Shown here: in pieces, positions 1-64,000 of the stretch
How the letters are laid out: every line of letters begins with the position of its first letter
Numbering within the stretch: the first letter of the stretch is position 1
Assembly (NCBI GenBank): GCA_019637855.1
Contig: JAHBUX010000007.1
Span: forward strand, 62,001-126,000
Reading direction: 5' to 3'
Origin: Bdellovibrionales bacterium
GTDB lineage: Bacteria > Bdellovibrionota > Bdellovibrionia > Bdellovibrionales > UBA1609
DNA length: 64,000 nt
Made by a program: the position numbers and the translations under genes
The notes under the pieces: generated by a model
Told to the model about the DNA's origin: nothing
The model's input: only the letters and a program-made list of their open reading frames with translations
Database searches by the model: none

Positions 1-1
1 G

Positions 2-325
2 CATGGGGTGCGAGCCGAAGCGCCAGAGATTCGACACTTTCGCGGCCTTGAAGTCGACTTCACACGCGGACTTCTGCGCTATCGTAAAAGTGAACTCTCT
101 CTCAGTCAGACCAAACTGAAGATTTTAGATTTTCTCATTAGTCACAACGGTCAGATCGTCAGCCGTGAGTCCTTGCTGCAACACTTGAATAAAGATTCGG
201 TCGTACATGATCGCACCGTGGATTCGCACATCTCGCAGCTACGGCGAGCTTTGCGCGAGAAAGGTATGGAGCGCGTGCAAATCTCTTCCATCTACGGTTC
301 CGGGTACAAAATTGAAATTGCTTAA
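2..325 (+). CDS. Response regulator, C-terminal DNA-binding part (partial)
   Basis: The reading frame is open to the left edge, so only the C-terminal ~107 residues are seen. They form an OmpR/PhoB-type winged helix: a beta-strand start around LEVDFTRGLLRY, the helix-turn-helix region from LSQTKLKILDFL to RESLLQHL, a recognition helix at RTVDSHISQLRRAL, and the final hairpin at SSIYGSGYKI. Proteins of this family bind promoter DNA after phosphorylation of an N-terminal receiver domain, which would lie outside the window. The stop codon overlaps the likely start of the histidine kinase that follows, so the two form a two-component pair. The target genes cannot be read from this sequence. Confidence 0.9.
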   Translation, partial: HGVRAEAPEIRHFRGLEVDFTRGLLRYRKSELSLSQTKLKILDFLISHNGQIVSRESLLQHLNKDSVVHDRTVDSHISQLRRALREKGMERVQISSIYGSGYKIEIA

Positions 326-1685
326 AAACCATCCGCTATTTGCCAGCTACGTGGTGCTGCAAATGCTAGCCTTCACTTTGGCTTTCGCTTTAGGGTTGGC
401 CTTTGTTTTCATCTACGTGCCACATAAGAAGAGCGAACTGATCATTGATGAGCTGAGTAAAGGCTGTGAGATCTTACGCCGTCTACAGACCGATCAAGCA
501 CTTTCGACGGAACAGGCACTCGAAAAATTCATCGCCATCAACAAAGGTTTCTTTGTTCATGCCACAGTCCTGAAAAACTCGGTGGGCACGGAACCGGTAT
601 GCACCCCCCAGAAACTGGCAAACAGTCCCGGCTTCATTCAAATGCGAATCGACAACAGTACGGTTTTGGAAACCGACGTACGGCCCCCCACTCCAGCCCA
701 GTTGGAAATGAGAGCCGCCAATGAGACCGAATATGAAATCCAACACCACCATCCCGTCATCTGGGGCATGACCCCTGAGGGGGTTTCAGCAATGGTATTG
801 GGCATTTTTCTTCTGGCTGGATTTCTTTCCTCCTTCGCCGGTGGCCTGATGATCGTGAAAAAGGCTACCCGCGAAGCTGGTGAAGTCATCGATCGTATGA
901 AAAACGGAGATCTGCAAGCGCGCTTCCCTTTCGGTAATAATCGCCTAGCGCAAAACTTCAACGAAATGGCTAGCGAAATTGAAAAACTAGTGCAGCTTCT
1001 GCGCGCCAGCGAGGATGTGCGCGTACGAATCCTGCAAGAACTCACGCACGATTTAAAAACACCGGTTGCGAGTCTTCGGTTGCTGCTCGAATCCCTGCGC
1101 GACAAGAGCGCAGAAATGTCCAAAGAACAGATGGATGATTTCTTCAACACAAGTATCCAAGAGACGCACTATTTCTCACGCTTGGTGCAAGATCTGCTGT
1201 TTATCTCCGGCGTCAACGACCCACAGTTTAAGAAGGGTACAAAGCGTATCGACCTCGCACAGTTAGTCGCCGCGGAACTGACCGTCTTCGCCACCCACGA
1301 TGAAATTAAAAGCATGTTTCACTGCGAATCTGACCCCGCCTTCGTGTATGGCGAAGAGCTCCTTCTACAGCGCCTGGTCCGAAACGGCATCGACAACGCT
1401 TTTTCTTTCGCCGAACACGAAGTCGAAGTGCGACTTAGCGCCACTCCCACCCATTGGTGGATTGATATTTCAGAGGATGGTCCCGGCGCCAGTGAGGAAG
1501 ACATGGCTTTGTTCGGCAATAAAAGATCATCACGCCATCTCCGCACCGATCAACAACGAATTTCTTTGGGGTTGGGCTCTGTGATTATGCGCAAGATCGC
1601 CACCTCTTACGGCGGCGACGTGGCCTTGCAGCGCTCACAAGGACGGCTGAAAGGCGCAACACTGCGTATTTCGTTGAGCCGCTAA
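318..1685 (+). CDS. Sensor histidine kinase
   Basis: This is a membrane histidine kinase of about 455 residues. A first transmembrane segment lies near residues 11-33, then a periplasmic stretch of about 120 residues, a second transmembrane segment near 156-182, and a HAMP-like linker. The phospho-acceptor motif is LTHDLKTP with the histidine near residue 244. The ATPase part has the N box (LVRNGIDNAF), a weak G1 box (SEDGPGAS) and a G2-like GLGSVIM. The frame is open further upstream, but that part overlaps the regulator, so the start is taken as TTG 318; TTG 312 is also possible. It should phosphorylate the regulator encoded just upstream. The signal sensed is unknown. Confidence 0.88.
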   Translation: MLKNHPLFASYVVLQMLAFTLAFALGLAFVFIYVPHKKSELIIDELSKGCEILRRLQTDQALSTEQALEKFIAINKGFFVHATVLKNSVGTEPVCTPQKLANSPGFIQMRIDNSTVLETDVRPPTPAQLEMRAANETEYEIQHHHPVIWGMTPEGVSAMVLGIFLLAGFLSSFAGGLMIVKKATREAGEVIDRMKNGDLQARFPFGNNRLAQNFNEMASEIEKLVQLLRASEDVRVRILQELTHDLKTPVASLRLLLESLRDKSAEMSKEQMDDFFNTSIQETHYFSRLVQDLLFISGVNDPQFKKGTKRIDLAQLVAAELTVFATHDEIKSMFHCESDPAFVYGEELLLQRLVRNGIDNAFSFAEHEVEVRLSATPTHWWIDISEDGPGASEEDMALFGNKRSSRHLRTDQQRISLGLGSVIMRKIATSYGGDVALQRSQGRLKGATLRISLSR

Positions 1686-1694
1686 GACTGCGAA

Positions 1695-2063
1695 CTACTT
1701 CAGTTTAAGCTGGTATCTTGGAGATGCTATGCATTTAAGGCCTATAGACTCGAAAAAAGGACCGATAAAGAACGGGTCAGCATCGATCTGAGCTTGAGAG
1801 ATCTCATCTGAGTAGAACCCCTTAATGAACTTCAAGGTATCACGAGTTTTCGCTAAAGAGTCTTGGCTGTCTTGAGCAAGAATGACAAAATTCCTAGCTA
1901 CACATTTACAAACCGCTGGGATGTTTGGCCCCTCAAATACAGCTGCGCAAGCTTGATCAATCTCGGTTACCCAGCGAGCCTTTTCTTGCGAACTTAAAGG
2001 CGCAGCCCAGGCGGTGGCGGACATCATCAAAATCACTAGAGTCAAAAGCTTCATATATCTCAT
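1695..2063 (-). CDS. Small exported protein of unknown function
   Basis: The protein has 122 residues with a clear Sec signal peptide (hydrophobic stretch LLTLVILMMSATAWAAP, cleavage after AWA). The mature part carries four cysteines, two of them close together in VCKCV, so disulfide bonds in the periplasm are plausible. I do not recognise a family. It lies convergent to the histidine kinase (9 bp between stops) and directly downstream of the M23 peptidase on the same strand with 12 bp between them, so the two may be co-transcribed. That context suggests a cell-envelope role, but this is only inference. Confidence 0.7.
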   Translation of the reverse strand: MRYMKLLTLVILMMSATAWAAPLSSQEKARWVTEIDQACAAVFEGPNIPAVCKCVARNFVILAQDSQDSLAKTRDTLKFIKGFYSDEISQAQIDADPFFIGPFFESIGLKCIASPRYQLKLK

Positions 2064-2075
2064 CCTACCGTATGT

Positions 2076-3326
2076 TTATAAAAATAGACGCGGGTTCTTA
2101 CGCACGCCATTTTGATGGATTTCTAAGTGCAGATGCGGCCCCGTCGAGCGTCCAGTGCTACCAGAACGTGCTATCTGACCACCCTGGCCAACCATTTGAC
2201 CGACCTTCACACTAACTGAGCTAAGGTGCGCGTATACGGACCGAATACCATTGCCATGATCGATGATCACGTGATTTCCCCAGCCGCCGCCACAATAGAT
2301 ATTGCCTCTGCGACAACCAGTTTTGACCTCAACTATGCGCCCACCACGAATGGCTTTTACCGATGTTCCCGTGGGCACGCGGAAATCGATACCGCCGTGA
2401 TGCGAGTGACGGCGTTTATAGATTGGATCCCGTCGACGACCGAATTCCGAGTTGATAGGACCACTAACCGGGCGGATATAGCCCTTACCCGAAGTCTTAA
2501 CCTTCGCCGCCGCCTTAGGTACGGGGATCTTGCTTAAACCCGTGCGGCGGCACGAGTCACAAGGTTTAGCAGCGCCCGCTTCAGTCGGCTCGCTCTCGGT
2601 GGACTTTGCGATTTCAGTAGAAACCTCGTCAGCGGAACGTGAATGGCCTTGCGCCACTTCATAAGGATTGAAGTCGCCTTCACCGTTCAATAAAGACATA
2701 TGAACCCAGCCCGACTCTTGGCGGCCATCAACACGCACCGGAATCCAATTGCCCTTCGGTTTTCCAACGATATGAACTTTGGTGTCATTGCGCAAAAGAC
2801 GAAAAACAGATGCACTAGATGAGGGACCGGTACGCAAGCGAGCCAAACTTTTCACATTGATCTCGAGTACGGCATTCTCAGCTGCAACGGGTTTGCTATC
2901 GATCGGCGCCGGCTCCTGCTCGACGGATTTCTGAATACCGTCCACATCATCGGTGGCTTTGAACTCCAATTGCTCCACCTGAGCGGCCGTCGGTTTAGCC
3001 GTATGCTTCAGCAAAACCCAGCCTTCAATCCACTCATCGTTTTCGTTCTGATATTTCACAGGCGCCCAATAGCGCGCGCCTAAGCGGCCGGTGGCGTATT
3101 TTTCCGCTTCGCCGGTAGCGAAAATCACAGTCTTATCCGGAATCACACCGATCTTGCCCGAGTTCGGTTGCGGGCGCAGATTCAAGCCGTTGGCGGCGTC
3201 AACTACCAGCGGATCACCGGTGTCGAGCTGACCCGGAATGATCGGTCCCGCCAACAACGGTTGGCTTAAGACCAGCGCCAATCCTACGGCAGCCTTCTTG
3301 AATTGTTTTAGTATATAGAGATCCAT
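2076..3326 (-). CDS. SH3-domain M23 family peptidoglycan endopeptidase
   Basis: The protein has 416 residues with an N-terminal signal sequence (about residues 1-27). Two bacterial SH3-like domains follow: one near 38-108 (LNLRPQPNSGKIG) and one near 153-213 (LARLRTGPSSSASVFRLL). The C-terminal LytM/M23 domain (about 282-416) has the zinc ligands H310 and D314 in HHGGID, the HxH motif H398-L-H400, and the assisting H367. All catalytic residues are present, so this should be an active metallopeptidase rather than an EnvC-like activator. Such enzymes cleave peptide cross-links of peptidoglycan in the periplasm. Two close cysteines (CDSC, near 256-259) precede the peptidase domain. Confidence 0.92.
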   Translation of the reverse strand: MDLYILKQFKKAAVGLALVLSQPLLAGPIIPGQLDTGDPLVVDAANGLNLRPQPNSGKIGVIPDKTVIFATGEAEKYATGRLGARYWAPVKYQNENDEWIEGWVLLKHTAKPTAAQVEQLEFKATDDVDGIQKSVEQEPAPIDSKPVAAENAVLEINVKSLARLRTGPSSSASVFRLLRNDTKVHIVGKPKGNWIPVRVDGRQESGWVHMSLLNGEGDFNPYEVAQGHSRSADEVSTEIAKSTESEPTEAGAAKPCDSCRRTGLSKIPVPKAAAKVKTSGKGYIRPVSGPINSEFGRRRDPIYKRRHSHHGGIDFRVPTGTSVKAIRGGRIVEVKTGCRRGNIYCGGGWGNHVIIDHGNGIRSVYAHLSSVSVKVGQMVGQGGQIARSGSTGRSTGPHLHLEIHQNGVRKNPRLFL

Positions 3327-3587
3327 GCCCGGCTACATTTGCAAGGCTGGCACCTCGCCACTCCCAGCGTACATAGCCTAAAATGCAGCTGACGACTCAT
3401 TTTGAGACACCCCTCTCCAGACTCAATTCGGGTGTCGAACAAAAAACGGCTCCCGGTTCATATGAAAGCGTTTTCTTTAATAAATCATAGTTATTTATAT
3501 AACGCGTCCAAATCCTCCCTAGTTTGCTAAGGACTTTGACGCTTCAGCTCCGTTAACTGTTCCAAAACGGAAATCGAAAAGACATTT

Positions 3588-3645
3588 TGTCTCACCCCGT
3601 TTCACTGTGAGACAGCCTCTGTCTCAGAACGAAATACCTGAGACA
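3588..3645. promoter_or_regulatory. Cluster of four TGTCTCA/TGAGACA half-sites
   Basis: Within the 402-bp gene-free stretch 3327-3728 there are two inverted pairs: TGTCTCA at 3588-3594 with TGAGACA at 3608-3614, and TGTCTCA at 3620-3626 with TGAGACA at 3639-3645. A further single TGAGACA is at 3403-3409. Neighbouring half-site centres are about 20, 12 and 19 bp apart. The cluster ends 83 bp before the start of the pilin-like operon. It looks like a binding site for a dimeric regulator. The rest of this intergenic stretch is AT-rich and holds no open frame that I can support. Confidence 0.55.
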
Positions 3646-3728
3646 AAATAATGACTAAATTAGGGATATTTAAGGGAAATATGCCCGAAACTCTTTATAA
3701 ATGACCGTTTATCCGTCAAAGTAGAAGA

Positions 3729-4049
3729 ATGATTTGGTCATTGATCCTCGCAGTATTGGTCGGATTGGCCGCCTTCTTGAGCAGCGTGCAGAATCGCACG
3801 GTGCACTTCGACCAGATGTCGAAAGGCATGCGCGACCGCAAGATATCGGTTTTGCAAACGCAGAACCTTGGTTCGTCGATGCTGACCGCCGGAGTTCGGG
3901 CGCCCGCCTCCGGAGCGTGTGAATCCGATGAGGTGCGCCTACAAGCGATTCAAGGCGGCGCAGTCTGTGTCAAGAGAGTGCTGCTTTGTGGTTCTGCCAC
4001 TTTAAAGGCGGATCAAGCTTGCGTCATGCAGGGCGGTTCCGGTTCCTAA
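3729..4049 (+). CDS. Small membrane-anchored protein at the head of a pilin-like operon
   Basis: The protein has 106 residues with one N-terminal hydrophobic helix (IWSLILAVLVGLAAFLSSV) and a short exported part that contains four cysteines, which could form disulfide bonds outside the cytoplasm. The N-terminus lacks the G-F/Phe-Glu5 signature of a prepilin, so I do not call it a pilin. It is the first gene of a run of four on the same strand with short gaps or overlaps; the following genes include a PilW-like and a PilX-like protein, so a role in pilus or pseudopilus assembly is an inference from context. The start ATG 3729 follows the half-site cluster. Confidence 0.65.
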   Translation: MIWSLILAVLVGLAAFLSSVQNRTVHFDQMSKGMRDRKISVLQTQNLGSSMLTAGVRAPASGACESDEVRLQAIQGGAVCVKRVLLCGSATLKADQACVMQGGSGS

Positions 4050-4086
4050 GAAGAGGGTTTAACGCCGAAAGGCGATGGGGTACGTT

Positions 4087-4797
4087 ATGCAGAAGTATAT
4101 AGTATTAAGCATTGTTATCGGTGTTTGGAGTAGCTCGACTGCTGCGCAATACGTGCGCACACCGCAAGGGGCTAAAAATCCTTATCGTAGTACTTCGACC
4201 AGCGAATCGGGAAGTCAATCGCAAGCGGCGGGCACTCAATCGACCTCTCAGCAATCTACGACTTCACCTACGACCCAAACGCAAACCAACAACCCAGATG
4301 CCCCTCGCCAAGAGACGGTCAACGCTCAAGCGAATGGTTCGGGCGGGATTCGCTTCACTCTACCTAGCAGCACGCAGGTGCAAAGTGCGCGCTGTACGAG
4401 CGACAATGTTTGCTATTCAGTTAAGGTCTGCCAGAAGAATATGAACCCCTGCCCCGCCAACCTGCAGAGCGATCTGACGGTAAAGGCGGAAGCACCGCCT
4501 ACAGCTAGCACTCCGCTAGCGGATCAAAAAACGGGATGGGAAGGCGCTCTAGCCGAGCTGCTACGCCAACGCGAAGAGCAACTGAGCTTGTTTGGCCGAT
4601 CGAGCATTTTCCTCAATATGTCGATTGCCCAAATCCAGCAGCAAATCCAAAGAGATTTGGCTTCAACACAAACGCAACAACAAGCCTCCAATCAGAATAA
4701 TAGCGGGCAAACTAGTGGTGGTACTTCTGGTGGTTCTTCACAAAACACCAACCCGCTCGCCGATCTTCTGGGTCTGTTCTTCGGAGGGCTTCGATGA
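4087..4797 (+). CDS. Exported Gln/Ser/Thr-rich protein in the pilin-like operon
   Basis: The protein has about 236 residues. The N-terminus looks like a signal peptide (YIVLSIVIGVWSSSTAAQ). The mature part is very rich in Ser, Thr, Gln and Asn at both ends, with a more ordinary middle that holds three cysteines (positions around CTSDNVCYSVKVC) and a helix-forming stretch (LAELLRQREEQLSLFG). The low-complexity ends suggest flexible, surface-exposed linkers. I chose ATG 4087 because GGGG lies at a suitable distance before it; ATG 4075 is an alternative with a poor site. Its stop overlaps the start of the next gene (ATGA), which indicates translational coupling. No family is recognised. Confidence 0.65.
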   Translation: MQKYIVLSIVIGVWSSSTAAQYVRTPQGAKNPYRSTSTSESGSQSQAAGTQSTSQQSTTSPTTQTQTNNPDAPRQETVNAQANGSGGIRFTLPSSTQVQSARCTSDNVCYSVKVCQKNMNPCPANLQSDLTVKAEAPPTASTPLADQKTGWEGALAELLRQREEQLSLFGRSSIFLNMSIAQIQQQIQRDLASTQTQQQASNQNNSGQTSGGTSGGSSQNTNPLADLLGLFFGGLR

Positions 4798-5561
4798 TCC
4801 CTCTTAACGCCCGAGGATTTTCATTAATTGAAACCATGGTGGCCGTCGGGATCACGTCTTTCGTGATCCTCTTCGTGCTCTCCCTGTTCACGCAAACGCA
4901 TCTCGACAGCATGAGTATTATGCGCAAAGTGGACACTCAGGAGAATTTACGACTGGCGACGTGGACAACAGAGCGCGCCTTCTCGCACGCCGAGCGCGTG
5001 ACATGGACGACCGGGGCTTTGGAGTCTTTCAGTTTCAGCTCCGGGGGCGGTGCTGTTCGCTCTTATAATTTCAATCGTTTCAGCAACGACACTTCGGGGC
5101 GCGCCCTTTTGTTGGCGGCATTCGCACAAAATACGCGCAACTTTGCAAACCCTGTTTATACGGCGACAGGCCTGTTTTTCCAAGCGCCCACTCGGGCTCA
5201 AGGTGGACGCTTGTCTTATGTGAATTCGACCTCGGGCGCTTTGACTGCCACTGACGCCAATGCGGTTGTCTTTGGTGACATTGTTGAACTGGAAGTGCGT
5301 CAACCACGCATGGCTTTAGGCAATTCTCTGCGCAGCTTCCAGCTTCGCATCGCCATGCGCTCATATGAACAAGATGCACCAATGGCCACGCGCCACTTTT
5401 GTCCACGCGCCGATATCGGCACCTCGGGTTGCCCGGGTATCGGTCGGTATCGGGACTACGAGCGCGTGGTGACTATTCTGTTGCCTTGGAACGCTTCTGA
5501 AACGATTCCTTTCGCGCAATTTCAACTGCCTTTAGGGGGTTATTTCGATGTTCGCCAATAA
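4794..5561 (+). CDS. PilW-like minor pseudopilin
   Basis: The protein has 255 residues and begins with a type IV prepilin signature: a short leader, then RGFSLIETMVAVGITSF with Glu at mature position 5, followed by a hydrophobic helix. Prepilin peptidase would cut before the Phe. The rest is a long globular domain as in PilW-type minor pseudopilins, which prime pilus or type II secretion filament assembly at the inner membrane. A cysteine pair (FCPRADIGTSGC) lies near the C-terminus. The start overlaps the stop of the preceding gene by 4 bp and the end overlaps the next gene by 14 bp, so all are made from one transcript. Confidence 0.82.
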   Translation: MIPLNARGFSLIETMVAVGITSFVILFVLSLFTQTHLDSMSIMRKVDTQENLRLATWTTERAFSHAERVTWTTGALESFSFSSGGGAVRSYNFNRFSNDTSGRALLLAAFAQNTRNFANPVYTATGLFFQAPTRAQGGRLSYVNSTSGALTATDANAVVFGDIVELEVRQPRMALGNSLRSFQLRIAMRSYEQDAPMATRHFCPRADIGTSGCPGIGRYRDYERVVTILLPWNASETIPFAQFQLPLGGYFDVRQ

Positions 5562-7272
5562 AATGTTTTCCGGCGTACAAAACGAAAAAGGTTCGTCCAT
5601 GATCACGATGCTTCTGGTTTCCGGTGTCGTGGTGGGCGGCTTTATGTTTGCTACCGAAGCCATGCGCTCCTCTTGGGGCACGACACAGGAGCAAACGCGA
5701 CGCTCGGCCTGCGAAGACTTAGTGCAGTCGAGTTTGAACAACTTCCGCGCGCTGGGGATGACCTCGCAGATGAATATTCTGATGCCTGGCGCCCGCAATA
5801 TCGATCCGGCGCAAACGGTGAGCACCGATGGCTTAGCCAGTACGGATCGCTGGCCCACAACGGCTGCCCAGCAGATCATTATTCAAGACAACACGGCGAC
5901 TCCGCCTGAGCTCTATGGTTTCCAACTGCTTGAAGGCGGTATCACCGCTTTGAACTCGATTTTGAACAAGCAGACCGATGCCGCCGGCGCCTCTTATTGC
6001 GGAGCAACTTTGGGCGGCCGCTATGTCTCGCCGACTACGCCGGCTCTCCTCGTAGAAGAGGCGATCCCGGGAGCGGTTGAAAATCCAAATACCTCAATCC
6101 GCATTCAGCTGGTGAATTTGAGCACAGGTCAAATCAGCTGCCCGACCAGCTATCCGTTCTATGTTCGTCCTGCCGGTACGACTCCGACAACGGGCTTGCC
6201 CTATCGGATTCCTGCCAACTCGTCAGACGTCCATGGTCTACGCGTCACAGTGACGACTCAATACACGGATCCCCGCACTCCCGGTCAGCGTCAGAACTGC
6301 TCGGCCACAGCGGACTTCTCTTATCCGGTGTTAAAAGATCCGCAGTTGAATGCCAGCAATGTGAACTTTGCGATCGATACGCCGCGCATGTGCCAGACCA
6401 CTCCGGTTTCGGGCCGTGTGACGGTGGCGCCGCCCTCAGATGTGCTGTTAAGAGGGCAGATTCTTTTGTGCCGTGACTACTCGAGCTCAGGCGGCGGTCC
6501 GCGCCGTTGCGCCGGTGGCGTGTCGCCGCAAAACTTCTCAACCTCGAACATCGCTACACCTTGCGACCGCGCCAAGCTGTGCGGCCGCGAGCCGGCAAGT
6601 GTGCGCTGGATTCCATCTGGCACATATGGTTTCGCTCTTGAGATGACGTACAATCAATTGCCGTGGAACTGCCAGGCCAATATGGAAGTGGTGGCTGTTG
6701 ACCCGGCTTACAACCGCAACGAAACGCGCATCGGCTCTACCGGCCGTGTGAACTTGCCGGCTTGTAATACCTCATGCCCGTCGGGCTGGACATTGGTGGC
6801 CGCCGGTTGCCCGAGCGCCAACTGCTCACCGCCACCGCCGCCGCCGCCCCCACCGCCGGAGCCAGACCCGTCGGCGCCGACCAACACCGCCACTGGGCCC
6901 TCATGTACGCCGGGCGATGTGGTCTGCGAAGCGTATGTGGCACATTTTGGTCGCCCACCCGATGCAGCCGGTGCTGCTTTCTGGAACGCAACGCTCGCCG
7001 CCAACCCGGGAATGGATCTCAACGCGACCTTCGCCGCCTCACTAGAGGCCTCATGTATTGCGGGAGATTCGAGTTGTACGCAGTCAGCGCAGAACTATGC
7101 GAATATTCAGAACGCCAACTTTGTCAGTATTAACCAAGGCAATGGCGCAGTTCTGACACAAGGGTATGCGGACAATATCGTCAACAACGTGCCTTCTTGT
7201 GGCTATGGAGATTCAGCGGCTTGCGGTGCGGACTATCTGCCCGATGTGGATACGAATCCTTTAGGCCTGTAA
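5548..7272 (+). CDS. PilX-like pseudopilin-associated protein with DUF4214-like C-terminal part
   Basis: The protein has 574 residues. An N-terminal hydrophobic helix (SSMITMLLVSGVVVGGFMF) after a short charged leader is PilX-like, but the usual Glu5 is missing. A large cysteine-containing exported region follows. A run of ten prolines (about residues 427-437) then acts as a linker to a C-terminal unit starting at about residue 453 with CEAYVAHFGRPPDAAGAAFW, which resembles DUF4214 repeats known from surface and S-layer-type proteins. ATG 5548 has a good GGGGG ribosome site and overlaps the PilW-like gene. A long protein with an add-on domain at the end of a minor-pilin operon is reminiscent of PilY1-type tip adhesins; this function is inference. 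Confidence 0.72.
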   Translation: MFANKMFSGVQNEKGSSMITMLLVSGVVVGGFMFATEAMRSSWGTTQEQTRRSACEDLVQSSLNNFRALGMTSQMNILMPGARNIDPAQTVSTDGLASTDRWPTTAAQQIIIQDNTATPPELYGFQLLEGGITALNSILNKQTDAAGASYCGATLGGRYVSPTTPALLVEEAIPGAVENPNTSIRIQLVNLSTGQISCPTSYPFYVRPAGTTPTTGLPYRIPANSSDVHGLRVTVTTQYTDPRTPGQRQNCSATADFSYPVLKDPQLNASNVNFAIDTPRMCQTTPVSGRVTVAPPSDVLLRGQILLCRDYSSSGGGPRRCAGGVSPQNFSTSNIATPCDRAKLCGREPASVRWIPSGTYGFALEMTYNQLPWNCQANMEVVAVDPAYNRNETRIGSTGRVNLPACNTSCPSGWTLVAAGCPSANCSPPPPPPPPPPEPDPSAPTNTATGPSCTPGDVVCEAYVAHFGRPPDAAGAAFWNATLAANPGMDLNATFAASLEASCIAGDSSCTQSAQNYANIQNANFVSINQGNGAVLTQGYADNIVNNVPSCGYGDSAACGADYLPDVDTNPLGL

Positions 7273-7279
7273 TAGATGT

Positions 7280-8761
7280 TTAGTGCGGCTCCGCTCGGCG
7301 CCGCACTTTCTCTTTGTCACGATCGCGCTCTCGACCGAGACCTCTTCCCTTAACTTTACTCTCGCTCCCGCCCTCAGCTTTCATTTCGGCTTTAGGTGAT
7401 CCGCTTTTGCTGTCGGCTCGTCGTGCTCTGGCTTTGCTTTTCCAATACGGGCAAAGATCACGCATGGGCTTAGCTTCTTTTAAAAACTCCCGATCGACGA
7501 GTCCCAGGGCCCGGGTCAGATCTGAATCTCCTAAGCATTCGGCCAAACGGCGGCCCAGCTCATTTCGATGTGCATCCGACAGACGCGTGTTGGTGTAGCG
7601 CAGCTGACGAACATCAGCGACAACCTCGGCCACTTCCAAAGATGGCTCGTGGTAGGACGGATAAGGCGCATTGGCTGGGGGTGGACGACCTGAGAACGAG
7701 ACCAGCCAACGGTGATCGGGCTGCGGGATCCAGCGGTTCTCGAAGACCTCGATGTTCATGGCGCGGCCGTGCTCGTCCTTCACGCGAAACGGCAATTCGC
7801 CTGGCTTCGCACCCGAAATGTTCTCAGAATAGATTTTTTCACCCCAGGCCATCACAAAATAAGGACGGCCGGCTTTATCCGTTTTACGCGTCTCTTTCAG
7901 ACGAATGGTGCAATAGGTGGAAGACAGGTTTTGCAAATAGCGGATATCACGAATTCCGAGTTTGTAGGCAAAGTCGATCTGCTTGATTAAGCAGGGTGAG
8001 TCCATGATGTTCAACCGCACCAGGAATGGAAATTTGATACCTGTGCGTTCGTCGTAGTAGTCTCCGGCAACGAATTCATACCAAAATAAACCAAGTTTAT
8101 ATTGAGCGCTAATCTCCGGGGCAGGCTTGGCCTGCATTTGGTCCATGCGGAAGGTGTCGCTGCTGTAGGGAACCCAATAGGTTTTATTTTGCCCGCTAGC
8201 CGTAATAAAGCGAGGAGCGAAAATGCGACCGAGACCTTTAGCGCCGATCAGGAGCTCACCGGGCGGTAGCTTATCTTTGGGCGGTGGAGCGCCCTGGGCT
8301 TCAAAGCGCGAGATCACGCGCTCAAGACGGCTGACAGTGTAGCGCAGATACACAAAACGATCGTCATAGGTGAAGGCGTCGAAATCCGGCCGCAATTCCA
8401 GACCGCCGGCGAACAGAATCAGATTTTCATCAGTACCAAAAAAGAATTTCCGACCTTGATGGAAAAAGCGGCCCCAGGCGGTGCCCATTTTACCGGGCAA
8501 AATGTCGGTGCGCATGAGGTCGACAAAATCCATACGAAACTCCGGACCTTGTTCAGGCCCAGTTTTTTTCGACGCCGGTGCAACAGACGGAGCATGTGCG
8601 GTCTGCGCATGTTGGGGTGCCGTCGCAGCAGCAGGCTCTGCAGACTTGGCAGCGGGACGAGGTTGAAGAGCGGGAAGATTCGGCAACGAACGCTTGAAAA
8701 ACGCAAACGCCAAGGCCCCAGCCAAAAGAAGTCCCACGAGAATCATAAGCATGCGATTCAT
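7280..8761 (-). CDS. Membrane-anchored protein of unknown function with basic tail
   Basis: The protein has 493 residues. A single N-terminal transmembrane helix (MLMILVGLLLAGALAFAFF) is followed by a Pro/Ala-rich linker of about 40 residues and then a large globular periplasmic domain with many aromatic residues. The last ~45 residues are highly charged and mostly basic (runs of Arg, Lys, Asp, Glu), with a low-complexity look. I do not recognise a family. It is convergent with the pilin-like operon, and no partner is obvious. The strongly basic end could contact the envelope, nucleic acid or an acidic partner, but nothing in the sequence decides this. Confidence 0.75.
   Translation of the reverse strand: MNRMLMILVGLLLAGALAFAFFKRSLPNLPALQPRPAAKSAEPAAATAPQHAQTAHAPSVAPASKKTGPEQGPEFRMDFVDLMRTDILPGKMGTAWGRFFHQGRKFFFGTDENLILFAGGLELRPDFDAFTYDDRFVYLRYTVSRLERVISRFEAQGAPPPKDKLPPGELLIGAKGLGRIFAPRFITASGQNKTYWVPYSSDTFRMDQMQAKPAPEISAQYKLGLFWYEFVAGDYYDERTGIKFPFLVRLNIMDSPCLIKQIDFAYKLGIRDIRYLQNLSSTYCTIRLKETRKTDKAGRPYFVMAWGEKIYSENISGAKPGELPFRVKDEHGRAMNIEVFENRWIPQPDHRWLVSFSGRPPPANAPYPSYHEPSLEVAEVVADVRQLRYTNTRLSDAHRNELGRRLAECLGDSDLTRALGLVDREFLKEAKPMRDLCPYWKSKARARRADSKSGSPKAEMKAEGGSESKVKGRGLGRERDRDKEKVRRRAEPH
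7283..7316 (+). terminator. Hairpin terminator after the pilin-like operon
   Basis: An inverted repeat AGTGCGGC...GCCGCACT starts 11 bp after the operon's stop codon and is followed by TTTCTCTTT. It lies inside the last codons of the convergent gene at 7280-8761, so it may serve the plus strand while being read through as coding sequence on the other. Confidence 0.6.
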
Positions 8762-8900
8762 ATAAAAATTAACGCATTCAAAACAGCCTTAGTCCACTTT
8801 TGATTACTGAGAAGAAACGGTCCTGGTATTTGAGCCGTAAATCTATTCCGAGTTTTCGCAAAAGTGCACCCAGCCTTTGGGCTGATAACTTTAGGGACGG

Positions 8901-9296
8901 CTATATTTCCAACGATCGCAGCGGCGTGGCTTTGGTGTTTTCATCCACGGCAACAAGAACGAAACGCCCAGAGACCGCCTTGATGCGTTTGTCGCTGTAC
9001 ATGTCTTCCGTGTAAACATCGACGATCACTTCGATGCTGGAACGCCCCACCATACCGATCTGCGCGTCGAACTCCACTAGACTTCCGCTCGGAATGGGTT
9101 GATTGAAGTTGATCTTGTCACTACTGACCGTGACGACTTTCTGCCTGGAAAACCGGGTCGCGGCGATAAACGCCACTTCGTCCATCCAATGCAGGGCCGT
9201 ACCGCCAAACAGTGTGTTGTAGTGATTGGTTTCGCCTGGAAAAACAGCTTTAAACAGGCTCGTTCGAGCCGCGCGCTTGCGCTCCTCGATCTTCAT
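8901..9296 (-). CDS. Acyl-CoA thioesterase (hotdog fold, YciA/BACH type)
   Basis: The protein has 131 residues and one hotdog domain, as in YciA-like acyl-CoA thioesterases that hydrolyse acyl-CoA to free acid and CoA in the cytoplasm. The family motif is clear: NHYNTLFGGTALHWMDEVAF with the catalytic Asp near residue 39, and later FNQPIPSGSLVEF. The frame is open to 9356, but ATG 9296 has a strong GGAGG site 4 bases upstream and is the natural family start. Between this gene and the next gene upstream lie a cobalamin riboswitch and a terminator-like hairpin in the same orientation, so its expression is probably controlled by B12. This is an unexpected pairing. Confidence 0.9.
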   Translation of the reverse strand: MKIEERKRAARTSLFKAVFPGETNHYNTLFGGTALHWMDEVAFIAATRFSRQKVVTVSSDKINFNQPIPSGSLVEFDAQIGMVGRSSIEVIVDVYTEDMYSDKRIKAVSGRFVLVAVDENTKATPLRSLEI

Positions 9297-9344
9297 CGAC
9301 ACCTCCAATAGAAAGAGCGCCAATGATTTACATATTCGGAGTCT

Positions 9345-9364
9345 TAAAAAACCCAAGTCTCGGG
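9345..9364 (-). terminator. Attenuator hairpin between riboswitch and thioesterase
   Basis: On the minus strand CCCGAGACTTGGG can fold into a short stem, followed directly by six T residues. It lies between the cobalamin riboswitch and the ribosome site of the thioesterase, the position expected for a transcription attenuator. A second small hairpin (ACCTC/GAGGT) lies just before it. Confidence 0.5.
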
Positions 9365-9441
9365 CGAACCTCGAATGAGGTCATGACTGAGAAGCTGTGG
9401 TTCTCTTTGTTCCGAAGAGAAGATCACGTGCGCAAATTTTT

Positions 9442-9533
9442 ACCTATCGAAGCGATCGGACTTGGAAATACTAGGTTTCCTTACCGTTGCGGCACAGTGC
9501 CGGATTTTCACCGGACTTCAGCTTTCAATAGGT
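9442..9533 (-). promoter_or_regulatory. Cobalamin (B12) riboswitch
   Basis: On the minus strand the core elements of a cobalamin riboswitch appear in order: AAGTCCGGTGAAAATCCGG, then CACTGTGCCGCAACGGTAA, a small hairpin GGAAACCTAGTATTTCC, and the B12-box-like AAGTCCGATCGC. The outer strands ACCTATTGAAAGC and GCTTCGATAGGT pair over 12 positions and close the structure. These are the conserved features of the B12 family, and the order is right. The RNA leads into the acyl-CoA thioesterase gene about 145 bp downstream; no cobalamin synthesis or uptake gene is close by. The binding class (adenosyl- or methyl-cobalamin) cannot be told by eye. Confidence 0.88.
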
Positions 9534-9578
9534 AGTTTCAATCGAGAAAAGTTAGTCTGCAGGATCAATTGCTGTCAA

Positions 9579-9896
9579 TCAGGACTTCCTGACGCAAAGC
9601 CCTTGCATACGGATTCGATTCGTCCAGGAGAAGAATCCGTGGTCGGTGGAGTAGTCAGTTTGTATAGCTTGAATAGCCCCGCCGGGACAGGTTTGTTCAA
9701 GTTTCTTAAAGGCCTCGTTCACATAGTCGGTCTGGCCGACAAATCCAAGGACGACGAACTGTTCGGCTTCGGCTTGCACCCACTCCCCTTGCGCGAAGCG
9801 GGCGTAGGTGGGGGCGAAATCGCTGATTTGGCTGATGTGCAAGCTGTGCGTGCAACCACTGAGGATGACAGCAAGAAATGCTAAGCGCCAAATCAT
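9579..9896 (-). CDS. Small lipoprotein, member 3 of a tandem family
   Basis: The protein has 105 residues with a lipoprotein signal (lipobox LSGC, Cys15), so the mature protein should be lipid-anchored in the envelope. The mature part shares a pattern with the two genes upstream: a V-L-F/A-F stretch, then DYVN, a conserved CPGG about 15 residues later, and a last cysteine near the C-terminus (GLC). It starts with ATGA overlap on the stop of the preceding gene, so the three are one operon. I do not recognise the family by name. It is the last gene before the B12 riboswitch leader, which starts about 45 bp downstream on the same strand. Confidence 0.72.
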   Translation of the reverse strand: MIWRLAFLAVILSGCTHSLHISQISDFAPTYARFAQGEWVQAEAEQFVVLGFVGQTDYVNEAFKKLEQTCPGGAIQAIQTDYSTDHGFFSWTNRIRMQGLCVRKS

Positions 9897-10303
9897 TGTT
9901 GCAACCCATCGGCGTCGGCCGCCTCTGCAGGCGCACTTTTCTCAACCGAGTTCATACGACGCCCAGCTTTGCGGGGCTCAGCGCTAGCAACAGCGGCTTT
10001 GCTCTCGCAATAACCGGTGGCGGTGACTTTCTTTTTATAAACGATAAAGAGGAAGTACAAAATCGTTTCATCTTTAGTGAGGACGCCAGACACTTTGCCG
10101 CCCGGGCATTTAGCAGCCAGTTCGCGAGACATGGCATTGACGTAGTCGTTGTCGAAGTTAAAAGCCAAAAAGATCGTTTTCTCAGCGGTCGCGCTGACCA
10201 TGTTGTCTCGCTTAGCGGGGACCGAGGAGACCGAGACGCTGTTCAACGAGGCACAAGCCGAAAGAAGCCCACTCACCGCCATGAGAACTAAGATTCGCAA
10301 CAT
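9893..10303 (-). CDS. Small lipoprotein, member 2 of a tandem family
   Basis: The protein has 136 residues with a lipobox LSAC. The mature part has the same skeleton as its neighbours: IFLAFNFDNDYVN, then AAKCPGGKVSGVLT and a C-terminal KVTATGYC. The spacing of the two shared cysteines (CPGG and GYC) suggests one disulfide bond in the periplasm. A Lys/Ala/Glu-rich tail of about 35 residues follows the last cysteine and is specific to this member. A strong ribosome site (AAAGGAGAGG) lies in the end of the upstream gene, 2 bp separate the two reading frames, and the stop overlaps the next gene. Function unknown. Confidence 0.75.
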   Translation of the reverse strand: MLRILVLMAVSGLLSACASLNSVSVSSVPAKRDNMVSATAEKTIFLAFNFDNDYVNAMSRELAAKCPGGKVSGVLTKDETILYFLFIVYKKKVTATGYCESKAAVASAEPRKAGRRMNSVEKSAPAEAADADGLQQ

Positions 10304-10305
10304 GA

Positions 10306-10749
10306 TTAACCCTCTCCTTTATAAGCTTCTTTTTTGACAAGACAGTAACCGGTGATCTTGACGATTTCGCCGCTGACCACGGGATATTTGCGTGTTTCAC
10401 GAACAGACATCAGGCCCGACACATTCCCTGAGGGGCATTTTTCATAAATGGCGCGTACCAGTCCGTCGGTATAACCAGTGACATAGACGGGGTTCCCCGT
10501 GCGTGGCCCCATTTGGAAGAGCCCCACAAGAGCGGCTGCACGCTCCATACGTTCACCCGCCTGTTTATTCAGCAAGGCTTTGGAAGCCGCGCCGATCTCC
10601 TGCAGATTGACGCCGGTTTCACTGACCTTGATATCGAACGGCTGCTTCACATAACCGTCGGGACTGTACACATCCCCCATCTGCACGTGATGCAACTGCG
10701 CACACCCTGCCACAATCATTCCTAATAGAACGAATACATATCTTGTCAT
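10306..10749 (-). CDS. Small lipoprotein, member 1 of a tandem family
   Basis: The frame is open to 10908, but the lipoprotein signal begins at ATG 10749 (TRYVFVLLGMIVAGC, lipobox VAGC), which gives 147 residues. The C-terminal half matches the two genes downstream: a hydrophobic VYVTGYTDGLV, then EKCPSGNVSGLMS and KITGYC. The N-terminal part of the mature protein is longer than in the other members. It is the first gene of a three-gene operon of related lipoproteins, presumably formed by tandem duplication and later divergence. The function and membrane (inner or outer) are not known; residue 2 after Cys is Gln, not Asp, so there is no classical inner-membrane retention signal. Confidence 0.75.
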   Translation of the reverse strand: MTRYVFVLLGMIVAGCAQLHHVQMGDVYSPDGYVKQPFDIKVSETGVNLQEIGAASKALLNKQAGERMERAAALVGLFQMGPRTGNPVYVTGYTDGLVRAIYEKCPSGNVSGLMSVRETRKYPVVSGEIVKITGYCLVKKEAYKGEG

Positions 10750-10926
10750 GTGGATGAGCGTACACCACGGATCAAATCCGTCAACTGTGGCTTCGAGCCC
10801 GCAGGCGTCATCTTCAAGTTTGCCCGCCGCAACAAAGGGTCCAAGCTCGCTTAAACTCCCACCAAAGACTAACGACACCGAGGCATCTCCTTGTGGTAAA
10901 AAAATCAAATAAAAACTATATTAGTA

Positions 10927-10955
10927 TCAATTTTAGAATGCCTCTCTAAAATTGA
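10927..10955. promoter_or_regulatory. Perfect inverted repeat upstream of the RHS gene
   Basis: TCAATTTTAGA (10927-10937) and TCTAAAATTGA (10945-10955) form an 11-bp perfect inverted repeat with a 7-base gap. Copies of TATATTAGT sit on both sides (10917-10925 and 10968-10976). The gene-free stretch 10750-11080 is AT-rich and holds the divergent control regions of the lipoprotein operon and the RHS gene. The repeat is a candidate operator or hairpin for one of them. Confidence 0.5.
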
Positions 10956-11080
10956 CGCCATAGTATATTAGTTTATAGCACAACGAAATCCTGCATTTTT
11001 TGACTGAAGTCCCTCTCCCTATTCAAACTTTCGCCCGATAGGTCTTAGTCCCGCCAAAGCTGAACGTTGGGAGATTTTGA

Positions 11081-14000
11081 TTGGGCAAGATCACGCGGAA
11101 GCTAGTCGTCCTTGGTTTTCTGTTTTCGTCCCGTTATGCACTCGCGACCACGCCAACACCACAGGTCGTTTTTGGGCCGAAGGTCTTCAGAGCCAGCATA
11201 CTGAAGCCCTCATATCAAAATAGCGGCTTCTCCGTGTCAAACCCTGCTCTATCGCCAGGGCGCTTACTAATTACAAACGGCACTGGATATGTGAAGCCGC
11301 CAAATCCCTGCCCTCGCTTTGATGGCCGCAATTTGATCCAAATTCTTACGTGCAATCTCAGCAATCTGGCCAACGTCGCGAAAGTGGCTCTTACTCGCGC
11401 TACGGACCTAGAAATCGTATTGAACGGCCATATCGTAGTTGCTCCGCAAAATTTCAACATAAAAACATCACAGCTAATTTTAAGTGTCGCACTTCAAACC
11501 AACAATGAGATCAAAGTGAAGATCCGCGGCCTTCCAACGGCCTACGTTACGATCCAAATTGATCGCACGACCTCCTCTAATCAGGCACCCCTAGCCAATT
11601 TTACTGTGACCCCAGGTCCCGCCACAGATCCTCTCAACTATAGTTTTGATGGGCGCACATCAAGCGATCCAGATGGAACTTTGACTTCCTATCTTTTCGA
11701 TTTTGGAGATGGAAACCAAGCACAGACTTCGGCCGCCAACCACCGCTTTGACTCCATCGGAACCTACAATGTCACTCTCACTGTGACAGACAACAAAGGC
11801 GCGCAGAATTCAAAAGTTGCGCAAGTAAATGTGCAGGACACTCGGCCGCCGATTTTAACGATCAACAGCCCATCTGAAGGGGCAAATTTAAACTCCACTT
11901 CAGTCCAAATTTCCGGATCCGCCGACGAACCTCTTCGCGAAGTCACAGCCCGCGGAGAAATGCTTGTCTTAGGTGCGGATCTCAAATCTTTTTCCGGCAC
12001 TGTAACTCTATCACCCGGAGCCAATACCATCCCATTCGTGGCTACGGATTTAGCGGGCAATTCCACCACCGTTAACCGTCATGTTACGCTGTCAATTAAC
12101 CGCCCACCTCTGGCATCCTTCACAATAAAAACTAAAGGCGGAATCGCCCCCCTCCTTGCCACCTTCGATGCCTCGCAGTCTACCGATCCCGACGGACACT
12201 CTTTAACCTATGCTTGGGATTTTGGAGACGGCGGGACTGACGTTGGTGCATTTGTCAGCCACATTTTCAATAGCACGGGTACCTTCGACGTCAAACTTAA
12301 GGTCACTGATTCAGCCGGCGAGTCTGCCATCCGAACCTCCCAGGTGGTGGTCACTCAAGCAAACCTTCCCCCCGATCCAACGACCATCGCGCCGACAATT
12401 TCGTTTAAAGGCGTCAGCCTTGTCTCAGAATCTTTAAATTTCTTGATCACTGGTACCAATCCAGTTCAGACCGGTGTTCTCACAGGCGCGCTAGACACCC
12501 GCCGCCAAACCCTTCTCCGAGGTCGCGTTTTGGCAGCCAATGGACAGCCTCTCTCGGCAGTTCAAGTCTCTGCTATCGGCCAGCCACAACTGGGCAAGAC
12601 CCTCACTCGTACCGACGGATATTTTGACTTGGTGATAAATGGTGGGGGCGCGATCCACCTCGAATTCCTCCGCAACGGCTATCTGCCGGTACATCGCCGT
12701 ATCGAATCTCTCTGGCGCGATATGAATCATATCACCAACGTGGTGATGACTCCGCTCGATAGCAAAGTCACGCGGATAAAATTAAGTTCCATGTCCCTGC
12801 AAGCTGTAGAAGGTTCCGTGGTCACCGACGAAAGAGGGCCGCGCAAGGCATTGGTCCTCTCTCCAGCAGGCAACTCTGCATCGATGATTCTTCCTGGTGG
12901 CGGTTCAGTTTCAACTGACAATCTTTCCATACGAATTACTGAATATACCGTGGGTGACAACGGAAGAAAGGCGATGCTGGCCGACCTACCGCCACACTCG
13001 GCTTACACGTATGCGATTGAAATGTCCGCGGATGAGGCGATAGCTGCGGGCGCCGTTCGCATCGACTTTGAAAAACCGCTCGTCTACTATGTTGAAAACT
13101 TCGTTGGACTGGCTCCGGGCTCGGCAGTTCCTAGCGGATACTATGATAGAGAGTCAGTCTCATGGAAAGCAGAAGAAGACGGAATCATCGTCAAGATCCT
13201 GAGCGTTCAAAACGGCAGCGCCACGATAAGCTTTGATGGAACGTCAGCAGCAACCGCACAGCGTATTTCTGAGTTTGGTATAACTAACGCAGAACTGGCA
13301 ATGCTCGGGAGCAAGTACACTGCCGGCCAAGAGCTCTGGCGGATTCCGATCGCGCACTTTTCTGGCTGGGACTTTAACTATCCATTCAGCCTTCCACCTG
13401 ACGCCACTGATCCAAATGGAGGCCCGGTTCTAGCCTCGAATGATCTTCCAGATCCCAATGGGCCTAACTTATGCCAAGGCTCAATCATTGAAGTTGAAAA
13501 TCAGGTCCTTGGCGAATCACTAGCCATTACAGGGACGCCATTTCGGCTTATGTATCGCTCTGACCGAGTTAAAGGGACGCCTCTCGCGAATTCCATCGAT
13601 ATTGAGCTCGCTGGGGACATTTCCAGCATGCCATCGCTTAGAAGTGTCTTGCTGAATGTCACCGCCGCCGGAAATCAGTTTTCCCAGGAGTTTACAAATC
13701 CTACCTCCTATCAGAAAACCACCTATTCGTGGGATGGGCGGGATGCTTACGGCAGAACTTTCTTTGGCGCCAGAAACGCGCAAGTGTCCATCGACTTCCG
13801 CTACCAAGGAGAGTATGTCGGGGGTGCCTATGATAAGATCGTGCGCTCTTTTGGCCAACTCTCGTCAGGAACTGGAGTTAGCAAGGCTCCGATCTACGGT
13901 TTAATCGACGTAAACCGACGCTACAATGTTTCTCTGGAGAGCAAGGACTCGCGGGTTTTCGGACTCGGTGGCTGGGGAATCGATGCCTATCACTTCTATT

Positions 14001-17000
14001 CTCCAATTAGTCAAAAAGTCTATCGTGGCGATGGTCGCTCCACCTCGCTTCAGCAAAACAATCAAGTCGTAGAAACAGTCATCGGCGATGCGACCTGGGA
14101 CGGAAACGGACCAATCACCGGAGCCGACGGGACGCCTGCATCTGGGGCATATATCAACAATCCCCGTCGCGTGCGAGTGGCTCCGAATGGAGATATATAC
14201 CTTGTCGACACCTTCAACTATCGCGTAATGCGCATAGACCGGAACGGCTTAATCTATCGCGTGTTCGGTGGAGGTACCGAACCTTTCTCAGAAGGCTTGC
14301 CCGCGACCTCGTTCAATATCTTGAGTGCATTGAACCCTGAACTTAATGATATCGCGTTCTCACCCAGTGGTGAGCTGTACTACGCTCAAGGCTCCAGAAT
14401 AATAAAGGTTGATAGTGCTGGAATTATGCATCTTGTTGGTGGCGACGGAAATCTGCCGTCAACTGTGCCGGCACCGGGCGATGGAGGCTTGGCTCGAGAT
14501 GCCAAGTTCCATACGATTTGGGAAATCAAATTCGGACCCGATGGCAGTTTGTATGTCATGGATGGAGGCGATCAACGCATTCGTCAAATTCGTCCAGACG
14601 GCTATATCGTGGCATTTGCAGGTGGCGGTGAAGGCGGCGATGGCAGCAGAGCCCAAGATGCTAGAATTGCCTTTCCCATGAGTTTCGCAATGTCGAGTGA
14701 TGGCATGGCCTATGTGGCGGGTTCAGATTTGAAGGTTCTTCGCATTCGGCCCGATGGTATAGTTGAAACTTACCTACAAGGCTTTTTCCAAGACCGAAAT
14801 GAGATTACGACTCCACGAGAAATCATCGCAGCCCCCGATGGTTCTCTTTATATTTTAACTCACCCGGATTCGAACTCTCTGCCCAACATTATTCTTAAAG
14901 TTGACCCCGATAAGACCATAACTCGGATTGCCGGCACAGATAGCGGAGGATTTAACGGCGATGGACGTCTGCCGACAGAAACCCAATTCCTCGCGCCTAA
15001 TGGTATGGCCCTCCATCCAGACGGCTCTCTCTTAATTGCGGACACTCAAAACTCTCGTCTGCGTCGCATTCGCTCGGTTCTCCCCGCCTTCTCAGGAGGA
15101 TTGACTACGATTCCGTCACAGGATGGAAGTGAGTACTATTTCTTCTCTGCTTTAGGCCTACATTTAGAAACCCGAGACACCCTGACGGGTGCTATCAAGT
15201 ACAAATTTGAACATGACAGCCACAGTCTTCTGACGAAGATCCATGATCGCACTGGCAATGTGACCGAAATTGTCCGTGACGGCAGCGGAATGGCCACGGA
15301 AATCATTTCTCCTTTTGGACATCACACTCGATTCACATCGGATGCGAATGGATACCTACAGTCGGTCACGAATCCGATGAACGAAAAATATCAGATGTCC
15401 TATGATGGAGACACTGGTCTATTGCTGGAATTTAAAGATGCAAGACAGAACTCGACAACTTTTAACTATGACGAACGCGGAAGGTTGCGTAGAGAAACTC
15501 GTCCAAATCAAGGGTTTTTGGAGCTCCTGCGTGCAGATCTTCAGCGGCCGCGTAAGGGTTACGAAGTTTCAAGATCGACCTCTCAGGGTTATACCGCTCG
15601 GCATCTTGTCGAAAACGATGCTACCGGCAACAAAATGGTTCAAACGTGGGAAGACGGAGGCAGCGGCAGGTTCACTGCGCTTGAAGGTAAACATGAACGC
15701 AAGCGTCGGGACCAAAGCATATGGAACGCCCATCAGGCGCCGGATCCCATTTTTGGCCTGCAGTCTTCCTATTACAGCGCAGAGGCCACCAAACTTCCTT
15801 CTGGTCTCACGCAAGAGGTGTCGCGAAATCGATCCGCCCAGTTTTCTTCAAGCTCCGGCCTTCCAGTGATTGAGTCCCTCTCCCAAGCAACGATGATCAA
15901 CGGGAAAACGTATTCCGCACAATATAGCGGGAGCAACCGTCTACTCCGGCTATCAACGCCAGAGGGACGCCTGAGCCAGATTCAGCTTGATTCTATCGGG
16001 CGTGTATCGGCCTATCAGATTGGAGGCTTGGAACCGGTCAGTCTTTCCTTCAATGCAAAAGGTCTTCTTAGCCAAAGTCAGCAAGGCGCAAGACGTGTTC
16101 AGATAACTTACAATGCGCAAGGGTTGATCGAGGAAACCACAAATGCATTAAATCAGAAGAATCAATTCAGCTACGACCAGGCGGGCCGCATCGAGAGTCA
16201 GCAACTCCCTGATGGTCGCAGTATTGGCTTTTCGTATGACGCAAATGGAAATCTAACCGGAATTACCCCACCAGGGCGTCCGATGCATCAGTTTTTGCTC
16301 AACGCGATGAACCTCGTGAGCTCTTATTTGCCTCCCTCCCTAGGCGCCACCCCGATAAATACAATTTATAGTTACAACTCCGATAGCCAGCTCACGCGCG
16401 TGCAACGTCCTGATGGCCAGGATGTACTGCTTAACTACGACTCGGCTAGGGCACAGCTTCGTTCTATCCAAACGTCTCTCGGAGCCAACAGTTTCAACTA
16501 TTCAAGTGTGACAGGACAGCTTACCTCTCTGAGCTCGTATGACGGGCAAAACGTCGCTCTACAATATGATGGCCCCTTTTCCCGCAGCGAGTCCTGGTCA
16601 GGAGTGGTCGCAGGATTTGTGACCCGCGATCTCAACGCCGACTTTAATGTCGTCAAAGAAGACATCTCTGGCAATATCATTGCCTTCACGTTCGACAATG
16701 ATCGCCTCCTAAAATCAGCTGGTCAGGAGCAGATCACTCGCCATGCAACGACAGCCCAAGTTATAGCTACTCAATTGGGCGGCGTGAATGAGGCTTTCAC
16801 TTACAACAATTTCGGAGAGCTCTTAACTTACTCCGCACCCGGGTTCAGTTCTCAGCTTGTGCGCGACAATCTGGGACGCGTAATTCAAAAAACCGAGACG
16901 GTGCTCTCCTCGACGAATGTATTTGAGTACGGATATGACGACACCGGTCGTTTAACGACCGTCAGACAAAATGGATCGAACACTTCCACCTATGGTTATG

Positions 17001-18085
17001 ACTCGAATTCAAATCGTCTTTCTAGAAACAACACGCTTGCGACCTACGACTCGCAAGACCGTTTGCTCAACTATGGCGGCTTAACTTTTACCTATACCAA
17101 CAATGGAGAAATCCGCACAAAAACGGATTCAGGCGATGTCACCACGTTTGACTATGATGTATTTGGCAACCTCAAGCGTGTGACCCTTCCTAATGGAAGG
17201 GCAATCTCCTACGTCGTGGATGCCTTAAACCGACGTGTTGCAAAGAAGGTAAACGGAACTCTTGTTCAAGGTTTCTTATACAAGGACGGCTTAAGACCGA
17301 TTGCCGAGTTGAATTCTCAGGGCCAGATTTCGAGCGTCTACGTATATGGCGTACGTTCGAACGTACCCGACTATATCGTCAAGCAAGGGGTGATTTACAA
17401 GATCATCTCAGACCATCTCGGCAGTCCTCGCTTGATCATTCGCGCTTCAGATCTTCAAGTCATGCAACGTTTGGAATACAACGAATTTGGCATGGTTGTT
17501 TCAGATTCCAATCCCGGATTTCAACCCTTTGGCTTCGCAGGCGGCCTCTATGATTCGGATACGGAACTCGTACGGTTTGGCGCGCGGGATTACGACCCTG
17601 AGACGGGGCGGTGGACGAGTAAGGATCCGATATTGTTTAATGGTGGGGATACGAACCTTTATGGGTACACTTTCAACGACCCAATCAATCTTATCGACCC
17701 GACTGGGCTGACATGGGAATACAACAATGGCACCGGTCAGTTGACCCATATTGACAATAATACGGGAGTACGGACGCCGGCTGGAACAGGGTATTCTGGA
17801 ACTGGTCAGGGAAGGAATAATCCTGATATGTCTCCAGTTAGCAATGTGGGACCAATCCCAACAGGTTCCTACACGATACGGCCACCTATCAACTCGCCAC
17901 AAACTGGCCCTAACGCACTTCCGCTGAATCCTAATTCAGGCACAAACACCTTTGGGCGCTCCGGCTTTCAGATACATGGCAATAACCCTTCGAACGACGC
18001 CTCTCATGGGTGTATAATCTTGCCACCTGGTGTTCGTAATCAGATAATTAATAGCGGCGACAATGATCTTAACGTGGTGAACTAA
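11081..18085 (+). CDS. Secreted RHS/YD-repeat polymorphic toxin with Tlde1-like C-terminal domain
   Basis: The protein has 2334 residues. It starts at TTG 11081 after GGGAG, with a signal peptide (residues 1-23). Two PKD domains follow (about 165-250 and 343-425), a carboxypeptidase-regulatory-like fold (about 483-560), NHL-type repeats (about 1000-1350) and YD repeats (about 1370-2150). The RHS core end is GARDYDPETGRWTSKDPI and NDPINLIDPTGL, after which the sequence turns variable, as in all RHS toxins. The last ~125 residues carry H2299 and C2311 in HGNNPSNDASHGCI, the active-site pattern of Tlde1/DUF2778 L,D-transpeptidase-like toxins, which attack peptidoglycan precursors in the periplasm. 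No PAAR or VgrG part is present, so export is Sec-dependent and delivery is unknown. The exported protein encoded next is the likely immunity factor. Confidence 0.88.
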   Translation: MGKITRKLVVLGFLFSSRYALATTPTPQVVFGPKVFRASILKPSYQNSGFSVSNPALSPGRLLITNGTGYVKPPNPCPRFDGRNLIQILTCNLSNLANVAKVALTRATDLEIVLNGHIVVAPQNFNIKTSQLILSVALQTNNEIKVKIRGLPTAYVTIQIDRTTSSNQAPLANFTVTPGPATDPLNYSFDGRTSSDPDGTLTSYLFDFGDGNQAQTSAANHRFDSIGTYNVTLTVTDNKGAQNSKVAQVNVQDTRPPILTINSPSEGANLNSTSVQISGSADEPLREVTARGEMLVLGADLKSFSGTVTLSPGANTIPFVATDLAGNSTTVNRHVTLSINRPPLASFTIKTKGGIAPLLATFDASQSTDPDGHSLTYAWDFGDGGTDVGAFVSHIFNSTGTFDVKLKVTDSAGESAIRTSQVVVTQANLPPDPTTIAPTISFKGVSLVSESLNFLITGTNPVQTGVLTGALDTRRQTLLRGRVLAANGQPLSAVQVSAIGQPQLGKTLTRTDGYFDLVINGGGAIHLEFLRNGYLPVHRRIESLWRDMNHITNVVMTPLDSKVTRIKLSSMSLQAVEGSVVTDERGPRKALVLSPAGNSASMILPGGGSVSTDNLSIRITEYTVGDNGRKAMLADLPPHSAYTYAIEMSADEAIAAGAVRIDFEKPLVYYVENFVGLAPGSAVPSGYYDRESVSWKAEEDGIIVKILSVQNGSATISFDGTSAATAQRISEFGITNAELAMLGSKYTAGQELWRIPIAHFSGWDFNYPFSLPPDATDPNGGPVLASNDLPDPNGPNLCQGSIIEVENQVLGESLAITGTPFRLMYRSDRVKGTPLANSIDIELAGDISSMPSLRSVLLNVTAAGNQFSQEFTNPTSYQKTTYSWDGRDAYGRTFFGARNAQVSIDFRYQGEYVGGAYDKIVRSFGQLSSGTGVSKAPIYGLIDVNRRYNVSLESKDSRVFGLGGWGIDAYHFYSPISQKVYRGDGRSTSLQQNNQVVETVIGDATWDGNGPITGADGTPASGAYINNPRRVRVAPNGDIYLVDTFNYRVMRIDRNGLIYRVFGGGTEPFSEGLPATSFNILSALNPELNDIAFSPSGELYYAQGSRIIKVDSAGIMHLVGGDGNLPSTVPAPGDGGLARDAKFHTIWEIKFGPDGSLYVMDGGDQRIRQIRPDGYIVAFAGGGEGGDGSRAQDARIAFPMSFAMSSDGMAYVAGSDLKVLRIRPDGIVETYLQGFFQDRNEITTPREIIAAPDGSLYILTHPDSNSLPNIILKVDPDKTITRIAGTDSGGFNGDGRLPTETQFLAPNGMALHPDGSLLIADTQNSRLRRIRSVLPAFSGGLTTIPSQDGSEYYFFSALGLHLETRDTLTGAIKYKFEHDSHSLLTKIHDRTGNVTEIVRDGSGMATEIISPFGHHTRFTSDANGYLQSVTNPMNEKYQMSYDGDTGLLLEFKDARQNSTTFNYDERGRLRRETRPNQGFLELLRADLQRPRKGYEVSRSTSQGYTARHLVENDATGNKMVQTWEDGGSGRFTALEGKHERKRRDQSIWNAHQAPDPIFGLQSSYYSAEATKLPSGLTQEVSRNRSAQFSSSSGLPVIESLSQATMINGKTYSAQYSGSNRLLRLSTPEGRLSQIQLDSIGRVSAYQIGGLEPVSLSFNAKGLLSQSQQGARRVQITYNAQGLIEETTNALNQKNQFSYDQAGRIESQQLPDGRSIGFSYDANGNLTGITPPGRPMHQFLLNAMNLVSSYLPPSLGATPINTIYSYNSDSQLTRVQRPDGQDVLLNYDSARAQLRSIQTSLGANSFNYSSVTGQLTSLSSYDGQNVALQYDGPFSRSESWSGVVAGFVTRDLNADFNVVKEDISGNIIAFTFDNDRLLKSAGQEQITRHATTAQVIATQLGGVNEAFTYNNFGELLTYSAPGFSSQLVRDNLGRVIQKTETVLSSTNVFEYGYDDTGRLTTVRQNGSNTSTYGYDSNSNRLSRNNTLATYDSQDRLLNYGGLTFTYTNNGEIRTKTDSGDVTTFDYDVFGNLKRVTLPNGRAISYVVDALNRRVAKKVNGTLVQGFLYKDGLRPIAELNSQGQISSVYVYGVRSNVPDYIVKQGVIYKIISDHLGSPRLIIRASDLQVMQRLEYNEFGMVVSDSNPGFQPFGFAGGLYDSDTELVRFGARDYDPETGRWTSKDPILFNGGDTNLYGYTFNDPINLIDPTGLTWEYNNGTGQLTHIDNNTGVRTPAGTGYSGTGQGRNNPDMSPVSNVGPIPTGSYTIRPPINSPQTGPNALPLNPNSGTNTFGRSGFQIHGNNPSNDASHGCIILPPGVRNQIINSGDNDLNVVN

Positions 18086-18525
18086 TGAAATTCTTTATTC
18101 TTTTTATTTCAATTTTATTTAGTTTCGCGGCCTTGGGTGAATCTGGCCTTCGAGCGGAAGTCAAAAAAGTTCGTTATCAGATCTACAAGGAAACATGCGA
18201 GGGCGTAAACTGTAGACGGACTCCGATTAAATCTGGCCAAGTCACAATCAAGCTGGAGGCTGAAAATGAAAATTACAGCTGGGGTATTACGACGGAGAAC
18301 CTTAAAGATCAGAAGATCGAATATAAGCTCATCATTAGTATTTCTGTTGAGAACCAAAAAAAATATCGGCTTCAAAGTTCAATTCTAAGGTCTGAATCGG
18401 GACAAAAGGCAGCTTTCTCGTCAGCTGCCATTGTAATGAGTGGCTATACACCAGGTTTAGAATTGATCTTAGAGCCTTCCGAAGGGGCAGGATCACAAAC
18501 TCGCGCCAGTCTGATTCTCGAGTGA
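18085..18525 (+). CDS. Exported protein, likely immunity to the RHS-Tlde1 toxin
   Basis: The protein has 146 residues with a Sec signal peptide (FFILFISILFSFAALG), so it should be periplasmic. It starts on the last base of the toxin's stop codon (TAATG), the tightest possible coupling. The mature part is predicted mostly beta, with two cysteines (CEGVNC). A toxin that acts on peptidoglycan needs a periplasmic antidote, and this is the only adjacent exported protein, so immunity is the natural reading. I do not recognise it as a known Tldi family; the assignment rests on location and coupling. Confidence 0.65.
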   Translation: MKFFILFISILFSFAALGESGLRAEVKKVRYQIYKETCEGVNCRRTPIKSGQVTIKLEAENENYSWGITTENLKDQKIEYKLIISISVENQKKYRLQSSILRSESGQKAAFSSAAIVMSGYTPGLELILEPSEGAGSQTRASLILE

Positions 18526-18538
18526 TCGTGCCTAATCG

Positions 18539-18620
18539 TGCCAGGAAAATCCGGAAAGCTCGGAAAATTTGGTATAAAACAGGCATCGGGTCTTTGCACT
18601 CCGACAAAAATCGCTGCAAA
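18539..18620 (+). repeat. Element shared with the downstream end of the second RHS locus (copy 1)
   Basis: About 80 bp just after the immunity candidate match the minus strand of 39815-39891. The best block is AAATC[CT]GGAAAGCTCGG followed by AAAATTTGG in both. A second block, GACA[AG]AAATCGCTGCAA, lies about 35 bp further in both copies. Both copies lie downstream of an RHS locus in the same relative orientation. Confidence 0.7.
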
Positions 18621-18667
18621 CACGCGGTCAATGTGGATGAATAAGGACCCGATAGAAAGTTGACCAC

Positions 18668-18937
18668 ATGGCGAGACTGAAAAAGGTTCTGGAGATAGTT
18701 GCCTTGCCCCTGGTACTGGTTGTTGGCCATACCGTAACCACAATGATCCTACTCCTCTTTACCTTGGCCATTGCGATGTATATTGGCTGGCTGGTTGGAT
18801 TGAACGTAGAGGGACCGAGCGGGCCGGTCGTGGCGCTCGACGCTGCAACATTGGTTGCTTTACTATTAGCCCTAAATTCTCGCCGATTTCGTAATGGAGT
18901 AGCGGAGATTTGGAAACAGGTCTCTCGAAATCTGTAG
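18668..18937 (+). CDS. Small membrane protein, possible orphan immunity protein
   Basis: The protein has 89 residues with two hydrophobic segments (about 10-45 and 52-68), a basic N-terminus and a basic C-terminal tail, so it is an inner-membrane protein. No good ribosome site precedes ATG 18668. A terminator-like hairpin directly after the stop supports it as a real gene. Just upstream (18628-18660) is a short stretch that reads like RHS core (W-x-NKDPI), so this may be the immunity gene of a lost RHS tip. That reading is speculative; the protein belongs to no family I recognise. Confidence 0.5.
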   Translation: MARLKKVLEIVALPLVLVVGHTVTTMILLLFTLAIAMYIGWLVGLNVEGPSGPVVALDAATLVALLLALNSRRFRNGVAEIWKQVSRNL

Positions 18938-18961
18938 GGGCCTGCTCCGAGGCCTCTATTT
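18937..18961 (+). terminator. Hairpin after the 89-residue membrane protein gene
   Basis: GGGGCCT and AGGCCTC pair around GCTCCG, starting in the stop codon of the preceding gene, followed by TATTTCT. The T tract is short. Confidence 0.45.
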
Positions 18962-19107
18962 CTGCGCAGGATCGCTGTAGAGCCGTCTTGTATCGAAGAT
19001 GCTGGCGTGACCCATGATCGTCTGTAAGTCGCTCAGGTTGCCGAGGAAATTGATGCCAAACGAATGGCGCAGGTCCATGAGGTTCCAGCTCCGTCGAACG
19101 TTCCAAA
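18956..19107 (-). pseudogene. Tyrosine recombinase, C-terminal remnant
   Basis: On the minus strand a frame ending at TAG (18956-18958) encodes NLMDLRHSFGINFLG, then LSDLQTIMGHASIFDTRRLY. This is the C-terminal box II of tyrosine recombinases: R of LRHSF, the GHAS histidine region, and the final catalytic Tyr. Nothing resembling the N-terminal domain or box I arginine is found upstream, where the frame runs into repeated sequence. It is therefore a remnant of an integrase or invertase. It sits next to the direct and inverted repeats around the ABC gene, which it or a relative may once have rearranged. Confidence 0.78.
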
Positions 19108-19136
19108 CGCTGATGGCTAGTGGCAAACTTCGACAA
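19099..19136 (-). repeat. Inverted repeat arm, partner of 20774-20811
   Basis: Read on the minus strand, TTGTCGAAGTTTGCCACTAG and the next 9 bases match the plus strand at 20774-20802 with 27 of 29 identities, with weaker matching for 9 more. The partner is the 3' end of the ABC gene (codons for VEVRH and stop), so this copy is a displaced, inverted end of an ABC-type gene. Confidence 0.75.
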
Positions 19137-19144
19137 ACCTGTCC

Positions 19145-19241
19145 TGCAATATGTAGTGTCTAAATTGATTGTCACCCGGCAAATGGAATTACATGTAAAC
19201 AAAATCTATTACTTCCGCTGCGGAAAACCGGTGCGTCATAA
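19145..19241 (+). repeat. 97-bp direct repeat, copy 1
   Basis: The segment matches 20827-20923 without gaps at about 90% identity. Both copies contain GTAGTGTCTAAATTGATTG and the palindrome TTCCGCTGCGGAA followed by AACCGGTGCGTCATAA. The two copies bracket the ABC gene, with a repeat unit of 1682 bp. The stretch 19242-19455 between this repeat and the ABC gene holds no gene I can support. Confidence 0.9.
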
Positions 19242-19455
19242 TTCGATCCCATGCAAGCCTTGAGTCGGTGACAACATAGGTTAGTCATCCAGTCCGTTTC
19301 GTAAGATCCTGATCACCTTTGCGCTCCATATTCTCGGACAGATCCATAGCCTTGGACGCCTTCATGCTTTAAAGCGGCTATAGTCAACTTGGCCTGAGCT
19401 CGAATTTGCAATCTCCTGATTCTAACCGAATGGCTGAAACGACCAGGAGCCTCAC

Positions 19456-20793
19456 ATGTTTAAGTCCGTATTTCGCTACGCCGAGCCGGGATTTTTGACC
19501 ACGCAGTTTGTACTGGTGGGCCTTGAGCAAGTGGCCATCGCCGGATCAACATTGGCACTGGCCCTAGCCGGTAAGAATCTTCAATCACCACGAGCATTTC
19601 TGACCTGCCTGATTGCGTTTATGATTCTGAATCAGCTACCTAATTTCATTCTCATCTTTATCCGCCGCTCCGAGACGCGTGGATATGTGAGCATGTATGG
19701 TGGATTCCTTAGAAAACAGATGCTGTCACAAGGCGGTCGCCCGGAAGCTTGGGCAAAGCATTCGCAGCGCGAGAAGTTTTTAACGGCCGTTGGACCTGAA
19801 GCCGATTCCTACATCACTTCGGTCGCCTATAGCTATCTAGATATCTATTCCTATGCACTGTCTATTCTGCTCAATACTCTGGCGCTGAGCCTCGCCATAG
19901 ACGGAGATTTCGTCTTGGTTTTTTCGAGCTCAATGGTTTTGAGCTATCTCGCCTATCACGTTTGCAAACCCGCGATTGAGAAATCAGTCGCTTTCGAACA
20001 AACCGAGAAATTGGGCCTTGCCGCCTACGTGTTGAAAGCCTGGGACAACGTGCTCTTGAACAATCGCTCTGTCCGCGAGCGCTACCGCGCCAATCTCGAA
20101 CAAAAGATCGCACGCACGGGAGATTTGGCTGCCGCCAGCGCCTCATGGTCCTCATCGATGATTTTTCTCGTGGGATTCGTTTCAACCCTTCCCGTCTTAG
20201 CGATCAATCTAATGATCGCTCTTCGCCACCCTGACGACATAGCTCTGCTTGCCGCCATGATGATCACCTTGCCTCGTCAGATCGCCGTGCTATCAAGCTT
20301 CCGCGCACTTTTCACGCAGCTGGCAAACCTTAAGATATTTTCTTTGCGTTTGAACACGGCGATCGGTGGATCTTTACTGGAAGAGCTCGATCTGCAAAGA
20401 CTAATTCAACTTCCGAAACTACACGTAGGCGACCTTTCGGCGGAAAGTCTAAGCGACCTTCTTACTCAATTGCGCTCACGGAAGTCCGGCCGCGTACTGA
20501 TCACGGGTGCCAATGGCGCTGGAAAGTCTTCGTTGCTCTTAACTCTCAACCGATTGATCGAATCATCCTTTTATCTTCCGGCCGCTCCTTCTCTGGAAAT
20601 TGGCGAGGATTTCAGCCAAACCTCCACCGGCCAAAAGGTTCTCACTCACTTGCAGCACATCCGTGATCTCGACGTCGATGTCTTACTATTGGACGAATGG
20701 GACGCCAACCTTGACCCCGATAACAAAGATCGGATTTCAAGAGAGTTGGACAACCTCGCGACAACGCGCTTGATTGTCGAAGTTCGCCACTAA
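19456..20793 (+). CDS. ABC-type transporter-like protein (membrane + ATPase)
   Basis: The protein has 445 residues. The N-terminal ~300 residues hold four to six hydrophobic segments. The ATPase half is short, with a Walker A GANGAGKSS (about 352-360) and Walker B VLLLDEWDANLD (about 409-420). The signature is a degenerate TSTGQ in place of LSGGQ, and the H-loop histidine is the final residue of the protein (VEVRH). It is shorter than a normal half-transporter, mainly because the usual ATPase subdomain between Walker A and signature is reduced. AGGAG sits 6 bases before ATG 19456. It is bracketed by direct repeats and its 3' end is duplicated in inverted form upstream. The substrate is unknown. 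Confidence 0.78.
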   Translation: MFKSVFRYAEPGFLTTQFVLVGLEQVAIAGSTLALALAGKNLQSPRAFLTCLIAFMILNQLPNFILIFIRRSETRGYVSMYGGFLRKQMLSQGGRPEAWAKHSQREKFLTAVGPEADSYITSVAYSYLDIYSYALSILLNTLALSLAIDGDFVLVFSSSMVLSYLAYHVCKPAIEKSVAFEQTEKLGLAAYVLKAWDNVLLNNRSVRERYRANLEQKIARTGDLAAASASWSSSMIFLVGFVSTLPVLAINLMIALRHPDDIALLAAMMITLPRQIAVLSSFRALFTQLANLKIFSLRLNTAIGGSLLEELDLQRLIQLPKLHVGDLSAESLSDLLTQLRSRKSGRVLITGANGAGKSSLLLTLNRLIESSFYLPAAPSLEIGEDFSQTSTGQKVLTHLQHIRDLDVDVLLLDEWDANLDPDNKDRISRELDNLATTRLIVEVRH

Positions 20794-20811
20794 CCATCAG
20801 CGCGGGGAACG
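20774..20811 (+). repeat. Inverted repeat arm, partner of 19099-19136
   Basis: The arm covers the last codons of the ABC gene plus 18 bp. Its inverted match at 19099-19136 lies on the far side of the gene, so the ABC gene is inside a 1.6-kb segment bounded by inverted repeats. Confidence 0.75.
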
Positions 20812-20826
20812 GCGCCCTACCTGCCT

Positions 20827-20923
20827 TGCAATAAGTAGTGTCTAAATTGATTGCCCCCGGGCAACTGGAAGCACATATAAACAAAATCTATTACTTCCGC
20901 TGCGGAAAACCGGTGCGTCATAA
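20827..20923 (+). repeat. 97-bp direct repeat, copy 2
   Basis: This is the second copy of the repeat at 19145-19241, starting 33 bp after the stop of the ABC gene. It includes the same TTCCGCTGCGGAA palindrome. No terminal inverted repeats or attC-type core sites are visible within it. Confidence 0.9.
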
Positions 20924-20979
20924 GGCAGCTTAGCACCTGAGACGAATCGTGGTATGATCAGCCATTCGCAGGGGAATGA

Positions 20980-21336
20980 ATGTCTTCAATCAAAAAATGC
21001 GGCACCATGATGATAGCGGGTACTGTGCTCTCGGTGGCATCCAATCCGATCAAACAACCGGGAATCGAATGCAACGACCTAGCTCCCAACGCCGTCTACG
21101 TGTGGGGCAGTAAGCACGAAGAGCCCTGCGATCAGCCCCTCGACATCGACCCTTCATCTGGCCTGCAAGGCATCGCCAACATGATAAGCGCGTCCTCTGG
21201 ATCATCTTCGTCCGCGACTGTCATCGTTGGGCCCAGGTCCTATAAAATCAATGTCGCCTCACCCGACTCGATACCTGAATATATTGATTACGATGTGCTT
21301 GTCGCCGCGCTAAAAGCCAGAGCCCAGCAAAGCTAA
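20980..21336 (+). CDS. Hypothetical protein
   Basis: The protein has 118 residues and starts at ATG 20980 behind AGGGG. The N-terminus is weakly hydrophobic (CGTMMIAGTVLSVA) and could be a poor signal sequence. Three cysteines (one at the N-terminus, then CNDL and CDQPL) and a Ser-rich stretch (SASSGSSSSA) stand out; the C-terminal part looks like a small mixed alpha/beta domain. I do not recognise the family. It is the last gene before the tRNA-His-derived attachment repeat, so it is outside the integrated element. Confidence 0.6.
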   Translation: MSSIKKCGTMMIAGTVLSVASNPIKQPGIECNDLAPNAVYVWGSKHEEPCDQPLDIDPSSGLQGIANMISASSGSSSSATVIVGPRSYKINVASPDSIPEYIDYDVLVAALKARAQQS

Positions 21337-21407
21337 CACACGATAAAACTGAATTACGGCAATCAGTGGCAAACATCTTTAAACGTCGCCACCAGTGGTG
21401 GGTAAGA

Positions 21408-21426
21408 AAATGGGGCGATCGACGGG
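21408..21426. repeat. Attachment site repeat (tRNA-distal end of the element)
   Basis: AAATGGGGCGATCGACGGG occurs here and again at 30392-30410, where it forms the 3' end of tRNA-His plus flanking bases. A 19-bp identical repeat of a tRNA 3' end at the far end of a region that contains an integrase gene is the classic mark of site-specific integration. Confidence 0.88.
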
Positions 21427-21476
21427 TGAGTCTGTAAAATCGCCCACTTACCCATGCTTTGCACGAGAAGTCTCAC

Positions 21477-22613
21477 CTAAAGACCTATAGGCTTGAGTTC
21501 GTAGACGGTCGCCGTAGCTTCAGGCTCCGGTATTAAGTTAAGACGATCCGTAGCCCCTTCCACATCGACAGCCGCAAAGCGAAGATAGTGTTGAAATGAC
21601 TTTATGCTCGTCCAACCACCGAGTTTCATGGTCTTCGGTATGCCGACCCCACTCTGTAGACAGTGGGTCGCAAAACAAGAACGCATAGCATGAAAATGAA
21701 TCTCGGTAATTCCAATGGACCGGCAGAAGTCGCGTAACACCTTTGCCGCCTCACCGCGCCTCCAAGATGCGATTCTGGGCAATACATATCCGGTACGCTC
21801 AGTCTTCAACTTCAATTCTTTGAGTAAAGTTTCAAGTTGCGGACTAATTGGGACATAACGCCACTCATTTGTCTTCGTGGACTTCACTTTGTCGAGGCGA
21901 GCTGAGTAAGACTTCGAGACCAAAATAAGTCGCCGCTCGAAATCTATGTCAGTCCATTCCAGAGCCCACAACTCACCCGACCGGCAACCCGTGTTGAAGC
22001 CGAGTATCCAGACATAGTAGTATTCGTGTTCGAGCTCACGCGCCTTATTGAGAAGCACAAGAATCTCACTACGATTTAATACAGGCTGCATCTTCGCCTC
22101 CAACTTTGGAAGGCCCACGCCTCGCCCTGGGCTCTCTAAATGAGGAGGCAGCAAGCGCATCAGCCCTGCCCAGTCGAAAACTGCGTTGACTGCTCCGCGC
22201 ACGGATTTCATACGACTTCGCGACAACCCTCTGCTCTCCATCTCGTTAAAAACCTGCTTCATTGATATGGGGCGGAGCTGATCGACGGGAACAGGCATCC
22301 ACGCTTTCGTGTGTTTAAGAAGACTATTGTACCCATCGATTGACGTCGTCGTACTTCTTGGTTCGCCGTTCAAAAGAACATCACGATGCCATTTCCGTAG
22401 AAGGTCTCTCCAGGTAAGACCGTTGCGTTCGCGCTCAAGGCGCTGTCGCAGCACCTCTTTCTTCAGGAGGGTATGTTCCCGTTGAGCTTCTGCGCGTGAG
22501 ACTGCACCTAGGTCACGCTGCATACGGGACGTGGAGTCAGGGGTACGACCTTTGGAAATGCATCGAATAAAAAAACAAGTCTGACCATCTTTGACGTAAG
22601 TTTGAATTGCCAT
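21477..22613 (-). CDS. Tyrosine integrase of the tRNA-His element
   Basis: The protein has 378 residues and belongs to the phage integrase family. An N-terminal SAM-like DNA-binding domain (about 66-160) precedes the catalytic domain, which has R211 (GCRSGELWALEW), H308-x-x-R311 (HAMRSCFATH) and the nucleophile Y343 (SFQHYL). The position usually held by a second histidine or lysine is Gly in LGGWTS. It begins 2 bp after the excisionase gene, whose product would favour excision. The gene ends 50 bp from the attachment repeat, and recombination between that repeat and the tRNA-His 3' end is its expected reaction. Confidence 0.93.
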   Translation of the reverse strand: MAIQTYVKDGQTCFFIRCISKGRTPDSTSRMQRDLGAVSRAEAQREHTLLKKEVLRQRLERERNGLTWRDLLRKWHRDVLLNGEPRSTTTSIDGYNSLLKHTKAWMPVPVDQLRPISMKQVFNEMESRGLSRSRMKSVRGAVNAVFDWAGLMRLLPPHLESPGRGVGLPKLEAKMQPVLNRSEILVLLNKARELEHEYYYVWILGFNTGCRSGELWALEWTDIDFERRLILVSKSYSARLDKVKSTKTNEWRYVPISPQLETLLKELKLKTERTGYVLPRIASWRRGEAAKVLRDFCRSIGITEIHFHAMRSCFATHCLQSGVGIPKTMKLGGWTSIKSFQHYLRFAAVDVEGATDRLNLIPEPEATATVYELKPIGL

Positions 22614-22615
22614 AA

Positions 22616-22840
22616 TTAGGCTCCTTCCGTCTCGATAAGATGGTCGATCTCGTCACGTTTATAACGCCATCTTCCCCCGAACTTTCTCGGAGTAAGCTGG
22701 CCTTTGTAGACCATGTTACGAACGTTATTTGGGCTCGTACCTAAATACGCAGCAACTTGGTCCGTACACATCCAACCTTGAGTTTTCAAAGAGCTTTCCA
22801 ACGTTGTAGGTCTGGGAACGTTTGTTGTCATCCGTTTCAT
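22616..22840 (-). CDS. Excisionase-like helix-turn-helix protein
   Basis: The protein has 74 residues with one winged-helix/MerR-like HTH (CTDQVAAYLGTSPNNVRNMV, then a basic wing GGRWRYKRDEIDHLI). This is the helix-turn-helix type 17 (AlpA/excisionase) pattern: it binds DNA near an attachment site and directs the integrase. It overlaps the nuclease gene upstream by ATGA and is followed by the integrase after 2 bp, so all three are co-translated. It could regulate its own operon as well. Confidence 0.82.
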   Translation of the reverse strand: MKRMTTNVPRPTTLESSLKTQGWMCTDQVAAYLGTSPNNVRNMVYKGQLTPRKFGGRWRYKRDEIDHLIETEGA

Positions 22841-23532
22841 ACTTTTAACCCCTGAGAACAGAAAAGAGTGGGAGAAAGAGCGAATATGCGCGCGAGTTGA
22901 TGATCGCTACCGTGACAGAGAAGAGTGACCAACTGAAAACGGTCCCTCAATCGATCGCGGTCGCGTGAGCAGAGTGGTTTGAATTCTTTAATAACCCGAG
23001 AACGAGTTGGAAAGACCCAATCGTACTCATAGACCTGCGAATCTTTTAAACGCCATACGGAAATGCCAAGAGATTCAAGATACCCCTCTTTATGTATGTC
23101 CTTGCGGGCCTTTGCTGGCCGCAAGTGAGCACCACCATCAATCTCAAACACAATGCCCTTAGTGATGAAACCGCGACCTTCGTTCTTTTTTTGTCCCAGT
23201 CCATCCGTAAAAAAGTCGACACACAAATTGCCGATCCAAACCTGTTCTTGAAGAATCAAACGCCATGTATAGGCGAACTTGCGTTTGAAATCGTGTTCAG
23301 ATGGAGTAACGATCATTTCGGCGGACTGACTACGGGCCAATTCCTTGCAAACTATCTCATAGCTTTCACAAAGATGGCCAAAGTCGCGGATACGACGGCT
23401 AAGTGCTTTCACCAAATTTAGGCGACTATTCTTCTTTGAAATTTTCATTGCAATCGCGAGCTCGTTTGACCTCGATAAAAAACGCGCCCATACCGCCTGC
23501 TCAATCTTAATTTCTCTCTCTAGCTCACTCAT
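22837..23532 (-). CDS. DUF559/PD-(D/E)XK nuclease-like protein coupled to xis and int
   Basis: The protein has about 231 residues. The C-terminal half has the pattern of Vsr/DUF559-type nucleases: a conserved segment from SEHDFKRKFAYTWRL to VDFF, the acidic core IVFEIDGGAHL, then KDIHKEGYLESLGISVWRL. The core D/E and later charged residues fit a metal-dependent nuclease, though I cannot prove activity. The N-terminal ~75 residues are helical and charged. ATG 23532 has GGAAG just upstream; the longer TTG start is less likely. It is translationally coupled to the excisionase and integrase. A nuclease in such an operon could help recombination, attack competing elements, or act in defence; all of this is inference. 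Confidence 0.68.
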   Translation of the reverse strand: MSELEREIKIEQAVWARFLSRSNELAIAMKISKKNSRLNLVKALSRRIRDFGHLCESYEIVCKELARSQSAEMIVTPSEHDFKRKFAYTWRLILQEQVWIGNLCVDFFTDGLGQKKNEGRGFITKGIVFEIDGGAHLRPAKARKDIHKEGYLESLGISVWRLKDSQVYEYDWVFPTRSRVIKEFKPLCSRDRDRLRDRFQLVTLLCHGSDHQLARIFALSPTLFCSQGLKV

Positions 23533-23558
23533 CGTTTCTTCCAATACTTAGAATAAAG

Positions 23559-23605
23559 AAAACCCAGCCGTGGCACTGAAGCCCGGTTAGGAACGACTGG
23601 GTTTT
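23559..23605 (-). terminator. Terminator after the AlpA-like gene
   Basis: AAAACCCAG and CTGGGTTTT form a 9-bp stem around a larger loop; on the minus strand the stem is followed by TTTTCTTTATTC. It lies 40 bp downstream of the AlpA-like gene and just before the nuclease-xis-int operon. Confidence 0.65.
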
Positions 23606-23644
23606 CAAATGTTTATCGTCTTGCTCTAGGAAATTCGTCTCACG

Positions 23645-23848
23645 CTAGGAGCCGGAATTTTTGGCTTCCACTTCGACGAGCCAGCGATCGACCTCTGACT
23701 TTTTGTAGCGGATCATGCGTTCCGAGAGACGTACTGCTTTCGGGCCATCGCCTTTGAGACGCCATGCCTGAAGCGTGCGTTGCTTGATGCCGATGCGGCG
23801 AGCGACCTGACCTTCAGTCATGTACTCAGAATTTTCATTGTCGTTCAT
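23645..23848 (-). CDS. AlpA/MerR-like DNA-binding protein
   Basis: The protein has 67 residues with one helix-turn-helix (MTEGQVARRIGIKQRTLQAW) and a basic wing region (RLSERMIRYKKSEVDRWL), the type 17 HTH seen in AlpA-like activators of mobile elements. A perfect AGGAGG site precedes ATG 23848; the open frame further upstream is not needed. AlpA-type proteins often switch on the integrase operon or excision. Here it is encoded directly upstream of the nuclease-xis-int operon but separated from it by a terminator, so it would act in trans on that operon's promoter. Confidence 0.8.
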   Translation of the reverse strand: MNDNENSEYMTEGQVARRIGIKQRTLQAWRLKGDGPKAVRLSERMIRYKKSEVDRWLVEVEAKNSGS

Positions 23849-23923
23849 GGTGTCCTCCTTACCTTGTTGAACGTCTACATCCAGGATGTAGTTCAATCAG
23901 ATGAGGCAAACTATTTGAGAAAA

Positions 23924-23943
23924 TCCCCCGAGCGCTCGGGGGA
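23924..23943 (-). terminator. 20-bp perfect palindrome terminator
   Basis: TCCCCCGAGCGCTCGGGGGA is a perfect palindrome followed on the minus strand by TTTTCTC. It lies 17 bp after the gene ending at 23960. A second inverted repeat (AAATCCC/GGGATTT) overlaps that gene's end. Confidence 0.7.
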
Positions 23944-23959
23944 CCATTTAAAAATCCCT

Positions 23960-24697
23960 TTAGCGCTTTCGGGATTTCTGTGAGCCGAACATTTCGACTT
24001 TTATGGCCGAGATCTGCTTTTCAATCATGCGATGGGTGCGCGGCCATTCCTCTTCCGCTCCAAATGGCCGAAACACAAGCCTGTCCTTCGATTTCTTATG
24101 AATGATTCGCAGAGGAATGGATTGAAAAGAGGTCGCCTGAAGTTCCTCAAACTTTTCTGGATCGATGACGCCCAAATACACGTCTTGATTCTTTGAAGTA
24201 GGTCGCTTTTTGAATTGGTCGCGAATCACCCGATCGAACACTTCGACTATCCGTGCCTCCATCTGCTTTCGACGGTTAGCCTTGGCCATCGTCTGCGCAG
24301 GTCTCAAAGGCGGGTTCCCTCCATCCTGAATTCGATCACTCAGCCGACTAAAAGCCATGCCGAAAACTGCCGCTTGGGCCGAAGATGTTTCTGGCGCAAG
24401 AATAGTCAGGGCAACTCGGTGCGCGAGCCACAAGTTGATAAACAGAAGACGCTCACTGGCCGCTGCGCCCTTTGGAAACAGATTGAACAACCTATTAAAC
24501 CCTTCGTTCTCGATTTCAAAATCGACGTTGCGAAGTTCAAATTCAACCTGCTTGCTCGACAACCCCGTTTCGGAATCGAGATTGAGATTACGCCACTCGA
24601 AACTGTGTTTCTTCGCAAGATCATCCATGCGAGTCTCATAGGCATGGAGGGACATCTCAATTTTGTCACGATAGTGCGCTTGAATCCGATCCGACAT
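23960..24697 (-). CDS. Hypothetical protein of the integrative element
   Basis: The protein has about 245 residues and starts at ATG 24697 behind GGAGGGG. It is mainly helical, charged and soluble, with no signal peptide or membrane segment. The C-terminal third is rich in basic residues (MAKANRRKQMEARI, later IIHKKSKDRLVFRPFG and KSRKR at the end), which hints at nucleic-acid contact. I do not recognise a family. It is monocistronic, ended by a strong palindromic terminator, and lies between the recombination genes and the restriction-modification part. It might be a replication or partition factor, but nothing seen decides this. Confidence 0.65.
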   Translation of the reverse strand: MSDRIQAHYRDKIEMSLHAYETRMDDLAKKHSFEWRNLNLDSETGLSSKQVEFELRNVDFEIENEGFNRLFNLFPKGAAASERLLFINLWLAHRVALTILAPETSSAQAAVFGMAFSRLSDRIQDGGNPPLRPAQTMAKANRRKQMEARIVEVFDRVIRDQFKKRPTSKNQDVYLGVIDPEKFEELQATSFQSIPLRIIHKKSKDRLVFRPFGAEEEWPRTHRMIEKQISAIKVEMFGSQKSRKR

Positions 24698-24822
24698 TCC
24701 CCCTCCAAGGTCGTCATTTATTATCACTCAACATCAGAAGAGCCAAGCAATGACCTGTCTGCCGCACTAGTAGTCCATTTCGGCCCATTCACAGGGAGTC
24801 AGATGTTGGATAGATTCAGGGG

Positions 24823-25074
24823 ATGCGCAAGCCTCAAAAACCAGCGAAAAGCCGCCCAATAAAGTATGTCGATAAGTTGGATAGAATTCTGATGATGGTC
24901 GCGAAGGCCGCTCTCTTGGACGGCGAATACGAAGTCGCATTCAGCATTCGATCTATCGCAATTGAAAGGTTGGTACACAGATGGGGACAGAAAAACAAAA
25001 CGAAGCCAATCGACAGAACGCGCAACGAAGCACCGGCCCCCGGACCAACGAAGGAAAACGGACTTCATCTTTAA
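24823..25074 (+). CDS. Small hypothetical protein overlapping the next gene
   Basis: The protein has 83 residues and starts at ATG 24823 with AGGGG directly before. The N-terminal 30 residues are basic and the middle is helical (LMMVAKAALLDGEYEVAFSI). The last 31 codons overlap the start of the following gene in another frame. The overlapped gene has a recognisable N-terminus, so this smaller one could be a leader gene coupled to it. I do not know a family, and confidence is limited because of the overlap. Confidence 0.45.
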   Translation: MRKPQKPAKSRPIKYVDKLDRILMMVAKAALLDGEYEVAFSIRSIAIERLVHRWGQKNKTKPIDRTRNEAPAPGPTKENGLHL

Positions 25075-25607
25075 ACGCACTCAAACACGGCCTGTTCGCG
25101 CGCATTCACATCTTGCCAAGTGAATCCGTCGAAGACTTTCAAAACCTTGAGGCGAGCCTTAGAGATGAATTAAAACCCCAATCGCTATTGCAGGAGATCT
25201 ACTTCTCAAAGATAGTTGAGATACTTTGGAGAATGAGACGCGTAGAAATGATTGAAGCAGGCTTGTTCAAAGGCCTTATCGACTCAGCGCAATACGAAAT
25301 CTTGTTAGCCATGGCTAGAGGGGACAACCGCACGCTGGCGACCACCCCACTTATCGAAACACAGACGATGGCCGAAGGTTCACCAAATGGACATGCGACG
25401 GCCTACGCTCCGTCGTCAACACATGAACAGGTCTTGTTCGAGCTTAGTAAAATTTCTTTTGAGAGCCGAGAAATGGCGATGGTTGTAGGAAAGCAAATTG
25501 GAAGAGAGTCAGGCGAAGGAATTGATCGACTTTCAAAATACGAACGCCATCTAATCTCTATGCTAAATAGTCTGATTAATTCTTTTGAAAATTGCAGGTC
25601 CGATTAG
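24981..25607 (+). CDS. Conserved hypothetical protein with STGPRT-GK-NALKHGL motif
   Basis: The protein has 208 residues. Its N-terminus shows a motif known from many short bacterial proteins of unknown function: NRQNAQRSTGPRTNEGKRTS followed by LNALKHGLFA. The remainder is helical (EIYFSKIVEILWRMRRVEMI) with a flexible middle. Members of this group occur in many mobile and genomic contexts, sometimes annotated as small-terminase-like, but no function is proven. The stop overlaps the end of the convergent methyltransferase gene by 4 bp. Confidence 0.72.
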   Translation: MGTEKQNEANRQNAQRSTGPRTNEGKRTSSLNALKHGLFARIHILPSESVEDFQNLEASLRDELKPQSLLQEIYFSKIVEILWRMRRVEMIEAGLFKGLIDSAQYEILLAMARGDNRTLATTPLIETQTMAEGSPNGHATAYAPSSTHEQVLFELSKISFESREMAMVVGKQIGRESGEGIDRLSKYERHLISMLNSLINSFENCRSD

Positions 25608-27442
25608 ACAGCTGCAACAAAACTCTTTACTCGTTCATAATCGAGCAAGACTGGGTCGAACTTCTCTGTAGCACACCGGCGAACCAGATAATTGTAGAAA
25701 TCAGCGACAATGAACTTACTTTCGTCAGGATTGATACCTGCTCGGGAAAACGCAGACCACGCCCTCTTCAGAACTTTCTCGGGACTCTCTGTTTGGGCGC
25801 GGGATGTAGACTGACTACGCTTGTTGGTGACTACCACCTCAAAAACGACATCTTTGGTGGAGACATTCTCTTGTCCCAATGCCGATTTGTTACCCTTAAA
25901 AGACTTTTGAACCTTATCCAGCGAATGTGCCCCAACGACCTTTAAGCCTGCCGCAGACATAGCCTCTATCAGGGACGCCCAAACCTTTCCATCGGTGCTA
26001 TTGAATACAATGTGAGCCTTACCACCGGGCTTCAATACGCGAGACATCTCAGAAAACGAGTTCCGCATCATCTCGGAATAGTGGGAGAGAGATTTTCCCC
26101 CTGCTTTTTCTTTCAGAGACTTGTTAACTACAGCTTCTGTGCTGAGATTCGTGAGTTGGCCCAACCAAGCCTCAGCAAGGATATTGCAGTCGGCGTAAAA
26201 GATATTAGAGCCGAAAGGTGGATCCGTAAAAATGTAGTCAATCGACCTACTTTTCACATGCTCCAGATCCAACGCAGACGCCTTGGATATGGTAACGGAG
26301 CTTTTTGTCGAAACTCTTTTAAGGGCATCATAGTAGTCACATAGTGTCTCAATTTTATTTGCGAAAATCTTGTACACATTCCCCTCGCTAATAAGTTGGG
26401 GAATATACAAGGTGCCAGTTAGCGGACGATGTCCACCTTTAGAATTGTAGCGCCTCATCTTAGATCCATGCCATGAGGTATTCGTAAAGGCGAACATAAG
26501 CGCAGCTCGGATTCGTTTGTCTTTAACTAATTGAATCCTTTTGTGCAAACGAGTGAGAGCAGAGAGGTTTCGGTCGGAATAAAAGTCTGAAACGTTAGAT
26601 ACCTTGTGAAGATGGAGAGCCGATCGAATATACATTTCCCTATCTTCGCTAACAGGCACATCCGAGACTGGTGATTTGCGCCTTGCTCTGTACTCAAACT
26701 GTTCACTTCGACTTTTACCAATTTGAAGCTTCTTCAGACTTTTAGAGTTCTTCTCCCAGTAAGAAGCGAATACGGGTCTCGATCCGAGCAAATCCAACTG
26801 AGATGTCTTGCACTTGTGCTTGCAGTTCGGACAAACAGCTGTTTTCTTCGTATGTAAATCGTCTCCGACAATGAATTCCCAAACAGTCGCAGACTTTCCA
26901 CAGGATCCACATTTGACAATATCCGAGACGACTAAGAAATTTAGCTCGCATACTTTGCCATCTATCTTAACTTCATATTCGTTCTTTTCTTCAGTTACAT
27001 CGTGAAGAACCAATTCAGCCTGCTTCTTTAACTCAATTGGATCGCAATTCCGCACATGATTAGCAGAGAGGTGCAGTGCCAATGATCCAATGTCAGAAAT
27101 TTCAGCATTTCTACCAGTCAGCTTAGCGGCAAGACCCGTCATTCCCGATCCGCAGAATGGGTCCATCACGGTATCGCCAGGCTTTGTATTCTTGAGAATA
27201 AAATCTGCGATATTCTCAACAGGTATTTTTGTGGGATACGAATGCGCGACGTAGAATATCGAGCCTTTCTTATTTCCTGACTTCCCGATCAAACCTAAAG
27301 TCTCGGGCGACATAGAGTTCAATCCAGAACGATCGAAGCCTTCCAAGAAGTCAGTGCTCGAATACACTTCAGTGAAGAAGCTATCCGTCTCAATAAAAAA
27401 CAACTTCCTAGATTTTTGGGGGAATGGCTGATTCTTTGACAT
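25604..27442 (-). CDS. DNA methyltransferase with zinc ribbon (modification subunit)
   Basis: The protein has about 612 residues from ATG 27442 (the frame is open to GTG 27499). The AdoMet-binding motif I is VMDPFCGSGMTG (about 91-102) and the catalytic motif IV is TDPPFG (about 406-411); motif I comes first with a long insert between, an alpha-type order. The insert contains a four-cysteine zinc ribbon (CGSC and CPNC, about 179-206) and probably the target-recognition region. It should methylate DNA bases (adenine N6 or cytosine N4). The gene is divergent from the PD-(D/E)XK endonuclease-like gene, so the two form a likely type II restriction-modification system. The target sequence is unknown. 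Confidence 0.88.
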   Translation of the reverse strand: MSKNQPFPQKSRKLFFIETDSFFTEVYSSTDFLEGFDRSGLNSMSPETLGLIGKSGNKKGSIFYVAHSYPTKIPVENIADFILKNTKPGDTVMDPFCGSGMTGLAAKLTGRNAEISDIGSLALHLSANHVRNCDPIELKKQAELVLHDVTEEKNEYEVKIDGKVCELNFLVVSDIVKCGSCGKSATVWEFIVGDDLHTKKTAVCPNCKHKCKTSQLDLLGSRPVFASYWEKNSKSLKKLQIGKSRSEQFEYRARRKSPVSDVPVSEDREMYIRSALHLHKVSNVSDFYSDRNLSALTRLHKRIQLVKDKRIRAALMFAFTNTSWHGSKMRRYNSKGGHRPLTGTLYIPQLISEGNVYKIFANKIETLCDYYDALKRVSTKSSVTISKASALDLEHVKSRSIDYIFTDPPFGSNIFYADCNILAEAWLGQLTNLSTEAVVNKSLKEKAGGKSLSHYSEMMRNSFSEMSRVLKPGGKAHIVFNSTDGKVWASLIEAMSAAGLKVVGAHSLDKVQKSFKGNKSALGQENVSTKDVVFEVVVTNKRSQSTSRAQTESPEKVLKRAWSAFSRAGINPDESKFIVADFYNYLVRRCATEKFDPVLLDYERVKSFVAAV

Positions 27443-27551
27443 ATTCCGTAGCTTTAAGTCTACGGCCTGGCGAATCAGAGATGAACTTCTGTAGAGCACC
27501 TCGCTTTAGATCAGTGTTTTTGTCCAGATAGATTTAGGTCCGGTCCAGATC

Positions 27552-29048
27552 ATGCCGACAAATATTGATAAGCATTTGGTGGTTTCAGCAATGGCAAACT
27601 TCCCGTATGGCGCAGAATTTAGTCCAGACGTCTTTGATCTGCAAAAGGTCATCGCGCTGATTTCAGCCGCATCCGGGTCCAGCGATAAGCTGAAGAGCCT
27701 AATCAGGACCAAGTACTGGAACAAGCCCGGCAGGTCAGCTCGATCCTCGATCATTCTCTCAATGAACACATACCTATCAATAAAATCGTACGGACTCATC
27801 GAAGAGACTTCCCGCTCAAATTTTATTGAAACCCCTCTTCTATCCTCTATGAAAATGCAGACATCTTCTCAGGGAATGATAGACGAATTGAATCGATTTT
27901 TAATTGCTAGCCGTGAAGGATTTGTATTTCTCAAGATTCTGGAGGCACTGAAGGCACAAGACATTTCAATCACTATGACATCAATCAACGCGGAACTTAC
28001 GAAGTGCGGATACACAAATGTCAACTCGACAAACAAATACATATCTACAATGCGGGCATGGCTTTCTAAGTCCAATTTGTTCAAGGGGGATTCCTACGAT
28101 GTTAATTGGGCCAATGTGCATAGTCTCTTGGGACTTTCTGGAGATGAACTAGAGAAATACTTGGATGTTACCACCGATCAGTTAAATTTTTTGCGAGCTT
28201 TGGTTGCTATTGGTGGTTCATCAGTTCCGGTCAATGCGGTCTGCCAATATTCACGAGAAACACTCAACTGCGCTCTGCCGGAAAAAAACCTATCCACGCA
28301 GGTTATAAGGCCGCTGGCTGAACTTGGTTATATTGGTCTCCAAAAACGTACTGCCGGGCGCGGAGCCAAGCCTCATGCAGTATCACTAAAGACAAATGCG
28401 AAGACCAAGCGGCTCCTCGAATTACTTGGCCAACTTCAAAATTTGCCAGCGGACCTGCGCGTAGCAATTGCTTTCCCCTTGAAGGACATTCTTGTCTCGA
28501 TTGATTCATCGGATAAATACAAAAAGGGAGTTGCCCTAGAGCATTTGGCAATTTGGTTTACGAGGGCACTTGGACTGTCTTTCTTAGAATGGCGAAGCCG
28601 ATCTACCGATACGGGCGGCGCTGAAGTGGATGTTCTTGCGGAACGCCGCCTGCTAACTCAAGAGCGTTGGCAAATTCAATGTAAGAACACTCAAAGCTCA
28701 ATTGGGAGCGAGGTCATAGCAAGAGAAGTGGGGTTAGCCGTAGCTTCTGGTAACGACGTAATTCTGATAGTGACGACAAGCCAGTTCTCTACAAACGCAA
28801 AAAGCTTTTGCCGAAAAGTACATCAGCGCTCCATGCTGAAAGTCATTCTCCTCGATAGCGATGATTTAGTCGCAATTAAAGACAATCCACATCTGGTAGG
28901 AGCAATAGTCGCGCAAAAGGCGGTTTCCTCGGAGGGGCACATTGAGGAAATTAATATCCATTTGGAAGCTCAGAAATTAAGTGCGACCAAGGTTAAAAAA
29001 TCAGTCAAAAATGCAATTTCGGAAAAAGCAAAAAAGGAAATTAAGTAG
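27552..29048 (+). CDS. Restriction endonuclease-like protein (Mrr-like PD-(D/E)XK)
   Basis: The protein has 498 residues. The C-terminal third holds a PD-(D/E)XK fold: LEHLAIWFTRALGLSF, then GGAEVDVLAE with the metal-binding D360, then WQIQCKN with Q376-x-K378, followed by a helix (VIAREVGLAVASG) and IVTTSQFS. This D-QxK arrangement is typical of Mrr-type nucleases. The N-terminal ~300 residues are helical and probably bind DNA, including a winged-helix-like part near 215-280. It is divergent from the methyltransferase with about 110 bp between the start codons, the usual layout of a restriction-modification pair. The last ~30 residues are Lys-rich. Confidence 0.82.
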   Translation: MPTNIDKHLVVSAMANFPYGAEFSPDVFDLQKVIALISAASGSSDKLKSLIRTKYWNKPGRSARSSIILSMNTYLSIKSYGLIEETSRSNFIETPLLSSMKMQTSSQGMIDELNRFLIASREGFVFLKILEALKAQDISITMTSINAELTKCGYTNVNSTNKYISTMRAWLSKSNLFKGDSYDVNWANVHSLLGLSGDELEKYLDVTTDQLNFLRALVAIGGSSVPVNAVCQYSRETLNCALPEKNLSTQVIRPLAELGYIGLQKRTAGRGAKPHAVSLKTNAKTKRLLELLGQLQNLPADLRVAIAFPLKDILVSIDSSDKYKKGVALEHLAIWFTRALGLSFLEWRSRSTDTGGAEVDVLAERRLLTQERWQIQCKNTQSSIGSEVIAREVGLAVASGNDVILIVTTSQFSTNAKSFCRKVHQRSMLKVILLDSDDLVAIKDNPHLVGAIVAQKAVSSEGHIEEINIHLEAQKLSATKVKKSVKNAISEKAKKEIK

Positions 29049-29250
29049 CAGAACTCAATAGGCTAATATTGGGGTAAAATCTGCTGTAGTATTCAGCCAA
29101 AAGACTTCTTTTTCGTTCCAGCAAATTTGAGTCAGAATTGCCTTCTGGATAAATTTCTAAACTATTGAGTGACTCGATCTTCTCGCGCAATAGTCGCATT
29201 TCAACGGCTAACTCAACGTCAGAAAGATCCTTTAGATGCCTAGTCCCCAT
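29041..29250 (-). CDS. Small hypothetical protein
   Basis: The protein has 69 residues, mostly one or two helices (LSDVELAVEMRLLREKIESL) with charged surfaces; a short coiled coil is possible. It overlaps the end of the endonuclease gene by 8 bp in convergent orientation. The ribosome site before ATG 29250 is weak. No family is recognised. It could be a small regulator, but the evidence for it being expressed is only its length and composition. Confidence 0.45.
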   Translation of the reverse strand: MGTRHLKDLSDVELAVEMRLLREKIESLNSLEIYPEGNSDSNLLERKRSLLAEYYSRFYPNISLLSSAT

Positions 29251-29408
29251 GGGAAAGTTACTAGCACTCTGACCCCCAAATTAGAAACACTTAGTAACAG
29301 GACGCACAGCGACGCTTTGCGGTAAATCCATCCGAGTACTCAAGTAAGCCTTAGAGTTCCGTATTGAAATCGAGGTCCGATTGCCGAATTAATTTCGGAC
29401 GACTTAGC

Positions 29409-29792
29409 TCACTTCTTTTTAAGAGTCTGAATCACCTTAACTGCCTCTGCGGCCTCTTCTTCACTAAGTTCGCGGCTGATGTAGCACCCCTCAGCAGCGT
29501 TAAACTTGCGCTTATGGGCAGATTCGTCGGCTTTCAGTGCGGCCCTATATTGCGCCATACGTTCCACGACAACTCGACCTGCCTCGTTAGCATCTGAGAG
29601 ATTATATGCTCCACTCACACGAGCGATCTTCTTCTCTTTCGAGATCACCAAAGCTGCACGGAGGGCTGCCTGCCAGTGTTCGCAAATAACCTCCGCTGAC
29701 TCCTCTTCTGAAGTCAACTCACCACCATTTACCACGGGTCGCTCAGCCCACGCAGCTTTCATACCCAACACCGTCAACAGTATCGCGATCAT
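29409..29792 (-). CDS. Exported hypothetical protein
   Basis: The protein has 127 residues from ATG 29792, which has GGAGG at good spacing. The N-terminus is a signal peptide (MIAILLTVLGMKAAWA, cleavage after AWA). The mature part is helical and strongly charged, with many Glu, Lys and Ala residues and two cysteines (VICEHW, GCYIS). The gene follows the XRE regulator after 4 bp, so they are co-transcribed. An exported helical protein under a dedicated repressor is unusual for a small integrative element. Function unknown. Confidence 0.7.
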   Translation of the reverse strand: MIAILLTVLGMKAAWAERPVVNGGELTSEEESAEVICEHWQAALRAALVISKEKKIARVSGAYNLSDANEAGRVVVERMAQYRAALKADESAHKRKFNAAEGCYISRELSEEEAAEAVKVIQTLKKK

Positions 29793-29796
29793 ACAT

Positions 29797-30093
29797 CTAC
29801 CTCCGTCTTCGTCGATCAATTCGGTGGACCGTCACACGCACGTCACCGGAGAACAACTCTCTCAAGACTTCTTCCCCCAGCGATTCAAACGGATCTTGTT
29901 CGCCGTAAAGTAGGAAGTGGACCGACACTTCCAGCACGCGCGCGACTTTCTGAAGTTGCTCGACATTCACCGATCTCCGCCCCAGCGTCCAATTGTGAAG
30001 TGTTTGTTTGGGCACACCGGCCCGCCGCGCGAGTTCCGCGAGTGAAATACCTTTCTGCTTACAAACTGCTGACAAATTTGCACCCAACTTCAT
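29797..30093 (-). CDS. XRE-family repressor
   Basis: The protein has 98 residues from ATG 30093 (GGAGA before it). Residues about 3-60 form a Cro/CI-type helix-turn-helix: ANLSAVCKQKGISLAELARR, then VPKQTLHNWTLGRR and VEQLQKVARVLEVSVHFLL. The C-terminal ~35 residues end in five arginines (RIDRRRRR). Three similar 16-bp inverted repeats lie 43-120 bp upstream of its start, so it most likely binds there and represses its own operon, which includes the exported protein. It may also keep other element genes quiet. Confidence 0.85.
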   Translation of the reverse strand: MKLGANLSAVCKQKGISLAELARRAGVPKQTLHNWTLGRRSVNVEQLQKVARVLEVSVHFLLYGEQDPFESLGEEVLRELFSGDVRVTVHRIDRRRRR

Positions 30094-30135
30094 CCATTCT
30101 CCGTCTCGGTAAAAAAATGAAGCCCGTTGACGACA

Positions 30136-30213
30136 ATCCCTCTTCAGGGACGACCGTCCGCGCCTAGGGACGGTATCGAACCACAATGGCCGAAGCCGTC
30201 CCTAAACAGGGAC
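30136..30213. promoter_or_regulatory. Three operator-like repeats upstream of the XRE repressor
   Basis: Three 16-bp sites share the pattern RTCC....AGGGAC: ATCCCTCTTCAGGGAC (30136-30151), GTCCGCGCCTAGGGAC (30156-30171) and GTCCCTAAACAGGGAC (30198-30213). The first and third are near-perfect dyads; the middle one keeps only the outer bases. Starts are 20 and 42 bp apart, about two and four helical turns, so a bound repressor would sit on one face. The rest of the 30187-30394 stretch shows no gene. Confidence 0.72.
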
Positions 30214-30391
30214 AAACTCAGGTTGGATAAACGACGACCACCGCCACTCGGTTTCACCTTGGTTGCACCAAAAGTTTCACCAAGCGCCGTTTTTCATCGT
30301 GTTGTTTTGTGTTGCACAAACGCGCGAGAACGAAGCCATCGAATCTGAGACTGTTAAATGATTTCGTTAATTTGCGTTTTTAGAGAGAGGT

Positions 30392-30410
30392 AAATGGGGC
30401 GATCGACGGG
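30392..30410. repeat. Attachment site repeat in the tRNA-His 3' end
   Basis: AAATGGGGCGATCGACGGG here covers the CCA end, acceptor 3' strand and the first T-arm bases of tRNA-His. It is identical to 21408-21426, the other end of the element. Confidence 0.88.
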
Positions 30411-30471
30411 GCTTGAACCCGCGACAACCGGAATCACAATCCGATGCTCTACCAACTGAGCTACGACCGCC
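30395..30471 (-). tRNA. tRNA-His (GTG)
   Basis: The minus strand folds as a complete tRNA: acceptor stem GCGGTCG with CGATCGC, the TAGCTCAGTTGG D arm, an anticodon loop TTGTGAT with anticodon GTG, and the T loop TTCAAGC. A G at position -1 opposite C73 is specific for tRNA-His, and CCA is encoded. Its 3' end is the attachment site of the integrative element and is intact here. The stretch 30472-30598 upstream of it shows no gene. Confidence 0.97.
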
Positions 30472-30598
30472 ACAAACAAGGTTCGAGGCACAAGTTATAG
30501 AAAAGACAGCCTTAAAGGGCAACCGTTTTTGCGGGCTTAAATGAGTCTATATGGGTTTTGAGGGGCATAAAAGCGCCCGACCCCAGGCGCCACAGTTT

Positions 30599-31783
30599 CT
30601 AATAGTCGCAAGCCTTGACCGCAAAACCCACCGGTGGGCAAGTCCCGGTCTTCGGCGCAAGCTTCGTCTCATCCGCCCACTGACCGTTGGCATTGCAGCG
30701 CGAGCGCATGCAAGACACCTGCGGCAGATCAGTACGGCAGGTCTTCTCCCCACCCGGATTACCCACGCACTTCCATGCGCACTGGTCGAAGAAGCCCTTC
30801 GGGTCCTTACAGATCTCCACTTCCTTGACGGGCTTTTTACGCTTCACCATGTTTTTCGCCACATCCACGCGCGAGGAACTCTCGAGCTCTTCCATCTCCT
30901 CGGCGGTAATTTTATAAACCGGCGATAGCTTTCCGCGCTGAATGAACTCGCTGTAGTCTTTGCCCTTAAAGCTCGGATCAGGAAGATCGGCGCTAAACTT
31001 CGCGCCCTCACCCTTCAAAATATCGCGCAGTTCTTTTTCATCCAAGCTGGCCAACAACACATGACCGCCAAGAGTTTCCACTTTGGTTTCAAGCTTGCCG
31101 TCTTCACTATGCTCCATCACAAAATCCGTACCGCGCACACCGGCCACCGCGGCCGAGGTCGTCACTCGATACGACGTGGTTTTGCCGTTGTATTTCTGAT
31201 TCACCTGGTTACGGATTTTCCCCTTAATCAGCTGCAACAAAACTTTGCGCGATACTGGATCGGCCGGGTCTTTGTACTCTTTCACTTCCACCGCCGTCGC
31301 TTGATGCACATGCAGTTTATTGCCACCGTCAAAAGTGACAACGGCCGTGCCATCTTTGCTCGACTCCACCACGTCGGTTTCACGCACCCGCGCCTCACCG
31401 CTCTCCACCACCAGCTTCTTGCCATCCGCATGCGTGATGGAAACCGAGCCCGAAATCACCTTCACTCCACCCACAATCTTGGTGTCCGCATTGGGGTCCG
31501 CCTTGTCGCGCTCAGCAGCCAACACGACAGGCTCTCGCGGGCCTTTGCTGGCACTCGGTAACACCGGGCATTCTTTGGTGGCCTGCTCGATGGCGATGCA
31601 CGTGGGACGACCGCAGCTCTTCAGACGCGTATTCCCCGGCCCACACTTGCTGGTGTAAAACGTTAGCCCTTTCGAGATGCTGCACGGATCACAGCCGAGC
31701 TTTGGGCAATCACAGGATTCTTCTTGAGCGAAAACAGACAAAGAAAACGAGAGCGCGAGCAGACAACCAACGATGTACTTCAT
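30599..31783 (-). CDS. Exported FecR-domain protein
   Basis: The protein has 394 residues with a signal peptide (about 1-19). A cysteine-rich segment (CDCPKLGCDPC and more, about 24-72) follows, then a FecR-like beta-rich domain (about 105-255) with ITHADGKKLVVESG, KDGTAVVTFDGG and the typical AAVAGVRGTDFVM. The C-terminus has a second cysteine-rich part (about 330-394) with CNANGQW. FecR domains outside iron signalling bind other proteins or ligands at the envelope; here there is no sigma factor or TonB receptor nearby, so classical FecR signalling is not supported. A weak terminator-like hairpin lies just after the stop (30575-30597). Confidence 0.82.
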   Translation of the reverse strand: MKYIVGCLLALSFSLSVFAQEESCDCPKLGCDPCSISKGLTFYTSKCGPGNTRLKSCGRPTCIAIEQATKECPVLPSASKGPREPVVLAAERDKADPNADTKIVGGVKVISGSVSITHADGKKLVVESGEARVRETDVVESSKDGTAVVTFDGGNKLHVHQATAVEVKEYKDPADPVSRKVLLQLIKGKIRNQVNQKYNGKTTSYRVTTSAAVAGVRGTDFVMEHSEDGKLETKVETLGGHVLLASLDEKELRDILKGEGAKFSADLPDPSFKGKDYSEFIQRGKLSPVYKITAEEMEELESSSRVDVAKNMVKRKKPVKEVEICKDPKGFFDQCAWKCVGNPGGEKTCRTDLPQVSCMRSRCNANGQWADETKLAPKTGTCPPVGFAVKACDY

Positions 31784-31857
31784 ACCGAAAAGTATAAGAC
31801 CAGAAGAGTTGGCCGCTCAAGTTTGGTTTTTTGTTAAGACTTCTGCAAGAACGCGCG

Positions 31858-32793
31858 TTAGGGGTCCCAGTAGATATAGACAGAACCATTGCCTCCAGAG
31901 CCAGCCGTCGGAAAAATGCCGCCGTTTTTACCGCCCGCGCCGCCACCGCCCACATGAAAAGAGATCACATCACCTATCGAAGGGCCACCGGAGCCAATCA
32001 CATACACTGTCGAAACCTGACCACCACGACCACCATACTGACCTTGCGTAAGAGCATATGTTCCCGGTGCTCCACCGCCCGCACCGCCGCCTGTAACACT
32101 TGAGCCGCCACCTATGCCATTGCCCGGCTGAGCCGGCACCGTTGAACCGTAAAAATTAATTCCTGCGTAATAATTTGAGGCCTGTCCACCGGCACCACCC
32201 TCGGCCGTCATACCGAGGAAAACTGAATTCCCACCACCGCCCCCAGGGCTGCCTGGCGAGGCATCCACGTTCGCACCACCACCGCCGCCGCCACCGCCAT
32301 TCACGACCACGGTGAGACGACCATAATTGGGAACAGTGAAATTAAAATCACCGGAACTTTCGAAAGCCACAGAACCGGGAGTGATCGGCGGCGGGCCGCC
32401 CCCTCCACCTGTCGGAGGAGGAGCGGTCACACTCAGGCTGCCATCGGTCTGCGTGCCTTTGCTATCGGTCACACGTAGCCATACAGTGCCCGCCACAGAA
32501 CCGGCAGTGACCAATCCGCTGGTCATATTCACACCGGCGGGCCCACTTAAAACAGAAAACGTATAGGGAGGCACTCCACCCGCGCTACTGAGCTGCAAAG
32601 TGGTTGAGGTTTCAATCGAAGCGGCAGTGATAATCAGCTGCAAAGGCGCTGGAGGTACGGGCGGCGGCGACAGCTGCGCTTGATCGGTTGCCTCGCTCGG
32701 CAACTTCTGCGCGCAGTTCTGAAACACGGAAACCATTGTCAGCGCTATGACCGCAGCTACGGCCGCCGCTAAACGGCGTGAATTCCCTCGCAT
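31858..32793 (-). CDS. Glycine-rich surface lipoprotein
   Basis: The protein has 311 residues. The N-terminus has a hydrophobic segment ending in VFQNCAQ, a lipobox-like FQNC form common in Bdellovibrio-type genomes. An Ig-like or cadherin-like domain follows (about 50-122; LQLSSAGGVPPYTFSVLSG), then a Pro/Gly linker and a long glycine-rich C-terminal domain (about 140-311), similar to glycine-rich ends of phage tail fibres and bacterial adhesins. GGGGG precedes ATG 32793. A TGTCTCA-CAT-TGAGACA palindrome lies 56 bp upstream, the same motif as before the pilin-like operon. A surface or prey-contact role is an inference. Confidence 0.75.
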   Translation of the reverse strand: MRGNSRRLAAAVAAVIALTMVSVFQNCAQKLPSEATDQAQLSPPPVPPAPLQLIITAASIETSTTLQLSSAGGVPPYTFSVLSGPAGVNMTSGLVTAGSVAGTVWLRVTDSKGTQTDGSLSVTAPPPTGGGGGPPPITPGSVAFESSGDFNFTVPNYGRLTVVVNGGGGGGGGANVDASPGSPGGGGGNSVFLGMTAEGGAGGQASNYYAGINFYGSTVPAQPGNGIGGGSSVTGGGAGGGAPGTYALTQGQYGGRGGQVSTVYVIGSGGPSIGDVISFHVGGGGAGGKNGGIFPTAGSGGNGSVYIYWDP

Positions 32794-32848
32794 ACATCCC
32801 CCAGAGACTATTTTAGATTATCTTGAACTGAACAGCGAGGGAATCGCT

Positions 32849-32865
32849 TGTCTCACATTGAGACA
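32849..32865. promoter_or_regulatory. TGTCTCA palindrome upstream of the glycine-rich lipoprotein
   Basis: TGTCTCACATTGAGACA is a 7-bp perfect inverted repeat with a 3-base centre. It is the same half-site pair as at 3588-3645, but with the halves close together. It lies between the end of the glycosyltransferase gene and the start of the lipoprotein gene, in promoter position for the latter. Confidence 0.6.
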
Positions 32866-32867
32866 GA

Positions 32868-33614
32868 TTAAGAGTGCTTTTGTCTTTCCCAAAGTTTCGC
32901 CCACTTAAGAAACACCGAATAGGCCGCACCGACCGCAATAATAAAACCCGGCATGCCGTCAAGAAAGCCACGCTTCCAGATGTAGGTCTCCAGGAATTTC
33001 ACCTGAGGCTTAACGATCAGATTGAACAATGAGAAGCGCCGACCCTTGGCGATCAAGTCGTCCGCGCCCAGGCCCGAATAGCGATTGTTGGTATTGACCT
33101 GATGAGTGAGATCATCAAACACCCAATGCAAGATCGGCTGTTTTAATCGGCCGATCTTATTGGCGGCGACCTTTTCATGAATGGGTGCGGTGGTCCACTG
33201 CGCGCGACGACGATCATAAAGGCGCACCTGTAAATCCGGATACCAACCGCCGTGACGAATCCAGCGCCCCATGTGAAAACTCAAGCGCGGAAAGGCGAAG
33301 GCGTCCTCAGCTGGAGCGTTGATCAAAAGGCGTTTGAGTTCTTCTTGCGACTCGGGACTTAGCGCCTCGTCGGCGTCCAGATTCAACACCCAATCGGTGT
33401 TGGCCAGCTCGGTGGCGCGGCGTTTTTGCGGGCCGAACCCACGCCATTCTTCTTCGAACACGCGGGCACCATTGGCGGTGGCGATCTCTTGCGTGCGATC
33501 ATTACTGCCACAATCGAGCACCACCACATCCGATGCAAACGGCACGGATTTTAAGCAGCGATCCAGGTGAGCTTCGGCATTGCGCGTGATTACGACGAGC
33601 GAAAGAGGTGTCAT
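32868..33614 (-). CDS. Family 2 glycosyltransferase (WaaE/KdtX-like)
   Basis: The protein has 248 residues. The GT2 fold starts at once with LSLVVITRNAEAHLDRCL, then VVVLDCGSNDRTQEIA and the nucleotide-sugar/metal motif NLDADEAL (D80-A-D82). The acceptor part includes a conserved GWYPDLQVRLYDRRRAQW and an H-E-K motif (APIHEKV), typical of WaaE/KdtX-type transferases that add a sugar to the inner core of lipopolysaccharide. It has a C-terminal hydrophobic segment but otherwise looks cytoplasmic and membrane-associated. The exact sugar cannot be told. Confidence 0.88.
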   Translation of the reverse strand: MTPLSLVVITRNAEAHLDRCLKSVPFASDVVVLDCGSNDRTQEIATANGARVFEEEWRGFGPQKRRATELANTDWVLNLDADEALSPESQEELKRLLINAPAEDAFAFPRLSFHMGRWIRHGGWYPDLQVRLYDRRRAQWTTAPIHEKVAANKIGRLKQPILHWVFDDLTHQVNTNNRYSGLGADDLIAKGRRFSLFNLIVKPQVKFLETYIWKRGFLDGMPGFIIAVGAAYSVFLKWAKLWERQKHS

Positions 33615-33697
33615 TGCGGCTTCAGGATTGAGGTCGGGGCCAAGCTTGTCAAACTCTTTCCCCTACACTATGGTGCTTTCCATCTTAGGGAGGACTT

Positions 33698-34321
33698 ATG
33701 AAGAGTCTGCTTCTGTGTTTTGCATTTTTAATCGGCTCTCCAGCCTTCGCTTATATGGATGTGCTCGATACGGGCGAAATCTTGCCGAAAGGCAGTTACC
33801 GTTTACTCGCCGGCCCGCAATTTCTGACGGATCATGGCGGTCTCAATGTGCAAGGCGCCTTCGACGTGGGCTTTGAAGAAGAGTACGGCTTACGCGGCCT
33901 CTTCGGCTTCGGCAAAACCGATATCTTCGCCGGCGGATTGTTCAAGTGGGTTCCGATTCCCGATGTGGAAGGGCAACCCGCCGTGGGTTTGCGTACCGGG
34001 ATTTTGTACGCCAAAGATGCAAGTGTGCGCGATCTCACGTTCCGCATAGAGCCGTTGGTGTCGAAGAAGTTTGCGCTTGAGGCGACAGTTTGGACGCCCT
34101 ACGCGTCTGTCCCGATCGGCATTCGTAATATCAGCGCGGATGGCGGTCGTAACCGCACCGATATGTCTTGGCAATTGGTGGGCGGCACTCAACTGCAGGT
34201 GTCCAAGTGGAAGAAGCTTCAGTTTATGACCGAAGTGGGCGTGGACTTGGATAAAGCACTGTCACACTTCTCGATCGCCGCGTTGCTATACTTCGACGAA
34301 TACGGCATCGCGATCGAGTAA
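33698..34321 (+). CDS. Outer-membrane or periplasmic beta-rich protein
   Basis: The protein has 207 residues with a clear signal peptide (LLLCFAFLIGSPAFA, cleavage after AFA). The mature part is a series of amphipathic beta strands with alternating aromatic and Gly residues (GSYRLLAGPQFL, YGLRGLFGFG, DIFAGGLFKWV), as in small outer-membrane barrels. The C-terminus does not end in Phe. A good ribosome site (GGGAGG) precedes ATG 33698. It stands alone, divergent from the glycosyltransferase. The role is unknown. Confidence 0.75.
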   Translation: MKSLLLCFAFLIGSPAFAYMDVLDTGEILPKGSYRLLAGPQFLTDHGGLNVQGAFDVGFEEEYGLRGLFGFGKTDIFAGGLFKWVPIPDVEGQPAVGLRTGILYAKDASVRDLTFRIEPLVSKKFALEATVWTPYASVPIGIRNISADGGRNRTDMSWQLVGGTQLQVSKWKKLQFMTEVGVDLDKALSHFSIAALLYFDEYGIAIE

Positions 34322-34378
34322 AGTCGAAGCCTCCATTGTCTGTGGGCATTTGCTTACCAACAAACAAGGAGGCGCCGT

Positions 34379-34513
34379 ATGAACTCTTATTCACAACAGG
34401 AGTTACATACTCATCGTCAGAATTGGGAGCTTTTTAAAGTTCTGTTGGGAATTAACTATCTACTCTTAAAGCTATTGCTTGTGGGAGCACAGTTAATACT
34501 TTTGTTTCACTAA
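34379..34513 (+). CDS. 44-residue membrane microprotein
   Basis: A short frame starts at ATG 34379 with AAGGAGG at ideal spacing and ends at TAA 34511-34513. The product has a polar N-terminal half (NSYSQQELHTHRQNWELFK) and a C-terminal hydrophobic helix (LLLKLLLVGAQLILLF), so it is probably a single-pass inner-membrane peptide. The strong ribosome site and amphipathic-to-hydrophobic layout argue for a real gene. No family is known to me. Confidence 0.68.
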   Translation: MNSYSQQELHTHRQNWELFKVLLGINYLLLKLLLVGAQLILLFH

Positions 34514-34561
34514 ACCTTGGTCTGTAAAGGCTAGGGCGGGAGGCTTCGACACCTATTAAAC

Positions 34562-34588
34562 AAAAAGGGCCGCATTTCTGCAGCCCTT
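34562..34588 (-). terminator. Terminator after dnaK
   Basis: AAGGGC...GCCCTT with an inner GCA/TGC stem is followed on the minus strand by TTTTTG. It lies 26 bp downstream of the dnaK stop. Confidence 0.75.
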
Positions 34589-34613
34589 CTTCAAATTCAC
34601 TTATAAACAAATA

Positions 34614-36545
34614 TTAGTTAACGTCTTTGTAGTCGGCGTCGATCACGTCATCACCGGACTTAGCACCGTCGGCAGAACCTTGAGCTCCGCCGGCGCCGCC
34701 ACCACCGTCGCCGCCTGTGCCGCCGCTGCCATCACCGCTCGCTTTGCTCTTTTCATAGAGCTTCGAGCTGACGCCATGGCTAGCTTGGGTCAGGGCATCC
34801 AACGCCGTCTTCAGCTCATCGCTAGAAGCCGAGGCGTTCGCCAATACGGTTTTTGCCTTCTCAACGGCCGCTTGCAGCGGCTGCACATCGCCTTCAGCCA
34901 GCTTATCCTTGTTATCGGCAATAAGCTTTTCGGTCTGATAGACCATGTTGTCCAAGTTGTTACGCTGCGAAATCGCTTCGCGGCGTTTCTTGTCCTCGTC
35001 GGCGTGCACTTCTGCATCACGCACCATGCGCTTGATGTCGTCTTCCGACAATCCAGACTTGGCGGTGATTTTGATCGCCTGCTCTTTGCCCGAACCCATG
35101 TCTTTAGCGGTTACGTGCAAGATACCGTTGGCATCAATATCAAACGTCACTTCAATCTGCGGAACGCCACGCGGTGACGGCGGAATGCCCGTCAATTCGA
35201 AACGTCCCAGCGCCTTGTTGTCGGTCGCCATTTCGCGCTCACCTTGCAGAACGTGGATGTCCACGCTCGACTGGTTATCGGCCGCAGTCGAAAAGATCTG
35301 CGACTTGCGCGACGGGATCGTGGTGTTGCGTTCGATCAGCTTGGTCATCACGCCACCCAAGGTCTCGATACCGAGAGAGAGCGGAGTCACGTCCAGCAAC
35401 AGAACGTCTTTCACTTCACCACCCAAGACACCACCTTGTACGGCGGCACCGATGGCCACGACTTCATCCGGGTTCACCGATTTGTTCGGCTCTTTGCCGA
35501 AGAAATCCTTCACCGCTTTTTGAATGGCGGGAATACGAGTGGAACCACCGACCAATACGACCTCGTCGATCTCCGACGGTTTAAGGCCTGCATCCGCCAA
35601 ACATTTGCGAACCGGCTCAACGGAGCGTTTAACCAGGTCTTCGGTCAGCTGCTCGAACTTTGAGCGCGTCAGTTTCATCGCCAAGTGTTTCGGACCGCTT
35701 TGATCGGCGGTGATAAACGGCAAGTTGATTTCCGTTTCCATAGCCGAGCTCAACTCGATCTTGGCTTTTTCGGCCGCTTCACGCAGGCGCTGCAAAGCCA
35801 TCTTGTCGTTCTTCAAGTCGATACCTTGGTCTTTTTTAAATTCGTCGATCATCCATACGAGGATTTTTTCGTCGAAGTTGTCACCGCCCAAGTGCGTATC
35901 GCCGTTGGTGGCTTTGACTTCCACGACATTGTCGCCGACTTCCAAAACCGAAATATCGAATGTACCGCCACCGAAATCGTAAATGGCGATTTTCTGATCG
36001 CCTTTTTTATCGAGTCCGTAGGCCAAAGCGGCTGCGGTCGGTTCGTTGATAATGCGCTTTACGTCCAAACCGGCGATGCGGCCTGCATCTTTGGTGGCTT
36101 GGCGTTGAGCATCGTTGAAGTAAGCGGGGACCGTGATCACGGCCTCTTTCACTTCTGAGCCCAAATAGTCTTCAGCGACTTTTTTCAGCTTAGCCAAAAC
36201 AGCGGCTGAAACTTCTTCCGGCGAAACGGTTTTGCCGCGCACTTCGAAGGCGCTGTCATTGCCCTTGGGAACAACTTTGTACGGAACGTACTTCAGCTCT
36301 TCTTTTACCTCTTCCGGACGACGACCGATAAAGCGCTTAGCCGAATAGATCGTGTTCTCGGGGTTGGTGACGGCTTGGCGCTTGGCGATTTGACCTGTCA
36401 GCTTCTCGCCGTCTTTTGTGTACGCCACAACGGAAGGGGTCGTGCGTGCACCCTCTTCATTCACTAAAACCTTAGGCGCGCCGCCTTCCATCACGGCCAC
36501 CACGGAATTCGTGGTCCCTAAGTCGATACCTATAATTTTACCCAT
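34614..36545 (-). CDS. dnaK: Chaperone DnaK (Hsp70)
   Basis: The protein has 643 residues, the normal length for DnaK. It starts [18 protein letters not shown], with the ATPase signatures [16 protein letters not shown] and [16 protein letters not shown], the linker [16 protein letters not shown], the substrate-binding domain, the helical lid, and a Gly-rich tail ending in [11 protein letters not shown]. It binds exposed hydrophobic peptides in an ATP cycle, with DnaJ and GrpE. AAGGAG precedes the ATG. It lies 131 bp downstream of dnaJ on the same strand, so dnaJ comes first, the reverse of the usual order; grpE and hrcA are not next to them. Confidence 0.99.
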
Positions 36546-36676
36546 TTCATTGCTCCTTAAAATTAAACTTCAAAATTCAAATCGTTGGCTGAGTTGGCCT
36601 CTACACGCCTAAATCTGTGCCGCCACCACCTTCCGTCAAGGTGATGGGGCCGTCTTTCTCGAATTAATACAGTGCG

Positions 36677-37780
36677 TTAAAGGCCGAAGAAGCCGGGCTT
36701 CTCTTTACCAGAGCCAGTCTTATGCTCCGCGATCTGCTTGAGCAGCTTCTCTTCGTCCTTGGAGAGCTTTTTGGGGATGGTCACCCGCGCGATAAAGATC
36801 AGGTCGCCGGCACGGGCGCTGCGTAGGCTGGGGAGCCCTTCTCCGCTGAGTTTCAGCTCTTGGCCGAATTGGCAGCCTTTGGGGATTGAGAGGGTCTTTT
36901 TGTCTTTGAGGGTTTCGACCTCAACGTCGCCACCTAGAATCGCCTGTAGGTAGGAGATCTCGACTTCGCCGTAGAGGTTGGTGCCGTCGCGTTCAAAGCG
37001 GGGATGGGGCTTCACGCGCAGTTCGACGTAAAGGTCGCCGGCGGGGGCGCCCTTGCTGCCGGACTCACCTTCTCCGGTCATGCGCAGTTGGGTTCCGTTG
37101 TCGACGCCGGCGGGAACGGTGACGAGGAGCTTTCTCTCCACCACTTCGCGGCCTTGGCCTTTACACTTTTTGCAGGGATTTTTGATGATGGTGCCGGTGC
37201 CGCGACAGGTGGGGCAGGTGGTGGCCATAGAGAAAAAACCTTGGGCACGAACCACTTGTCCCCGGCCTCCGCAGGCGGCGCAGGTCTCGACTTTGCTGCC
37301 CGCTTCAGCGCCAGAGCCATCGCAGGTTTTGCAATTGTCTTCGCATTGAAAGCTGATGGGCTTTTGGACGCCGTCGAGGACGTCGACCAGGTCGATCTCC
37401 ATGAGATAGCGAAGATCGGCTCCGCGACGGGGGCCTGTACCGCGACGAGCGCCTCCGCCACGACCTTGTTGACCGAAGAAGTCGCCAAAAATATCACCAA
37501 AGGCTTCAAATATATCGGAGGCGTTTTGGAAGTGAGGACCACCCATGCCGCCGGGGCCGTCGACGCCTTGGTGGCCAAAGCGGTCGTAGCGAGCGCGTTT
37601 GTCTTTGTCGCTGAGGACTTCATAGGCGCGCGCGCACTCTTTAAATTTCTCCTCAGCTTCTTTATCTCCGGGGTTTTTATCCGGATGAAACTGCATCGCC
37701 AGCCGGCGATAGGATTTCTTAATAGTGTCGCCGTCCGCTTCGCGCGTAACGCCAAGAATTTCGTAGAAGTCGCGTTTCAT
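36677..37780 (-). CDS. dnaJ: Co-chaperone DnaJ (Hsp40)
   Basis: The protein has 367 residues with the full type I layout: J domain with HPD ([10 protein letters not shown], about 32-41), a Gly/Phe region, four CxxCxGxG repeats ([32 protein letters not shown]) that bind two zinc ions, and the C-terminal substrate domains. It stimulates DnaK ATP hydrolysis and presents substrates. It lies upstream of dnaK; the gap holds a possible promoter (TTGACG) and an inverted CACC/GGTG stretch, so dnaK may be expressed both with and without dnaJ. Confidence 0.98.
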
Positions 37781-37859
37781 GTGGGGTGCTCCGCCTTTAT
37801 AAGTATGGGTTCGGGGCGGCGGGCGTCAAGGTCATTGAAGGCCGAACCGATCTCGATCT

Positions 37860-39089
37860 CTACAGGCTGTTTAAATAAAACTTCAGCTCGTCTTTCATTT
37901 GCTTGGTTTGGCCCATTAGTTCGCTTCCAATACCGTCAATTTCTTTTAGCGACGATTTAAGCGCTGTTTTGAAATCCATCAGGCCCTCCAACAACCCCAG
38001 AATGTCGGCTGATGCACCTTTCACTTTAACGGCTTCTACTTTGCCGGTTATGCCCACGATATCGAGTGCGGTCGTAAGTTTGCCAATCTCGCGGAAGATG
38101 CCCGTAAATTGCTGAAATACGGACTCAACAGCAGTGAGGCTTTTCTGAGTTTGCTCGATTCCCTTTTTCCCGAGACCTTGAAGCAGCGTCATTTCGAGGC
38201 TCTTGTCTAAGGGGGTCTCTTTTACTTCATTCGTGAAAAAATCAACCAGCTCTTTTGTCAGAATCAAATTACAAACATCAAACTGGCAGGTCTGAACGTT
38301 CTCTTTGATGGAGTTGCCAAGGTTTCCTGAGCTCAAAAACTTCTCTGTTTCTGCCTGAATCTGTTTAGAGATCTCGTCATATTGCGAAGAAACGATAGAA
38401 ATGGTCGCGGCCTCCTGACCTATTTTTGCCGCCTGAACTTCTAAGTTCAAAGGAACAAAAGCCACCTTTTGGTAGGCCAAAGATATTTCTTCACATTTCT
38501 TTTGTAGCTCTTGGCCAAGGCTTAAAATCTTTCTCAGTTTTAAAAGAGCACCGATGGGTTCAAGATCTAAAGATTGTTGGCGGCATTCAATCTCTTTTGT
38601 CAGAGCTTCAGTCATGAAATGGCTGTAGTCGTCGAAACCGAGCTTTTGTATTTCTTGAAGCAAGATTGCTTGCGAATCTTTGGGGGACAAACTTTGCGTC
38701 TTTTCCAACTCTAAAAGTTCGGCATATTTTTGTTTTACGACCTCAAAAATAGGACTGCTTGGCTTCAGTCGAATGGAAAGAAATCCGTCATCAATGGGTG
38801 AGGCCAAAGCATAGACCCAGTAATAAGAGCCATCTTTCGACTTGTTTACGACATAAGCACCGACGGGCTTGCCATTTAAAATCATTTCCCAGAACAAATG
38901 AAAGACCCCTCTTGGCATGGCAGGGTGTCTGATAATGTTATGAGGTCGTTTTAGAATTTCGTCCCATTCATATTTACTGACCCTTTGAAAAATCGAATTT
39001 GCGGATTGAATGATGCCTTTTCGATCTGTCCGCGAAAAAAATAGTTCATCAAATTTGAAATCACTTTCACGCTCAAAGAAGGAACTCAT
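37860..39089 (-). CDS. PAS-domain signalling protein (Aer-like, without membrane anchor)
   Basis: The protein has 409 residues. The N-terminal part (about 14-120) is a PAS domain of the Aer/MCP type: RTDRKGIIQSANSIFQRVS, then RHPAMPRGVFHLFWEMI and SKDGSYYWVYALASPI, the usual flavin-binding layout. The rest is long helices (coiled-coil), ending in an MCP-like helical region, but I cannot identify the conserved MCP hairpin tip (EIxxIVxxI-type). There is no transmembrane segment, so this is a soluble signalling protein, perhaps a cytoplasmic redox sensor. It has no obvious operon partner; the next genes upstream are a toxin-antitoxin pair. Confidence 0.8.
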   Translation of the reverse strand: MSSFFERESDFKFDELFFSRTDRKGIIQSANSIFQRVSKYEWDEILKRPHNIIRHPAMPRGVFHLFWEMILNGKPVGAYVVNKSKDGSYYWVYALASPIDDGFLSIRLKPSSPIFEVVKQKYAELLELEKTQSLSPKDSQAILLQEIQKLGFDDYSHFMTEALTKEIECRQQSLDLEPIGALLKLRKILSLGQELQKKCEEISLAYQKVAFVPLNLEVQAAKIGQEAATISIVSSQYDEISKQIQAETEKFLSSGNLGNSIKENVQTCQFDVCNLILTKELVDFFTNEVKETPLDKSLEMTLLQGLGKKGIEQTQKSLTAVESVFQQFTGIFREIGKLTTALDIVGITGKVEAVKVKGASADILGLLEGLMDFKTALKSSLKEIDGIGSELMGQTKQMKDELKFYLNSL

Positions 39090-39137
39090 GGTGCAACTCT
39101 TTTGTGAGATTTTTGGGATGACTCCGGCGACCTTGGA

Positions 39138-39431
39138 TTACGATGCACGAGGATTGTGTTTAAGACGTTTTCTGATGACTCGGAGACGCTCCTGGAGATC
39201 CTCGCGCTCAAAGCCGTTCGGGAACAGTATGAACTCCGGCCGCACGCCAAAAGCCGCTGCCAAAATAATAGCCCGCTCCTCACCCAGCCGAGACCGGTTA
39301 CTCTCGATGTTAGAAATGTTCGCTACGGCAATATCCGTGATTTCAGACAAGGTCTTTTGCGTCCACTCTTTTTTTAAGCGGAGTTCCTTTACCACCTGAC
39401 CAGGCGTAAGAACCGTGCGTTGCTTTCTCAT
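39138..39431 (-). CDS. HigA-like antitoxin (XRE family)
   Basis: The protein has 97 residues and one helix-turn-helix (VKELRLKKEWTQKTLSEITD, then VANISNIESNRS) with a C-terminal tail. ATG 39431 starts 1 base after the toxin stop, with a perfect AGGAGGAAG site inside the end of the toxin gene. The antitoxin binds the toxin and, with it, the operator in front of the operon. The toxin-first order is the mark of HigBA-type systems. Confidence 0.85.
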   Translation of the reverse strand: MRKQRTVLTPGQVVKELRLKKEWTQKTLSEITDIAVANISNIESNRSRLGEERAIILAAAFGVRPEFILFPNGFEREDLQERLRVIRKRLKHNPRAS

Positions 39432-39432
39432 T

Positions 39433-39729
39433 TTACTTCCTCCTATAGTCATGCGGCGTGACCCGCTCGACATTGACGACCTGGATCTCTCCGGATGTGG
39501 TCGCTCTATAAATCACCCGCCATTTCAAGTTCAGGCGCGAGGAGCGGTAACCTTGCCATTCCCCCCTCAGAGCCTCATCATGATATCCCTTGAAATTACG
39601 CAGAATAGTCACGCCATGCTCTTCCACCAACCTAGCCCAAACTTCGTAAGCCCCAACAATCTGAGCAGGTGCTTTATCGAGGTCCTTGGTTGCCTGTCGA
39701 GATTCTGTAATATGAACCAATCGGACCAC
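39433..39729 (-). CDS. HigB/RelE-type toxin (mRNA interferase)
   Basis: The protein has 98 residues and the RelE-like fold of HigB toxins: VHITESRQATKDLDKAPAQ, then WARLVEEHGVTILRNF, an SSRLNLKWRVIYRA core and the family end VVNVERVTPHDYRR. Such toxins cut mRNA on the ribosome. Its gene comes first and the antitoxin second. An inverted repeat at 39736-39768 overlaps the promoter region just upstream and is the expected operator. Confidence 0.87.
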   Translation of the reverse strand: MVRLVHITESRQATKDLDKAPAQIVGAYEVWARLVEEHGVTILRNFKGYHDEALRGEWQGYRSSRLNLKWRVIYRATTSGEIQVVNVERVTPHDYRRK

Positions 39730-39735
39730 TCCTAC

Positions 39736-39768
39736 TTATACTAAAATATAAGTTATACTTTAGTATAA
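39736..39768 (-). promoter_or_regulatory. Inverted-repeat operator of the toxin-antitoxin operon
   Basis: TTATACTAAA (39736-39745) and TTTAGTATAA (39759-39768) form a perfect 10-bp inverted repeat with a 13-base centre, starting 6 bp before the toxin start codon. It probably contains the promoter and is bound by the antitoxin. Confidence 0.72.
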
Positions 39769-39814
39769 TTCAAGGATTAAGTACAATATGGACGATCTAG
39801 CCTAAGCTAGCAAG

Positions 39815-39891
39815 CTTGCAGCGATTTCTGTCAGATCGTAAGGGTTCGCGTTTTTGTCCAAATTTTCCGAGCTTTCCAGATTTTTATGGCA
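39815..39891 (-). repeat. Element shared with the downstream end of the first RHS locus (copy 2)
   Basis: Read on the minus strand, this matches 18539-18620 in two blocks (GGAAAGCTCGGAAAATTTGG and GACA[AG]AAATCGCTGCAA). It is the last part of the second RHS locus, about 20 bp after the stop of its final gene. Confidence 0.7.
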
Positions 39892-39911
39892 AGTTTTTGG
39901 CAAGCTTCCCG

Positions 39912-40226
39912 TTAAGGATCAAAATAGAGCGCCATTGAAATGGCCAAATTCACTGTCGAGAATAGATATGCGATGAAATACGAAATCTTGACGTTGCGTT
40001 CGCTGGCATTGCCCTCATTTTGAATTCTCAGCGGGCCTAGGAGGTCCACCTTGGTTGGCTTGCGATGGAGATATAGGCAGCTCACGGCGAATACTAGCGC
40101 TCGGATCAAATTATATACCGCCATCGAATTAAGCGCCGACAAAAGCTGCATAACCGCCAACAAGACGGCTATGCCAGATAAGATAAGGACCAGTATATAT
40201 CCTTGCTTGTGCCTATTTTGGCTCAC
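39912..40226 (-). CDS. Small multi-pass membrane protein (possible immunity protein)
   Basis: The protein has 104 residues with three hydrophobic segments (about 10-30, 38-52 and 82-101), so it is an inner-membrane protein. It starts at GTG 40226 in a 4-base overlap (GTGA) with a small upstream frame, which means coupled translation. Such small membrane proteins at the end of RHS loci are often immunity proteins for lost or orphan tips, and this is my reading, but the sequence itself gives no family. Confidence 0.55.
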   Translation of the reverse strand: MSQNRHKQGYILVLILSGIAVLLAVMQLLSALNSMAVYNLIRALVFAVSCLYLHRKPTKVDLLGPLRIQNEGNASERNVKISYFIAYLFSTVNLAISMALYFDP

Positions 40227-40330
40227 AGGTTGTCCTCTGTTTGTGCTTTAACATGTCTTGTAAAGCCTGCGAAGTAGTTGGGTCGAGAAAAAAATCCGAA
40301 GGTTGGCGCAATACTATCCGTCAGGTTCAT
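40223..40330 (-). CDS. Short frame coupled to the small membrane protein (possible tip remnant)
   Basis: A 35-residue frame starts at ATG 40330 and ends on the start codon of the following membrane protein gene. The product contains TFGFFSRPNYFAGFTRHV. It has no signal or membrane segment. It could be the last part of a degraded RHS tip, or a leader peptide. The frame also continues upstream into the preceding gene, so the true start is unclear. Confidence 0.3.
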   Translation of the reverse strand: MNLTDSIAPTFGFFSRPNYFAGFTRHVKAQTEDNL

Positions 40331-40383
40331 TAACGACCTTTTCTGTGAAATCACTGCATAGGACGCAAATAATCCGTCGCCCT

Positions 40384-41577
40384 TCACTTTTTGAGTGAAT
40401 GATTGGCCGGCTGCTGGCCTTTTACTTCCGCATAACAGGTGCAGCACGTCTGATTTTTAAAGTTCTCTTGCTGGCAGACTCTATCGAGCGTCGCTGCTGC
40501 CATCACTTTATCCGACGGAAGCGCGCTCATATTGTCATACACATTGTAGCAGCTATGCGGATCAGCTTCGGAGCATGACTTCTTGACCAAATCCAATGCT
40601 CTGGCATCGTCGCCGATTACTGAAGCAAGATAGGAGGCCAACCGGCAATTGTAGTCGTTGTTCATCGCGCAATTTTGATTCCATTCGGCCTCCAATTCTT
40701 TGAAGGCCTTGCCTTGAAAAAGCCAAAAGCCAACAGAAATGTCATTGTAGCGAAGGGATTGCCTATCGCTTGTCTGCTTAATCTTCTCTACAAGTTGCAC
40801 ATGGTTTTGATATGTCCCGGCCATGCCCAGTATCATCATCACGAGTCCAGTGATGACAAAACCTTTCAGGCTTATAGTGTTGAAGGCCACATTACGGATG
40901 GCCAATTCCTCAGGTTCTTCATTCCCTGGACCAAGACAGCCAGTGCGCTTTTCGATTTCGTCTTTTAACCGATAGAGGGGATCAAGTGCTTTCAATTTGG
41001 ACGGAGTCTTAGCTTCTGGCAAATGACTTAGGTCATGAGGCTCATAGCAATAAATATTTGTCTTCCGGCCATCTTTGAATCTTATCTCTAACCCACCAAA
41101 CCTTTTTACGGTCGCCGAGAATATATCTGCCAAATAAAATGTGGTGTCCTTGTTGAAGCCCCAAATGCGTCTTCTAACAACCAGCAATGTTTTGCCGACG
41201 ATAACTTGAACCGTCATGCTGTATGCGATTGCCGCCATTAGTACGAAGTAAGCGGCACACACAAGAATTGCCAATTTCCGCTCCTCGGCCCGCGTCCAAT
41301 AGGCAAAAATTGTCAAAAGCACCAAGAAATGGAAGCCCGCCGCTAGGATGTAAGAAAAGAATTTTGGCGGCGTAATTACAATCAGATCCGTCGAAGGCGA
41401 AGGCTTTGGCTTACGGAGCAAACCGTGAACCAATAGCATCACCGTGGCGAAAACTATTCCAATAAAAAGAGATGGCAGCCAATCCGAAATCCACACAAAC
41501 GTAAGAACAAAAATCAGTATGTACACAGCGAAATGAGCAAGGCCCTCTTTTTGATATCTCAACAAAAATTGCTTCAT
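40384..41577 (-). CDS. Multi-pass membrane protein with cysteine-rich periplasmic repeat domain
   Basis: The protein has 397 residues. Four hydrophobic helices lie near 15-32, 35-50, 75-95 and 97-120, with another near 230-250. The C-terminal ~130 residues contain spaced cysteines (CAMNNDYNCRLASYL, CSEADPHSCYNVYD, then C in VCQQENFKNQTCCTC), which look like Sel1/cysteine-rich helix repeats closed by disulfide bonds. I do not recognise a named family. It lies among the small genes downstream of the second RHS gene and could be an immunity protein or cargo, but that is inference from place only. Confidence 0.62.
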   Translation of the reverse strand: MKQFLLRYQKEGLAHFAVYILIFVLTFVWISDWLPSLFIGIVFATVMLLVHGLLRKPKPSPSTDLIVITPPKFFSYILAAGFHFLVLLTIFAYWTRAEERKLAILVCAAYFVLMAAIAYSMTVQVIVGKTLLVVRRRIWGFNKDTTFYLADIFSATVKRFGGLEIRFKDGRKTNIYCYEPHDLSHLPEAKTPSKLKALDPLYRLKDEIEKRTGCLGPGNEEPEELAIRNVAFNTISLKGFVITGLVMMILGMAGTYQNHVQLVEKIKQTSDRQSLRYNDISVGFWLFQGKAFKELEAEWNQNCAMNNDYNCRLASYLASVIGDDARALDLVKKSCSEADPHSCYNVYDNMSALPSDKVMAAATLDRVCQQENFKNQTCCTCYAEVKGQQPANHSLKK

Positions 41578-41587
41578 CTAGCTCGCC

Positions 41588-42073
41588 TCAGCGCTTTTTC
41601 TCTAGATATTTCCTTACTTCTGCCAACCAAGGATCATCTGAATCTCTAATTTCTTCATAACCGAGCGGATGAAATGACTTTAAAAAAAGAAGGTATGTCT
41701 TACCTACCTCGAAGCCGACGGCAACCTCACAAGCTGAATTGTAGAGGGAGCGCATCTTTCCCTTAAAGTCCGCACCTGATGATGGAGCCTCAAAATTCTC
41801 GATTAATGCCCGAGTTGTTCTCTTCCCCTTCAAAACTTCAAGTACATCGAAGGTATAGTTCCACCCCCTACGATCACCTTGAGCTTTTTTCGGGGGCGAT
41901 ATTTCAATAGCTTTTGCCAACAAAATCGAATCCGTTCTCTTGACAAGCTCCGACTTTGACCAAAACCACGGATCGGTTTTCGGCAACCTGCATGCTGACG
42001 CGGGTAACACAAAGAACACCAGCATGGAAATGGTGGCAACAACCTTCATGTCACGGTCAAGGCTGCTTTTCAT
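41588..42073 (-). CDS. Exported protein, TIMP/netrin-like (possible)
   Basis: The protein has about 161 residues from ATG 42073, which has GAGAGA before it and lies inside the end of the upstream gene. A hydrophobic segment (VVATISMLVFFVLPASACR) ends in a cysteine just after a possible cleavage or lipobox site. The mature part has a pattern seen in bacterial netrin/TIMP-like domains: ILLAKAIEISPP, YTFDVLEVLKGKR, CEVAVGFEVGKTYLLFL. This is a weak resemblance. It overlaps the 82-residue membrane protein gene by 17 bp and is probably co-expressed. Confidence 0.58.
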   Translation of the reverse strand: MKSSLDRDMKVVATISMLVFFVLPASACRLPKTDPWFWSKSELVKRTDSILLAKAIEISPPKKAQGDRRGWNYTFDVLEVLKGKRTTRALIENFEAPSSGADFKGKMRSLYNSACEVAVGFEVGKTYLLFLKSFHPLGYEEIRDSDDPWLAEVRKYLEKKR

Positions 42074-42305
42074 GTATATCTCTCTTCGAATGTCGATATC
42101 GAGCAAAAAAATATGACCCCACTAAGACGGCACAGGCTGCTTGTATAGCGATAAAATATATTATTGCCGTTGAATCACAGATACTCCCCATGCCTTTGAT
42201 ATATACACAGCCATCTCCAAAAAAGTATTCTACAAAGTAAAAACCGCTTAAAAGACCACCAACAAACGCGAGGCCTGAATCAATATTCGTCCTCTGCTTC
42301 CTCAT
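42057..42305 (-). CDS. Small membrane protein next to an orphan RHS tip (likely immunity)
   Basis: The protein has 82 residues with two hydrophobic helices (about 10-28 and 45-66) and basic ends, so it is inserted in the inner membrane. It begins 3 bp after the stop of an orphan RHS C-terminal fragment, which is the spacing of toxin-immunity pairs. I read it as the immunity protein of that orphan tip. The family is not known to me. Confidence 0.58.
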   Translation of the reverse strand: MRKQRTNIDSGLAFVGGLLSGFYFVEYFFGDGCVYIKGMGSICDSTAIIYFIAIQAACAVLVGSYFFARYRHSKRDIHEKQP

Positions 42306-42308
42306 GAC

Positions 42309-42458
42309 TTACCTACACATACTTCCCATTTGGTTGCCAATAAAACTTCCAAATGCATCTGCCCCAGAGGTTGCTGGAGGGCTATCATTTCGCAACACCC
42401 GTCCAAGGTTATCGTAATCCATACGTTGCGCAACGGTTCCGATTGACCGACTGATCAA
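42309..42458 (-). pseudogene. Orphan RHS C-terminal tip fragment
   Basis: On the minus strand this frame reads GTVAQRMDYDNLGRVL, identical to the RHS core of the intact gene (at about 43435-43485), then switches to a different ending, RNDSPPATSGADAFGSFIG...MCR and stop. The upstream side ends at an in-frame stop. Core-homologous sequence with a new end and a following small membrane protein is the known layout of orphan RHS/CDI modules. The tip is very short (27 residues), so it is probably a decayed toxin. Confidence 0.75.
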
Positions 42459-42512
42459 CTATAATCTGGCCATCCCGAAAAATAGCGACTGACGATTTTG
42501 TAAGCAGATCTG

Positions 42513-42950
42513 TTATTCGGAAATATTGTAAATATCCCTCATGAACTCAGTTGATTCACAAACGATCTTTCCATTTACAGGGATAATGTGACCGACCAAT
42601 TCTTTCGGACATTTCCCTTCGTTGTATTGCCTCGCTGATTTCTCCCACCGCGCAGTAATCGTCTGAATTCCAACTTTCTTGGAAGTGGATTTTCTGGCGT
42701 GGATCTGCTCGGCCTTCCATTTGTTGAATAGATCCGTCAAACCTCCGCCAGGGTCATCAACCTCTAACCGACAAACAAAATGAGTTGCCGAGGCGATAGA
42801 CGCACGAGCAGCAGAACCATATTTTCTCGCACAATGGTTTTGCTCCTGCCCAATCGCCAAAACCTTCGCTTCATCTAGAGCAGCCGGGGCTTGCCCAATT
42901 GCACACCCAGTTGTCCAAAGAAACAGAAAACAGCCTAAAGATCGTATCAA
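42513..42950 (-). CDS. Exported lipoprotein-like protein coupled to the second RHS gene (likely immunity)
   Basis: The protein has about 145 residues from TTG 42950, which lies 8 bases after GGGAG and overlaps the stop of the RHS gene; TTG 42956 is an alternative start. The N-terminus is a signal with lipobox-like TTGC. The mature part has several cysteines and helices (HCARKYGSAARASIASATHF, FNKWKAEQ). Coupled location directly after an RHS toxin gene suggests an immunity role in the periplasm, as at the first RHS locus. The two immunity candidates do not resemble each other, as expected when tips differ. No family is recognised. Confidence 0.6.
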   Translation of the reverse strand: MIRSLGCFLFLWTTGCAIGQAPAALDEAKVLAIGQEQNHCARKYGSAARASIASATHFVCRLEVDDPGGGLTDLFNKWKAEQIHARKSTSKKVGIQTITARWEKSARQYNEGKCPKELVGHIIPVNGKIVCESTEFMRDIYNISE

Positions 42951-45900
42951 TTGCAATGCTCCCGAGGTTGCCCCGAAGGAATCTTAGGGTAGTCACTAGG
43001 ATGAATAATAGGAATCTGAGGGTCAATAGCCTCTATTGGGAACATGTATCTGGGAATTTTATCAAAGGGGCCCGGGCTGCGAGTAGTGGGTATCGGGCCT
43101 GGACTTCTTGGATCTGGAGAGCAAACTGAAGGGGCCAGAATACAAACATCCGCCACGCTTGTGTCGATTGCAGCATCATCCCTGCTCCTACTGGGATCAG
43201 TCATCTCTGGTGGAACGGCGAGACCGCTAGGATCCAAAAAGTTTATGGGATCGTTAAAGGTGTACCCATATAAGTTGGTATCCCGACCCTGAAAACGAAT
43301 GGGGTCTTTGTTAGTCCACCGCCCCATCTCAGCATCGTAGTCACGTGCTCCGAACCTAACCAACTTCGTCTCGTAATCATAAAGCCCACCAGCAAAACCA
43401 AATGGTTGGAAACCCGGGCTTGTATCTACCAACACCCGTCCAAGGTTATCGTAATCCATACGTTGCGCGACGGTTCCGTTTGAGTCGCGGACGACCATGC
43501 GAACACTGCCGAGATGGTCAGTGATAATCCGGTACTTCACGCCACTCTTCAGTACATAGTCGGGAACATGCGACTTAGTTCCGTAGATAAAGCGCGCTTT
43601 CAACGTGTTTGTCGAACTCAACTCACCGACAATTCTTAGACCATCAGCGTAAATATACTTAGACGTCACCGTTCCATTCTTTTTGCGAATGCTTCTGCGA
43701 TTGAACGCATCTGCCTCGTAAGTGATCGTACCCACCGATGGCACAACAACGCTCTTCAGATTACCCAATACATCGTAAACATAGGTCGTTGTCTGGGAAG
43801 TGAGAGTATTTACCTTCGTCGATAGCTCTCCATTCGCCGTGTAGGTGAAGTCCAGCAAGTTGTAGTCCGTAAGGCGGTCTTGAGCATCCACGACGGCGGT
43901 AAATGCTGTACCGGCCGTAGTGCCGCTTGTGCGGTTGCTGTTGTTGTCATAGGTGTAGGAGCTATAAGCCGCAGAACCCTTCGTCACCGTCGTGAGACGA
44001 CCCGAGTTGTCGTAGTTATAGTCGAAGCTGCTGGTGGTGCCATACATCACTTCGCTCAGCGTATCCACACGACCAAGAGCATCGCGTGTAATCGTGTATG
44101 AAAACAGCGGAGCCGTGCCATAAGTGGCTGCGTATCCGGTGAGTTCGCCGTAGCTATTGTAAGACCAAGTGTCGACGATATTGCCTAAGTCGGTGGCTTC
44201 GACGCGACCGCTGGCTGTTCCACGGGTGATCGCGAGAGCACCGGCCGTGGTAAGGAGTTCGTCGTTGTCGTAGGAGTAATTGACGGAGACAGCTGAGCCA
44301 GAAGCTGGAGCTACTTCGTCCGATTGAAGGTGTCGCAATGAATCGTATGTGGCCGAATAGTATCCAACCGACCCACTTGAATCCGAGATCGTATCACTAG
44401 TTAAAAAGCCATCTGAAAAACCTAGATAGTTGGTCACGGATGCAGGTGTAGCCCCCATACTCGTCCGCTCTGCCGAGGTATCAAAACCAAAAGTATAGTC
44501 ACCGTCTGGGGTAGTTATCTTTTCGAGAACGCCAGTGGACGAACCATATTCATAGACGATTGTTTGGGCATCCGGCCTGGTAATCTGAGTTAACTGCTTG
44601 TCGTTGTTGTACGTATAACCAGTATTCACAACCCCAACTCCCCCAAGCGTAGGGGGCTGATAGGTTCCCAAAAGCTCATGACCATTTAGCGACAAACCAT
44701 GTATTGACCGCCCCGGCGGGGTAACACCGACAACATTGCCATTGTCGTCATATGTAAACTGCACGGCACGAAGGTCGGGATATGTCACATAAGTGACTCG
44801 GCGAGATGAATCATAGGTGAGCGCAGTAGTTTCGCTAAGAGCATTTGTTACAGAGGTCAATAGTCCACTCGAAGTACCGTACGTAAGCGTGGTATTGCGC
44901 GTGCTTTGATCGACGGAAGTTAGTTTATCGTTAGTGTAGGTATAAGTGACCGCGTTGTCCGCCCCCCACTTGTCTGACACCAAGCGCTCGTAAGAATCAA
45001 TTTCCGTTTCTCTAACTCGCCCTTCAGGGGATGTAGTCGTAAAGGTCTTCGTGGTTGCATCGAAAACACTGACGGTGTCCTGACTATTTACCGTTTTGGT
45101 AGTAGTCAGCGTGCTGAATGAGAACGGCGCGGTAGACGGACTGGGAAAATCGGGGTTACTCGGAGACATGGTCTGTGAGACATTTATGTTTCTCGAACCG
45201 ACTACACGATATGACACCAGCTGCGCAGCATCTCCCCAACGGATATCACTAGAGAGGCCCGTGGACTGAGATACTCCCTTTGCGGTTTGATACTCGGTGC
45301 CGTAACTCTCTGAGGTCGTTCTAAGGGCACCGCTCGGAAGATAATCGTATCGTTGGTAGTTTCCAAGTAGGCCAGATCGAGTATTTGAAATGTAACTTGT
45401 TCTCGTACGACCGAGTGAAGTTAAATGACTTTGTTCATATTCAGATCGTGAGCTGCCAGTCTTGGTAAGATCAAATTCATACCCACCCGAGTGGCTATCA
45501 TTTACTAGAAGACCATCACCATCGTAGGTCAAAGTACTTACCTGACCCTCAGGTTTTGTAAATGTGGCTAGCAGCTCCGTTCCCGAGGCATAAGTCATTA
45601 CATAAGACGCACTTCCTGGAGAAGTCACAGTAGCTAACAAACCATTTCCATCAAGAGTAACAGAGGTTACGCCACCATCGGGCGCGGTAATTGACTGCAA
45701 TTCGCCTGTCACGCCGCGGGAAAACGTCGTCGTTCGTCCAAAGGGTTCGACAATTGATATTAACAAACCATTCCCATCATAGTTAAAGGTCTGCACCACC
45801 GTCCCCAAAAGACTCGTCCTTGTATAAAGGTGTTTGCCGGCGGAGTTGAACTCGTACACCTTAGATTGATCGGGCTCAATGACAAGAAAGTTACCGCCGC

Positions 45901-46675
45901 CCGCAGGAAGAGCGGAAGCAACGAGAACCGAGCCATCTCCCCTATATACTTGTCCCCGCACCTGATCGTAAAAATGGAACGCGCTCGGGAGCCAACCGCC
46001 AAAACCCAAAAGAGTGGCTTTTAGGGTGCCAACTGGAAAAGTAAACGTGAGTGGAGTTCCCGTGCCGTTAATAAGAGCAGTAACTGTTGCTTTTACTGAG
46101 CCTAAAACTGGAACGCCGCCAACTAGCCCGTTCCATTGATAACGGTAAGCGTAGTCCACGGCATTTGCCGCACTTCCGGAATCGACCACATTGCCCAAGA
46201 TAGACGTCGAAATGTCGAAATATGAAACAGCCGGATCAACGGGATTTCCCGCCAGAGGCATGTAGATCTTGTAGTCATTGATGAGATCTTTAGTCCAACG
46301 AGAAGAGTAGTTCAAAGTCCAATCTGCCCCTACAATTGGGATTGCCTCACCAAGCGTTTGACTATCAACATCCACTATTGAGCCGGACGAACAAGCCGGA
46401 CTTCTGGGCGACTGTATGCTTCCTTCCTGCGAACCAACAGATACAGGGATTGTCAAACCACAGTCAAAACATCCGCCAGCATAACCTTCACAGCCGACCA
46501 CATAAGTATACAAAGAAGATCCTTGGAAAAATCCTCTTCCACTCGTGGTTCGCCCACCAGCACACATAGAAGGGCAAGACTGCACACAAAGAGCATAGTC
46601 ATTGTAGTCATGGGCATAGGCCGGACCAACTACAAATGAGAAAAAGAACACCGCAAAATGAATCAGTCCAAGCAT
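42947..46675 (-). CDS. Secreted RHS/YD-repeat protein with unknown C-terminal tail
   Basis: The protein has about 1242 residues from ATG 46675 (GGGAG before it). A signal peptide (LIHFAVFFFSFVVGPAYA) is followed by a cysteine-rich part of about 60 residues, a linker domain, and many YD repeats. The RHS core end reads GARDYDAEMGRWTNKDPI and NDPINFLDPSGL. The last 90 residues are Pro-rich with two cysteines and match no toxin domain I know. It lacks the PKD and NHL parts of the first RHS protein, so it is half as long. It has an overlapping exported lipoprotein-like gene downstream. It may be a toxin, or a form with a worn-out tip. Confidence 0.85.
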   Translation of the reverse strand: MLGLIHFAVFFFSFVVGPAYAHDYNDYALCVQSCPSMCAGGRTTSGRGFFQGSSLYTYVVGCEGYAGGCFDCGLTIPVSVGSQEGSIQSPRSPACSSGSIVDVDSQTLGEAIPIVGADWTLNYSSRWTKDLINDYKIYMPLAGNPVDPAVSYFDISTSILGNVVDSGSAANAVDYAYRYQWNGLVGGVPVLGSVKATVTALINGTGTPLTFTFPVGTLKATLLGFGGWLPSAFHFYDQVRGQVYRGDGSVLVASALPAGGGNFLVIEPDQSKVYEFNSAGKHLYTRTSLLGTVVQTFNYDGNGLLISIVEPFGRTTTFSRGVTGELQSITAPDGGVTSVTLDGNGLLATVTSPGSASYVMTYASGTELLATFTKPEGQVSTLTYDGDGLLVNDSHSGGYEFDLTKTGSSRSEYEQSHLTSLGRTRTSYISNTRSGLLGNYQRYDYLPSGALRTTSESYGTEYQTAKGVSQSTGLSSDIRWGDAAQLVSYRVVGSRNINVSQTMSPSNPDFPSPSTAPFSFSTLTTTKTVNSQDTVSVFDATTKTFTTTSPEGRVRETEIDSYERLVSDKWGADNAVTYTYTNDKLTSVDQSTRNTTLTYGTSSGLLTSVTNALSETTALTYDSSRRVTYVTYPDLRAVQFTYDDNGNVVGVTPPGRSIHGLSLNGHELLGTYQPPTLGGVGVVNTGYTYNNDKQLTQITRPDAQTIVYEYGSSTGVLEKITTPDGDYTFGFDTSAERTSMGATPASVTNYLGFSDGFLTSDTISDSSGSVGYYSATYDSLRHLQSDEVAPASGSAVSVNYSYDNDELLTTAGALAITRGTASGRVEATDLGNIVDTWSYNSYGELTGYAATYGTAPLFSYTITRDALGRVDTLSEVMYGTTSSFDYNYDNSGRLTTVTKGSAAYSSYTYDNNSNRTSGTTAGTAFTAVVDAQDRLTDYNLLDFTYTANGELSTKVNTLTSQTTTYVYDVLGNLKSVVVPSVGTITYEADAFNRRSIRKKNGTVTSKYIYADGLRIVGELSSTNTLKARFIYGTKSHVPDYVLKSGVKYRIITDHLGSVRMVVRDSNGTVAQRMDYDNLGRVLVDTSPGFQPFGFAGGLYDYETKLVRFGARDYDAEMGRWTNKDPIRFQGRDTNLYGYTFNDPINFLDPSGLAVPPEMTDPSRSRDDAAIDTSVADVCILAPSVCSPDPRSPGPIPTTRSPGPFDKIPRYMFPIEAIDPQIPIIHPSDYPKIPSGQPREHCN

Positions 46676-46857
46676 ACCACTCCCCAAGGTGAGCATTTAT
46701 CATCAACTTTTGTTTATATTCGGAGATTGAATAGATTATTCAAATCAAGAAAGGTCGTGCTGAAATCAAAGTCCTCTATATTATAGATAACTGTTCATCC
46801 ATGCATGAACTCTTGAAATCGCGACAATTGTTCAGTCTGGACTCATAGCATAATTAG

Positions 46858-46940
46858 CTACCTGGAGGCGTGATGCCAACAACGTTACCGTTATTGTCAT
46901 AGTTGAATTGACAGCACGCAGATCAGGACAAGTCCAGATT
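46858..46940 (-). pseudogene. RHS core remnant upstream of the second RHS gene
   Basis: On the minus strand the sequence gives CPDLRAV, then after a one-base shift QFNYDNNGNVVGITPPG and a stop. The intact gene has YPDLRAVQFTYDDNGNVVGV at about 44711-44770. This is a decayed piece of another RHS gene. The rest of the gene-free stretch 46697-46997 is AT-rich and shows no open frame; it should hold the promoter of the intact RHS gene. Confidence 0.75.
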
Positions 46941-46997
46941 TATATTACAATTGTTTATAAACAGACCTTCATTCCATTTCCGAGCTTGGAACGAACT

Positions 46998-47759
46998 CTA
47001 CTTTGTCTTTTCTTTTTTTAGTTCACTTTCGAGAACGGAGATCCGCTTATCTAGTTCAATAAGACCAGGATGCCCCGGAGGGTAGGACTTCCTAAAGGAA
47101 ATAAGCGAAGAAAGCCCCAACTCCAATTGCCCCGTTTTCGTGTAGAGCCGAGCGGCTAGTGATCTCAACCAATCAGGTCCTCCGTGATTTGCCGCATGCT
47201 CAAGAAGCTGAGCTGCACGCGTTAGATTCTGTTTATCAAAGAGAAAATGATATGCAGCTCGATAATTAATGACCCAGTCATCGGGATATACCGTCAAACC
47301 TCGCTCGAAGATCGCAGACGCTCCTTCAAAGTCTTCAACTAGAACTGAAAGAGCCATTGTACCAGCGAGATATGGCATCTTGAACCGCTCGTCGACCTTC
47401 GTCACCGTATCGAGCATTTTAAAACCCCACGAATTATCGCAGTGTTTGTTACGCGGATTATAGTAACGATCGTCTACCGATCCATCCATAAATCCTTGAG
47501 GGGACGGGTTCATTTTAACAACGTCCAAGTAGGCATAACATGTGTCTGCGTCCTGTATCCAACGAAGCCAGAAGGTGTCGGCAACAGATTGACGAAACCC
47601 AAAAGTCATGTATTCAATTTTGTCGGGTGGAGGAACTAAAAAAACCCTATCCTGATTGAGGCCTGAGCGATTCAATAGTTGAACCGCGACAAAGCTGACT
47701 GTTGAACAAAGAATGTAAGGTAGAAGGCTTTTAGATATCACGACCCTATTTTGTGACAA
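46998..47759 (-). CDS. TPR-like envelope protein beside pilA
   Basis: The protein has 253 residues. An N-terminal hydrophobic helix (LLPYILCSTVSFVAVQLL) anchors it. The remainder is helix pairs of TPR type, e.g. LTVYPDDWVINYRAAYHFLF and ARLYTKTGQLELGLSSLISF, with a charged Lys/Glu end. The middle has several cysteines and aromatic residues. TPR proteins are scaffolds; in this position, directly downstream of the type IV pilin and on the same strand, a role in pilus assembly is plausible but not shown. A terminator lies between the two genes, so it probably has its own promoter or depends on read-through. Confidence 0.75.
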   Translation of the reverse strand: MSQNRVVISKSLLPYILCSTVSFVAVQLLNRSGLNQDRVFLVPPPDKIEYMTFGFRQSVADTFWLRWIQDADTCYAYLDVVKMNPSPQGFMDGSVDDRYYNPRNKHCDNSWGFKMLDTVTKVDERFKMPYLAGTMALSVLVEDFEGASAIFERGLTVYPDDWVINYRAAYHFLFDKQNLTRAAQLLEHAANHGGPDWLRSLAARLYTKTGQLELGLSSLISFRKSYPPGHPGLIELDKRISVLESELKKEKTK

Positions 47760-47779
47760 TAAATCAGATCTGAAAATAG

Positions 47780-47803
47780 AAAAGGCAGCTTGCGCTGCCT
47801 TTT
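47780..47803 (-). terminator. Terminator after pilA
   Basis: AAAAGGCAGC and GCTGCCTTTT form a perfect 10-bp stem with a 4-base loop, followed on the minus strand by CTATTTTC. It lies 25 bp after the pilin stop. Confidence 0.85.
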
Positions 47804-47828
47804 CTATTCATACAATTGTAATAAACGA

Positions 47829-48410
47829 CTAGTTGTTGACGTCGTCGTTGGCCGGAATCGGCTGAGTCAATTCTTTACGCTGGTTGATTTGCCAGATATC
47901 GATAGTTGCATCGCCATCGATGTCACCTTGAGCGCGAGCAGTAAACGCAGCATTGGGAGCCGCAACGATAGTGGATGCAGCTATTGCAGTCGGGTTAATC
48001 GGGGCAATGATTAAACGACAGTTAGCAGCTTGAGTACCAGCTGCACCGAATGCGCCCTGACCACATACTGCAGCCTGCATAGTGCTGATGTCCGCAGGAG
48101 TTACCGCACCCAGAGGGTGATTCACCGGCAAGGCGACGTTGGCACTAAAACCATGGTTGTAACGCAAAGTGCCTGTAGGCTGATAACCGATAGCGCCAAA
48201 TCCAGCGTTATATGCTTGCCACTCAGCAAAGAAAGCTCTTTCAGCAGAGTAAACTGCCGACAAGTTTGACTTCGCTTCCGACTGCTTCGATTTGGCAGTG
48301 AAACGTTGATAGTTCGGAACCGCGATAGCAGCCAAGATACCGATGATCGCCACAACGACCATCAACTCCACGAGCGAGAAGCCCTTATTGTTTCGTAATG
48401 AAACACGCAT
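47829..48410 (-). CDS. pilA: Type IV pilin PilA
   Basis: The protein has about 193 residues. The prepilin signature is textbook: a short basic leader, then KGFSLVELMVVVAIIGILAA with Glu5, and the long hydrophobic helix ending PNYQRF. The globular domain contains two cysteines (VCGQG, NCRLI) that probably form the pilin disulfide loop, and an acidic segment near the end (DIDGDATIDIW). GGGGG lies 8 bases before ATG 48410; the start at 48425 is less likely. Pilin forms the pilus filament used for attachment and motility; in Bdellovibrio-type predators type IV pili are needed for prey entry. Its own terminator follows. Confidence 0.93.
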   Translation of the reverse strand: MRVSLRNNKGFSLVELMVVVAIIGILAAIAVPNYQRFTAKSKQSEAKSNLSAVYSAERAFFAEWQAYNAGFGAIGYQPTGTLRYNHGFSANVALPVNHPLGAVTPADISTMQAAVCGQGAFGAAGTQAANCRLIIAPINPTAIAASTIVAAPNAAFTARAQGDIDGDATIDIWQINQRKELTQPIPANDDVNN

Positions 48411-48620
48411 GTTAGAAACCCCCATACGTTCTGTTAATTGTTATCGTACAAAATCAGTCTGCAACTACTCTTCGGAAAAGCATAGTCCGGCCTTAAGACT
48501 TTGGACCGCTTTTCCTCGACCTAAATCCAGCTACTTATAAGAAAAAGTGATTCGATTTTTTCCACAATTGCATGAATTCCGCCCCTACCCACCCCTTTGC
48601 CCCTAGGATATAAGACAACC

Positions 48621-48947
48621 ATGTCTGATGACCGCCCATTTCGAGACGGTGACGGCGACGAGCTCGTCATCACCAAAGTTAAGCCCAAAACGGAGAGACC
48701 TCCGCTTTACCGAGTCATTTTGCTCAATGACGACTTCACACCCATGGAATTCGTAATACTCATTCTAAAAAAATTCTTTGCGAAGTCCGACGGCGAAGCT
48801 GCGCAAGTCATGATGCAGGTCCACAATGACGGTGCCGGACTGGCAGGTGTATACACTTTCGAGGTTGCGGAGACCAAGGTCTACTCCGTGAATGAGTTTT
48901 CACGGAGACACAAGCACCCACTTAAGTGTATTATGGAGAAAGAATAA
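48621..48947 (+). CDS. clpS: ClpS adaptor
   Basis: The protein has 108 residues. The ClpS core is clear: YRVILLNDDFTPMEFVILIL, then KFFAKSDGEAAQVMMQVH and GVYTFEVAETKV, with a flexible acidic N-terminal extension. ClpS brings N-degron proteins to ClpA. It lies 43 bp upstream of clpA, the usual arrangement, and the two are surely co-transcribed. The start at ATG 48621 matches the family length; the frame is open 24 bp further upstream. Confidence 0.97.
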   Translation: MSDDRPFRDGDGDELVITKVKPKTERPPLYRVILLNDDFTPMEFVILILKKFFAKSDGEAAQVMMQVHNDGAGLAGVYTFEVAETKVYSVNEFSRRHKHPLKCIMEKE

Positions 48948-48990
48948 GAGCTCGCACCGATGCGGCTCTTAAGCCGACCTGGGGGTCCTT

Positions 48991-51315
<2,325 letters not shown>

Positions 51316-51343
51316 TCACTTGCCTATAATCCCAGCATTTTAA

Positions 51344-51382
51344 TGATGCAGTGTTTAGCCACTCTGGCGAAACACTGCATCA
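51344..51382 (+). terminator. Long hairpin after clpA
   Basis: TGATGCAGTGTTT(A)GCCA and TGGC(G)AAACACTGCATCA form an 18-position stem with one mismatch around CTC. No T tract follows, so a classic terminator is uncertain; it may protect the transcript's 3' end. Confidence 0.55.
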
Positions 51383-51520
51383 CAGACGCTTCAGCTGCGC
51401 CTAGAGCGACAACTCTCTGCGTCCTTTTTTTCAGGATCGCTTTAAATTCTGATCACGCGTGGACAAGCCAGCCCTCCCCGGTTACGACATTTGAACGGGT
51501 AAATCTGACGGGGGGAAATC

Positions 51521-52459
51521 ATGAAATCGTGGGTCACGATCGCATTGGTATTGGGCCTATGCGTTGGCTGCCGTCCAAGCGATCAAAACATCAAATCAGT
51601 GCGTGATCGCGTAATGGCTGGAGAATTCGTTCAGTTCAGCCGCAACGGCCAAGGTATCTGCGGGGGCGACTTCGGCTGGGACGATATGCGCCTCACCGAT
51701 GAAGTCGAGCTCATGCGCGTGGTGGCAAAGAAACAAGGCTCCTACATCGCACCGGGCTTTAGCGCCTGCTACCGGGTCGGCGATACAGTGACCCTCGAAC
51801 TGAACAGCAAACGCGGCGTTGCGCGCGGCCAAGTGCGCATCGATGCGGTGGGCCTGGTTTTGCTCGATAAACTTTATGGCCGCAACGCTCAGAAAATGAG
51901 CGGACGGTTCTTTCAATCCTCCGACAACTTGGACAGATACAAAGCCGGCCTGACCAATCGCATGTATCCCGAAATGGAAGGCGTTGTGACCGTAGTCAAC
52001 TTCACCTACATTCGCGGCAGCGCGCCTGACGAAGCGACGTTAAAGGCAAAAGAGGAAGAACTCAGCGAAACATCCGCATACAAAGAAACTTCGAAAGAGG
52101 GCGATTCGCTCGGCAAGTGCAACAACTGGACGGACTTCGACATCCATCCCGACGTGCTTGAGAAAATAAAATCCGGCGAGCTGCGCAGCTGGTATCGCCT
52201 AGGCACGCAGAACTGCCTGCAACAAGGTGTGGAAGCGGGTCTGCGCCTAAATCGCGACTTGAAATCACCGATCGTGGCCAAAGTGAAAGTGACCAAGATC
52301 AAATCCTTCCGCGTGAAGTTTATGGAGCCGAGCTTTTTCGAACTCAATGGTTTCAAATACGAAACTCTGAAGTCCATGATTCTTAAAGAGAACGAAGTGA
52401 AGAAAAATGAATTTATGACCGTAACGGACTTCGAATACATTGGCGAGGTGACCCCGTGA
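51521..52459 (+). CDS. Lipoprotein of unknown function
   Basis: The protein has 312 residues with a lipobox (VLGLCVGC). The mature part has four to five cysteines (ICGGD, ACYRV, KCNNW, NCLQQ) and two similar-looking halves, each with a segment of the form F-x-R/K-V-K-I followed by E/D-rich helices; this may be a duplicated small beta domain, but I cannot name it. GGGGGG precedes ATG 51521. It is the first gene of a coupled operon: its stop overlaps the next start (GTGA). The partners are an EEP-family lipoprotein and an outer-membrane protein, so the operon acts at the envelope. Confidence 0.72.
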   Translation: MKSWVTIALVLGLCVGCRPSDQNIKSVRDRVMAGEFVQFSRNGQGICGGDFGWDDMRLTDEVELMRVVAKKQGSYIAPGFSACYRVGDTVTLELNSKRGVARGQVRIDAVGLVLLDKLYGRNAQKMSGRFFQSSDNLDRYKAGLTNRMYPEMEGVVTVVNFTYIRGSAPDEATLKAKEEELSETSAYKETSKEGDSLGKCNNWTDFDIHPDVLEKIKSGELRSWYRLGTQNCLQQGVEAGLRLNRDLKSPIVAKVKVTKIKSFRVKFMEPSFFELNGFKYETLKSMILKENEVKKNEFMTVTDFEYIGEVTP

Positions 52460-53547
52460 AACGCTTTCTCCTCATCGCCCTCTTCTTCCTTTCGGCCTGC
52501 GCCTCGAAACCCGTTCAGACCGTCGACAACACCGCGAAGATTCGTGTTTTGACCTACAACGTAGAAAATCTCTTTGATCTCGAACGTGATCCGGAGAAAA
52601 ACGACAACACCTTTTTGCCTGAAGCCACCAAGAGCAGTGATCCCACCCATCAAAACCGCTGTATCGTGACCAACAACTCACGCTACCGGGCCGAAGAGTG
52701 CATCGGCAAAGACTGGTCGCCCGCGGTCTTGGATCGCAAGCTCGCGCGCCTAACCGATGTGGTTCGCCAAGTGAACGATGGCTTAGGCCCCGACATCTTG
52801 ATCTTACAAGAGGTCGAAAGCTTGAAGGTTCTGGAAAAATGGCGTGAGGAACATTTGAAAGAGATGGGCTATTCGACCATCGCCTATGTCAAAGGCCCCG
52901 ACGAGCGCGGCATCAACCCGGCCGTGTTCTCGCGCTTTCCGCTGGTCGGCGAACCGGTTTTGCACGAGATCGATTTTACCTCCATCGAACCCAACCCTCG
53001 CCCCTCGCGCGGAATTCTCGAAGCTCATCTCCGTCTGCCCGATGGTGAGACCCTGGCCGTGTTCGCGGTGCACTTTCCCTCACAGGGCGCACCGACCCAG
53101 TTCCGTAAGGTCGCCGTACAACACCTGATGGCGGCCACTGCCAAAGCTCCCGCCGGAATGCCTGTTTTGGTGGGCGGTGATTTCAACATCACCTCCAAAG
53201 AGGATTACAAAGAGAAATATTTCCCCGGCATGCTGGCCAAAGAATTCGCTGTTTCGCACTTGGTGGGCTGCAAGGGCTGCGTCGGCACAAGCTACTTCTC
53301 GCGCGACAACACCTGGTCGTTCTTTGATGTCTTGCTGTTCAATAAAAACCTGACTTCAGGACAAGGCCGTTGGCAACTCGATCGCGACTCTATCCGCATA
53401 GTGAACTCGAGCATTTATCAAATGCGCTTTGATGGCAAACCCGCCCGCTTCTCGCGCGCCGGCTCCGCCACTGGAGTCAGCGATCACTGGCCCATGTACG
53501 CCGAACTGCGCGCCAACGAGCCGCCGAAAGTGGGAGTTAATCCATGA
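52456..53547 (+). CDS. Endonuclease/exonuclease/phosphatase-family lipoprotein
   Basis: The protein has 363 residues. It starts at GTG 52456 with a lipoprotein signal (LIALFFLSACAS). The EEP domain runs from about residue 29 to the end: IRVLTYNVENLFDLE with the metal-binding Asn and Glu motif, ILILQEVESLKVLE with the catalytic Glu, GGDFNITS, and GVSDHWPMYAEL with the catalytic Asp-His. All key residues are present. Family members cleave DNA, RNA, phosphoesters or phospholipids; the lipid anchor places this one in the periplasm or at the cell surface, which fits a secreted nuclease or phosphodiesterase. It is translationally coupled on both sides (GTGA and ATGA). Confidence 0.85.
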   Translation: MKRFLLIALFFLSACASKPVQTVDNTAKIRVLTYNVENLFDLERDPEKNDNTFLPEATKSSDPTHQNRCIVTNNSRYRAEECIGKDWSPAVLDRKLARLTDVVRQVNDGLGPDILILQEVESLKVLEKWREEHLKEMGYSTIAYVKGPDERGINPAVFSRFPLVGEPVLHEIDFTSIEPNPRPSRGILEAHLRLPDGETLAVFAVHFPSQGAPTQFRKVAVQHLMAATAKAPAGMPVLVGGDFNITSKEDYKEKYFPGMLAKEFAVSHLVGCKGCVGTSYFSRDNTWSFFDVLLFNKNLTSGQGRWQLDRDSIRIVNSSIYQMRFDGKPARFSRAGSATGVSDHWPMYAELRANEPPKVGVNP

Positions 53548-54455
53548 GATTCTTATTTGCTCTGTGCGCACTGCTCTTTTCCGCCCAAGCCTTCGCGCAG
53601 TTCTCCGTGGTCGAATGGGATGCGGACAGCCGCTTTCGCCTACTGGGCCAACAATGGTCGCCCAGCTTCTTCAGCCTCGCCGCGATTGAACCCGATCAAG
53701 TCGACGCCGGTGGCGCGCGTTTAAGCACCTACAACTACTTCACCTTCGCCACTTGGACAGGCGACAATATGCGTTTCAAATTCCGCGTGCCGTTCACCTA
53801 TGGCACCGCTGGAACTGATCGCTTCAACGGCATCAAACAGAACAAAGCCGAGTTTCAATTTCAAGACATCATCTTAGCCCTGCAGTCCTCCGACATGTGG
53901 GTTCTGCCATGGGACCTGGGCACCTACTGGGAAGCGCGCATCTACCTGCCCACCGGCGAGAGCTCCAGCGCCATGGGCAAGATCGCCTCTTTCCGTAACG
54001 AATTCATTTTCACCAAGATGTTCGCTCGCGAGTTCGGCCTCGAGTACGATCAGAAGCTGATGTACCACATGCAGTCGCGCACGGCTTACGAGAACACTTT
54101 TGAAAATCAAATGGGCTTTATGCAGACCAGTGCCACGTTAACCAAGCAGTTCGAGGTCGATCACTGGGTCAATGCTTGGTACAAAGTGAATCCGGCTTTG
54201 AGCTTCGGCTGGAAGGTCGGCGCCGAGGACACTTGGTGGAATCGCTCGGCTGAAAATGGCGGCGCCTCGGGTCCGAAGAGCAAAGAGCCCGAACACCTAG
54301 TGAAGACCGGCCCCTCGGCGCGCTTTTCATTCACAAAGAAAGCCAATTTCCTGTTGAGCGTGGATGACAAAGTAGCCTGGGTCAACCGACGTGAACTCGG
54401 CCGCTTTCTGGCCAAGAACACGCAAGTCGTTCTGTTGAGCTTTATTACTTTCTAA
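53544..54455 (+). CDS. Outer-membrane beta-barrel-like protein
   Basis: The protein has 303 residues with a signal peptide (LFALCALLFSAQAFA). The mature part is beta-rich with many aromatic residues and ends VVLLSFITF, a C-terminal Phe typical of outer-membrane barrels. The start overlaps the EEP lipoprotein gene by 4 bp. The stop overlaps the end of the convergent glutamate-synthase-like gene. It is the third gene of the operon and may provide an outer-membrane site for the two lipoproteins, an inference from the shared transcript. Confidence 0.75.
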   Translation: MRFLFALCALLFSAQAFAQFSVVEWDADSRFRLLGQQWSPSFFSLAAIEPDQVDAGGARLSTYNYFTFATWTGDNMRFKFRVPFTYGTAGTDRFNGIKQNKAEFQFQDIILALQSSDMWVLPWDLGTYWEARIYLPTGESSSAMGKIASFRNEFIFTKMFAREFGLEYDQKLMYHMQSRTAYENTFENQMGFMQTSATLTKQFEVDHWVNAWYKVNPALSFGWKVGAEDTWWNRSAENGGASGPKSKEPEHLVKTGPSARFSFTKKANFLLSVDDKVAWVNRRELGRFLAKNTQVVLLSFITF

Positions 54456-56083
54456 ACCGCGCGCGAGGGCGCCGTCGGCATCTCTCTTAGAGCAGCCGGT
54501 TGAAAGCTTGAGCTCTGTGCTTTGTGCAGAGCCAACTGCCACGATGGCGCCAGCTTACTCCAGTTGGCGTGATCCAAAATATACCCCTCGGGCATACTCG
54601 GATGCAGCTCTTCGTAGGTTCTGACGCGCCCATCGGTCAAACGACGATTCACGTCCGCACGCTGCAGTTCGCTGGGATGGTGATAGCCCAGAGCCGCCAG
54701 CAACTCCACAAAGGCATGCACGGTTTCATGATGATAGCGGGCCACGCGATCTTTTTTGTGCGGGATGTGCAAGCCCTTCACCAGCTGAGGATTGCTGGTG
54801 GCCACACCGGTGGGACACTCGTTGGAGTTGCACTTGAGCGCCTGAATACAACCCATCGCCAGCATCATTCCACGCGCGCTGCTGACCATGTCCGCGCCCA
54901 TCGCCAAGCGTTTCAAAATATCAAACGACGTGAACACTTTGCCCGAACCGATCACGCGGATGTCTTGCTTGAGGCCGAAGCCGCGCAGAGCATCGACGAC
55001 GAAACTGAGGCCGTCTTCAAGCGGCGCGCCCACATAGTTGGTGAACTCAAGCGGCGCCGCACCCGTCCCGCCCTCACCACCGTCGACAGTGATAAAATCA
55101 GGTTTGATTCCGGTTTCGATCATGGCTTTACAGATGGCGATAAATTCGTGTTTGTTGCCAACGCAGAGTTTGAAGCCAACTGGCTTGCCGTCAGAAAGAT
55201 CGCGCAGGCGTTTTACAAAACTTAAAAGTTCTTTGGGGGTAGAGAAGGCTGCGTGCGCCGCCGGTGACATCACATCTTTGCCTTGCGGGACAAGACGGAT
55301 TTTCGCCACCTCTTCACTCACCTTTTGCGCCGGTAAAATTCCACCTTTGCCGGGCTTGGCACCTTGTGAAAGCTTGATCTCGATCATTTTGCAGTTCGGA
55401 AGAATGGCGCGTTCACGAAACGCCTCTTCGTTGAAGCGGCCGTCGGGCGTGCGGCAACCGAAATAGCCGGTGCCGATCTGCCAACACAAATCACCACCCA
55501 GCAAATGATAGGGGCTCATGCCGCCTTCACCCGTGTTGTGATAAAAGTGGCCCTTTTGTGCGCCTAAATTGAGCGCGCTCACCGCCGCGGAAGAAAGTGC
55601 GCCGTAACTCATGGCCGAGATATTCATCACGCTGGCCAGGTAAGGTTGCCTGCAATCGGGGCCGCCAACCAAGATGCGCACGTCTTTCGTGCTGACGGGT
55701 TTGGGCGTGATGGTGTGATTGACCCACTCATAGTGTTCGCTATGCACGTCGAGCTGAGTGCCGAACGGCTGCGTTTCAAGAGCGCCCTTAGCGCGCTGGT
55801 AAATCACGGAGCGGATGTCGCGCGGAATCGGGCGACCGCTTTGGTTGGATTCCACGAAGTACTGCTGCAGCTCGGGACGAATCATCTCAAAGAGGTAGCG
55901 CACGTTTCCGATCAACGGAAAATTTCTGCGGATCGCTTGGCGGGTTTGCAAAGCATCGTTCATACCGATGAGAAACACCGGAGCGAGCACGATCAGCGAC
56001 CATAGCACCGGTGGCCAGAACCACGAAGTCAGTCCAACCGCTGCAAAAATCACCGCTGAGATTAAGAAAAATTCACGCCGCAT
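54452..56083 (-). CDS. FMN-binding glutamate synthase family protein
   Basis: The protein has 543 residues. Two N-terminal hydrophobic segments (about 5-25 and 27-42) anchor it in the membrane. The rest is the GltB-type FMN/(beta-alpha)8 domain: MNISAMSYGALSSAAVSALN, HNTGEGGMSPYHL, IEIKLSQGAKPGKGGILPA, and FITVDGGEGGTGAAPLEF. A cluster of cysteines (CIQALKCNSNECPTGVAT) sits where glutamate synthase binds its Fe-S cluster. No glutaminase domain is present, so it is not a complete glutamate synthase; such proteins are common and their substrate is not known. It overlaps the end of the convergent operon by 4 bp. Confidence 0.9.
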   Translation of the reverse strand: MRREFFLISAVIFAAVGLTSWFWPPVLWSLIVLAPVFLIGMNDALQTRQAIRRNFPLIGNVRYLFEMIRPELQQYFVESNQSGRPIPRDIRSVIYQRAKGALETQPFGTQLDVHSEHYEWVNHTITPKPVSTKDVRILVGGPDCRQPYLASVMNISAMSYGALSSAAVSALNLGAQKGHFYHNTGEGGMSPYHLLGGDLCWQIGTGYFGCRTPDGRFNEEAFRERAILPNCKMIEIKLSQGAKPGKGGILPAQKVSEEVAKIRLVPQGKDVMSPAAHAAFSTPKELLSFVKRLRDLSDGKPVGFKLCVGNKHEFIAICKAMIETGIKPDFITVDGGEGGTGAAPLEFTNYVGAPLEDGLSFVVDALRGFGLKQDIRVIGSGKVFTSFDILKRLAMGADMVSSARGMMLAMGCIQALKCNSNECPTGVATSNPQLVKGLHIPHKKDRVARYHHETVHAFVELLAALGYHHPSELQRADVNRRLTDGRVRTYEELHPSMPEGYILDHANWSKLAPSWQLALHKAQSSSFQPAALREMPTAPSRAV

Positions 56084-56210
56084 GAGGATGTTCCTCCCTC
56101 AGGAACTATTTTAAATCGCTACGAAAAACACACAAGGCTGGGACTTGACAGAACCAGACCGCGACCTCAAATTTTCGTTAAGTCTTATGGACTAAAGAAG
56201 GAGTTCCACA

Positions 56211-57098
56211 ATGTGGGCTGTAGCTAAACGAATTTTCCTGTTTGCCGTGGTGAACATCCTCATCCTGGTGACGCTGTCGATCGCCTTTAGTGTAGTGACC
56301 TCGGCTTTCGGCATCTCCATGGGCACCGAGCAAACAATCTGGCTGTGGTACGCCGTCCTTGGTTTTGGTGGCGCGTTCATCAGCTTGGCCATGTCACGAC
56401 AAATGGCCAAATGGATGATGGGCGTTCAAATCATTGATCCCACCACCAACGATCCCGGCCAACGTCGTTTGGTTGAGATGGTGCACAACCTGGCTCGTCA
56501 AGCTCGTCTTCCGGCTATGCCTGAAGTCGGTATTTATGACAGCCCCGAAGTGAACGCATTTGCCACTGGTCCGACCAAAGCTCGGGCGCTTGTGGCTGTG
56601 AGCACAGGTTTGCTTCATCGCATGGATCAAGACGCGGTCGAAGGCGTTTTAGGTCACGAGGTCGCGCACATCGCTAACGGTGATATGGTGACCATGACTT
56701 TGCTGCAAGGTTTGATCAACACCATGGTGCTCATCGTGGCTCGAATTATTTCGGGTATCATTGCCAGCAACGTGGACGAGCGCGGTCGTGATGCGATTCG
56801 CTTGGTCACGTTCTACGCTCTACAAATCGTGTTGAGCTTGCTGGGCAGCCTTGTAGTCAGCTACTTCTCGCGCCTGCGCGAGTACCGCGCCGATGCCGGT
56901 GGCGCCCGTTTGGCGGGACGCGATCGTATGTTGGCCGGTTTGAAGTCGCTACGCGATGTTTATGGTCATGTGGATGAAAGCCAGCAGGCGTTGGCCACCT
57001 TGAAAATATCGGGTCACGCTTCGAGCTTTTTGGCGTTGTTCTCCACACACCCTCCGCTGGAAGAACGCATTCGCCGTCTCGAAGCCTACTCTGTATAA
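56211..57098 (+). CDS. htpX: Membrane protease HtpX
   Basis: The protein has 295 residues, the usual HtpX length. Two N-terminal membrane helices (about 8-28 and 40-58) are followed by the zinc protease motif GHEVAHIANGD (H149, E150, H153), two more membrane helices (about 160-210), and the third ligand region LREYRADAGGA. HtpX degrades damaged inner-membrane proteins and works with FtsH. GAAGGAG precedes ATG 56211. It stands alone between divergent and unrelated genes. Confidence 0.97.
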   Translation: MWAVAKRIFLFAVVNILILVTLSIAFSVVTSAFGISMGTEQTIWLWYAVLGFGGAFISLAMSRQMAKWMMGVQIIDPTTNDPGQRRLVEMVHNLARQARLPAMPEVGIYDSPEVNAFATGPTKARALVAVSTGLLHRMDQDAVEGVLGHEVAHIANGDMVTMTLLQGLINTMVLIVARIISGIIASNVDERGRDAIRLVTFYALQIVLSLLGSLVVSYFSRLREYRADAGGARLAGRDRMLAGLKSLRDVYGHVDESQQALATLKISGHASSFLALFSTHPPLEERIRRLEAYSV

Positions 57099-57185
57099 CT
57101 CGATCTAAGTCGAGCTTCGCCGCCCGGGTCAATTCGGCCCGGGTTTGGCTTGTCCCGTCCTACGCCCCTCCCCTACAATTTACAC

Positions 57186-59264
57186 ATGTCGATTCTTCGA
57201 GCTAGTTTAGCGATGGCGATGATGGTGGCCTTAGGCTGTCACTCCACTTCCTTGCGTTCACCGCCCAATGTGAATGAGAACGAAACTCAAGGCCGTTGGT
57301 TTCGCGACTACAAGGCCGCACGCCTGCTGAGTCTTGAAGAGAAGTTCGATGACGCTTGCAAGATTTTTAAAGCGCTGGCGGCGGACGAGAAGTTCCCCGC
57401 TCGCAAAGTGGCCGAGATGCGCGCATGGGAAACTTGCGCGGGAACAGAACCCAGTCAGATCGATCGCTCGCAAGTGCCGTCGTACATGAAAGATTTGGCA
57501 TTGCAGGTCAGCTTGCAATTGGCCCAAGCACAGTCCGACAAGCCGGCTGAGCTTGAGTTGGCCTCCGAGAAATCAAAGCAGCGTCTCACTCAGACAGAAA
57601 AGGTGAAGTGGATTCAGTTGGCGATAGAGCGCGCGGTTGAACTTAAACAAGAAGATCGCATCAAGGATTTGAACAAACGCCTTTATCAAATCGCTCCCCG
57701 CCTGAATCCGGCCCCTAAGGAGAAAGACTATCTCGCGGTGGCGGCCGACTTCCGCATGGCACGCCAGTTTGAGAAGTCGCGCGACTACTATGAGCGCGTG
57801 ATCAAAGGCGGCGCTCGCATCGAAGACAAACTGACGGCGTTAAAAGGCCTGCGCTTAGCCGCGAAGAACGAACGCCGCAAGGACGGACATCTCGAGTCGT
57901 GCGCGCGGGTGGTGGACTTTCTGCGCCAGGCTTTGAAGCAGAATCCGCGTTCGCAGTTTTTGCGCTCAGCTAGCTATGATGCTCAGGTGCACCACGCCCG
58001 GGCGCTGTGGACCAAAGGGCAAGCCAGCGAGGCGCGGGCGATTTTTGATCGCATTGAAAAGACGATGAAAGGTCGCATCTCTTTGGCCGAATTGTACTGG
58101 CTGAAGGGGCGCATGGCCGAAGAGGCGCAGGACTTCGCCGCCGTATCTAATTTTTTCTCGCGGGCTTTGAAAGAGAGAATCACTGATAGCGCCTTGCGCG
58201 ACAAAATCTTATGGTACAGCGCTTGGAACGAACGCCGCCAGGGTCACTATGAAGCTGCGGCCGCTCGCCTCACCGATTTGGATTTGAAAACGCAAGATGA
58301 ATACTTGCGGGTGCGAGCGTTGTTTTGGTTGGGCCGCTCTCTAGCCGACGCCAAGAAGGATGACGAAGCCAAACTGGCCTATGAGAAAGTGATCACTCTA
58401 GACCCCTTGGGCTACTACGGTCTGTTGGCGCACAAGTCGTTGGGTTTGGCGATCACGCTGAAGACCAACGCCGACTCTTCCACATCGGGTGCGGGTTCAA
58501 CTAATCTTCCGTTGGATACGGTTTTGGCCGAATGGCTCTATCTTTTGGATGAACGCGACGTGATGACCGCTCTGCTGGATGAGGCTTCGCAAGCCTACAA
58601 GAAGCAGAAGGATCAAAACGATGAAGGCTGGGTGGCGATGTTTAAGTTTTACGCCAAAGCCGGGCTTTACATGAAACTTTACGAAAGCCTTAGCAACTTA
58701 AGCCCCGAGCGTCGCAAAAGTGTTTTAGAAAACCATCCGGAACTTTTATTTCCACAGCCGTGGAACGAGGATGTGCGCACGGCCGCCCTGCAGTTCGGCG
58801 TGCAGGAAGAGTTACTCTACGCAATCATGCGCCAAGAGTCGGCTTTCGATCCGCGCGCCCGCAGCGTGGCCGATGCATTTGGTTTACTGCAAGTGTTGCC
58901 CGAAGTGGCTGAGAAGCTGGCCACCACTTACAAGATCCCTTACGGCCACATGGAGGACTTGTATACTCCGCGCACCAATATTCAAGTTGGCGCCGCTCAT
59001 GTGAAGGAGTTGATGGAGGGGCATAAGGGGCAATTCATTCTGGCGGTGGCCGCTTACAACGCCAACGAAAATGCCATCCGCAACTGGATGAAAACCCGCT
59101 TCCGCGGCGACTCGTTGGAGTTCATCGAAGAGATCCCCTACGAAGAAACGCGGGTCTACGTCCGCCTAGTTATGCGCAACATGATCTTCTACTCCCTGTT
59201 GAAATCCAAAAACGCCTCCATCGAATTCCCCGCCTGGGTCCTAAAGCTCGAAGGGGCGGGGTAG
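57186..59264 (+). CDS. Lipid-anchored lytic murein transglycosylase (Slt-like)
   Basis: The protein has 692 residues from ATG 57186, with a lipoprotein signal (LAMAMMVALGC). A long region of helical TPR-like repeats (about 40-480) is followed by the C-terminal SLT domain (about 535-665): LLYAIMRQESAFDPRARS with the catalytic Glu551, then AFGLLQVLPEVAEKLA, TNIQVGAAHVKELM and VAAYNANENAIRNWM. This is the layout of soluble lytic transglycosylase 70, which cuts glycan strands to 1,6-anhydro ends, but here with a lipid anchor. The stop codon is the first part of a very long perfect hairpin. Confidence 0.93.
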   Translation: MSILRASLAMAMMVALGCHSTSLRSPPNVNENETQGRWFRDYKAARLLSLEEKFDDACKIFKALAADEKFPARKVAEMRAWETCAGTEPSQIDRSQVPSYMKDLALQVSLQLAQAQSDKPAELELASEKSKQRLTQTEKVKWIQLAIERAVELKQEDRIKDLNKRLYQIAPRLNPAPKEKDYLAVAADFRMARQFEKSRDYYERVIKGGARIEDKLTALKGLRLAAKNERRKDGHLESCARVVDFLRQALKQNPRSQFLRSASYDAQVHHARALWTKGQASEARAIFDRIEKTMKGRISLAELYWLKGRMAEEAQDFAAVSNFFSRALKERITDSALRDKILWYSAWNERRQGHYEAAAARLTDLDLKTQDEYLRVRALFWLGRSLADAKKDDEAKLAYEKVITLDPLGYYGLLAHKSLGLAITLKTNADSSTSGAGSTNLPLDTVLAEWLYLLDERDVMTALLDEASQAYKKQKDQNDEGWVAMFKFYAKAGLYMKLYESLSNLSPERRKSVLENHPELLFPQPWNEDVRTAALQFGVQEELLYAIMRQESAFDPRARSVADAFGLLQVLPEVAEKLATTYKIPYGHMEDLYTPRTNIQVGAAHVKELMEGHKGQFILAVAAYNANENAIRNWMKTRFRGDSLEFIEEIPYEETRVYVRLVMRNMIFYSLLKSKNASIEFPAWVLKLEGAG

Positions 59265-59359
59265 GGGCTAACATTTCCGGAAATATAGGCGAGATGAAGT
59301 CCGGCGGCCGACCGCCGGACTTCATCTCGCCTATATTTCCGGAAATGTTAGCCCCTACC
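59260..59359. repeat. 100-bp perfect inverted repeat (hairpin) at the transglycosylase stop
   Basis: Bases 59260-59307 are an exact reverse complement of 59312-59359, giving 48-bp arms around the 4-base loop CCGA. Inside each arm is the smaller palindrome TTTCCGGAAA. The left arm starts in the last codons and stop of the lytic transglycosylase gene. There is no T tract. It could be a termination or mRNA-end structure, a small mobile-element relic, or an assembly artefact. Confidence 0.85.
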
Positions 59360-59489
59360 TCCTGTCTACGGAGTTGACGAAGACCTATTAGTTTAGCAAT
59401 GAAAATGGGCCGTTAGTGTTGTGAATTCAATGGGTTAGGTGCGGCAAGGGACTTGCTCATAGAGACTGTATGAGTGAGGAGTGCATCTC

Positions 59490-60875
59490 ATGAAATTCAG
59501 TCTCAAAAATAGACGCCTTAGTTTAGCTCTCTTGGCCCTGTGTGCAGTTCAGTACTTTGCAACCACCGACTTTGAAAGCACCGACTCTTCCTCGGTTTCC
59601 AAGAAAGGCCGTTCGGCCGAACTTGGAAAACCTGTGCCGACCAAAAACAAGCCCGAAAAAGAAGTGGAAGTTCTGCTCAACGACCCGGCCATCTCCAGCG
59701 TTTGGGGATTGAAAATGACCGACTCGGCTAAGGCCTGGCGCATTTCGCAAGGCAGCCGCGACATCACCGTTTGCGTGATCGACACCGGCGCCGATATCCA
59801 TCACCCCGATTTGATCAACAATCTATGGGTTAACAAAGGCGAGGTCGGCAAGGACAGCCAAGGCCGCGACAAAGCCACCAACGGCATCGATGACGACGGC
59901 AACGGCCTGCGCGACGATGTTCACGGCTGGAACTTTGCGAACAACAGTAACGACGTGAGCGATCAACACGGCCACGGCACCCATATCGCTGGTATCATCG
60001 GCGCCGAAGGCGGCAACGGCATCGGGATCAGCGGCGTGTCTCCGAAAGTCAGCCTGATGATCCTTAAGTATTACGATCCCAAAGGCACCGACATGAACAA
60101 CCTGGTCAACACGGTGAAAGCCATCGACTACGCCGTCAACAAAGACTGCAACATCATCAACTACTCGGGCGGAGGCGTCGCCCCCAGCCCCGACGAAAAA
60201 GCCGCCATCGAACGCGCCATGCGCAAAGGCATCCTATTCGTCGCCGCCGCCGGCAACGAACGCTCAAATTCGGACACGCACAAATACTATCCCGCCGACT
60301 ACGGACTGCCCAACATCCTCAGCGTCACCGCCATCGATAAGAACAAGAAGGTTCTACCGTCCAGCAACTACGGCGAGCAGACAGTGGATATCGCCGCTCC
60401 CGGCAACGACATCATCTCCACATTGCCCAACGGCCAATACGGCTATATGACCGGAACTTCGCAAGCCACCGCCTACGCTTCAGGTGTGGCCGCGCTTGTG
60501 ATGGCCAACAATCCGAACTTACGCAAAGCCGATCAGATCATTAAATATCTCACCAAGACCGGCGATGACGATATCAACTTGGTGGGCAAGACTCGTTATC
60601 GCAAAAGACTGAACTCCTACCGCGCGCTCGCCATCCAAGACTCCGACCTTTCCTTCAACGGAGTGCGCACGGAGAACGCTTCTGCCTTCAGCAAGAACGA
60701 GTTTGCCTCAGACAAGAACGAAGATGAAGACGACAACAGCCGCGAGACCGCATCCAACACTCGCATCAATTCATTCGGTAAGCAGATTCAGTCGCACTTG
60801 GGACTGAAGCAGCTGCAGATTGTCCCGAAAGCGGAAGCCGCTCCAAGTGAGCAAACAACCGCCGGTACAGAGTGA
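59490..60875 (+). CDS. Exported subtilisin-like serine protease
   Basis: The protein has 461 residues from ATG 59490 (GAGGAG 8 bases upstream). An N-terminal signal-like segment (LSLALLALCAVQYFA) and a short charged pro-region precede the S8 domain. The triad is complete: Asp98 in VIDTGADIHHPD, His162 in HGHGTHIAG, Ser324 in GTSQATAYASG, with Asn in AAAGNE for the oxyanion hole. An acidic, low-complexity C-terminal part (EDEDDNSRE) and a tail that may be surface-exposed follow. A secreted protease of this kind suits a predatory or degradative life. Confidence 0.93.
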   Translation: MKFSLKNRRLSLALLALCAVQYFATTDFESTDSSSVSKKGRSAELGKPVPTKNKPEKEVEVLLNDPAISSVWGLKMTDSAKAWRISQGSRDITVCVIDTGADIHHPDLINNLWVNKGEVGKDSQGRDKATNGIDDDGNGLRDDVHGWNFANNSNDVSDQHGHGTHIAGIIGAEGGNGIGISGVSPKVSLMILKYYDPKGTDMNNLVNTVKAIDYAVNKDCNIINYSGGGVAPSPDEKAAIERAMRKGILFVAAAGNERSNSDTHKYYPADYGLPNILSVTAIDKNKKVLPSSNYGEQTVDIAAPGNDIISTLPNGQYGYMTGTSQATAYASGVAALVMANNPNLRKADQIIKYLTKTGDDDINLVGKTRYRKRLNSYRALAIQDSDLSFNGVRTENASAFSKNEFASDKNEDEDDNSRETASNTRINSFGKQIQSHLGLKQLQIVPKAEAAPSEQTTAGTE

Positions 60876-61685
60876 TTAGTCGCGACGACGCATCTGGAAT
60901 TGCAAGGCCGCCGCCAAGAACAAGAGTGCGGCGCCAATGCCGACCATATTTCGGAACACAGGGGCGATCATGCCCACAATAATCACCAACGTTGCAGCCA
61001 TGAGCGGGATCTGCCACAGACGCGGGTACATGCGCGGAGCGCGAGTACCTAAAGCGCGGGGCGGGAGATAAGTCATCGCCAACGCCTGCACTTCACGTAG
61101 GCGCTTCGAAGTGATTTCGTCCTGAGGCATCAGCTTCTGCATCTGTGAGTACTGAGCGGCGGCATAAGCCAGATTGCGCTCGCGCTGACACACCCTCAGG
61201 AACTCGGTGTGCAAACCCTCGTTGCCGTAATCACCGACCAAACCCTTCCACAAAGTCGCTAAGTGCGACGAATGTGGCGGGATACCGTGCTCGCTGAACT
61301 CCATCTGACTTCTGTACTTCTCAACCAAAACACCGCAGCTCGGGCATTCGTTGCGACCCATCTCGATAGGCTTGAAGCACTTGGGGCACGGCTCTTTCTT
61401 AATGATCGGCGCTTTGGCCTTAACAGGTGTTTCTTTGACCTGAAGAGGCAAACCCATCACTTCACCGGTCAAATCCATCTCGGGCAGCGACATCCAAAAG
61501 CGCGTGCGACATTGAACGCACTCAAAGCGCGGCTTGGCCTCTTGGATGTCAGAAAATTGCACGAGGTAGAGCTTGCGGCAATGCGGGCAGCGCACACGCA
61601 GAGTTTCAGGTGCAGTTAATGGCGTCCGTTCCATTTCGCCGGCAGCAGACTTTGTAGTCTGATCGGCGCTTGTATCCACAGGCAT
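60876..61685 (-). CDS. Zinc-ribbon membrane protein
   Basis: The protein has 269 residues. The N-terminal part has a first zinc ribbon of the MJ0042 kind (CPHC, then CVQC, about 34-61) and a second one (CPKC, then CPSC, about 99-117). A helical middle and two C-terminal hydrophobic helices (about 226-246 and 247-262) follow, so the protein is anchored with the ribbons in the cytoplasm. I know no function for this type. Its stop meets the stop of the protease gene back to back, and it is divergent from lnt with about 36 bp between starts. Confidence 0.8.
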   Translation of the reverse strand: MPVDTSADQTTKSAAGEMERTPLTAPETLRVRCPHCRKLYLVQFSDIQEAKPRFECVQCRTRFWMSLPEMDLTGEVMGLPLQVKETPVKAKAPIIKKEPCPKCFKPIEMGRNECPSCGVLVEKYRSQMEFSEHGIPPHSSHLATLWKGLVGDYGNEGLHTEFLRVCQRERNLAYAAAQYSQMQKLMPQDEITSKRLREVQALAMTYLPPRALGTRAPRMYPRLWQIPLMAATLVIIVGMIAPVFRNMVGIGAALLFLAAALQFQMRRRD

Positions 61686-61721
61686 CGTGACTCCCGTTGG
61701 CGGATATCTTAGCCTTGAGAT

Positions 61722-63284
61722 ATGAGAAACTCCCTCATGAAGTCTCCATATCTATTAAGTATAGTATCAGGATTACTCATCGGCACAAGTTATATTCCCT
61801 TCCCGCCGTGGGCGATTTTTTTCTGCTTCATCCCACTGTGGATCGCATGGCTCAAAGCTCCCACGCTGGCCCAAGTTTTCTGGACGGGCTGGATCACCCA
61901 ATTCGTGTTGACGCTGATCGGTTTCAATTGGGTTAGCTACACTGTGCATGAATTCGGTCACATGCCATGGGCCGTCTCCATCTTGCTACTGCTGGCCTTT
62001 GCCGGAATTTGCACCCTCTCCATTCCGCTCGCCGGAGTGGTGTGGTGGTTATTCGACCGCCAATTTCGCCTACAAGGTCACGCCCGCATCTTCGCGTTGG
62101 TGTGCTTTATGTGCATCGGCGAGCGCACCTTCCCCATGCTCTTTGATTGGCACTTTGGCTACACTTGGCTGTGGGCGGGCTTTCCCGCCTTCCAGTGGGC
62201 CGACGCCATCGGCTTTATCGGCCTAAGCAACATCGGCCTGCTGTTTAACGGCCTGTTGTTGATTGCGCTTCTGCAATATCGCGATCACAAACGCTGGTGG
62301 CCCTGGGTGGCCACGCCTCTCATTGCGTTCATAATTCTCAATGTCACTGGTCACAACCACGGTCAGAACCTAGCCGCACCTGACAACAAACGCAGCTTCC
62401 TCATCGCCCAAGCCAATATCGGCAATGAAGAGAAGATCGTTGCCGAGAAGGGCGCCGCCGGCTTTCGCGATGTGGTCATCGACAGATTCCTCGCGCTGAC
62501 GGAGGAAGGGGTCGTGGCTTCGGGGGGCAAAGTGGATTTTGCCGTCTGGCCTGAGACCGCCTTCCCCGATTTCATACGCGAGCCGACCATGTCCTCAGGC
62601 TACTCTTTCAAACTGCGCCAACGCCTCACTGGCCTCAACACCAAATTGATCACCGGCGGCTACGCCATTCAAAAAGAAACCGGTAAGTTCACCAACTCAT
62701 TTTTTATCCTCAGCGCCCAAGGACAATGGTTGGCCGAGCCCTATCACAAGACCGTGCTCCTCGCCTTCGGCGAATATTTCCCTTTCGCCAACTGGTTCCC
62801 ACGCCTGCGCAAGTGGTTCCCCGAAGTGGCGGACTTCGGCCGCGGCCCGGGCCCCACGGTCCTGCAAGCAGGTGATACTCGCATCGGAGCGCAGATCTGC
62901 TACGAAGGACTGTTTGACTGGTTCAGCCGCGACTTGGCGCTTAAGGGCGCGCAAGTGATCGTCAATCTGACCAACGATTCTTGGTACGGCACCTGGATGC
63001 AACCCTATCAGCATTCTTATATGACCTACGCGCGCGCCATCGAAGTGCGACGACCGCTCGTACGCTCGACCAACACCGGAATTTCAGCGGTAGCCTTGGC
63101 CAGCGGGGAAATTTTGGAACAATCGCCGATGAACCAAGCGTGGCAACATCTCTACGAGGTGCCGTTTGTCAGCGAGCCTCAGCCCACGGTTTTTATGACT
63201 TGGGGTTTTTGGCTGATTCCGGCTCTGATCGCTTTGACTTTGCTGTTGCTCCCGATACTGGCTTTCCGTCGCAAACAGTTGTAA
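61722..63284 (+). CDS. lnt: Apolipoprotein N-acyltransferase Lnt
   Basis: The protein has 520 residues. Six to seven N-terminal membrane helices (residues 9-205) are followed by a carbon-nitrogen hydrolase domain with the triad Glu278 (WPETAFP), Lys343 (YHKTVLLAFGEYFPF) and Cys393 (QICYEGLF), and a last membrane helix (about 490-512). Lnt adds the third acyl chain to lipoproteins in the inner membrane, in line with the many lipoproteins in this window. ATG 61737 is an alternative start five codons in. The mutS2 gene follows after 9 bp. Confidence 0.96.
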   Translation: MRNSLMKSPYLLSIVSGLLIGTSYIPFPPWAIFFCFIPLWIAWLKAPTLAQVFWTGWITQFVLTLIGFNWVSYTVHEFGHMPWAVSILLLLAFAGICTLSIPLAGVVWWLFDRQFRLQGHARIFALVCFMCIGERTFPMLFDWHFGYTWLWAGFPAFQWADAIGFIGLSNIGLLFNGLLLIALLQYRDHKRWWPWVATPLIAFIILNVTGHNHGQNLAAPDNKRSFLIAQANIGNEEKIVAEKGAAGFRDVVIDRFLALTEEGVVASGGKVDFAVWPETAFPDFIREPTMSSGYSFKLRQRLTGLNTKLITGGYAIQKETGKFTNSFFILSAQGQWLAEPYHKTVLLAFGEYFPFANWFPRLRKWFPEVADFGRGPGPTVLQAGDTRIGAQICYEGLFDWFSRDLALKGAQVIVNLTNDSWYGTWMQPYQHSYMTYARAIEVRRPLVRSTNTGISAVALASGEILEQSPMNQAWQHLYEVPFVSEPQPTVFMTWGFWLIPALIALTLLLLPILAFRRKQL

Positions 63285-63293
63285 GCCTAAGGG

Positions 63294-64000
63294 ATGACCA
63301 ACCTAGATTGGGACGAAATCCTTCAACGCCTTTCGAGTTTTGCCACCAGCCAAATGGGACGCGAGCGCCTGCAACGCTTGCAGCCCATGGACTCCCCTGA
63401 GGAGGCCACTCGTTCCTTCGACGAGATCAGCGAAGCCGTGCAGATTCTGGCCATGGGCCGCCGACCTTTTATGGAGAGCCTGGATCTTTACCCCCTCTGG
63501 CAACAACGCCTGAACAAAGGCGGAACTTTAAAGACAATGGAGTTGCGTGACCTACGTCACTTCTGCCTTGAGGTATTGGCCCTGCGTGAGATTTTAAAAG
63601 AGCATTCCACGCCTTGGCCAAAAACGATGAGCGATGGCTTAATGGATGCCACCGAACCACTGTCAGCCATCGATCAGGTGATGACACCAGAAGGTGATAT
63701 CCGCAGCGATGCCAGCGAGACTTTGCATAAGCTGTTTCAAGAAAAGAACCAGGTCGTGCGCCAGACGCAGAACATTCTGGACAAACTCATTCGCCAACAT
63801 GAGATGGAGCCGGTCCTCCAAGACCGCTACGTCACCAACCGCGAAGGCCGCTGGGTTTTACCCGTGCGCAGCGGAAAGCAGCACGTGTTTGATGGCATTA
63901 TCCATGCCTCGAGCCAAAGCAAACAAACTGTATTTATGGAACCCAAAGAGATCATTCCGCTGAATAACCGCCTGCGCCAGATCGAGGTGGATATCGAGGA
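63294..64000 (+). CDS. mutS2: Endonuclease MutS2, N-terminal part (partial)
   Basis: The frame starts at ATG 63294 and is open to the right edge (about 235 residues). The sequence matches the MutS2 N-terminus: NLDWDEILQRLSSFATSQMG, ERLQRLQPM, then a helical lever region and RYVTNREGRWVLPVRSGKQH, HASSQSKQTVFMEPKEIIPL. MutS2 is a MutS paralogue without mismatch domain I; it suppresses recombination or rescues collided ribosomes. The ATPase and Smr domains would be outside the window. It probably shares a transcript with lnt. Confidence 0.9.
   Translation, partial: MTNLDWDEILQRLSSFATSQMGRERLQRLQPMDSPEEATRSFDEISEAVQILAMGRRPFMESLDLYPLWQQRLNKGGTLKTMELRDLRHFCLEVLALREILKEHSTPWPKTMSDGLMDATEPLSAIDQVMTPEGDIRSDASETLHKLFQEKNQVVRQTQNILDKLIRQHEMEPVLQDRYVTNREGRWVLPVRSGKQHVFDGIIHASSQSKQTVFMEPKEIIPLNNRLRQIEVDIE

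Follow-up and report, generated by a model that had tools for sequence, protein, structure and literature searches.

What is a cobalamin riboswitch doing in front of a gene for an acyl-CoA thioesterase? The question is raised by the window, a stretch of 64,000 nucleotides from a Bdellovibrionales genome that was analysed as a whole. B12-independent isozymes are named as one category of B12-riboswitch target in the regulon survey PMC3766115. The answer developed here, which is held to be fairly probable, is that the riboswitch represses the thioesterase gene and that B12 shortage releases an enzyme which would hydrolyse stalled propionyl- or methylmalonyl-type CoA esters.

The riboswitch and the gene behind it

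An Rfam scan of the whole window returned two matches, one tRNA and one AdoCbl (cobalamin) riboswitch, whose aptamer lies on the minus strand at 9547-9426 (RF01482, 60.2 bits against a gathering cut-off of 50, E 1.5e-8). The core and closing stem that a first-pass annotation had described on this strand are thus borne out, as is their location, but not the extent, since the aptamer runs to 9547 and so past the 9533 given earlier. A check against Rfam models, proposed at the same time, came out positive for RF01482 and negative for RF00174, against which the aptamer scores 28.3 bits with a gathering cut-off of 31.5; model R1, which counts the window sequence itself among its members, gives 77.1 bits. 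In common with RF01482, RF00174 and RF01689 of Rfam clan CL00101, the window switch has the core and the P3 closing helix, and possibly complementarity between loops L5 and L13. P3 comprises 11 pairs within 9534-9441 (minus strand), formed by the arms TACCTATTGAA (9534-9524) and TTCGATAGGTA (9451-9441), while the core and the 3' box, CCGCAACGG and AAGTCCGA, are present at 9493-9483 and 9463-9456. L5 reads UGCCG (9494-9490, minus strand) against a consensus of UCCCG (PMC10653944). The P13 hairpin (9421-9401, minus strand), a 7-bp stem of UUCUCUU and AAGAGAA, carries the loop L13 CGGAACA (9414-9408), which is proposed as the kissing partner of L5; a duplex fold predicts five possible pairs including a bulge, at -4.7 kcal/mol. 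Searches with RF01482 and RF00174 found a single other cobalamin riboswitch in the same genome (L003, G000:C5:34868-35030), located before an unrelated signal-peptide/membrane protein of 269 aa that matches no Pfam family. Proteins resembling the latter follow cobalamin riboswitches in two further genomes (G028 and G008; L010 and L012), and in G008 the lookalike is divergent from a TonB-receptor gene.

The gene behind the switch does encode a thioesterase, a 131-aa hotdog protein of the 4HBT family (9296-8901, minus strand; PF03061, E 2.5e-16, 60.2 bits against a cut-off of 20.6). The 151-aa reading frame assigned to it before (8901-9356) likely starts too early, as judged from the ATG at 9296-9294, the Shine-Dalgarno sequence GGAGG read from the sequence at 9306-9302 (minus strand) and the agreement of this start with the relatives. 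The thioesterase follows a hairpin, as had been stated, whereas the claim that no other gene follows is unproven, since a 493-aa gene lies on the same strand about 140 nt further on with just a weak hairpin in between. The protein shares its fold family and motifs with the YciA and ACOT acyl-CoA thioesterases, but it is not a YciA equivalog, scoring 48.8 against the curated cut-off of 162 for NCBIfam NF007970. Its best relatives of solved structure are 2GVH (Agrobacterium AGR_L_2016p, E 3.6e-47), which unlike the window protein has 288 aa with two matched stretches in a tandem hotdog arrangement, and 2EIS (T. thermophilus TTHB207, E 7.1e-34), a close relative deposited as a hypothetical protein. 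Nearly all riboswitch-linked members of the subfamily carry TNHY or TNHH before the FGG motif, a position at which most paralogues differ.

Three tandem paralogues, small and lipoprotein-like with a CPxG...GxC-type motif, occupy the same strand just upstream of the riboswitch (10755-9579, minus strand). On the plus strand a PKD/teneurin-YD/RHS protein of 2334 aa that ends in a Tlde1 domain (11081-18085) is followed by an orphan secreted-looking ORF (18085-18525), which could encode its immunity protein.

Conservation and operon partners

A scan of genome contigs yielded 80 relatives, and the subfamily, delimited at E <= 1e-28, occurs in 31 of 369 genomes of the phylum Bdellovibrionota. The nearest relatives belong to the Bacteriovoracaceae (67-75% identity) and have a short cobalamin riboswitch directly upstream. 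Thirty subfamily loci were inspected, namely the window's own, that of G025 and 28 others, and a cobalamin riboswitch stands just upstream in 27 of them, as scored with either Rfam or R1, a model derived from 16 of the leaders themselves; many fall below the Rfam cut-offs, and the three exceptions are G025, L142 and L149. R1 matched none of 30 paralogous or unlinked thioesterase loci (L014-L043, among them L015, the locus of G025). The search for the same arrangement in relatives, suggested by the first-pass annotation, has thus been answered in its favour within the phylum and, as set out below, in others. In a tree of 141 proteins, built from few columns and with many open forks, the window protein falls in a clade of 12 rows in which every gene is riboswitch-linked (SH-aLRT 99), and riboswitch presence changes 8 times against a mean of about 41 after shuffling. 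The P3 helix is maintained by compensatory change: in an arm-swap test on 25 leaders including that of the window, cognate arms score 14.48 against a mean of 10.96 for swapped ones (sd 0.46, maximum 12.24 of 300 swaps). A comparison of leaders further indicates that L13 changes together with L5, UCCCG being matched by CGNGGA and, in Deinococcus, UCGCG by CGCGNNA.

It could be argued that the riboswitch is a remnant or serves another gene and that its position is accidental, as the G025 gene is of the same family and 59% identical to that of the window but has no riboswitch, and other genomes of the window's genus lack the subfamily gene. However, the pairing is conserved far beyond the window genome and tracks one thioesterase subfamily, recurring in several other phyla and in 27 of 30 orthologous loci against none of the 30 paralogue controls, and an accident is therefore ruled out as having next to no probability. 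Restriction of the arrangement to the window's genus was ruled out as well, since the gene is missing from genus neighbours but present in other families and phyla. The regulatory linkage between riboswitch and thioesterase is well supported by these comparisons.

Many of the leaders differ from the Rfam cobalamin riboswitches in being shortened or extended by hairpins, and lie below the cut-offs (L124-L127 and Deinococcus). An extra hairpin in the arm before the core is seen in L124-L127 (leaders at about 1330-1500 in gene orientation), L154, L158 and L161-L163, all below Rfam cut-offs, whereas L132, L133, L143-L147 and L151 hold very short aptamers that lack any helix between core and AGTCCGA box. 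In L137 and L148 (=L094) a very small ORF, preceded by a Shine-Dalgarno sequence of its own, separates riboswitch and thioesterase; the products, MNISSDL-stop and MNFIITS-stop, are possibly leader peptides. One thioesterase locus has as its neighbour a divergent gene for a TonB-dependent receptor, preceded by a TPP riboswitch (L045:1209-1311, minus strand).

Under cobalamin riboswitches the subfamily is also found in Deinococcota, Bacteroidota and Alphaproteobacteria. The order in Thermus is riboswitch, thioesterase, in some cases MetE, and then NrdB and NrdA; on pTT27 of T. thermophilus HB8 the thioesterase gene, whose product we take to be the TTHB207 of PDB 2EIS, stands after a cobalamin riboswitch and before nrdB-nrdA. 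Allomeiothermus has riboswitch, nrdI, nrdE, nrdF and thioesterase, and Deinococcus a divergent riboswitch below the Rfam cut-off followed by the thioesterase, with nrdI-nrdE-nrdF next in three of five plasmids. Flavobacteriales show either riboswitch-thioesterase-NrdB-NrdA or riboswitch-MetE-thioesterase, while in Shinella and Ensifer a riboswitch, metE and a tandem-hotdog thioesterase precede a second riboswitch with nrd genes. Members without a riboswitch exist in Marinomonas and many Bacteroidota, in addition to the three Bdellovibrionota loci named above.

Without need of B12, MetE takes the place of MetH and NrdAB that of NrdJ, and in several phyla the subfamily shares riboswitch-led operons with one or the other. 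The control of these isozymes and of the thioesterase has in common the RNA class, often the operon, and the logic of B12 shortage. On account of the shared operons the thioesterase belongs among the B12-shortage genes, a role for which the co-location with MetE and NrdAB in these genomes provides support, and the control of the enzyme by a B12 riboswitch that the first-pass annotation had proposed is strengthened by these operons and by the conservation of the pairing in one subfamily. Unlike MetE and NrdAB, which replace B12 enzymes, it is not an isozyme; being a thioesterase and not a mutase, it works alongside them and would relieve a stalled reaction instead. In the window it follows the switch without a MetE or NrdAB partner.

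A different partnership is seen in Marivirga, where the order is riboswitch, BtuB-like receptor, DUF5074 lipoprotein and thioesterase; the lipoprotein may be BtuG-like, BtuG being a lipoprotein of the cell surface whose gene adjoins btuB (PMC6143338). This operon, and the DUF4430 protein encoded immediately 3' of one riboswitch-controlled thioesterase (L050:4383-4817), would suit an enzyme that serves corrinoid uptake or remodelling, by thioester or ester hydrolysis in cobamide salvage, and not acyl-CoA metabolism. Such a role is nevertheless judged improbable, as the partners in Thermus, Deinococcus, Flavobacteriales and Rhizobiales are B12-independent isozymes and not salvage genes, and we know of no hotdog thioesterase in any corrinoid salvage step.

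Mode and direction of the switch

A candidate promoter lies 5' of the aptamer (9578-9549, minus strand), with TTGACA at 9578-9573, an 18-nt spacer and TAACTT at 9554-9549. It is weak, the -35 element being perfect and the -10 element only 3/6, and it was missed by the promoter scan and read from the sequence. The alternative raised by the first-pass annotation, that the thioesterase has its own promoter downstream of the hairpin, gained nothing from that scan, which no sigma-70-like promoter passed across 8700-9950. The terminator-like hairpin is present at 9365-9351 followed by T5, and forms part of a candidate intrinsic terminator, GCCCGA-GAC-UUGGGU-UUUUU (9365-9346, minus strand), but it does not rise above chance by itself: 1.7 such matches are expected by chance in the region, and it is thus weak on its own.

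A candidate antiterminator (9406-9346, minus strand) would form by pairing of AGAGAACC (9406-9399, the 3' side of P13 and the next bases) with GGUUUUUU (9353-9346). This long alternative stem and P13 are mutually exclusive, whereas the short terminator is compatible with P13; P13 together with the short terminator is the minimum free energy fold at -22.0 kcal/mol, against -20.1 for the antiterminator alternative. Two near-equal states are what a switch would require, and those predicted here seem to resemble the repressing model of P. megaterium metE (PMC10653944). With B12 bound, P13 would be stabilised via the L5-L13 kissing loop and the terminator would be free to form, while in the absence of B12 the 3' side of P13 would pair with the 3' arm of the terminator and the U-tract, and transcription would go on. 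A terminator mechanism of this kind is what the folds suggest for the window. In short leaders the sequence [U/A]CC-CGNGGA-GG[A/U] places the Shine-Dalgarno inside L13/P13, and because of this position a direct block of translation is proposed for most Bdellovibrionota relatives, where CGNGGA of L13 holds part of the ribosome-binding GGAGG and the kissing loop would occlude it.

B12 probably represses the thioesterase gene, although the sign of the window switch is not certain, because one activating corrinoid riboswitch has been documented (PMC10653944). If the window switch, which is of the same design, behaved in this way, P13 would antiterminate when B12 is bound and the thioesterase would be made at high B12, and the mutual exclusion of P13 and the long stem would fit. 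It would be harder to reconcile with the short terminator, which can form together with P13 in the most stable fold, with the Shine-Dalgarno held in L13/P13 of the relatives, which fits repression, and with the partners MetE and NrdAB, which are needed when B12 is scarce; activation is accordingly regarded as very improbable.

B12 enzymes and the role of the thioesterase

Under repression by B12, the thioesterase would be kept off while adenosylcobalamin is plentiful and made in B12 shortage. An adenosylcobalamin-dependent acyl-CoA mutase of the methylmalonyl-CoA mutase (MCM) family would stall in the same shortage, and the thioesterase may then act on propionyl-CoA, methylmalonyl-CoA or a related acyl-CoA with a short branched chain, freeing the CoA by hydrolysis, which would make it a third B12-shortage response beside MetE and NrdAB. 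To our knowledge no B12-free isozyme exists for methylmalonyl-CoA mutase, the third widespread B12 enzyme. The window's own genome uses B12, since it encodes an MCM-family mutase (two matches), NrdJ (above the curated cut-off) and MetH. Co-occurrence with the mutase inside the phylum is uninformative as a test, as 336 of the 369 genomes have an MCM-family mutase. Outside the phylum the mutase is present in 13/13 riboswitch-bearing genomes against 11/16 without the switch, a contrast drawn from a small sample that ignores the kinship of the genomes; the five without mutase, all switch-less, are three Marinomonas, one Cyclobacterium and one Lysobacterales. PrpD, the usual methylcitrate dehydratase, was above cut-off in none of 42 genomes, with distant matches in four. 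In Paracoccus (L160, L166) a hotdog relative about 38% identical and outside the subfamily leads prpD-prpC-prpB, beside a divergent short-chain fatty acyl-CoA regulator. The mutase co-occurrence, the absence of PrpD and the Paracoccus gene favour a propionyl- or methylmalonyl-type substrate, as the first-pass annotation had suggested by way of example; the substrate range of such hotdog enzymes can be wide.

Such breadth would also suit a B12-shortage gene with a general job, the clearing of acyl-CoA that is mixed or misprimed, such as fatty acyl-CoA with odd or branched chains arising from methylmalonyl-CoA that enters lipid synthesis, in place of the relief of one short-chain CoA ester. Among solved structures the nearest relatives are acyl-CoA hydrolases, the cytosolic ACOT and YciA types among them, which have low specificity, the NCBIfam YciA model gives a weak match, and in two Deinococcus loci the gene stands before a ketoacyl-ACP-synthase-III-like gene. 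The partners, however, are mostly MetE or NrdAB, and a related gene sits among the methylcitrate genes of Paracoccus; a general job appears unlikely, if still deserving some weight. The relief of a stalled short-chain CoA ester remains the preferred reading, in which ligand response and physiological role are deduced from genome comparison. A more specific proposal, that the subfamily is a dedicated B12-starvation propionyl-/methylmalonyl- (or isobutyryl-)CoA hydrolase, a third partner of MetE and NrdAB under cobalamin riboswitches in at least four phyla, is quite conceivable and is put forward tentatively.

No link between a cobalamin riboswitch and this thioesterase was found in the open-access literature searched, a set that stops short of the founding B12-regulon papers of 2003 (J Biol Chem, RNA), and the enzyme is unmentioned in PMC9600662 and PMC2258182 and in the main text of the regulon survey PMC3766115. 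The target that the first-pass annotation had called unexpected is thus apparently undescribed, but it is not an isolated case, as it recurs across phyla. The B12 regulons of RegPrecise may contain an acyl-CoA hydrolase label, so that an earlier listing is possible. The RNA class and the logic of B12 shortage are known already; what appears to be new is the type of target, how widely it occurs, and the riboswitch forms that score below threshold.

Of the three common B12 enzymes, two have riboswitch-controlled stand-ins in MetE and NrdAB. It is less clear what bacteria do when methylmalonyl-CoA mutase stalls, particularly if they have no methylcitrate cycle, and the thioesterase offers a concrete and testable answer. 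The analysis also yields a set of cobalamin riboswitches under the Rfam thresholds and a possible function for the solved protein TTHB207 (2EIS). If the dedicated hydrolase is real, B12-short bacteria would excrete propionate or methylmalonate, as B12-deficient people excrete methylmalonate. Overall, recurrence in at least four phyla, often beside the B12-free backup enzymes, suggests that the thioesterase may be an overlooked third backup for B12 shortage, one that frees coenzyme A.

Follow-up and report, generated by a model that had tools for sequence, protein, structure and literature searches.

Two identical 19-bp repeats, one of them at the end of a tRNA-His gene, enclose about 9 kb of the window analysed here, a 64,000-nucleotide stretch of a Bdellovibrionales contig, which raises the question of whether this region is a mobile element and, if so, of which kind. 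Predatory bacteria of this order also host phages, and the movement of their immune genes is little described in the accessible portions of the literature searched. We conclude that this 8,984-bp region is very probably a compact integrative element, inserted by recombination at the 3' end of tRNA-His. An integrative element had been proposed in the initial annotation. Support for this reading comes from the exact repeat anchored in the tRNA, from an intact integrase/Xis module and from relatives sharing the layout. At the level of sequence, the boundaries, the intact integrase and Xis-like genes, the restored tRNA and the existence of relatives with the same anatomy are established. Related bacteria harbour similar elements, which together with this one make up a wider group, and its kind is already familiar.

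The repeat, AAATGGGGCGATCGACGGG, occurs as identical copies at 21408-21426 and 30392-30410, with a spacing of 8,984 bp. The target gene, tRNA-His (GTG), was located at 30395-30470 on the minus strand by ARAGORN and the Rfam tRNA model, and therefore 16 of the 19 bp of the tRNA-proximal copy are the last nucleotides of the tRNA and three are flank; the tRNA-distal copy has exactly the same 19 bp. The exact ends initially described, one of them in the 3' end of tRNA-His, were thus recovered with this composition, and as read from the gene sequence the inserted element restores that 3' end. Across the 3.37-Mb genome, the 16-nt core of the repeat has exactly two occurrences. Chance matches to a 55-nt 3' region of the tRNA reached 14 nt at most (mean 10.2) in 200 first-order Markov sequences, each of 30 kb. 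The tRNA gene and the displaced 3' fragment share their orientation, and the two repeat copies enclose an intact tyrosine integrase gene, whose stop codon is 50 bp from the far repeat. The GC content of the element (43-51%) is lower than that of the right flank and similar to that of the left flank.

The recombination genes are grouped at the tRNA-distal end, all on the minus strand. The intact 378-residue tyrosine integrase (21477-22613; Phage_integrase, 4.7e-21) aligns with solved XerA/XerC-like recombinases over the region containing R, HxxR and Y, which we take to be the catalytic residues. It is preceded by genes for an Xis-like HTH protein, a putative excisionase (22616-22840; HTH_17, 4.4e-13; TIGR01764), for a DUF559-like protein (22837-23544; DUF559, 9e-4, narrowly short of the Pfam cut-off), which the initial annotation left unnamed, and for an AlpA-like HTH regulator (23645-23896; HTH_17, 7.4e-9; Phage_AlpA, 8e-5) with a homologue in the related genome G028.

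At the opposite end, next to the tRNA, lies a gene for an XRE/Cro-CI regulator (29797-30093, minus strand; HTH_3, 1.4e-12), 66% identical to the XRE protein adjoining tRNA-His in G028. Its homologues indicate that it probably starts at 30093 and not at the mechanical ORF start, 30186. Three operator-like palindromes, the only ones in the 64 kb, all fall within 78 bp ahead of the XRE gene, and we propose them as its operators: GTCCCTGTTTAGGGAC at 30198-30213, a second site with two mismatches at 30156-30171 and a third at 30136-30151. The two best palindromes are the sole exact matches genome-wide. Further towards the tRNA, three phased direct repeats, GGTGAAAC/GGTGCAAC/GGTGAAAC (30251-30283, minus strand), succeed each other in steps of 12 and 11 bp. 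They score 22 out of 24, a value reached by none of 60 shuffles. Such helically phased triplets were found at 11 of 11 left ends associated with this integrase family (scores 18-24) and at none of 13 control ends (scores 12-16), and they probably represent integrase arm-type sites.

The central part of the element carries a divergent restriction-modification (R-M) pair of adjacent genes, a 631-residue N6/N4 DNA methyltransferase (25604-27499, minus strand; N6_N4, 5.5e-20; PADLOC MTase_II, 1.3e-134) and a 498-residue Mrr_cat restriction endonuclease (27552-29048, plus strand; Mrr_cat, 1.2e-13). Endonuclease homologues adjoin DNA methyltransferases on two of two plasmids. Regarding MADS (methylation-associated defence), a system with MAD1-MAD2 and further mad genes, none of its components scored above cut-off; sub-cut-off NCBIfam HTH and methyltransferase similarity and weak PADLOC matches were obtained. 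The Pfam and NCBIfam families thus bear out the initial gene list of integrase, excisionase, AlpA-like and XRE regulators and R-M pair.

The remaining ORFs lack family signatures. A 136-residue ORF overlapping the end of the XRE gene (29409-29819, minus strand), also unnamed initially, has no Pfam or NCBIfam family; its product is probably exported, judging from its hydrophobic N-terminus. The pairing of XRE and exported-protein genes was judged by a loose test applied equally to control gene pairs: 13 of 18 XRE genes scored positive, against 261 of 599 control pairs (44%; P 0.013), and we rejected this weak signal as evidence for a fixed pair. A 69-residue ORF (29041-29250, minus strand) without Pfam family may be spurious, and a 208-residue ORF (24981-25607, plus strand) has no Pfam, NCBIfam or PHROGs family. 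A 255-residue ORF (23960-24727, minus strand) appears private to this genome: a search of 139 other genomes from this order yielded no homologue, and its AlphaFold model is unusable (pLDDT 37).

In other Bdellovibrionales, the closest integrases belong to G028 (two, 61% and 46%), G007 (~60%) and G008, the last of these being broken; the window integrase groups with both G028 integrases and that of G007 (100/99). In G028, of the same order (genus g30), the two related integrases are found at the same tRNA-His, and the gene order, tRNA-His, XRE, then AlpA, DUF559, Xis and Int, is that of the window. The same layout recurs in relatives at tRNA-His, Asp, Cys, Ser and Met genes. Among 17 tRNAs in 48 joined loci, seven show a repeat of their 3' end, 12 nt or longer, that encloses an integrase of this family; two of these repeats are just 12 nt, equal to the top of 10 shuffles each. 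In all seven cases the integrase gene is at the repeat end, reading away from the tRNA, at 54-853 bp from the repeat as measured by the aligned part; another integrase class is tRNA-proximal in two cases. The tRNA-distal position, already noticed for the window, is thus a trait of the integrase family in the tRNA-anchored cases.

Cargo varies between these elements. In place of the R-M pair of the window, G028 carries a UG5-nitrilase reverse transcriptase and a CapP-like protein, G007 a primase-RT and G101 a RelA/SpoT-type protein. The initial description of the element as defence-carrying is therefore supported by its own gene content, R-M genes with plasmid endonuclease homologues beside methyltransferases, and by PADLOC-matching genes in other members (DRT-type reverse transcriptase, primase-RT, RelA/SpoT-type protein). 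A fixed layout with one integration module and changing defence cargo provides a handle for new defence genes between XRE and AlpA.

How such an element moves between cells bears on its classification. No phage structural or conjugation family was found in Pfam, NCBIfam or PHROGs (10 ORFs, the methyltransferase being excluded from the PHROGs set), in line with the initial annotation, and packaging- or tail-labelled matches were weak and came from two small HTH proteins. It is rather unlikely that the element is an integrative mobilisable one, with a conjugative helper transferring it via an oriT or via a relaxase unrecognised among the unassigned ORFs. Two islands of 30-36 kb, in G018 and G039, ICE-like by eye, share its integrase family and its tRNA-His target, and hitchhiking elements have been described (PMC11389934). 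Against this, neither relaxase or coupling-protein families nor the type IV secretion genes that would mark an ICE were matched in Pfam or NCBIfam, and the 255-residue ORF is private and has no usable model. We also consider it unlikely that the element is a phage satellite, packaged by a helper phage like P4-like elements or PICIs. Its 9-kb size, its AlpA-like, Xis and Int genes and its XRE gene with several operators would fit, as would the Prim-Pol primase (G101:C58) or AAA ATPase (G133:C7) encoded ahead of Int in relatives with the same layout. However, the ORFs scanned matched no packaging, capsid-size or helper-sensing family in Pfam, PHROGs or NCBIfam, the integrase is unmatched in IMG/VR, none of the 261 IMG/VR stretches hit by DUF559 patterns was confirmed, and phage integrases among the matches listed are only 22-27% identical. 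At the DNA level, the element was unmatched in the plasmid collection.

Comparison with three congeners (G001, G002 and G003) showed that the tRNA-His side (glycosyltransferase, FecR-like and tRNA genes) is syntenic. Beyond the tRNA, the sequence differs in G001 and G003, and the G002 contig stops after ~250 bp. For the gene to the left of the element, the genus offers only remote relatives (26-29%). For these reasons no exact empty site was found among the three, the left flank not being found at the locus. For one family member, sequence comparison identifies an occupied/unoccupied pair: the 58 nt that flank the G018 island past its far repeat match, from the repeat onward, the sequence directly following tRNA-His in G023 (83%, 1.7e-7). 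G020 and G022 were rejected as empty sites for G028, as they share downstream only a 230-bp stretch and a remote XRE gene. The 230-bp stretch common to these three genomes is a short gene, AbrB-like by eye.

The missing empty site, together with relatives in G008, G028, G026 and G023 that are broken, reduced to left-end remnants or without far repeat, might point to a formerly mobile defence island now unable to excise. We regard this as quite unlikely for the window element, in which the integrase and Xis ORFs are intact, both repeats are identical, and proposed arm sites and operators are present. In G028, no tRNA-end copy of at least 10 nt was found within 2.5 kb of either integrase, nor any of at least 12 nt in 37 kb, and the G007 integrase adjoins tRNA-Met with a mere 47-bp tRNA-like fragment; decayed or displaced relatives are therefore common. 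Relatives with the same genes but no flanking repeat had initially been named as grounds for refutation. Read strictly, G028, which has the core genes and no detectable far repeat, counts against the integrative reading, which is otherwise supported. That the repeat is a chance match or small duplication enclosing ordinary chromosomal genes is extremely improbable: the left-flank GC and the missing empty site agree with it, but 19 exact nucleotides against a maximum of 14 in random sequences, an integrase so close to the repeat and a layout recurring in relatives do not.

In the DUF559-like protein, D110, E134, D136 and H140 are conserved in an alignment of seven sequences and are predicted to be catalytic; DUF559 is presumably linked to Vsr-like nucleases. 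Structure prediction gave no usable model (pLDDT 38). Its gene lies ahead of Xis and Int in the window and also in G028, G016 and G058 (Xis identified by eye in the last), it is fused to an Xis-type HTH in G076, and it co-occurs with both the tRNA-distal and the tRNA-proximal integrase classes. A genome-collection search with a three-sequence alignment retrieved a single locus, in a Pseudobdellovibrio MAG. In the accessible parts of the literature searched, we found neither such elements described in Bdellovibrio nor DUF559, integrase and excisionase described as a module. It is conceivable, if doubtful, that these elements form an undescribed Bdellovibrionales family of small mobile defence carriers in which a Vsr-like DUF559 nuclease works in the recombination module; if so, the role of the nuclease could be to process the excised form or to keep rivals from integrating at the same tRNA. 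The recurrent DUF559-Xis-Int module, with its one fusion, poses a testable question about the role of a nuclease in tyrosine-integrase recombination.

For the integrative element that we favour, we propose the following mode of action. The short core recombined by Int would lie at the T-stem/acceptor end of the tRNA, and the three phased arm sites, situated just within the tRNA-proximal end, would assist the reaction. attP would sit between the 3' end of int and the XRE promoter, which would explain why int ends up tRNA-distal. XRE may bind the three operators that precede its gene and hold the element quiet, and the AlpA-like and Xis proteins may shift it towards excision, the element leaving as a circle; the predicted empty site would then read tRNA...CCCCATTTTCTTACCC across the junction. 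The R-M pair would guard the host from phage and plasmid DNA and could make loss of the element costly. Spread, the least certain step, might occur by riding on a phage or a conjugative element or by uptake; hitchhiking or uptake appears most likely because transfer genes were not recognised in the element. As to a conjugative carrier, ICE-like islands at this tRNA-His are among the relatives that share the integrase family.

Several known systems resemble parts of this element. Its R-M pair is reminiscent of the Roseivivax plasmid NZ_CP090156.1, in which an Mrr-type endonuclease (31% identity) adjoins a DNA methyltransferase, but the gene order of the window pair is divergent, and the nearest plasmid relatives of its methyltransferase are 42% identical and in another gene context. 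P4-like and other AlpA-bearing phage satellites have AlpA, Xis and Int in common with the window element, which is of similar size and has a relative with Prim-Pol; unlike P4-like satellites, it has no packaging, capsid or primase genes. Tycheposons combine a tRNA and a tyrosine recombinase with satellite hallmarks. Sublocation within tRNA genes is reportedly treated by Williams (2002). Islander islands consist of a tRNA gene, a displaced 3' fragment in the same orientation and a tyrosine integrase between them, over 2-200 kb, with crossover in the T-stem/junction part of the tRNA (PMC4383910). The window element similarly has a tRNA gene, a 3' fragment in the same orientation and an enclosed tyrosine integrase, whereas its family is distinguished by a consistently tRNA-distal integrase and a short core of 12-19 bp.

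The 19-bp repeats bounding the element (21408-21426 and 30392-30410) match exactly and lie 8,984 bp apart, the right copy consisting of three flanking bases and the last 16 nt of tRNA-His. In the 3.37-Mb genome (26 contigs), this 16-nt core occurs twice, at the element's repeats and nowhere else, and the longest chance match to the tRNA-His end among 200 random 30-kb sequences was 14 nt. The repeat-bounded sequence described in the initial annotation is thereby borne out, and its reading as an integrative element at tRNA-His is judged right.

From the tRNA side, the genes code for a Cro-CI regulator (XRE), a 136-aa exported-looking ORF and a second ORF of 69 aa, then an Mrr-type endonuclease and, divergent from it, a DNA methyltransferase, two ORFs with no assigned function (208 and 255 aa), an AlpA-like HTH regulator, a DUF559 protein, an excisionase-like HTH protein (Xis) and the tyrosine integrase (Int), followed by the far repeat. 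The XRE, AlpA, DUF559, Xis and Int genes all read away from the tRNA. A search of 367 further genomes from the phylum (E 1e-15) gave no relative of the endonuclease. Its two plasmid relatives, from Roseivivax and Haloplanus, each adjoin DNA methyltransferases, which supports the element's endonuclease and methyltransferase being a putative R-M pair. Of note, XRE genes (window 29409-30186 and 17 relatives) often have a close downstream gene for an exported, unrelated protein (13/18 vs 44% in controls). Beside the element, positions 11081-18085 (+) encode a 2334-aa PKD/Rhs-YD/teneurin-like protein with a C-terminal Tlde1 domain (Pfam 1.5e-11), a candidate antibacterial effector.

The tRNA-distal position of the integrase, which had seemed unusual at first reading, was confirmed; it characterises this integrase family. 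The survey covered 48 joined loci including the window, mostly picked from among the best integrase hits, with a few added on the strength of a DUF559 hit; each of the 17 tRNAs they contain was tested on both strands for 3'-end repeats. Repeats of at least 12 nt enclosing a family integrase were found for 7 of the 17 tRNAs, namely tRNA-His (window, G018, G039), tRNA-Asp (G101:C58), tRNA-Cys (G080:C16), tRNA-Ser (G061) and tRNA-Met (G087), the two 12-nt repeats (G018, G080:C16) equalling the highest shuffle value anywhere in that run. In all seven cases, the integrase reads away from the tRNA; 54-853 bp separate its aligned part from the repeat, against 4.4-34.9 kb to the tRNA. Longer repeats at tRNA-Glu of G058 (46 nt) and tRNA-Met of G087 (40 nt) are those of elements in which a different integrase adjoins the tRNA; in G008 a repeat is present, with a broken integrase outside the stretch that it bounds. 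No repeat was detected for 7 of the 17 surveyed tRNAs. Most remaining loci have no tRNA in the fetched stretch and are therefore uninformative either way. The tRNA-Asp element of G101:C58 also encodes a 950-aa protein with a RelA/SpoT domain (L131:2774-5626), possibly an abortive-infection toxin.

Integrase matches of some kind are present in 124 of the 140 genomes of the order. The nearest are those of G028 (two), G007 (one) and G008 (one, broken), and in a tree of 44 integrases the window, both G028 and the G007 sequences group together (support 100/99). After the same tRNA-His, G028 carries XRE (66%) and, past a variable stretch, AlpA, DUF559, Xis and Int; beyond this first Int, a second stretch harbours a reverse transcriptase of the UG5-nitrilase type (PADLOC 701 bits; L066:15231-18347) and a second integrase (61%). 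No far repeat of at least 10 nt was found within 2.5 kb of either G028 integrase. The G007 integrase lies 8 kb from a 47-bp tRNA-like 3' fragment adjoining tRNA-Met, and the cargo comprises a weakly SIR2-like protein and a primase-reverse transcriptase (L180:5161-9879; 1572 aa, with DNA primase small-subunit and reverse transcriptase domains), whose PADLOC DRT matches are remote only. In the congener G001, two genes that appear AbiE toxin-antitoxin-like by eye (L024:8595-10242) are located ~2-3.5 kb past tRNA-His.

DUF559 relatives occur in 7 of 140 genomes, and D110, E134, D136 and H140 are invariant in the alignment of the seven sequences. In the window, G028 and G016, the gene is immediately upstream of Xis and Int. 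In G058 it is followed by a gene judged by eye to be an Xis-like HTH and by an integrase from a different class, and in G104 it adjoins an integrase with no HTH in between. In G076:C17, DUF559 and the Xis-type HTH are fused in one 330-aa ORF (L121:8660-9652) directly upstream of Int. No integrase was found beside DUF559 in the stretch examined of G024.

Three copies of an 8-nt motif at 10-12 bp spacing were present in the 200 bp beginning 40 bp past the tRNA in 11 of 11 family left ends (score 18-24 of 24, equalled by at most 2 of 60 shuffles), and 13 control tRNA-His genes scored 12-16, in a test that was not blind, because the motif had been noticed by eye before it was written, one end (G026) is a remnant and two controls (G014, G016) have some tens of bp in common with the G018 left end. 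Ahead of the element's XRE, three GTCCCTNNNNAGGGAC-type palindromes lie within 78 bp; allowing up to two mismatches, the 64 kb contain no others. Their clustering, not their count, is the evidence, since three are not unusual by chance (1.55 expected; three reached in 18 of 100 shuffles). Exact matches genome-wide are restricted to those ahead of this XRE, and similar palindromes precede the XRE genes of G028 and G137.

No empty site for the window's element was found in three congeners. In G018, the sequence starting at the island's far repeat aligns with the stretch immediately after tRNA-His in G023 (58 nt, 83%, 1.7e-7); this G023 stretch is itself a left end of the window type, common to G023, G026 and G028. 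Because such a left end lies past its far repeat, G018 looks like a case of serial integration at one tRNA-His. In the joined locus of this ICE-like 36-kb island (G018:C9), the distal repeat is near position 38030 and the left-end remnant comes after it. The parts worth following are the DUF559-Xis-Int module and the constant layout with varying defence cargo; the element itself is a clean new example of an already known kind of element.

What the first reader, a model, noticed from the sequence alone, without database searches (positions are those of the whole stretch)
42309..42458. Orphan RHS tip with its own small membrane protein downstream of the second RHS gene
The fragment repeats the intact RHS core exactly at the protein level (GTVAQRMDYDNLGRVL) and then goes to a different end, followed 3 bp later by a gene for an 82-residue membrane protein. 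This is the layout of orphan toxin/immunity cassettes that can replace the active tip by recombination in the core. It points to recent tip exchange at this locus.
Basis: partly seen in the sequence, partly recalled or inferred. Interest (0 to 1): 0.72.

Follow-up and report, generated by a model that had tools for sequence, protein, structure and literature searches.

The report
Scrap of RHS gene left downstream
A 54-letter piece of a large toxin-delivery (RHS) gene is repeated just downstream of it, most likely the decayed leftover of an old tip swap; such leftovers are already known, and this one no longer encodes a recognisable toxin tip.

Summary
The repeat is real. 42393-42446 matches 43430-43483 inside the RHS gene (42947-46696, minus strand) at 52 of 54 bases. 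The 16 residues GTVAQRMDYDNLGRVL are identical, and an 82-codon ORF with two predicted membrane segments starts 3 bp after the stop. But the fragment is not an orphan tip in the usual sense. It leaves the core at GRVL, about 65 codons before the conserved DPSG end where RHS tips begin. It has no start signal, and ends after 27 residues without coding-like composition or relatives. In related genomes 29 of 34 orphan core fragments reach the core end; this one does not. Neither its tail nor the small membrane protein was found, fused or alone, in relatives. The RHS gene sits at a site (clpA-pilin-TPR-[RHS]-dnaJ-dnaK) that carries RHS genes with different tips in other families of the order, and is empty in two congeners. 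Best reading: a decayed core remnant of an old tip displacement, possibly retaining an old immunity gene. Enterobacterial precedents are published. Recent tip exchange is plausible but unproven. Low interest.

The parts
42947..46696 (-). RHS gene (P0001, 1249 aa): N-terminal signal-like hydrophobic stretch, YD/RHS repeats, RHS-associated core, 90-aa Pro-rich C-terminal tip
   Evidence: Pfam TEN_YD-shell and RHS_repeat, NCBIfam Rhs_assc_core 1082-1159
43430..43483 (-). copy of the repeated block inside the RHS gene
43220..43429 (-). conserved end of the RHS core (VDTSPGFQPFGFAGG...DPSG), absent from the fragment
   Evidence: alignment of relatives
42950..43219 (-). variable tip of the RHS protein (about 90 aa, no known domain)
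42513..42956 (-). P0003, up to 147 aa, signal-peptide-like start, overlaps the RHS stop codon; candidate immunity gene of the current tip; no convincing relatives
42393..42446 (-). repeated core block in the fragment, 52/54 bp identical to 43430-43483
42309..42392 (-). 27-codon tail (RNDSPPATSGADAFGSFIGNQMGSMCR) plus stop; composition not coding-like, no relatives
42057..42305 (-). P0002, 82 aa, two hydrophobic stretches; possible orphan immunity gene, weak coding signal, no convincing relatives
41588..42073 (-). P0004, hydrophobic signal-like start; next ORF in the array, overlaps P0002 by 17 bp
40384..41577 (-). P0005, multi-pass membrane protein, function unknown

Best explanation
The fragment is a decayed scrap of RHS core, left when the 3' end of this RHS gene was displaced. 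In the published model (Jackson 2009) a circle carrying a core piece, a new tip and its immunity gene recombines into the core; the current core end, tip and P0003 would be the newcomer, and the second copy of the 54-bp block marks the far junction. The old core end and most of the old tip were then lost by deletion (inferred). What remains is the block, 27 codons of uncertain origin, and perhaps the old immunity gene (P0002). The fragment itself is probably not translated and is not an active toxin or usable spare tip.
For: Clean 52/54-bp direct repeat with unrelated or barely related flanks. It lies just past the RHS gene and its overlapping downstream ORF. No start signal, and a tail without coding-like composition. 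Orphan arrays with near-identical core pieces are common in relatives, and another member of the family has an isolated 38-bp core scrap without a core end at the far end of its array (L063 7157-7194). RHS genes at the same dnaJ/dnaK site in other families carry different tips and neighbours. Published E. coli loci include a core fragment without any obvious tip (PMC2935791), and V. cholerae arrays keep old immunity genes after effector loss (PMC5361080).
Against: The required deletion is not seen; no intermediate or sister strain exists in the data. P0002 has no homolog and a weak coding signal, so it may not be an immunity gene, or a gene at all. The current tip is not a recognised toxin.
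Confidence: 0.6

Rival explanations
1. Short illegitimate duplication or conversion: 54 bp of the core were copied downstream without any tip exchange, and the ORF and P0002 neighbour are accidental.
For: Block is short and clean at both ends; flanks show at most marginal similarity to core (empirical fractions 0.05-0.13 upstream, 0.02 to no signal downstream); the tail and P0002 have weak or absent coding signal.
Against: The copy lies in the expected place for a displaced end (directly beyond the RHS gene and its overlapping ORF), on the same strand, and relatives show displaced core pieces at such places.
Confidence: 0.25
2. A genuine orphan toxin/immunity cassette: the 49-aa ORF is a spare tip and P0002 its immunity protein, usable by recombination in the core.
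For: Stop-to-start spacing of 3 bp, membrane-protein neighbour; Salmonella orphan tips can be activated by recombination (PMC3967940).
Against: No conserved core end and only 27 residues of tail; a recombinant would lose the DPSG segment; homology is 54 bp, against 522 bp at 95% in the Salmonella case; no relative carries the tail.
Confidence: 0.07
3. The fragment is older, decayed RHS core whose 54-bp block was kept similar to the live gene by gene conversion, so the high identity does not date the event.
For: Marginal similarity of both flanks to the adjoining core when frameshifts are allowed.
Against: Flank similarity is not significant enough to rely on.
Confidence: 0.08

Closest known systems
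Dissociated rhs tips / C-terminal displacement in Enterobacteriaceae (Jackson et al. 2009, PMC2935791)
   Same: Core piece nearly identical to the upstream rhs gene, downstream of it on the same strand, fragment without start signal; two E. coli strains there have a core fragment without any obvious tip.
   Different: Those with tips keep the conserved core end and a recognisable tip; here the piece is 54 bp, internal to the core, with a 27-codon tail.
Salmonella Typhimurium LT2 rhs main/orphan pair (Koskiniemi et al. 2014, PMC3967940)
   Same: Main rhs gene plus downstream fragment and small ORF.
   Different: There 522 bp at 95% identity and a working orphan toxin with immunity; here 54 bp and no toxin domain.
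Orphan immunity gene arrays of V. cholerae T6SS clusters (PMC5361080)
   Same: Old effector largely gone, old immunity gene possibly kept behind a new effector-immunity pair.
   Different: No T6SS sheath family (VipB, PF05943) found in this genome; P0002 is not shown to be an immunity gene.

Membership tests
RHS protein (for P0001) | YD/RHS repeats and RHS-associated core ending in the DPxG segment, then a variable C-terminus | tested here: met
Orphan rhs tip/immunity module | partial core nearly identical to the upstream gene | tested here: met
   52/54 bp
Orphan rhs tip/immunity module | core piece runs to the conserved core end (DPxG) | tested here: not met
   fragment leaves the core at GRVL (core position 129; DPSGL starts at 195); 29 of 34 orphan pieces in fetched relatives reach the end
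Orphan rhs tip/immunity module | distinct tip of toxin-domain size | tested here: not met
   27 residues, no family, no relatives
Orphan rhs tip/immunity module | adjacent cognate immunity gene | tested here: inconclusive
   P0002 3 bp downstream, two hydrophobic stretches, but weak coding signal and no convincing homologs
Orphan rhs tip/immunity module | same tip found on a full-length rhs gene elsewhere | tested here: not met
   not in 140 genomes of the order
T6SS-delivered Rhs effector | T6SS in the genome | tested here: not met
   VipB (PF05943) absent from a 99.98% complete genome; only this one component was searched

The most novel reading that the evidence does not exclude
P0002 is an expressed orphan immunity protein of an unseen membrane-protein family, kept after its toxin was erased, and the 54-bp block marks the crossover point of the swap, which would show that RHS tip displacement in this order can use very short homology upstream of the conserved core end.
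Probability: 0.12. Interest if true: 0.4.

Novelty: new member of a known kind. Interest (0 to 1): 0.2.

Why it matters
It adds one case of RHS locus turnover outside Enterobacteria, at a chromosomal site (clpA/dnaJ/dnaK) where RHS genes recur across families of a Bdellovibrio-related order. It warns that a short core repeat plus a small membrane ORF is not enough to call an orphan toxin/immunity cassette.

Tried and rejected
Extending the repeat: anchored frameshift-aware profile alignment and DNA alignment of the fragment's flanks against the adjoining core gave only marginal signals, so by-eye resemblances upstream (YKIVS..., IIVDQS) and downstream (DAFGSFIG vs QPFGFAGG) are not claimed. 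Searches for relatives of P0002 in the order, class and phylum and in viral contigs gave nothing convincing; likewise P0003, whose one weak hit (L044) is in an unrelated-looking protein. An AlphaFold model of P0003 from a single sequence was too poor to search with (pLDDT 49). Comparing nearest relatives of the core before and after the block was uninformative because all relatives are distant. PADLOC gave no hits. One call failed through a wrong frame, one through a short search term.

Full report
The observation. On the minus strand, downstream of the 1249-aa RHS gene (42947-46696) and of P0003 (42513-42956), lies the ORF 42309-42458. Its GTVAQRMDYDNLGRVL equals residues 1074-1089 of the RHS protein. 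At DNA level 42393-42446 matches 43430-43483 at 52 of 54 positions, with 1037 bp between the starts. In the whole genome only the RHS gene itself gives such a match. P0002 starts 3 bp after the stop.

What the fragment lacks. RHS tips start after the conserved core end. In P0001 this is the segment from VDTSPGFQPFGFAGG to DPSG (43220-43429). The fragment leaves the core at GRVL, before that segment, and continues for 27 codons. Nothing resembling a toxin domain follows. A recombination through the 54-bp block would give an RHS protein without its core end. By established knowledge of RHS proteins the core end is needed for the closed shell and the self-cleavage that frees the tip; I did not test this here.

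Flanks of the block. An anchored, frameshift-tolerant comparison with a profile of 28 core sequences (two from the window, the rest from relatives) gave scores reached by 13% (upstream) and 2% (downstream) of random pieces of the window. A plain DNA comparison gave 5-7% upstream and no useful signal downstream. The flanks may include decayed core, but this is not established.

Is it coding? A hexamer measure trained on long ORFs of the window puts the 27-codon tail well inside the range of wrong frames, the 49-aa ORF low, and P0002 lower than all other genes checked around it. Untrained genes also score lower than the training genes, so this is only suggestive. P0002 has an AGG 6 nt before its ATG (sequence). 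The 49-aa ORF starts with TTG and has no such motif. P0003 overlaps the RHS stop codon.

Relatives. RHS genes in the same order often carry downstream core pieces. Of 34 pieces classed as orphans in the fetched regions, 29 run to the core end, most of them continuing for tens to over a hundred codons. That count includes a few truncated genes, some loci from other phyla, and one contig present twice (L025 and L067). A close parallel to the present case is a 38-bp scrap at L063 7157-7194, in another genus of the same family, at the end of an array of three canonical orphan pieces. Neither the fragment's tail, P0002 nor P0003 has a convincing relative in the genomes searched (140 in the order; 368 in the phylum for P0002 and P0003).

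The site. The RHS gene lies in clpA-pilin-TPR-[RHS ... HTH, PAS]-dnaJ-dnaK. In congeners G001 and G003 the clpA-TPR and dnaJ-dnaK blocks sit close together with no RHS gene; G001 has another gene of 346 aa between them. In G002 the two halves are on different contigs, and no RHS match was found in that genome. In other families RHS genes occupy the same neighbourhood: G036 (TPR-RHS-dnaJ-dnaK), G030 (TPR-RHS-HTH-dnaJ-dnaK), G061 (dnaJ-RHS-dnaK) and Bdellovibrio sp. BIN15 (clpA-pilin-TPR-dnaJ-RHS-RHS). The tips and following small genes differ among those compared. The site is therefore either an old home of RHS genes with losses, or a repeated target; the data do not separate these.

Age. clpA differs between congeners by about 25% at DNA level. 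At that rate, two or fewer differences in 54 bases would have a chance of about 2e-5. So the duplication probably postdates the split from the congeners, unless the block was held similar by conversion. 'Recent' is fair in that limited sense.

Mechanism. Shown: a near-identical core block repeated downstream; absence of core end and tip from the second copy; variable tips at this site across families. Inferred: insertion of the current core end, tip and P0003 by recombination in the core (model of PMC2935791), then deletion within the displaced end. Possible: P0002 is the old immunity gene, as in V. cholerae arrays (PMC5361080). Not supported: a ready-to-use orphan toxin cassette as in Salmonella LT2, which has 522 bp of homology and a working toxin (PMC3967940).

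Delivery. The genome has no match to the T6SS sheath family VipB, and P0001 begins with a signal-like hydrophobic stretch, so export by another route is likely (inference).

Verdict. A real repeat, best read as a decayed remnant of RHS tip displacement, of a known kind. Interest is low.

Noticed in passing
34614-51315: RHS genes recur at the clpA-pilin-TPR-dnaJ-dnaK site in several families of the order, with different tips each time, while two congeners have an empty site.
   Followed up: partly
11081-18085: The first RHS gene (2334 aa) has a teneurin-like layout (PKD, TTR-like, NHL, YD-shell) with a C-terminal Tlde1 (L,D-transpeptidase-like) domain.
   Followed up: no
L063 7157-7194: Isolated 38-bp core scrap (92% identical to an orphan core upstream) at the end of a three-member orphan array.
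   Followed up: partly
L076 8038-8084 and 10935-10981: A 47-bp repeat (85%) lies directly before an orphan core piece and again 2.9 kb downstream; possible cassette boundary.
   Followed up: no
39736-39768: Near-perfect inverted repeat (16-nt arms, 1-nt loop) upstream of the HTH gene 39138-39473; possible operator.
   Followed up: no
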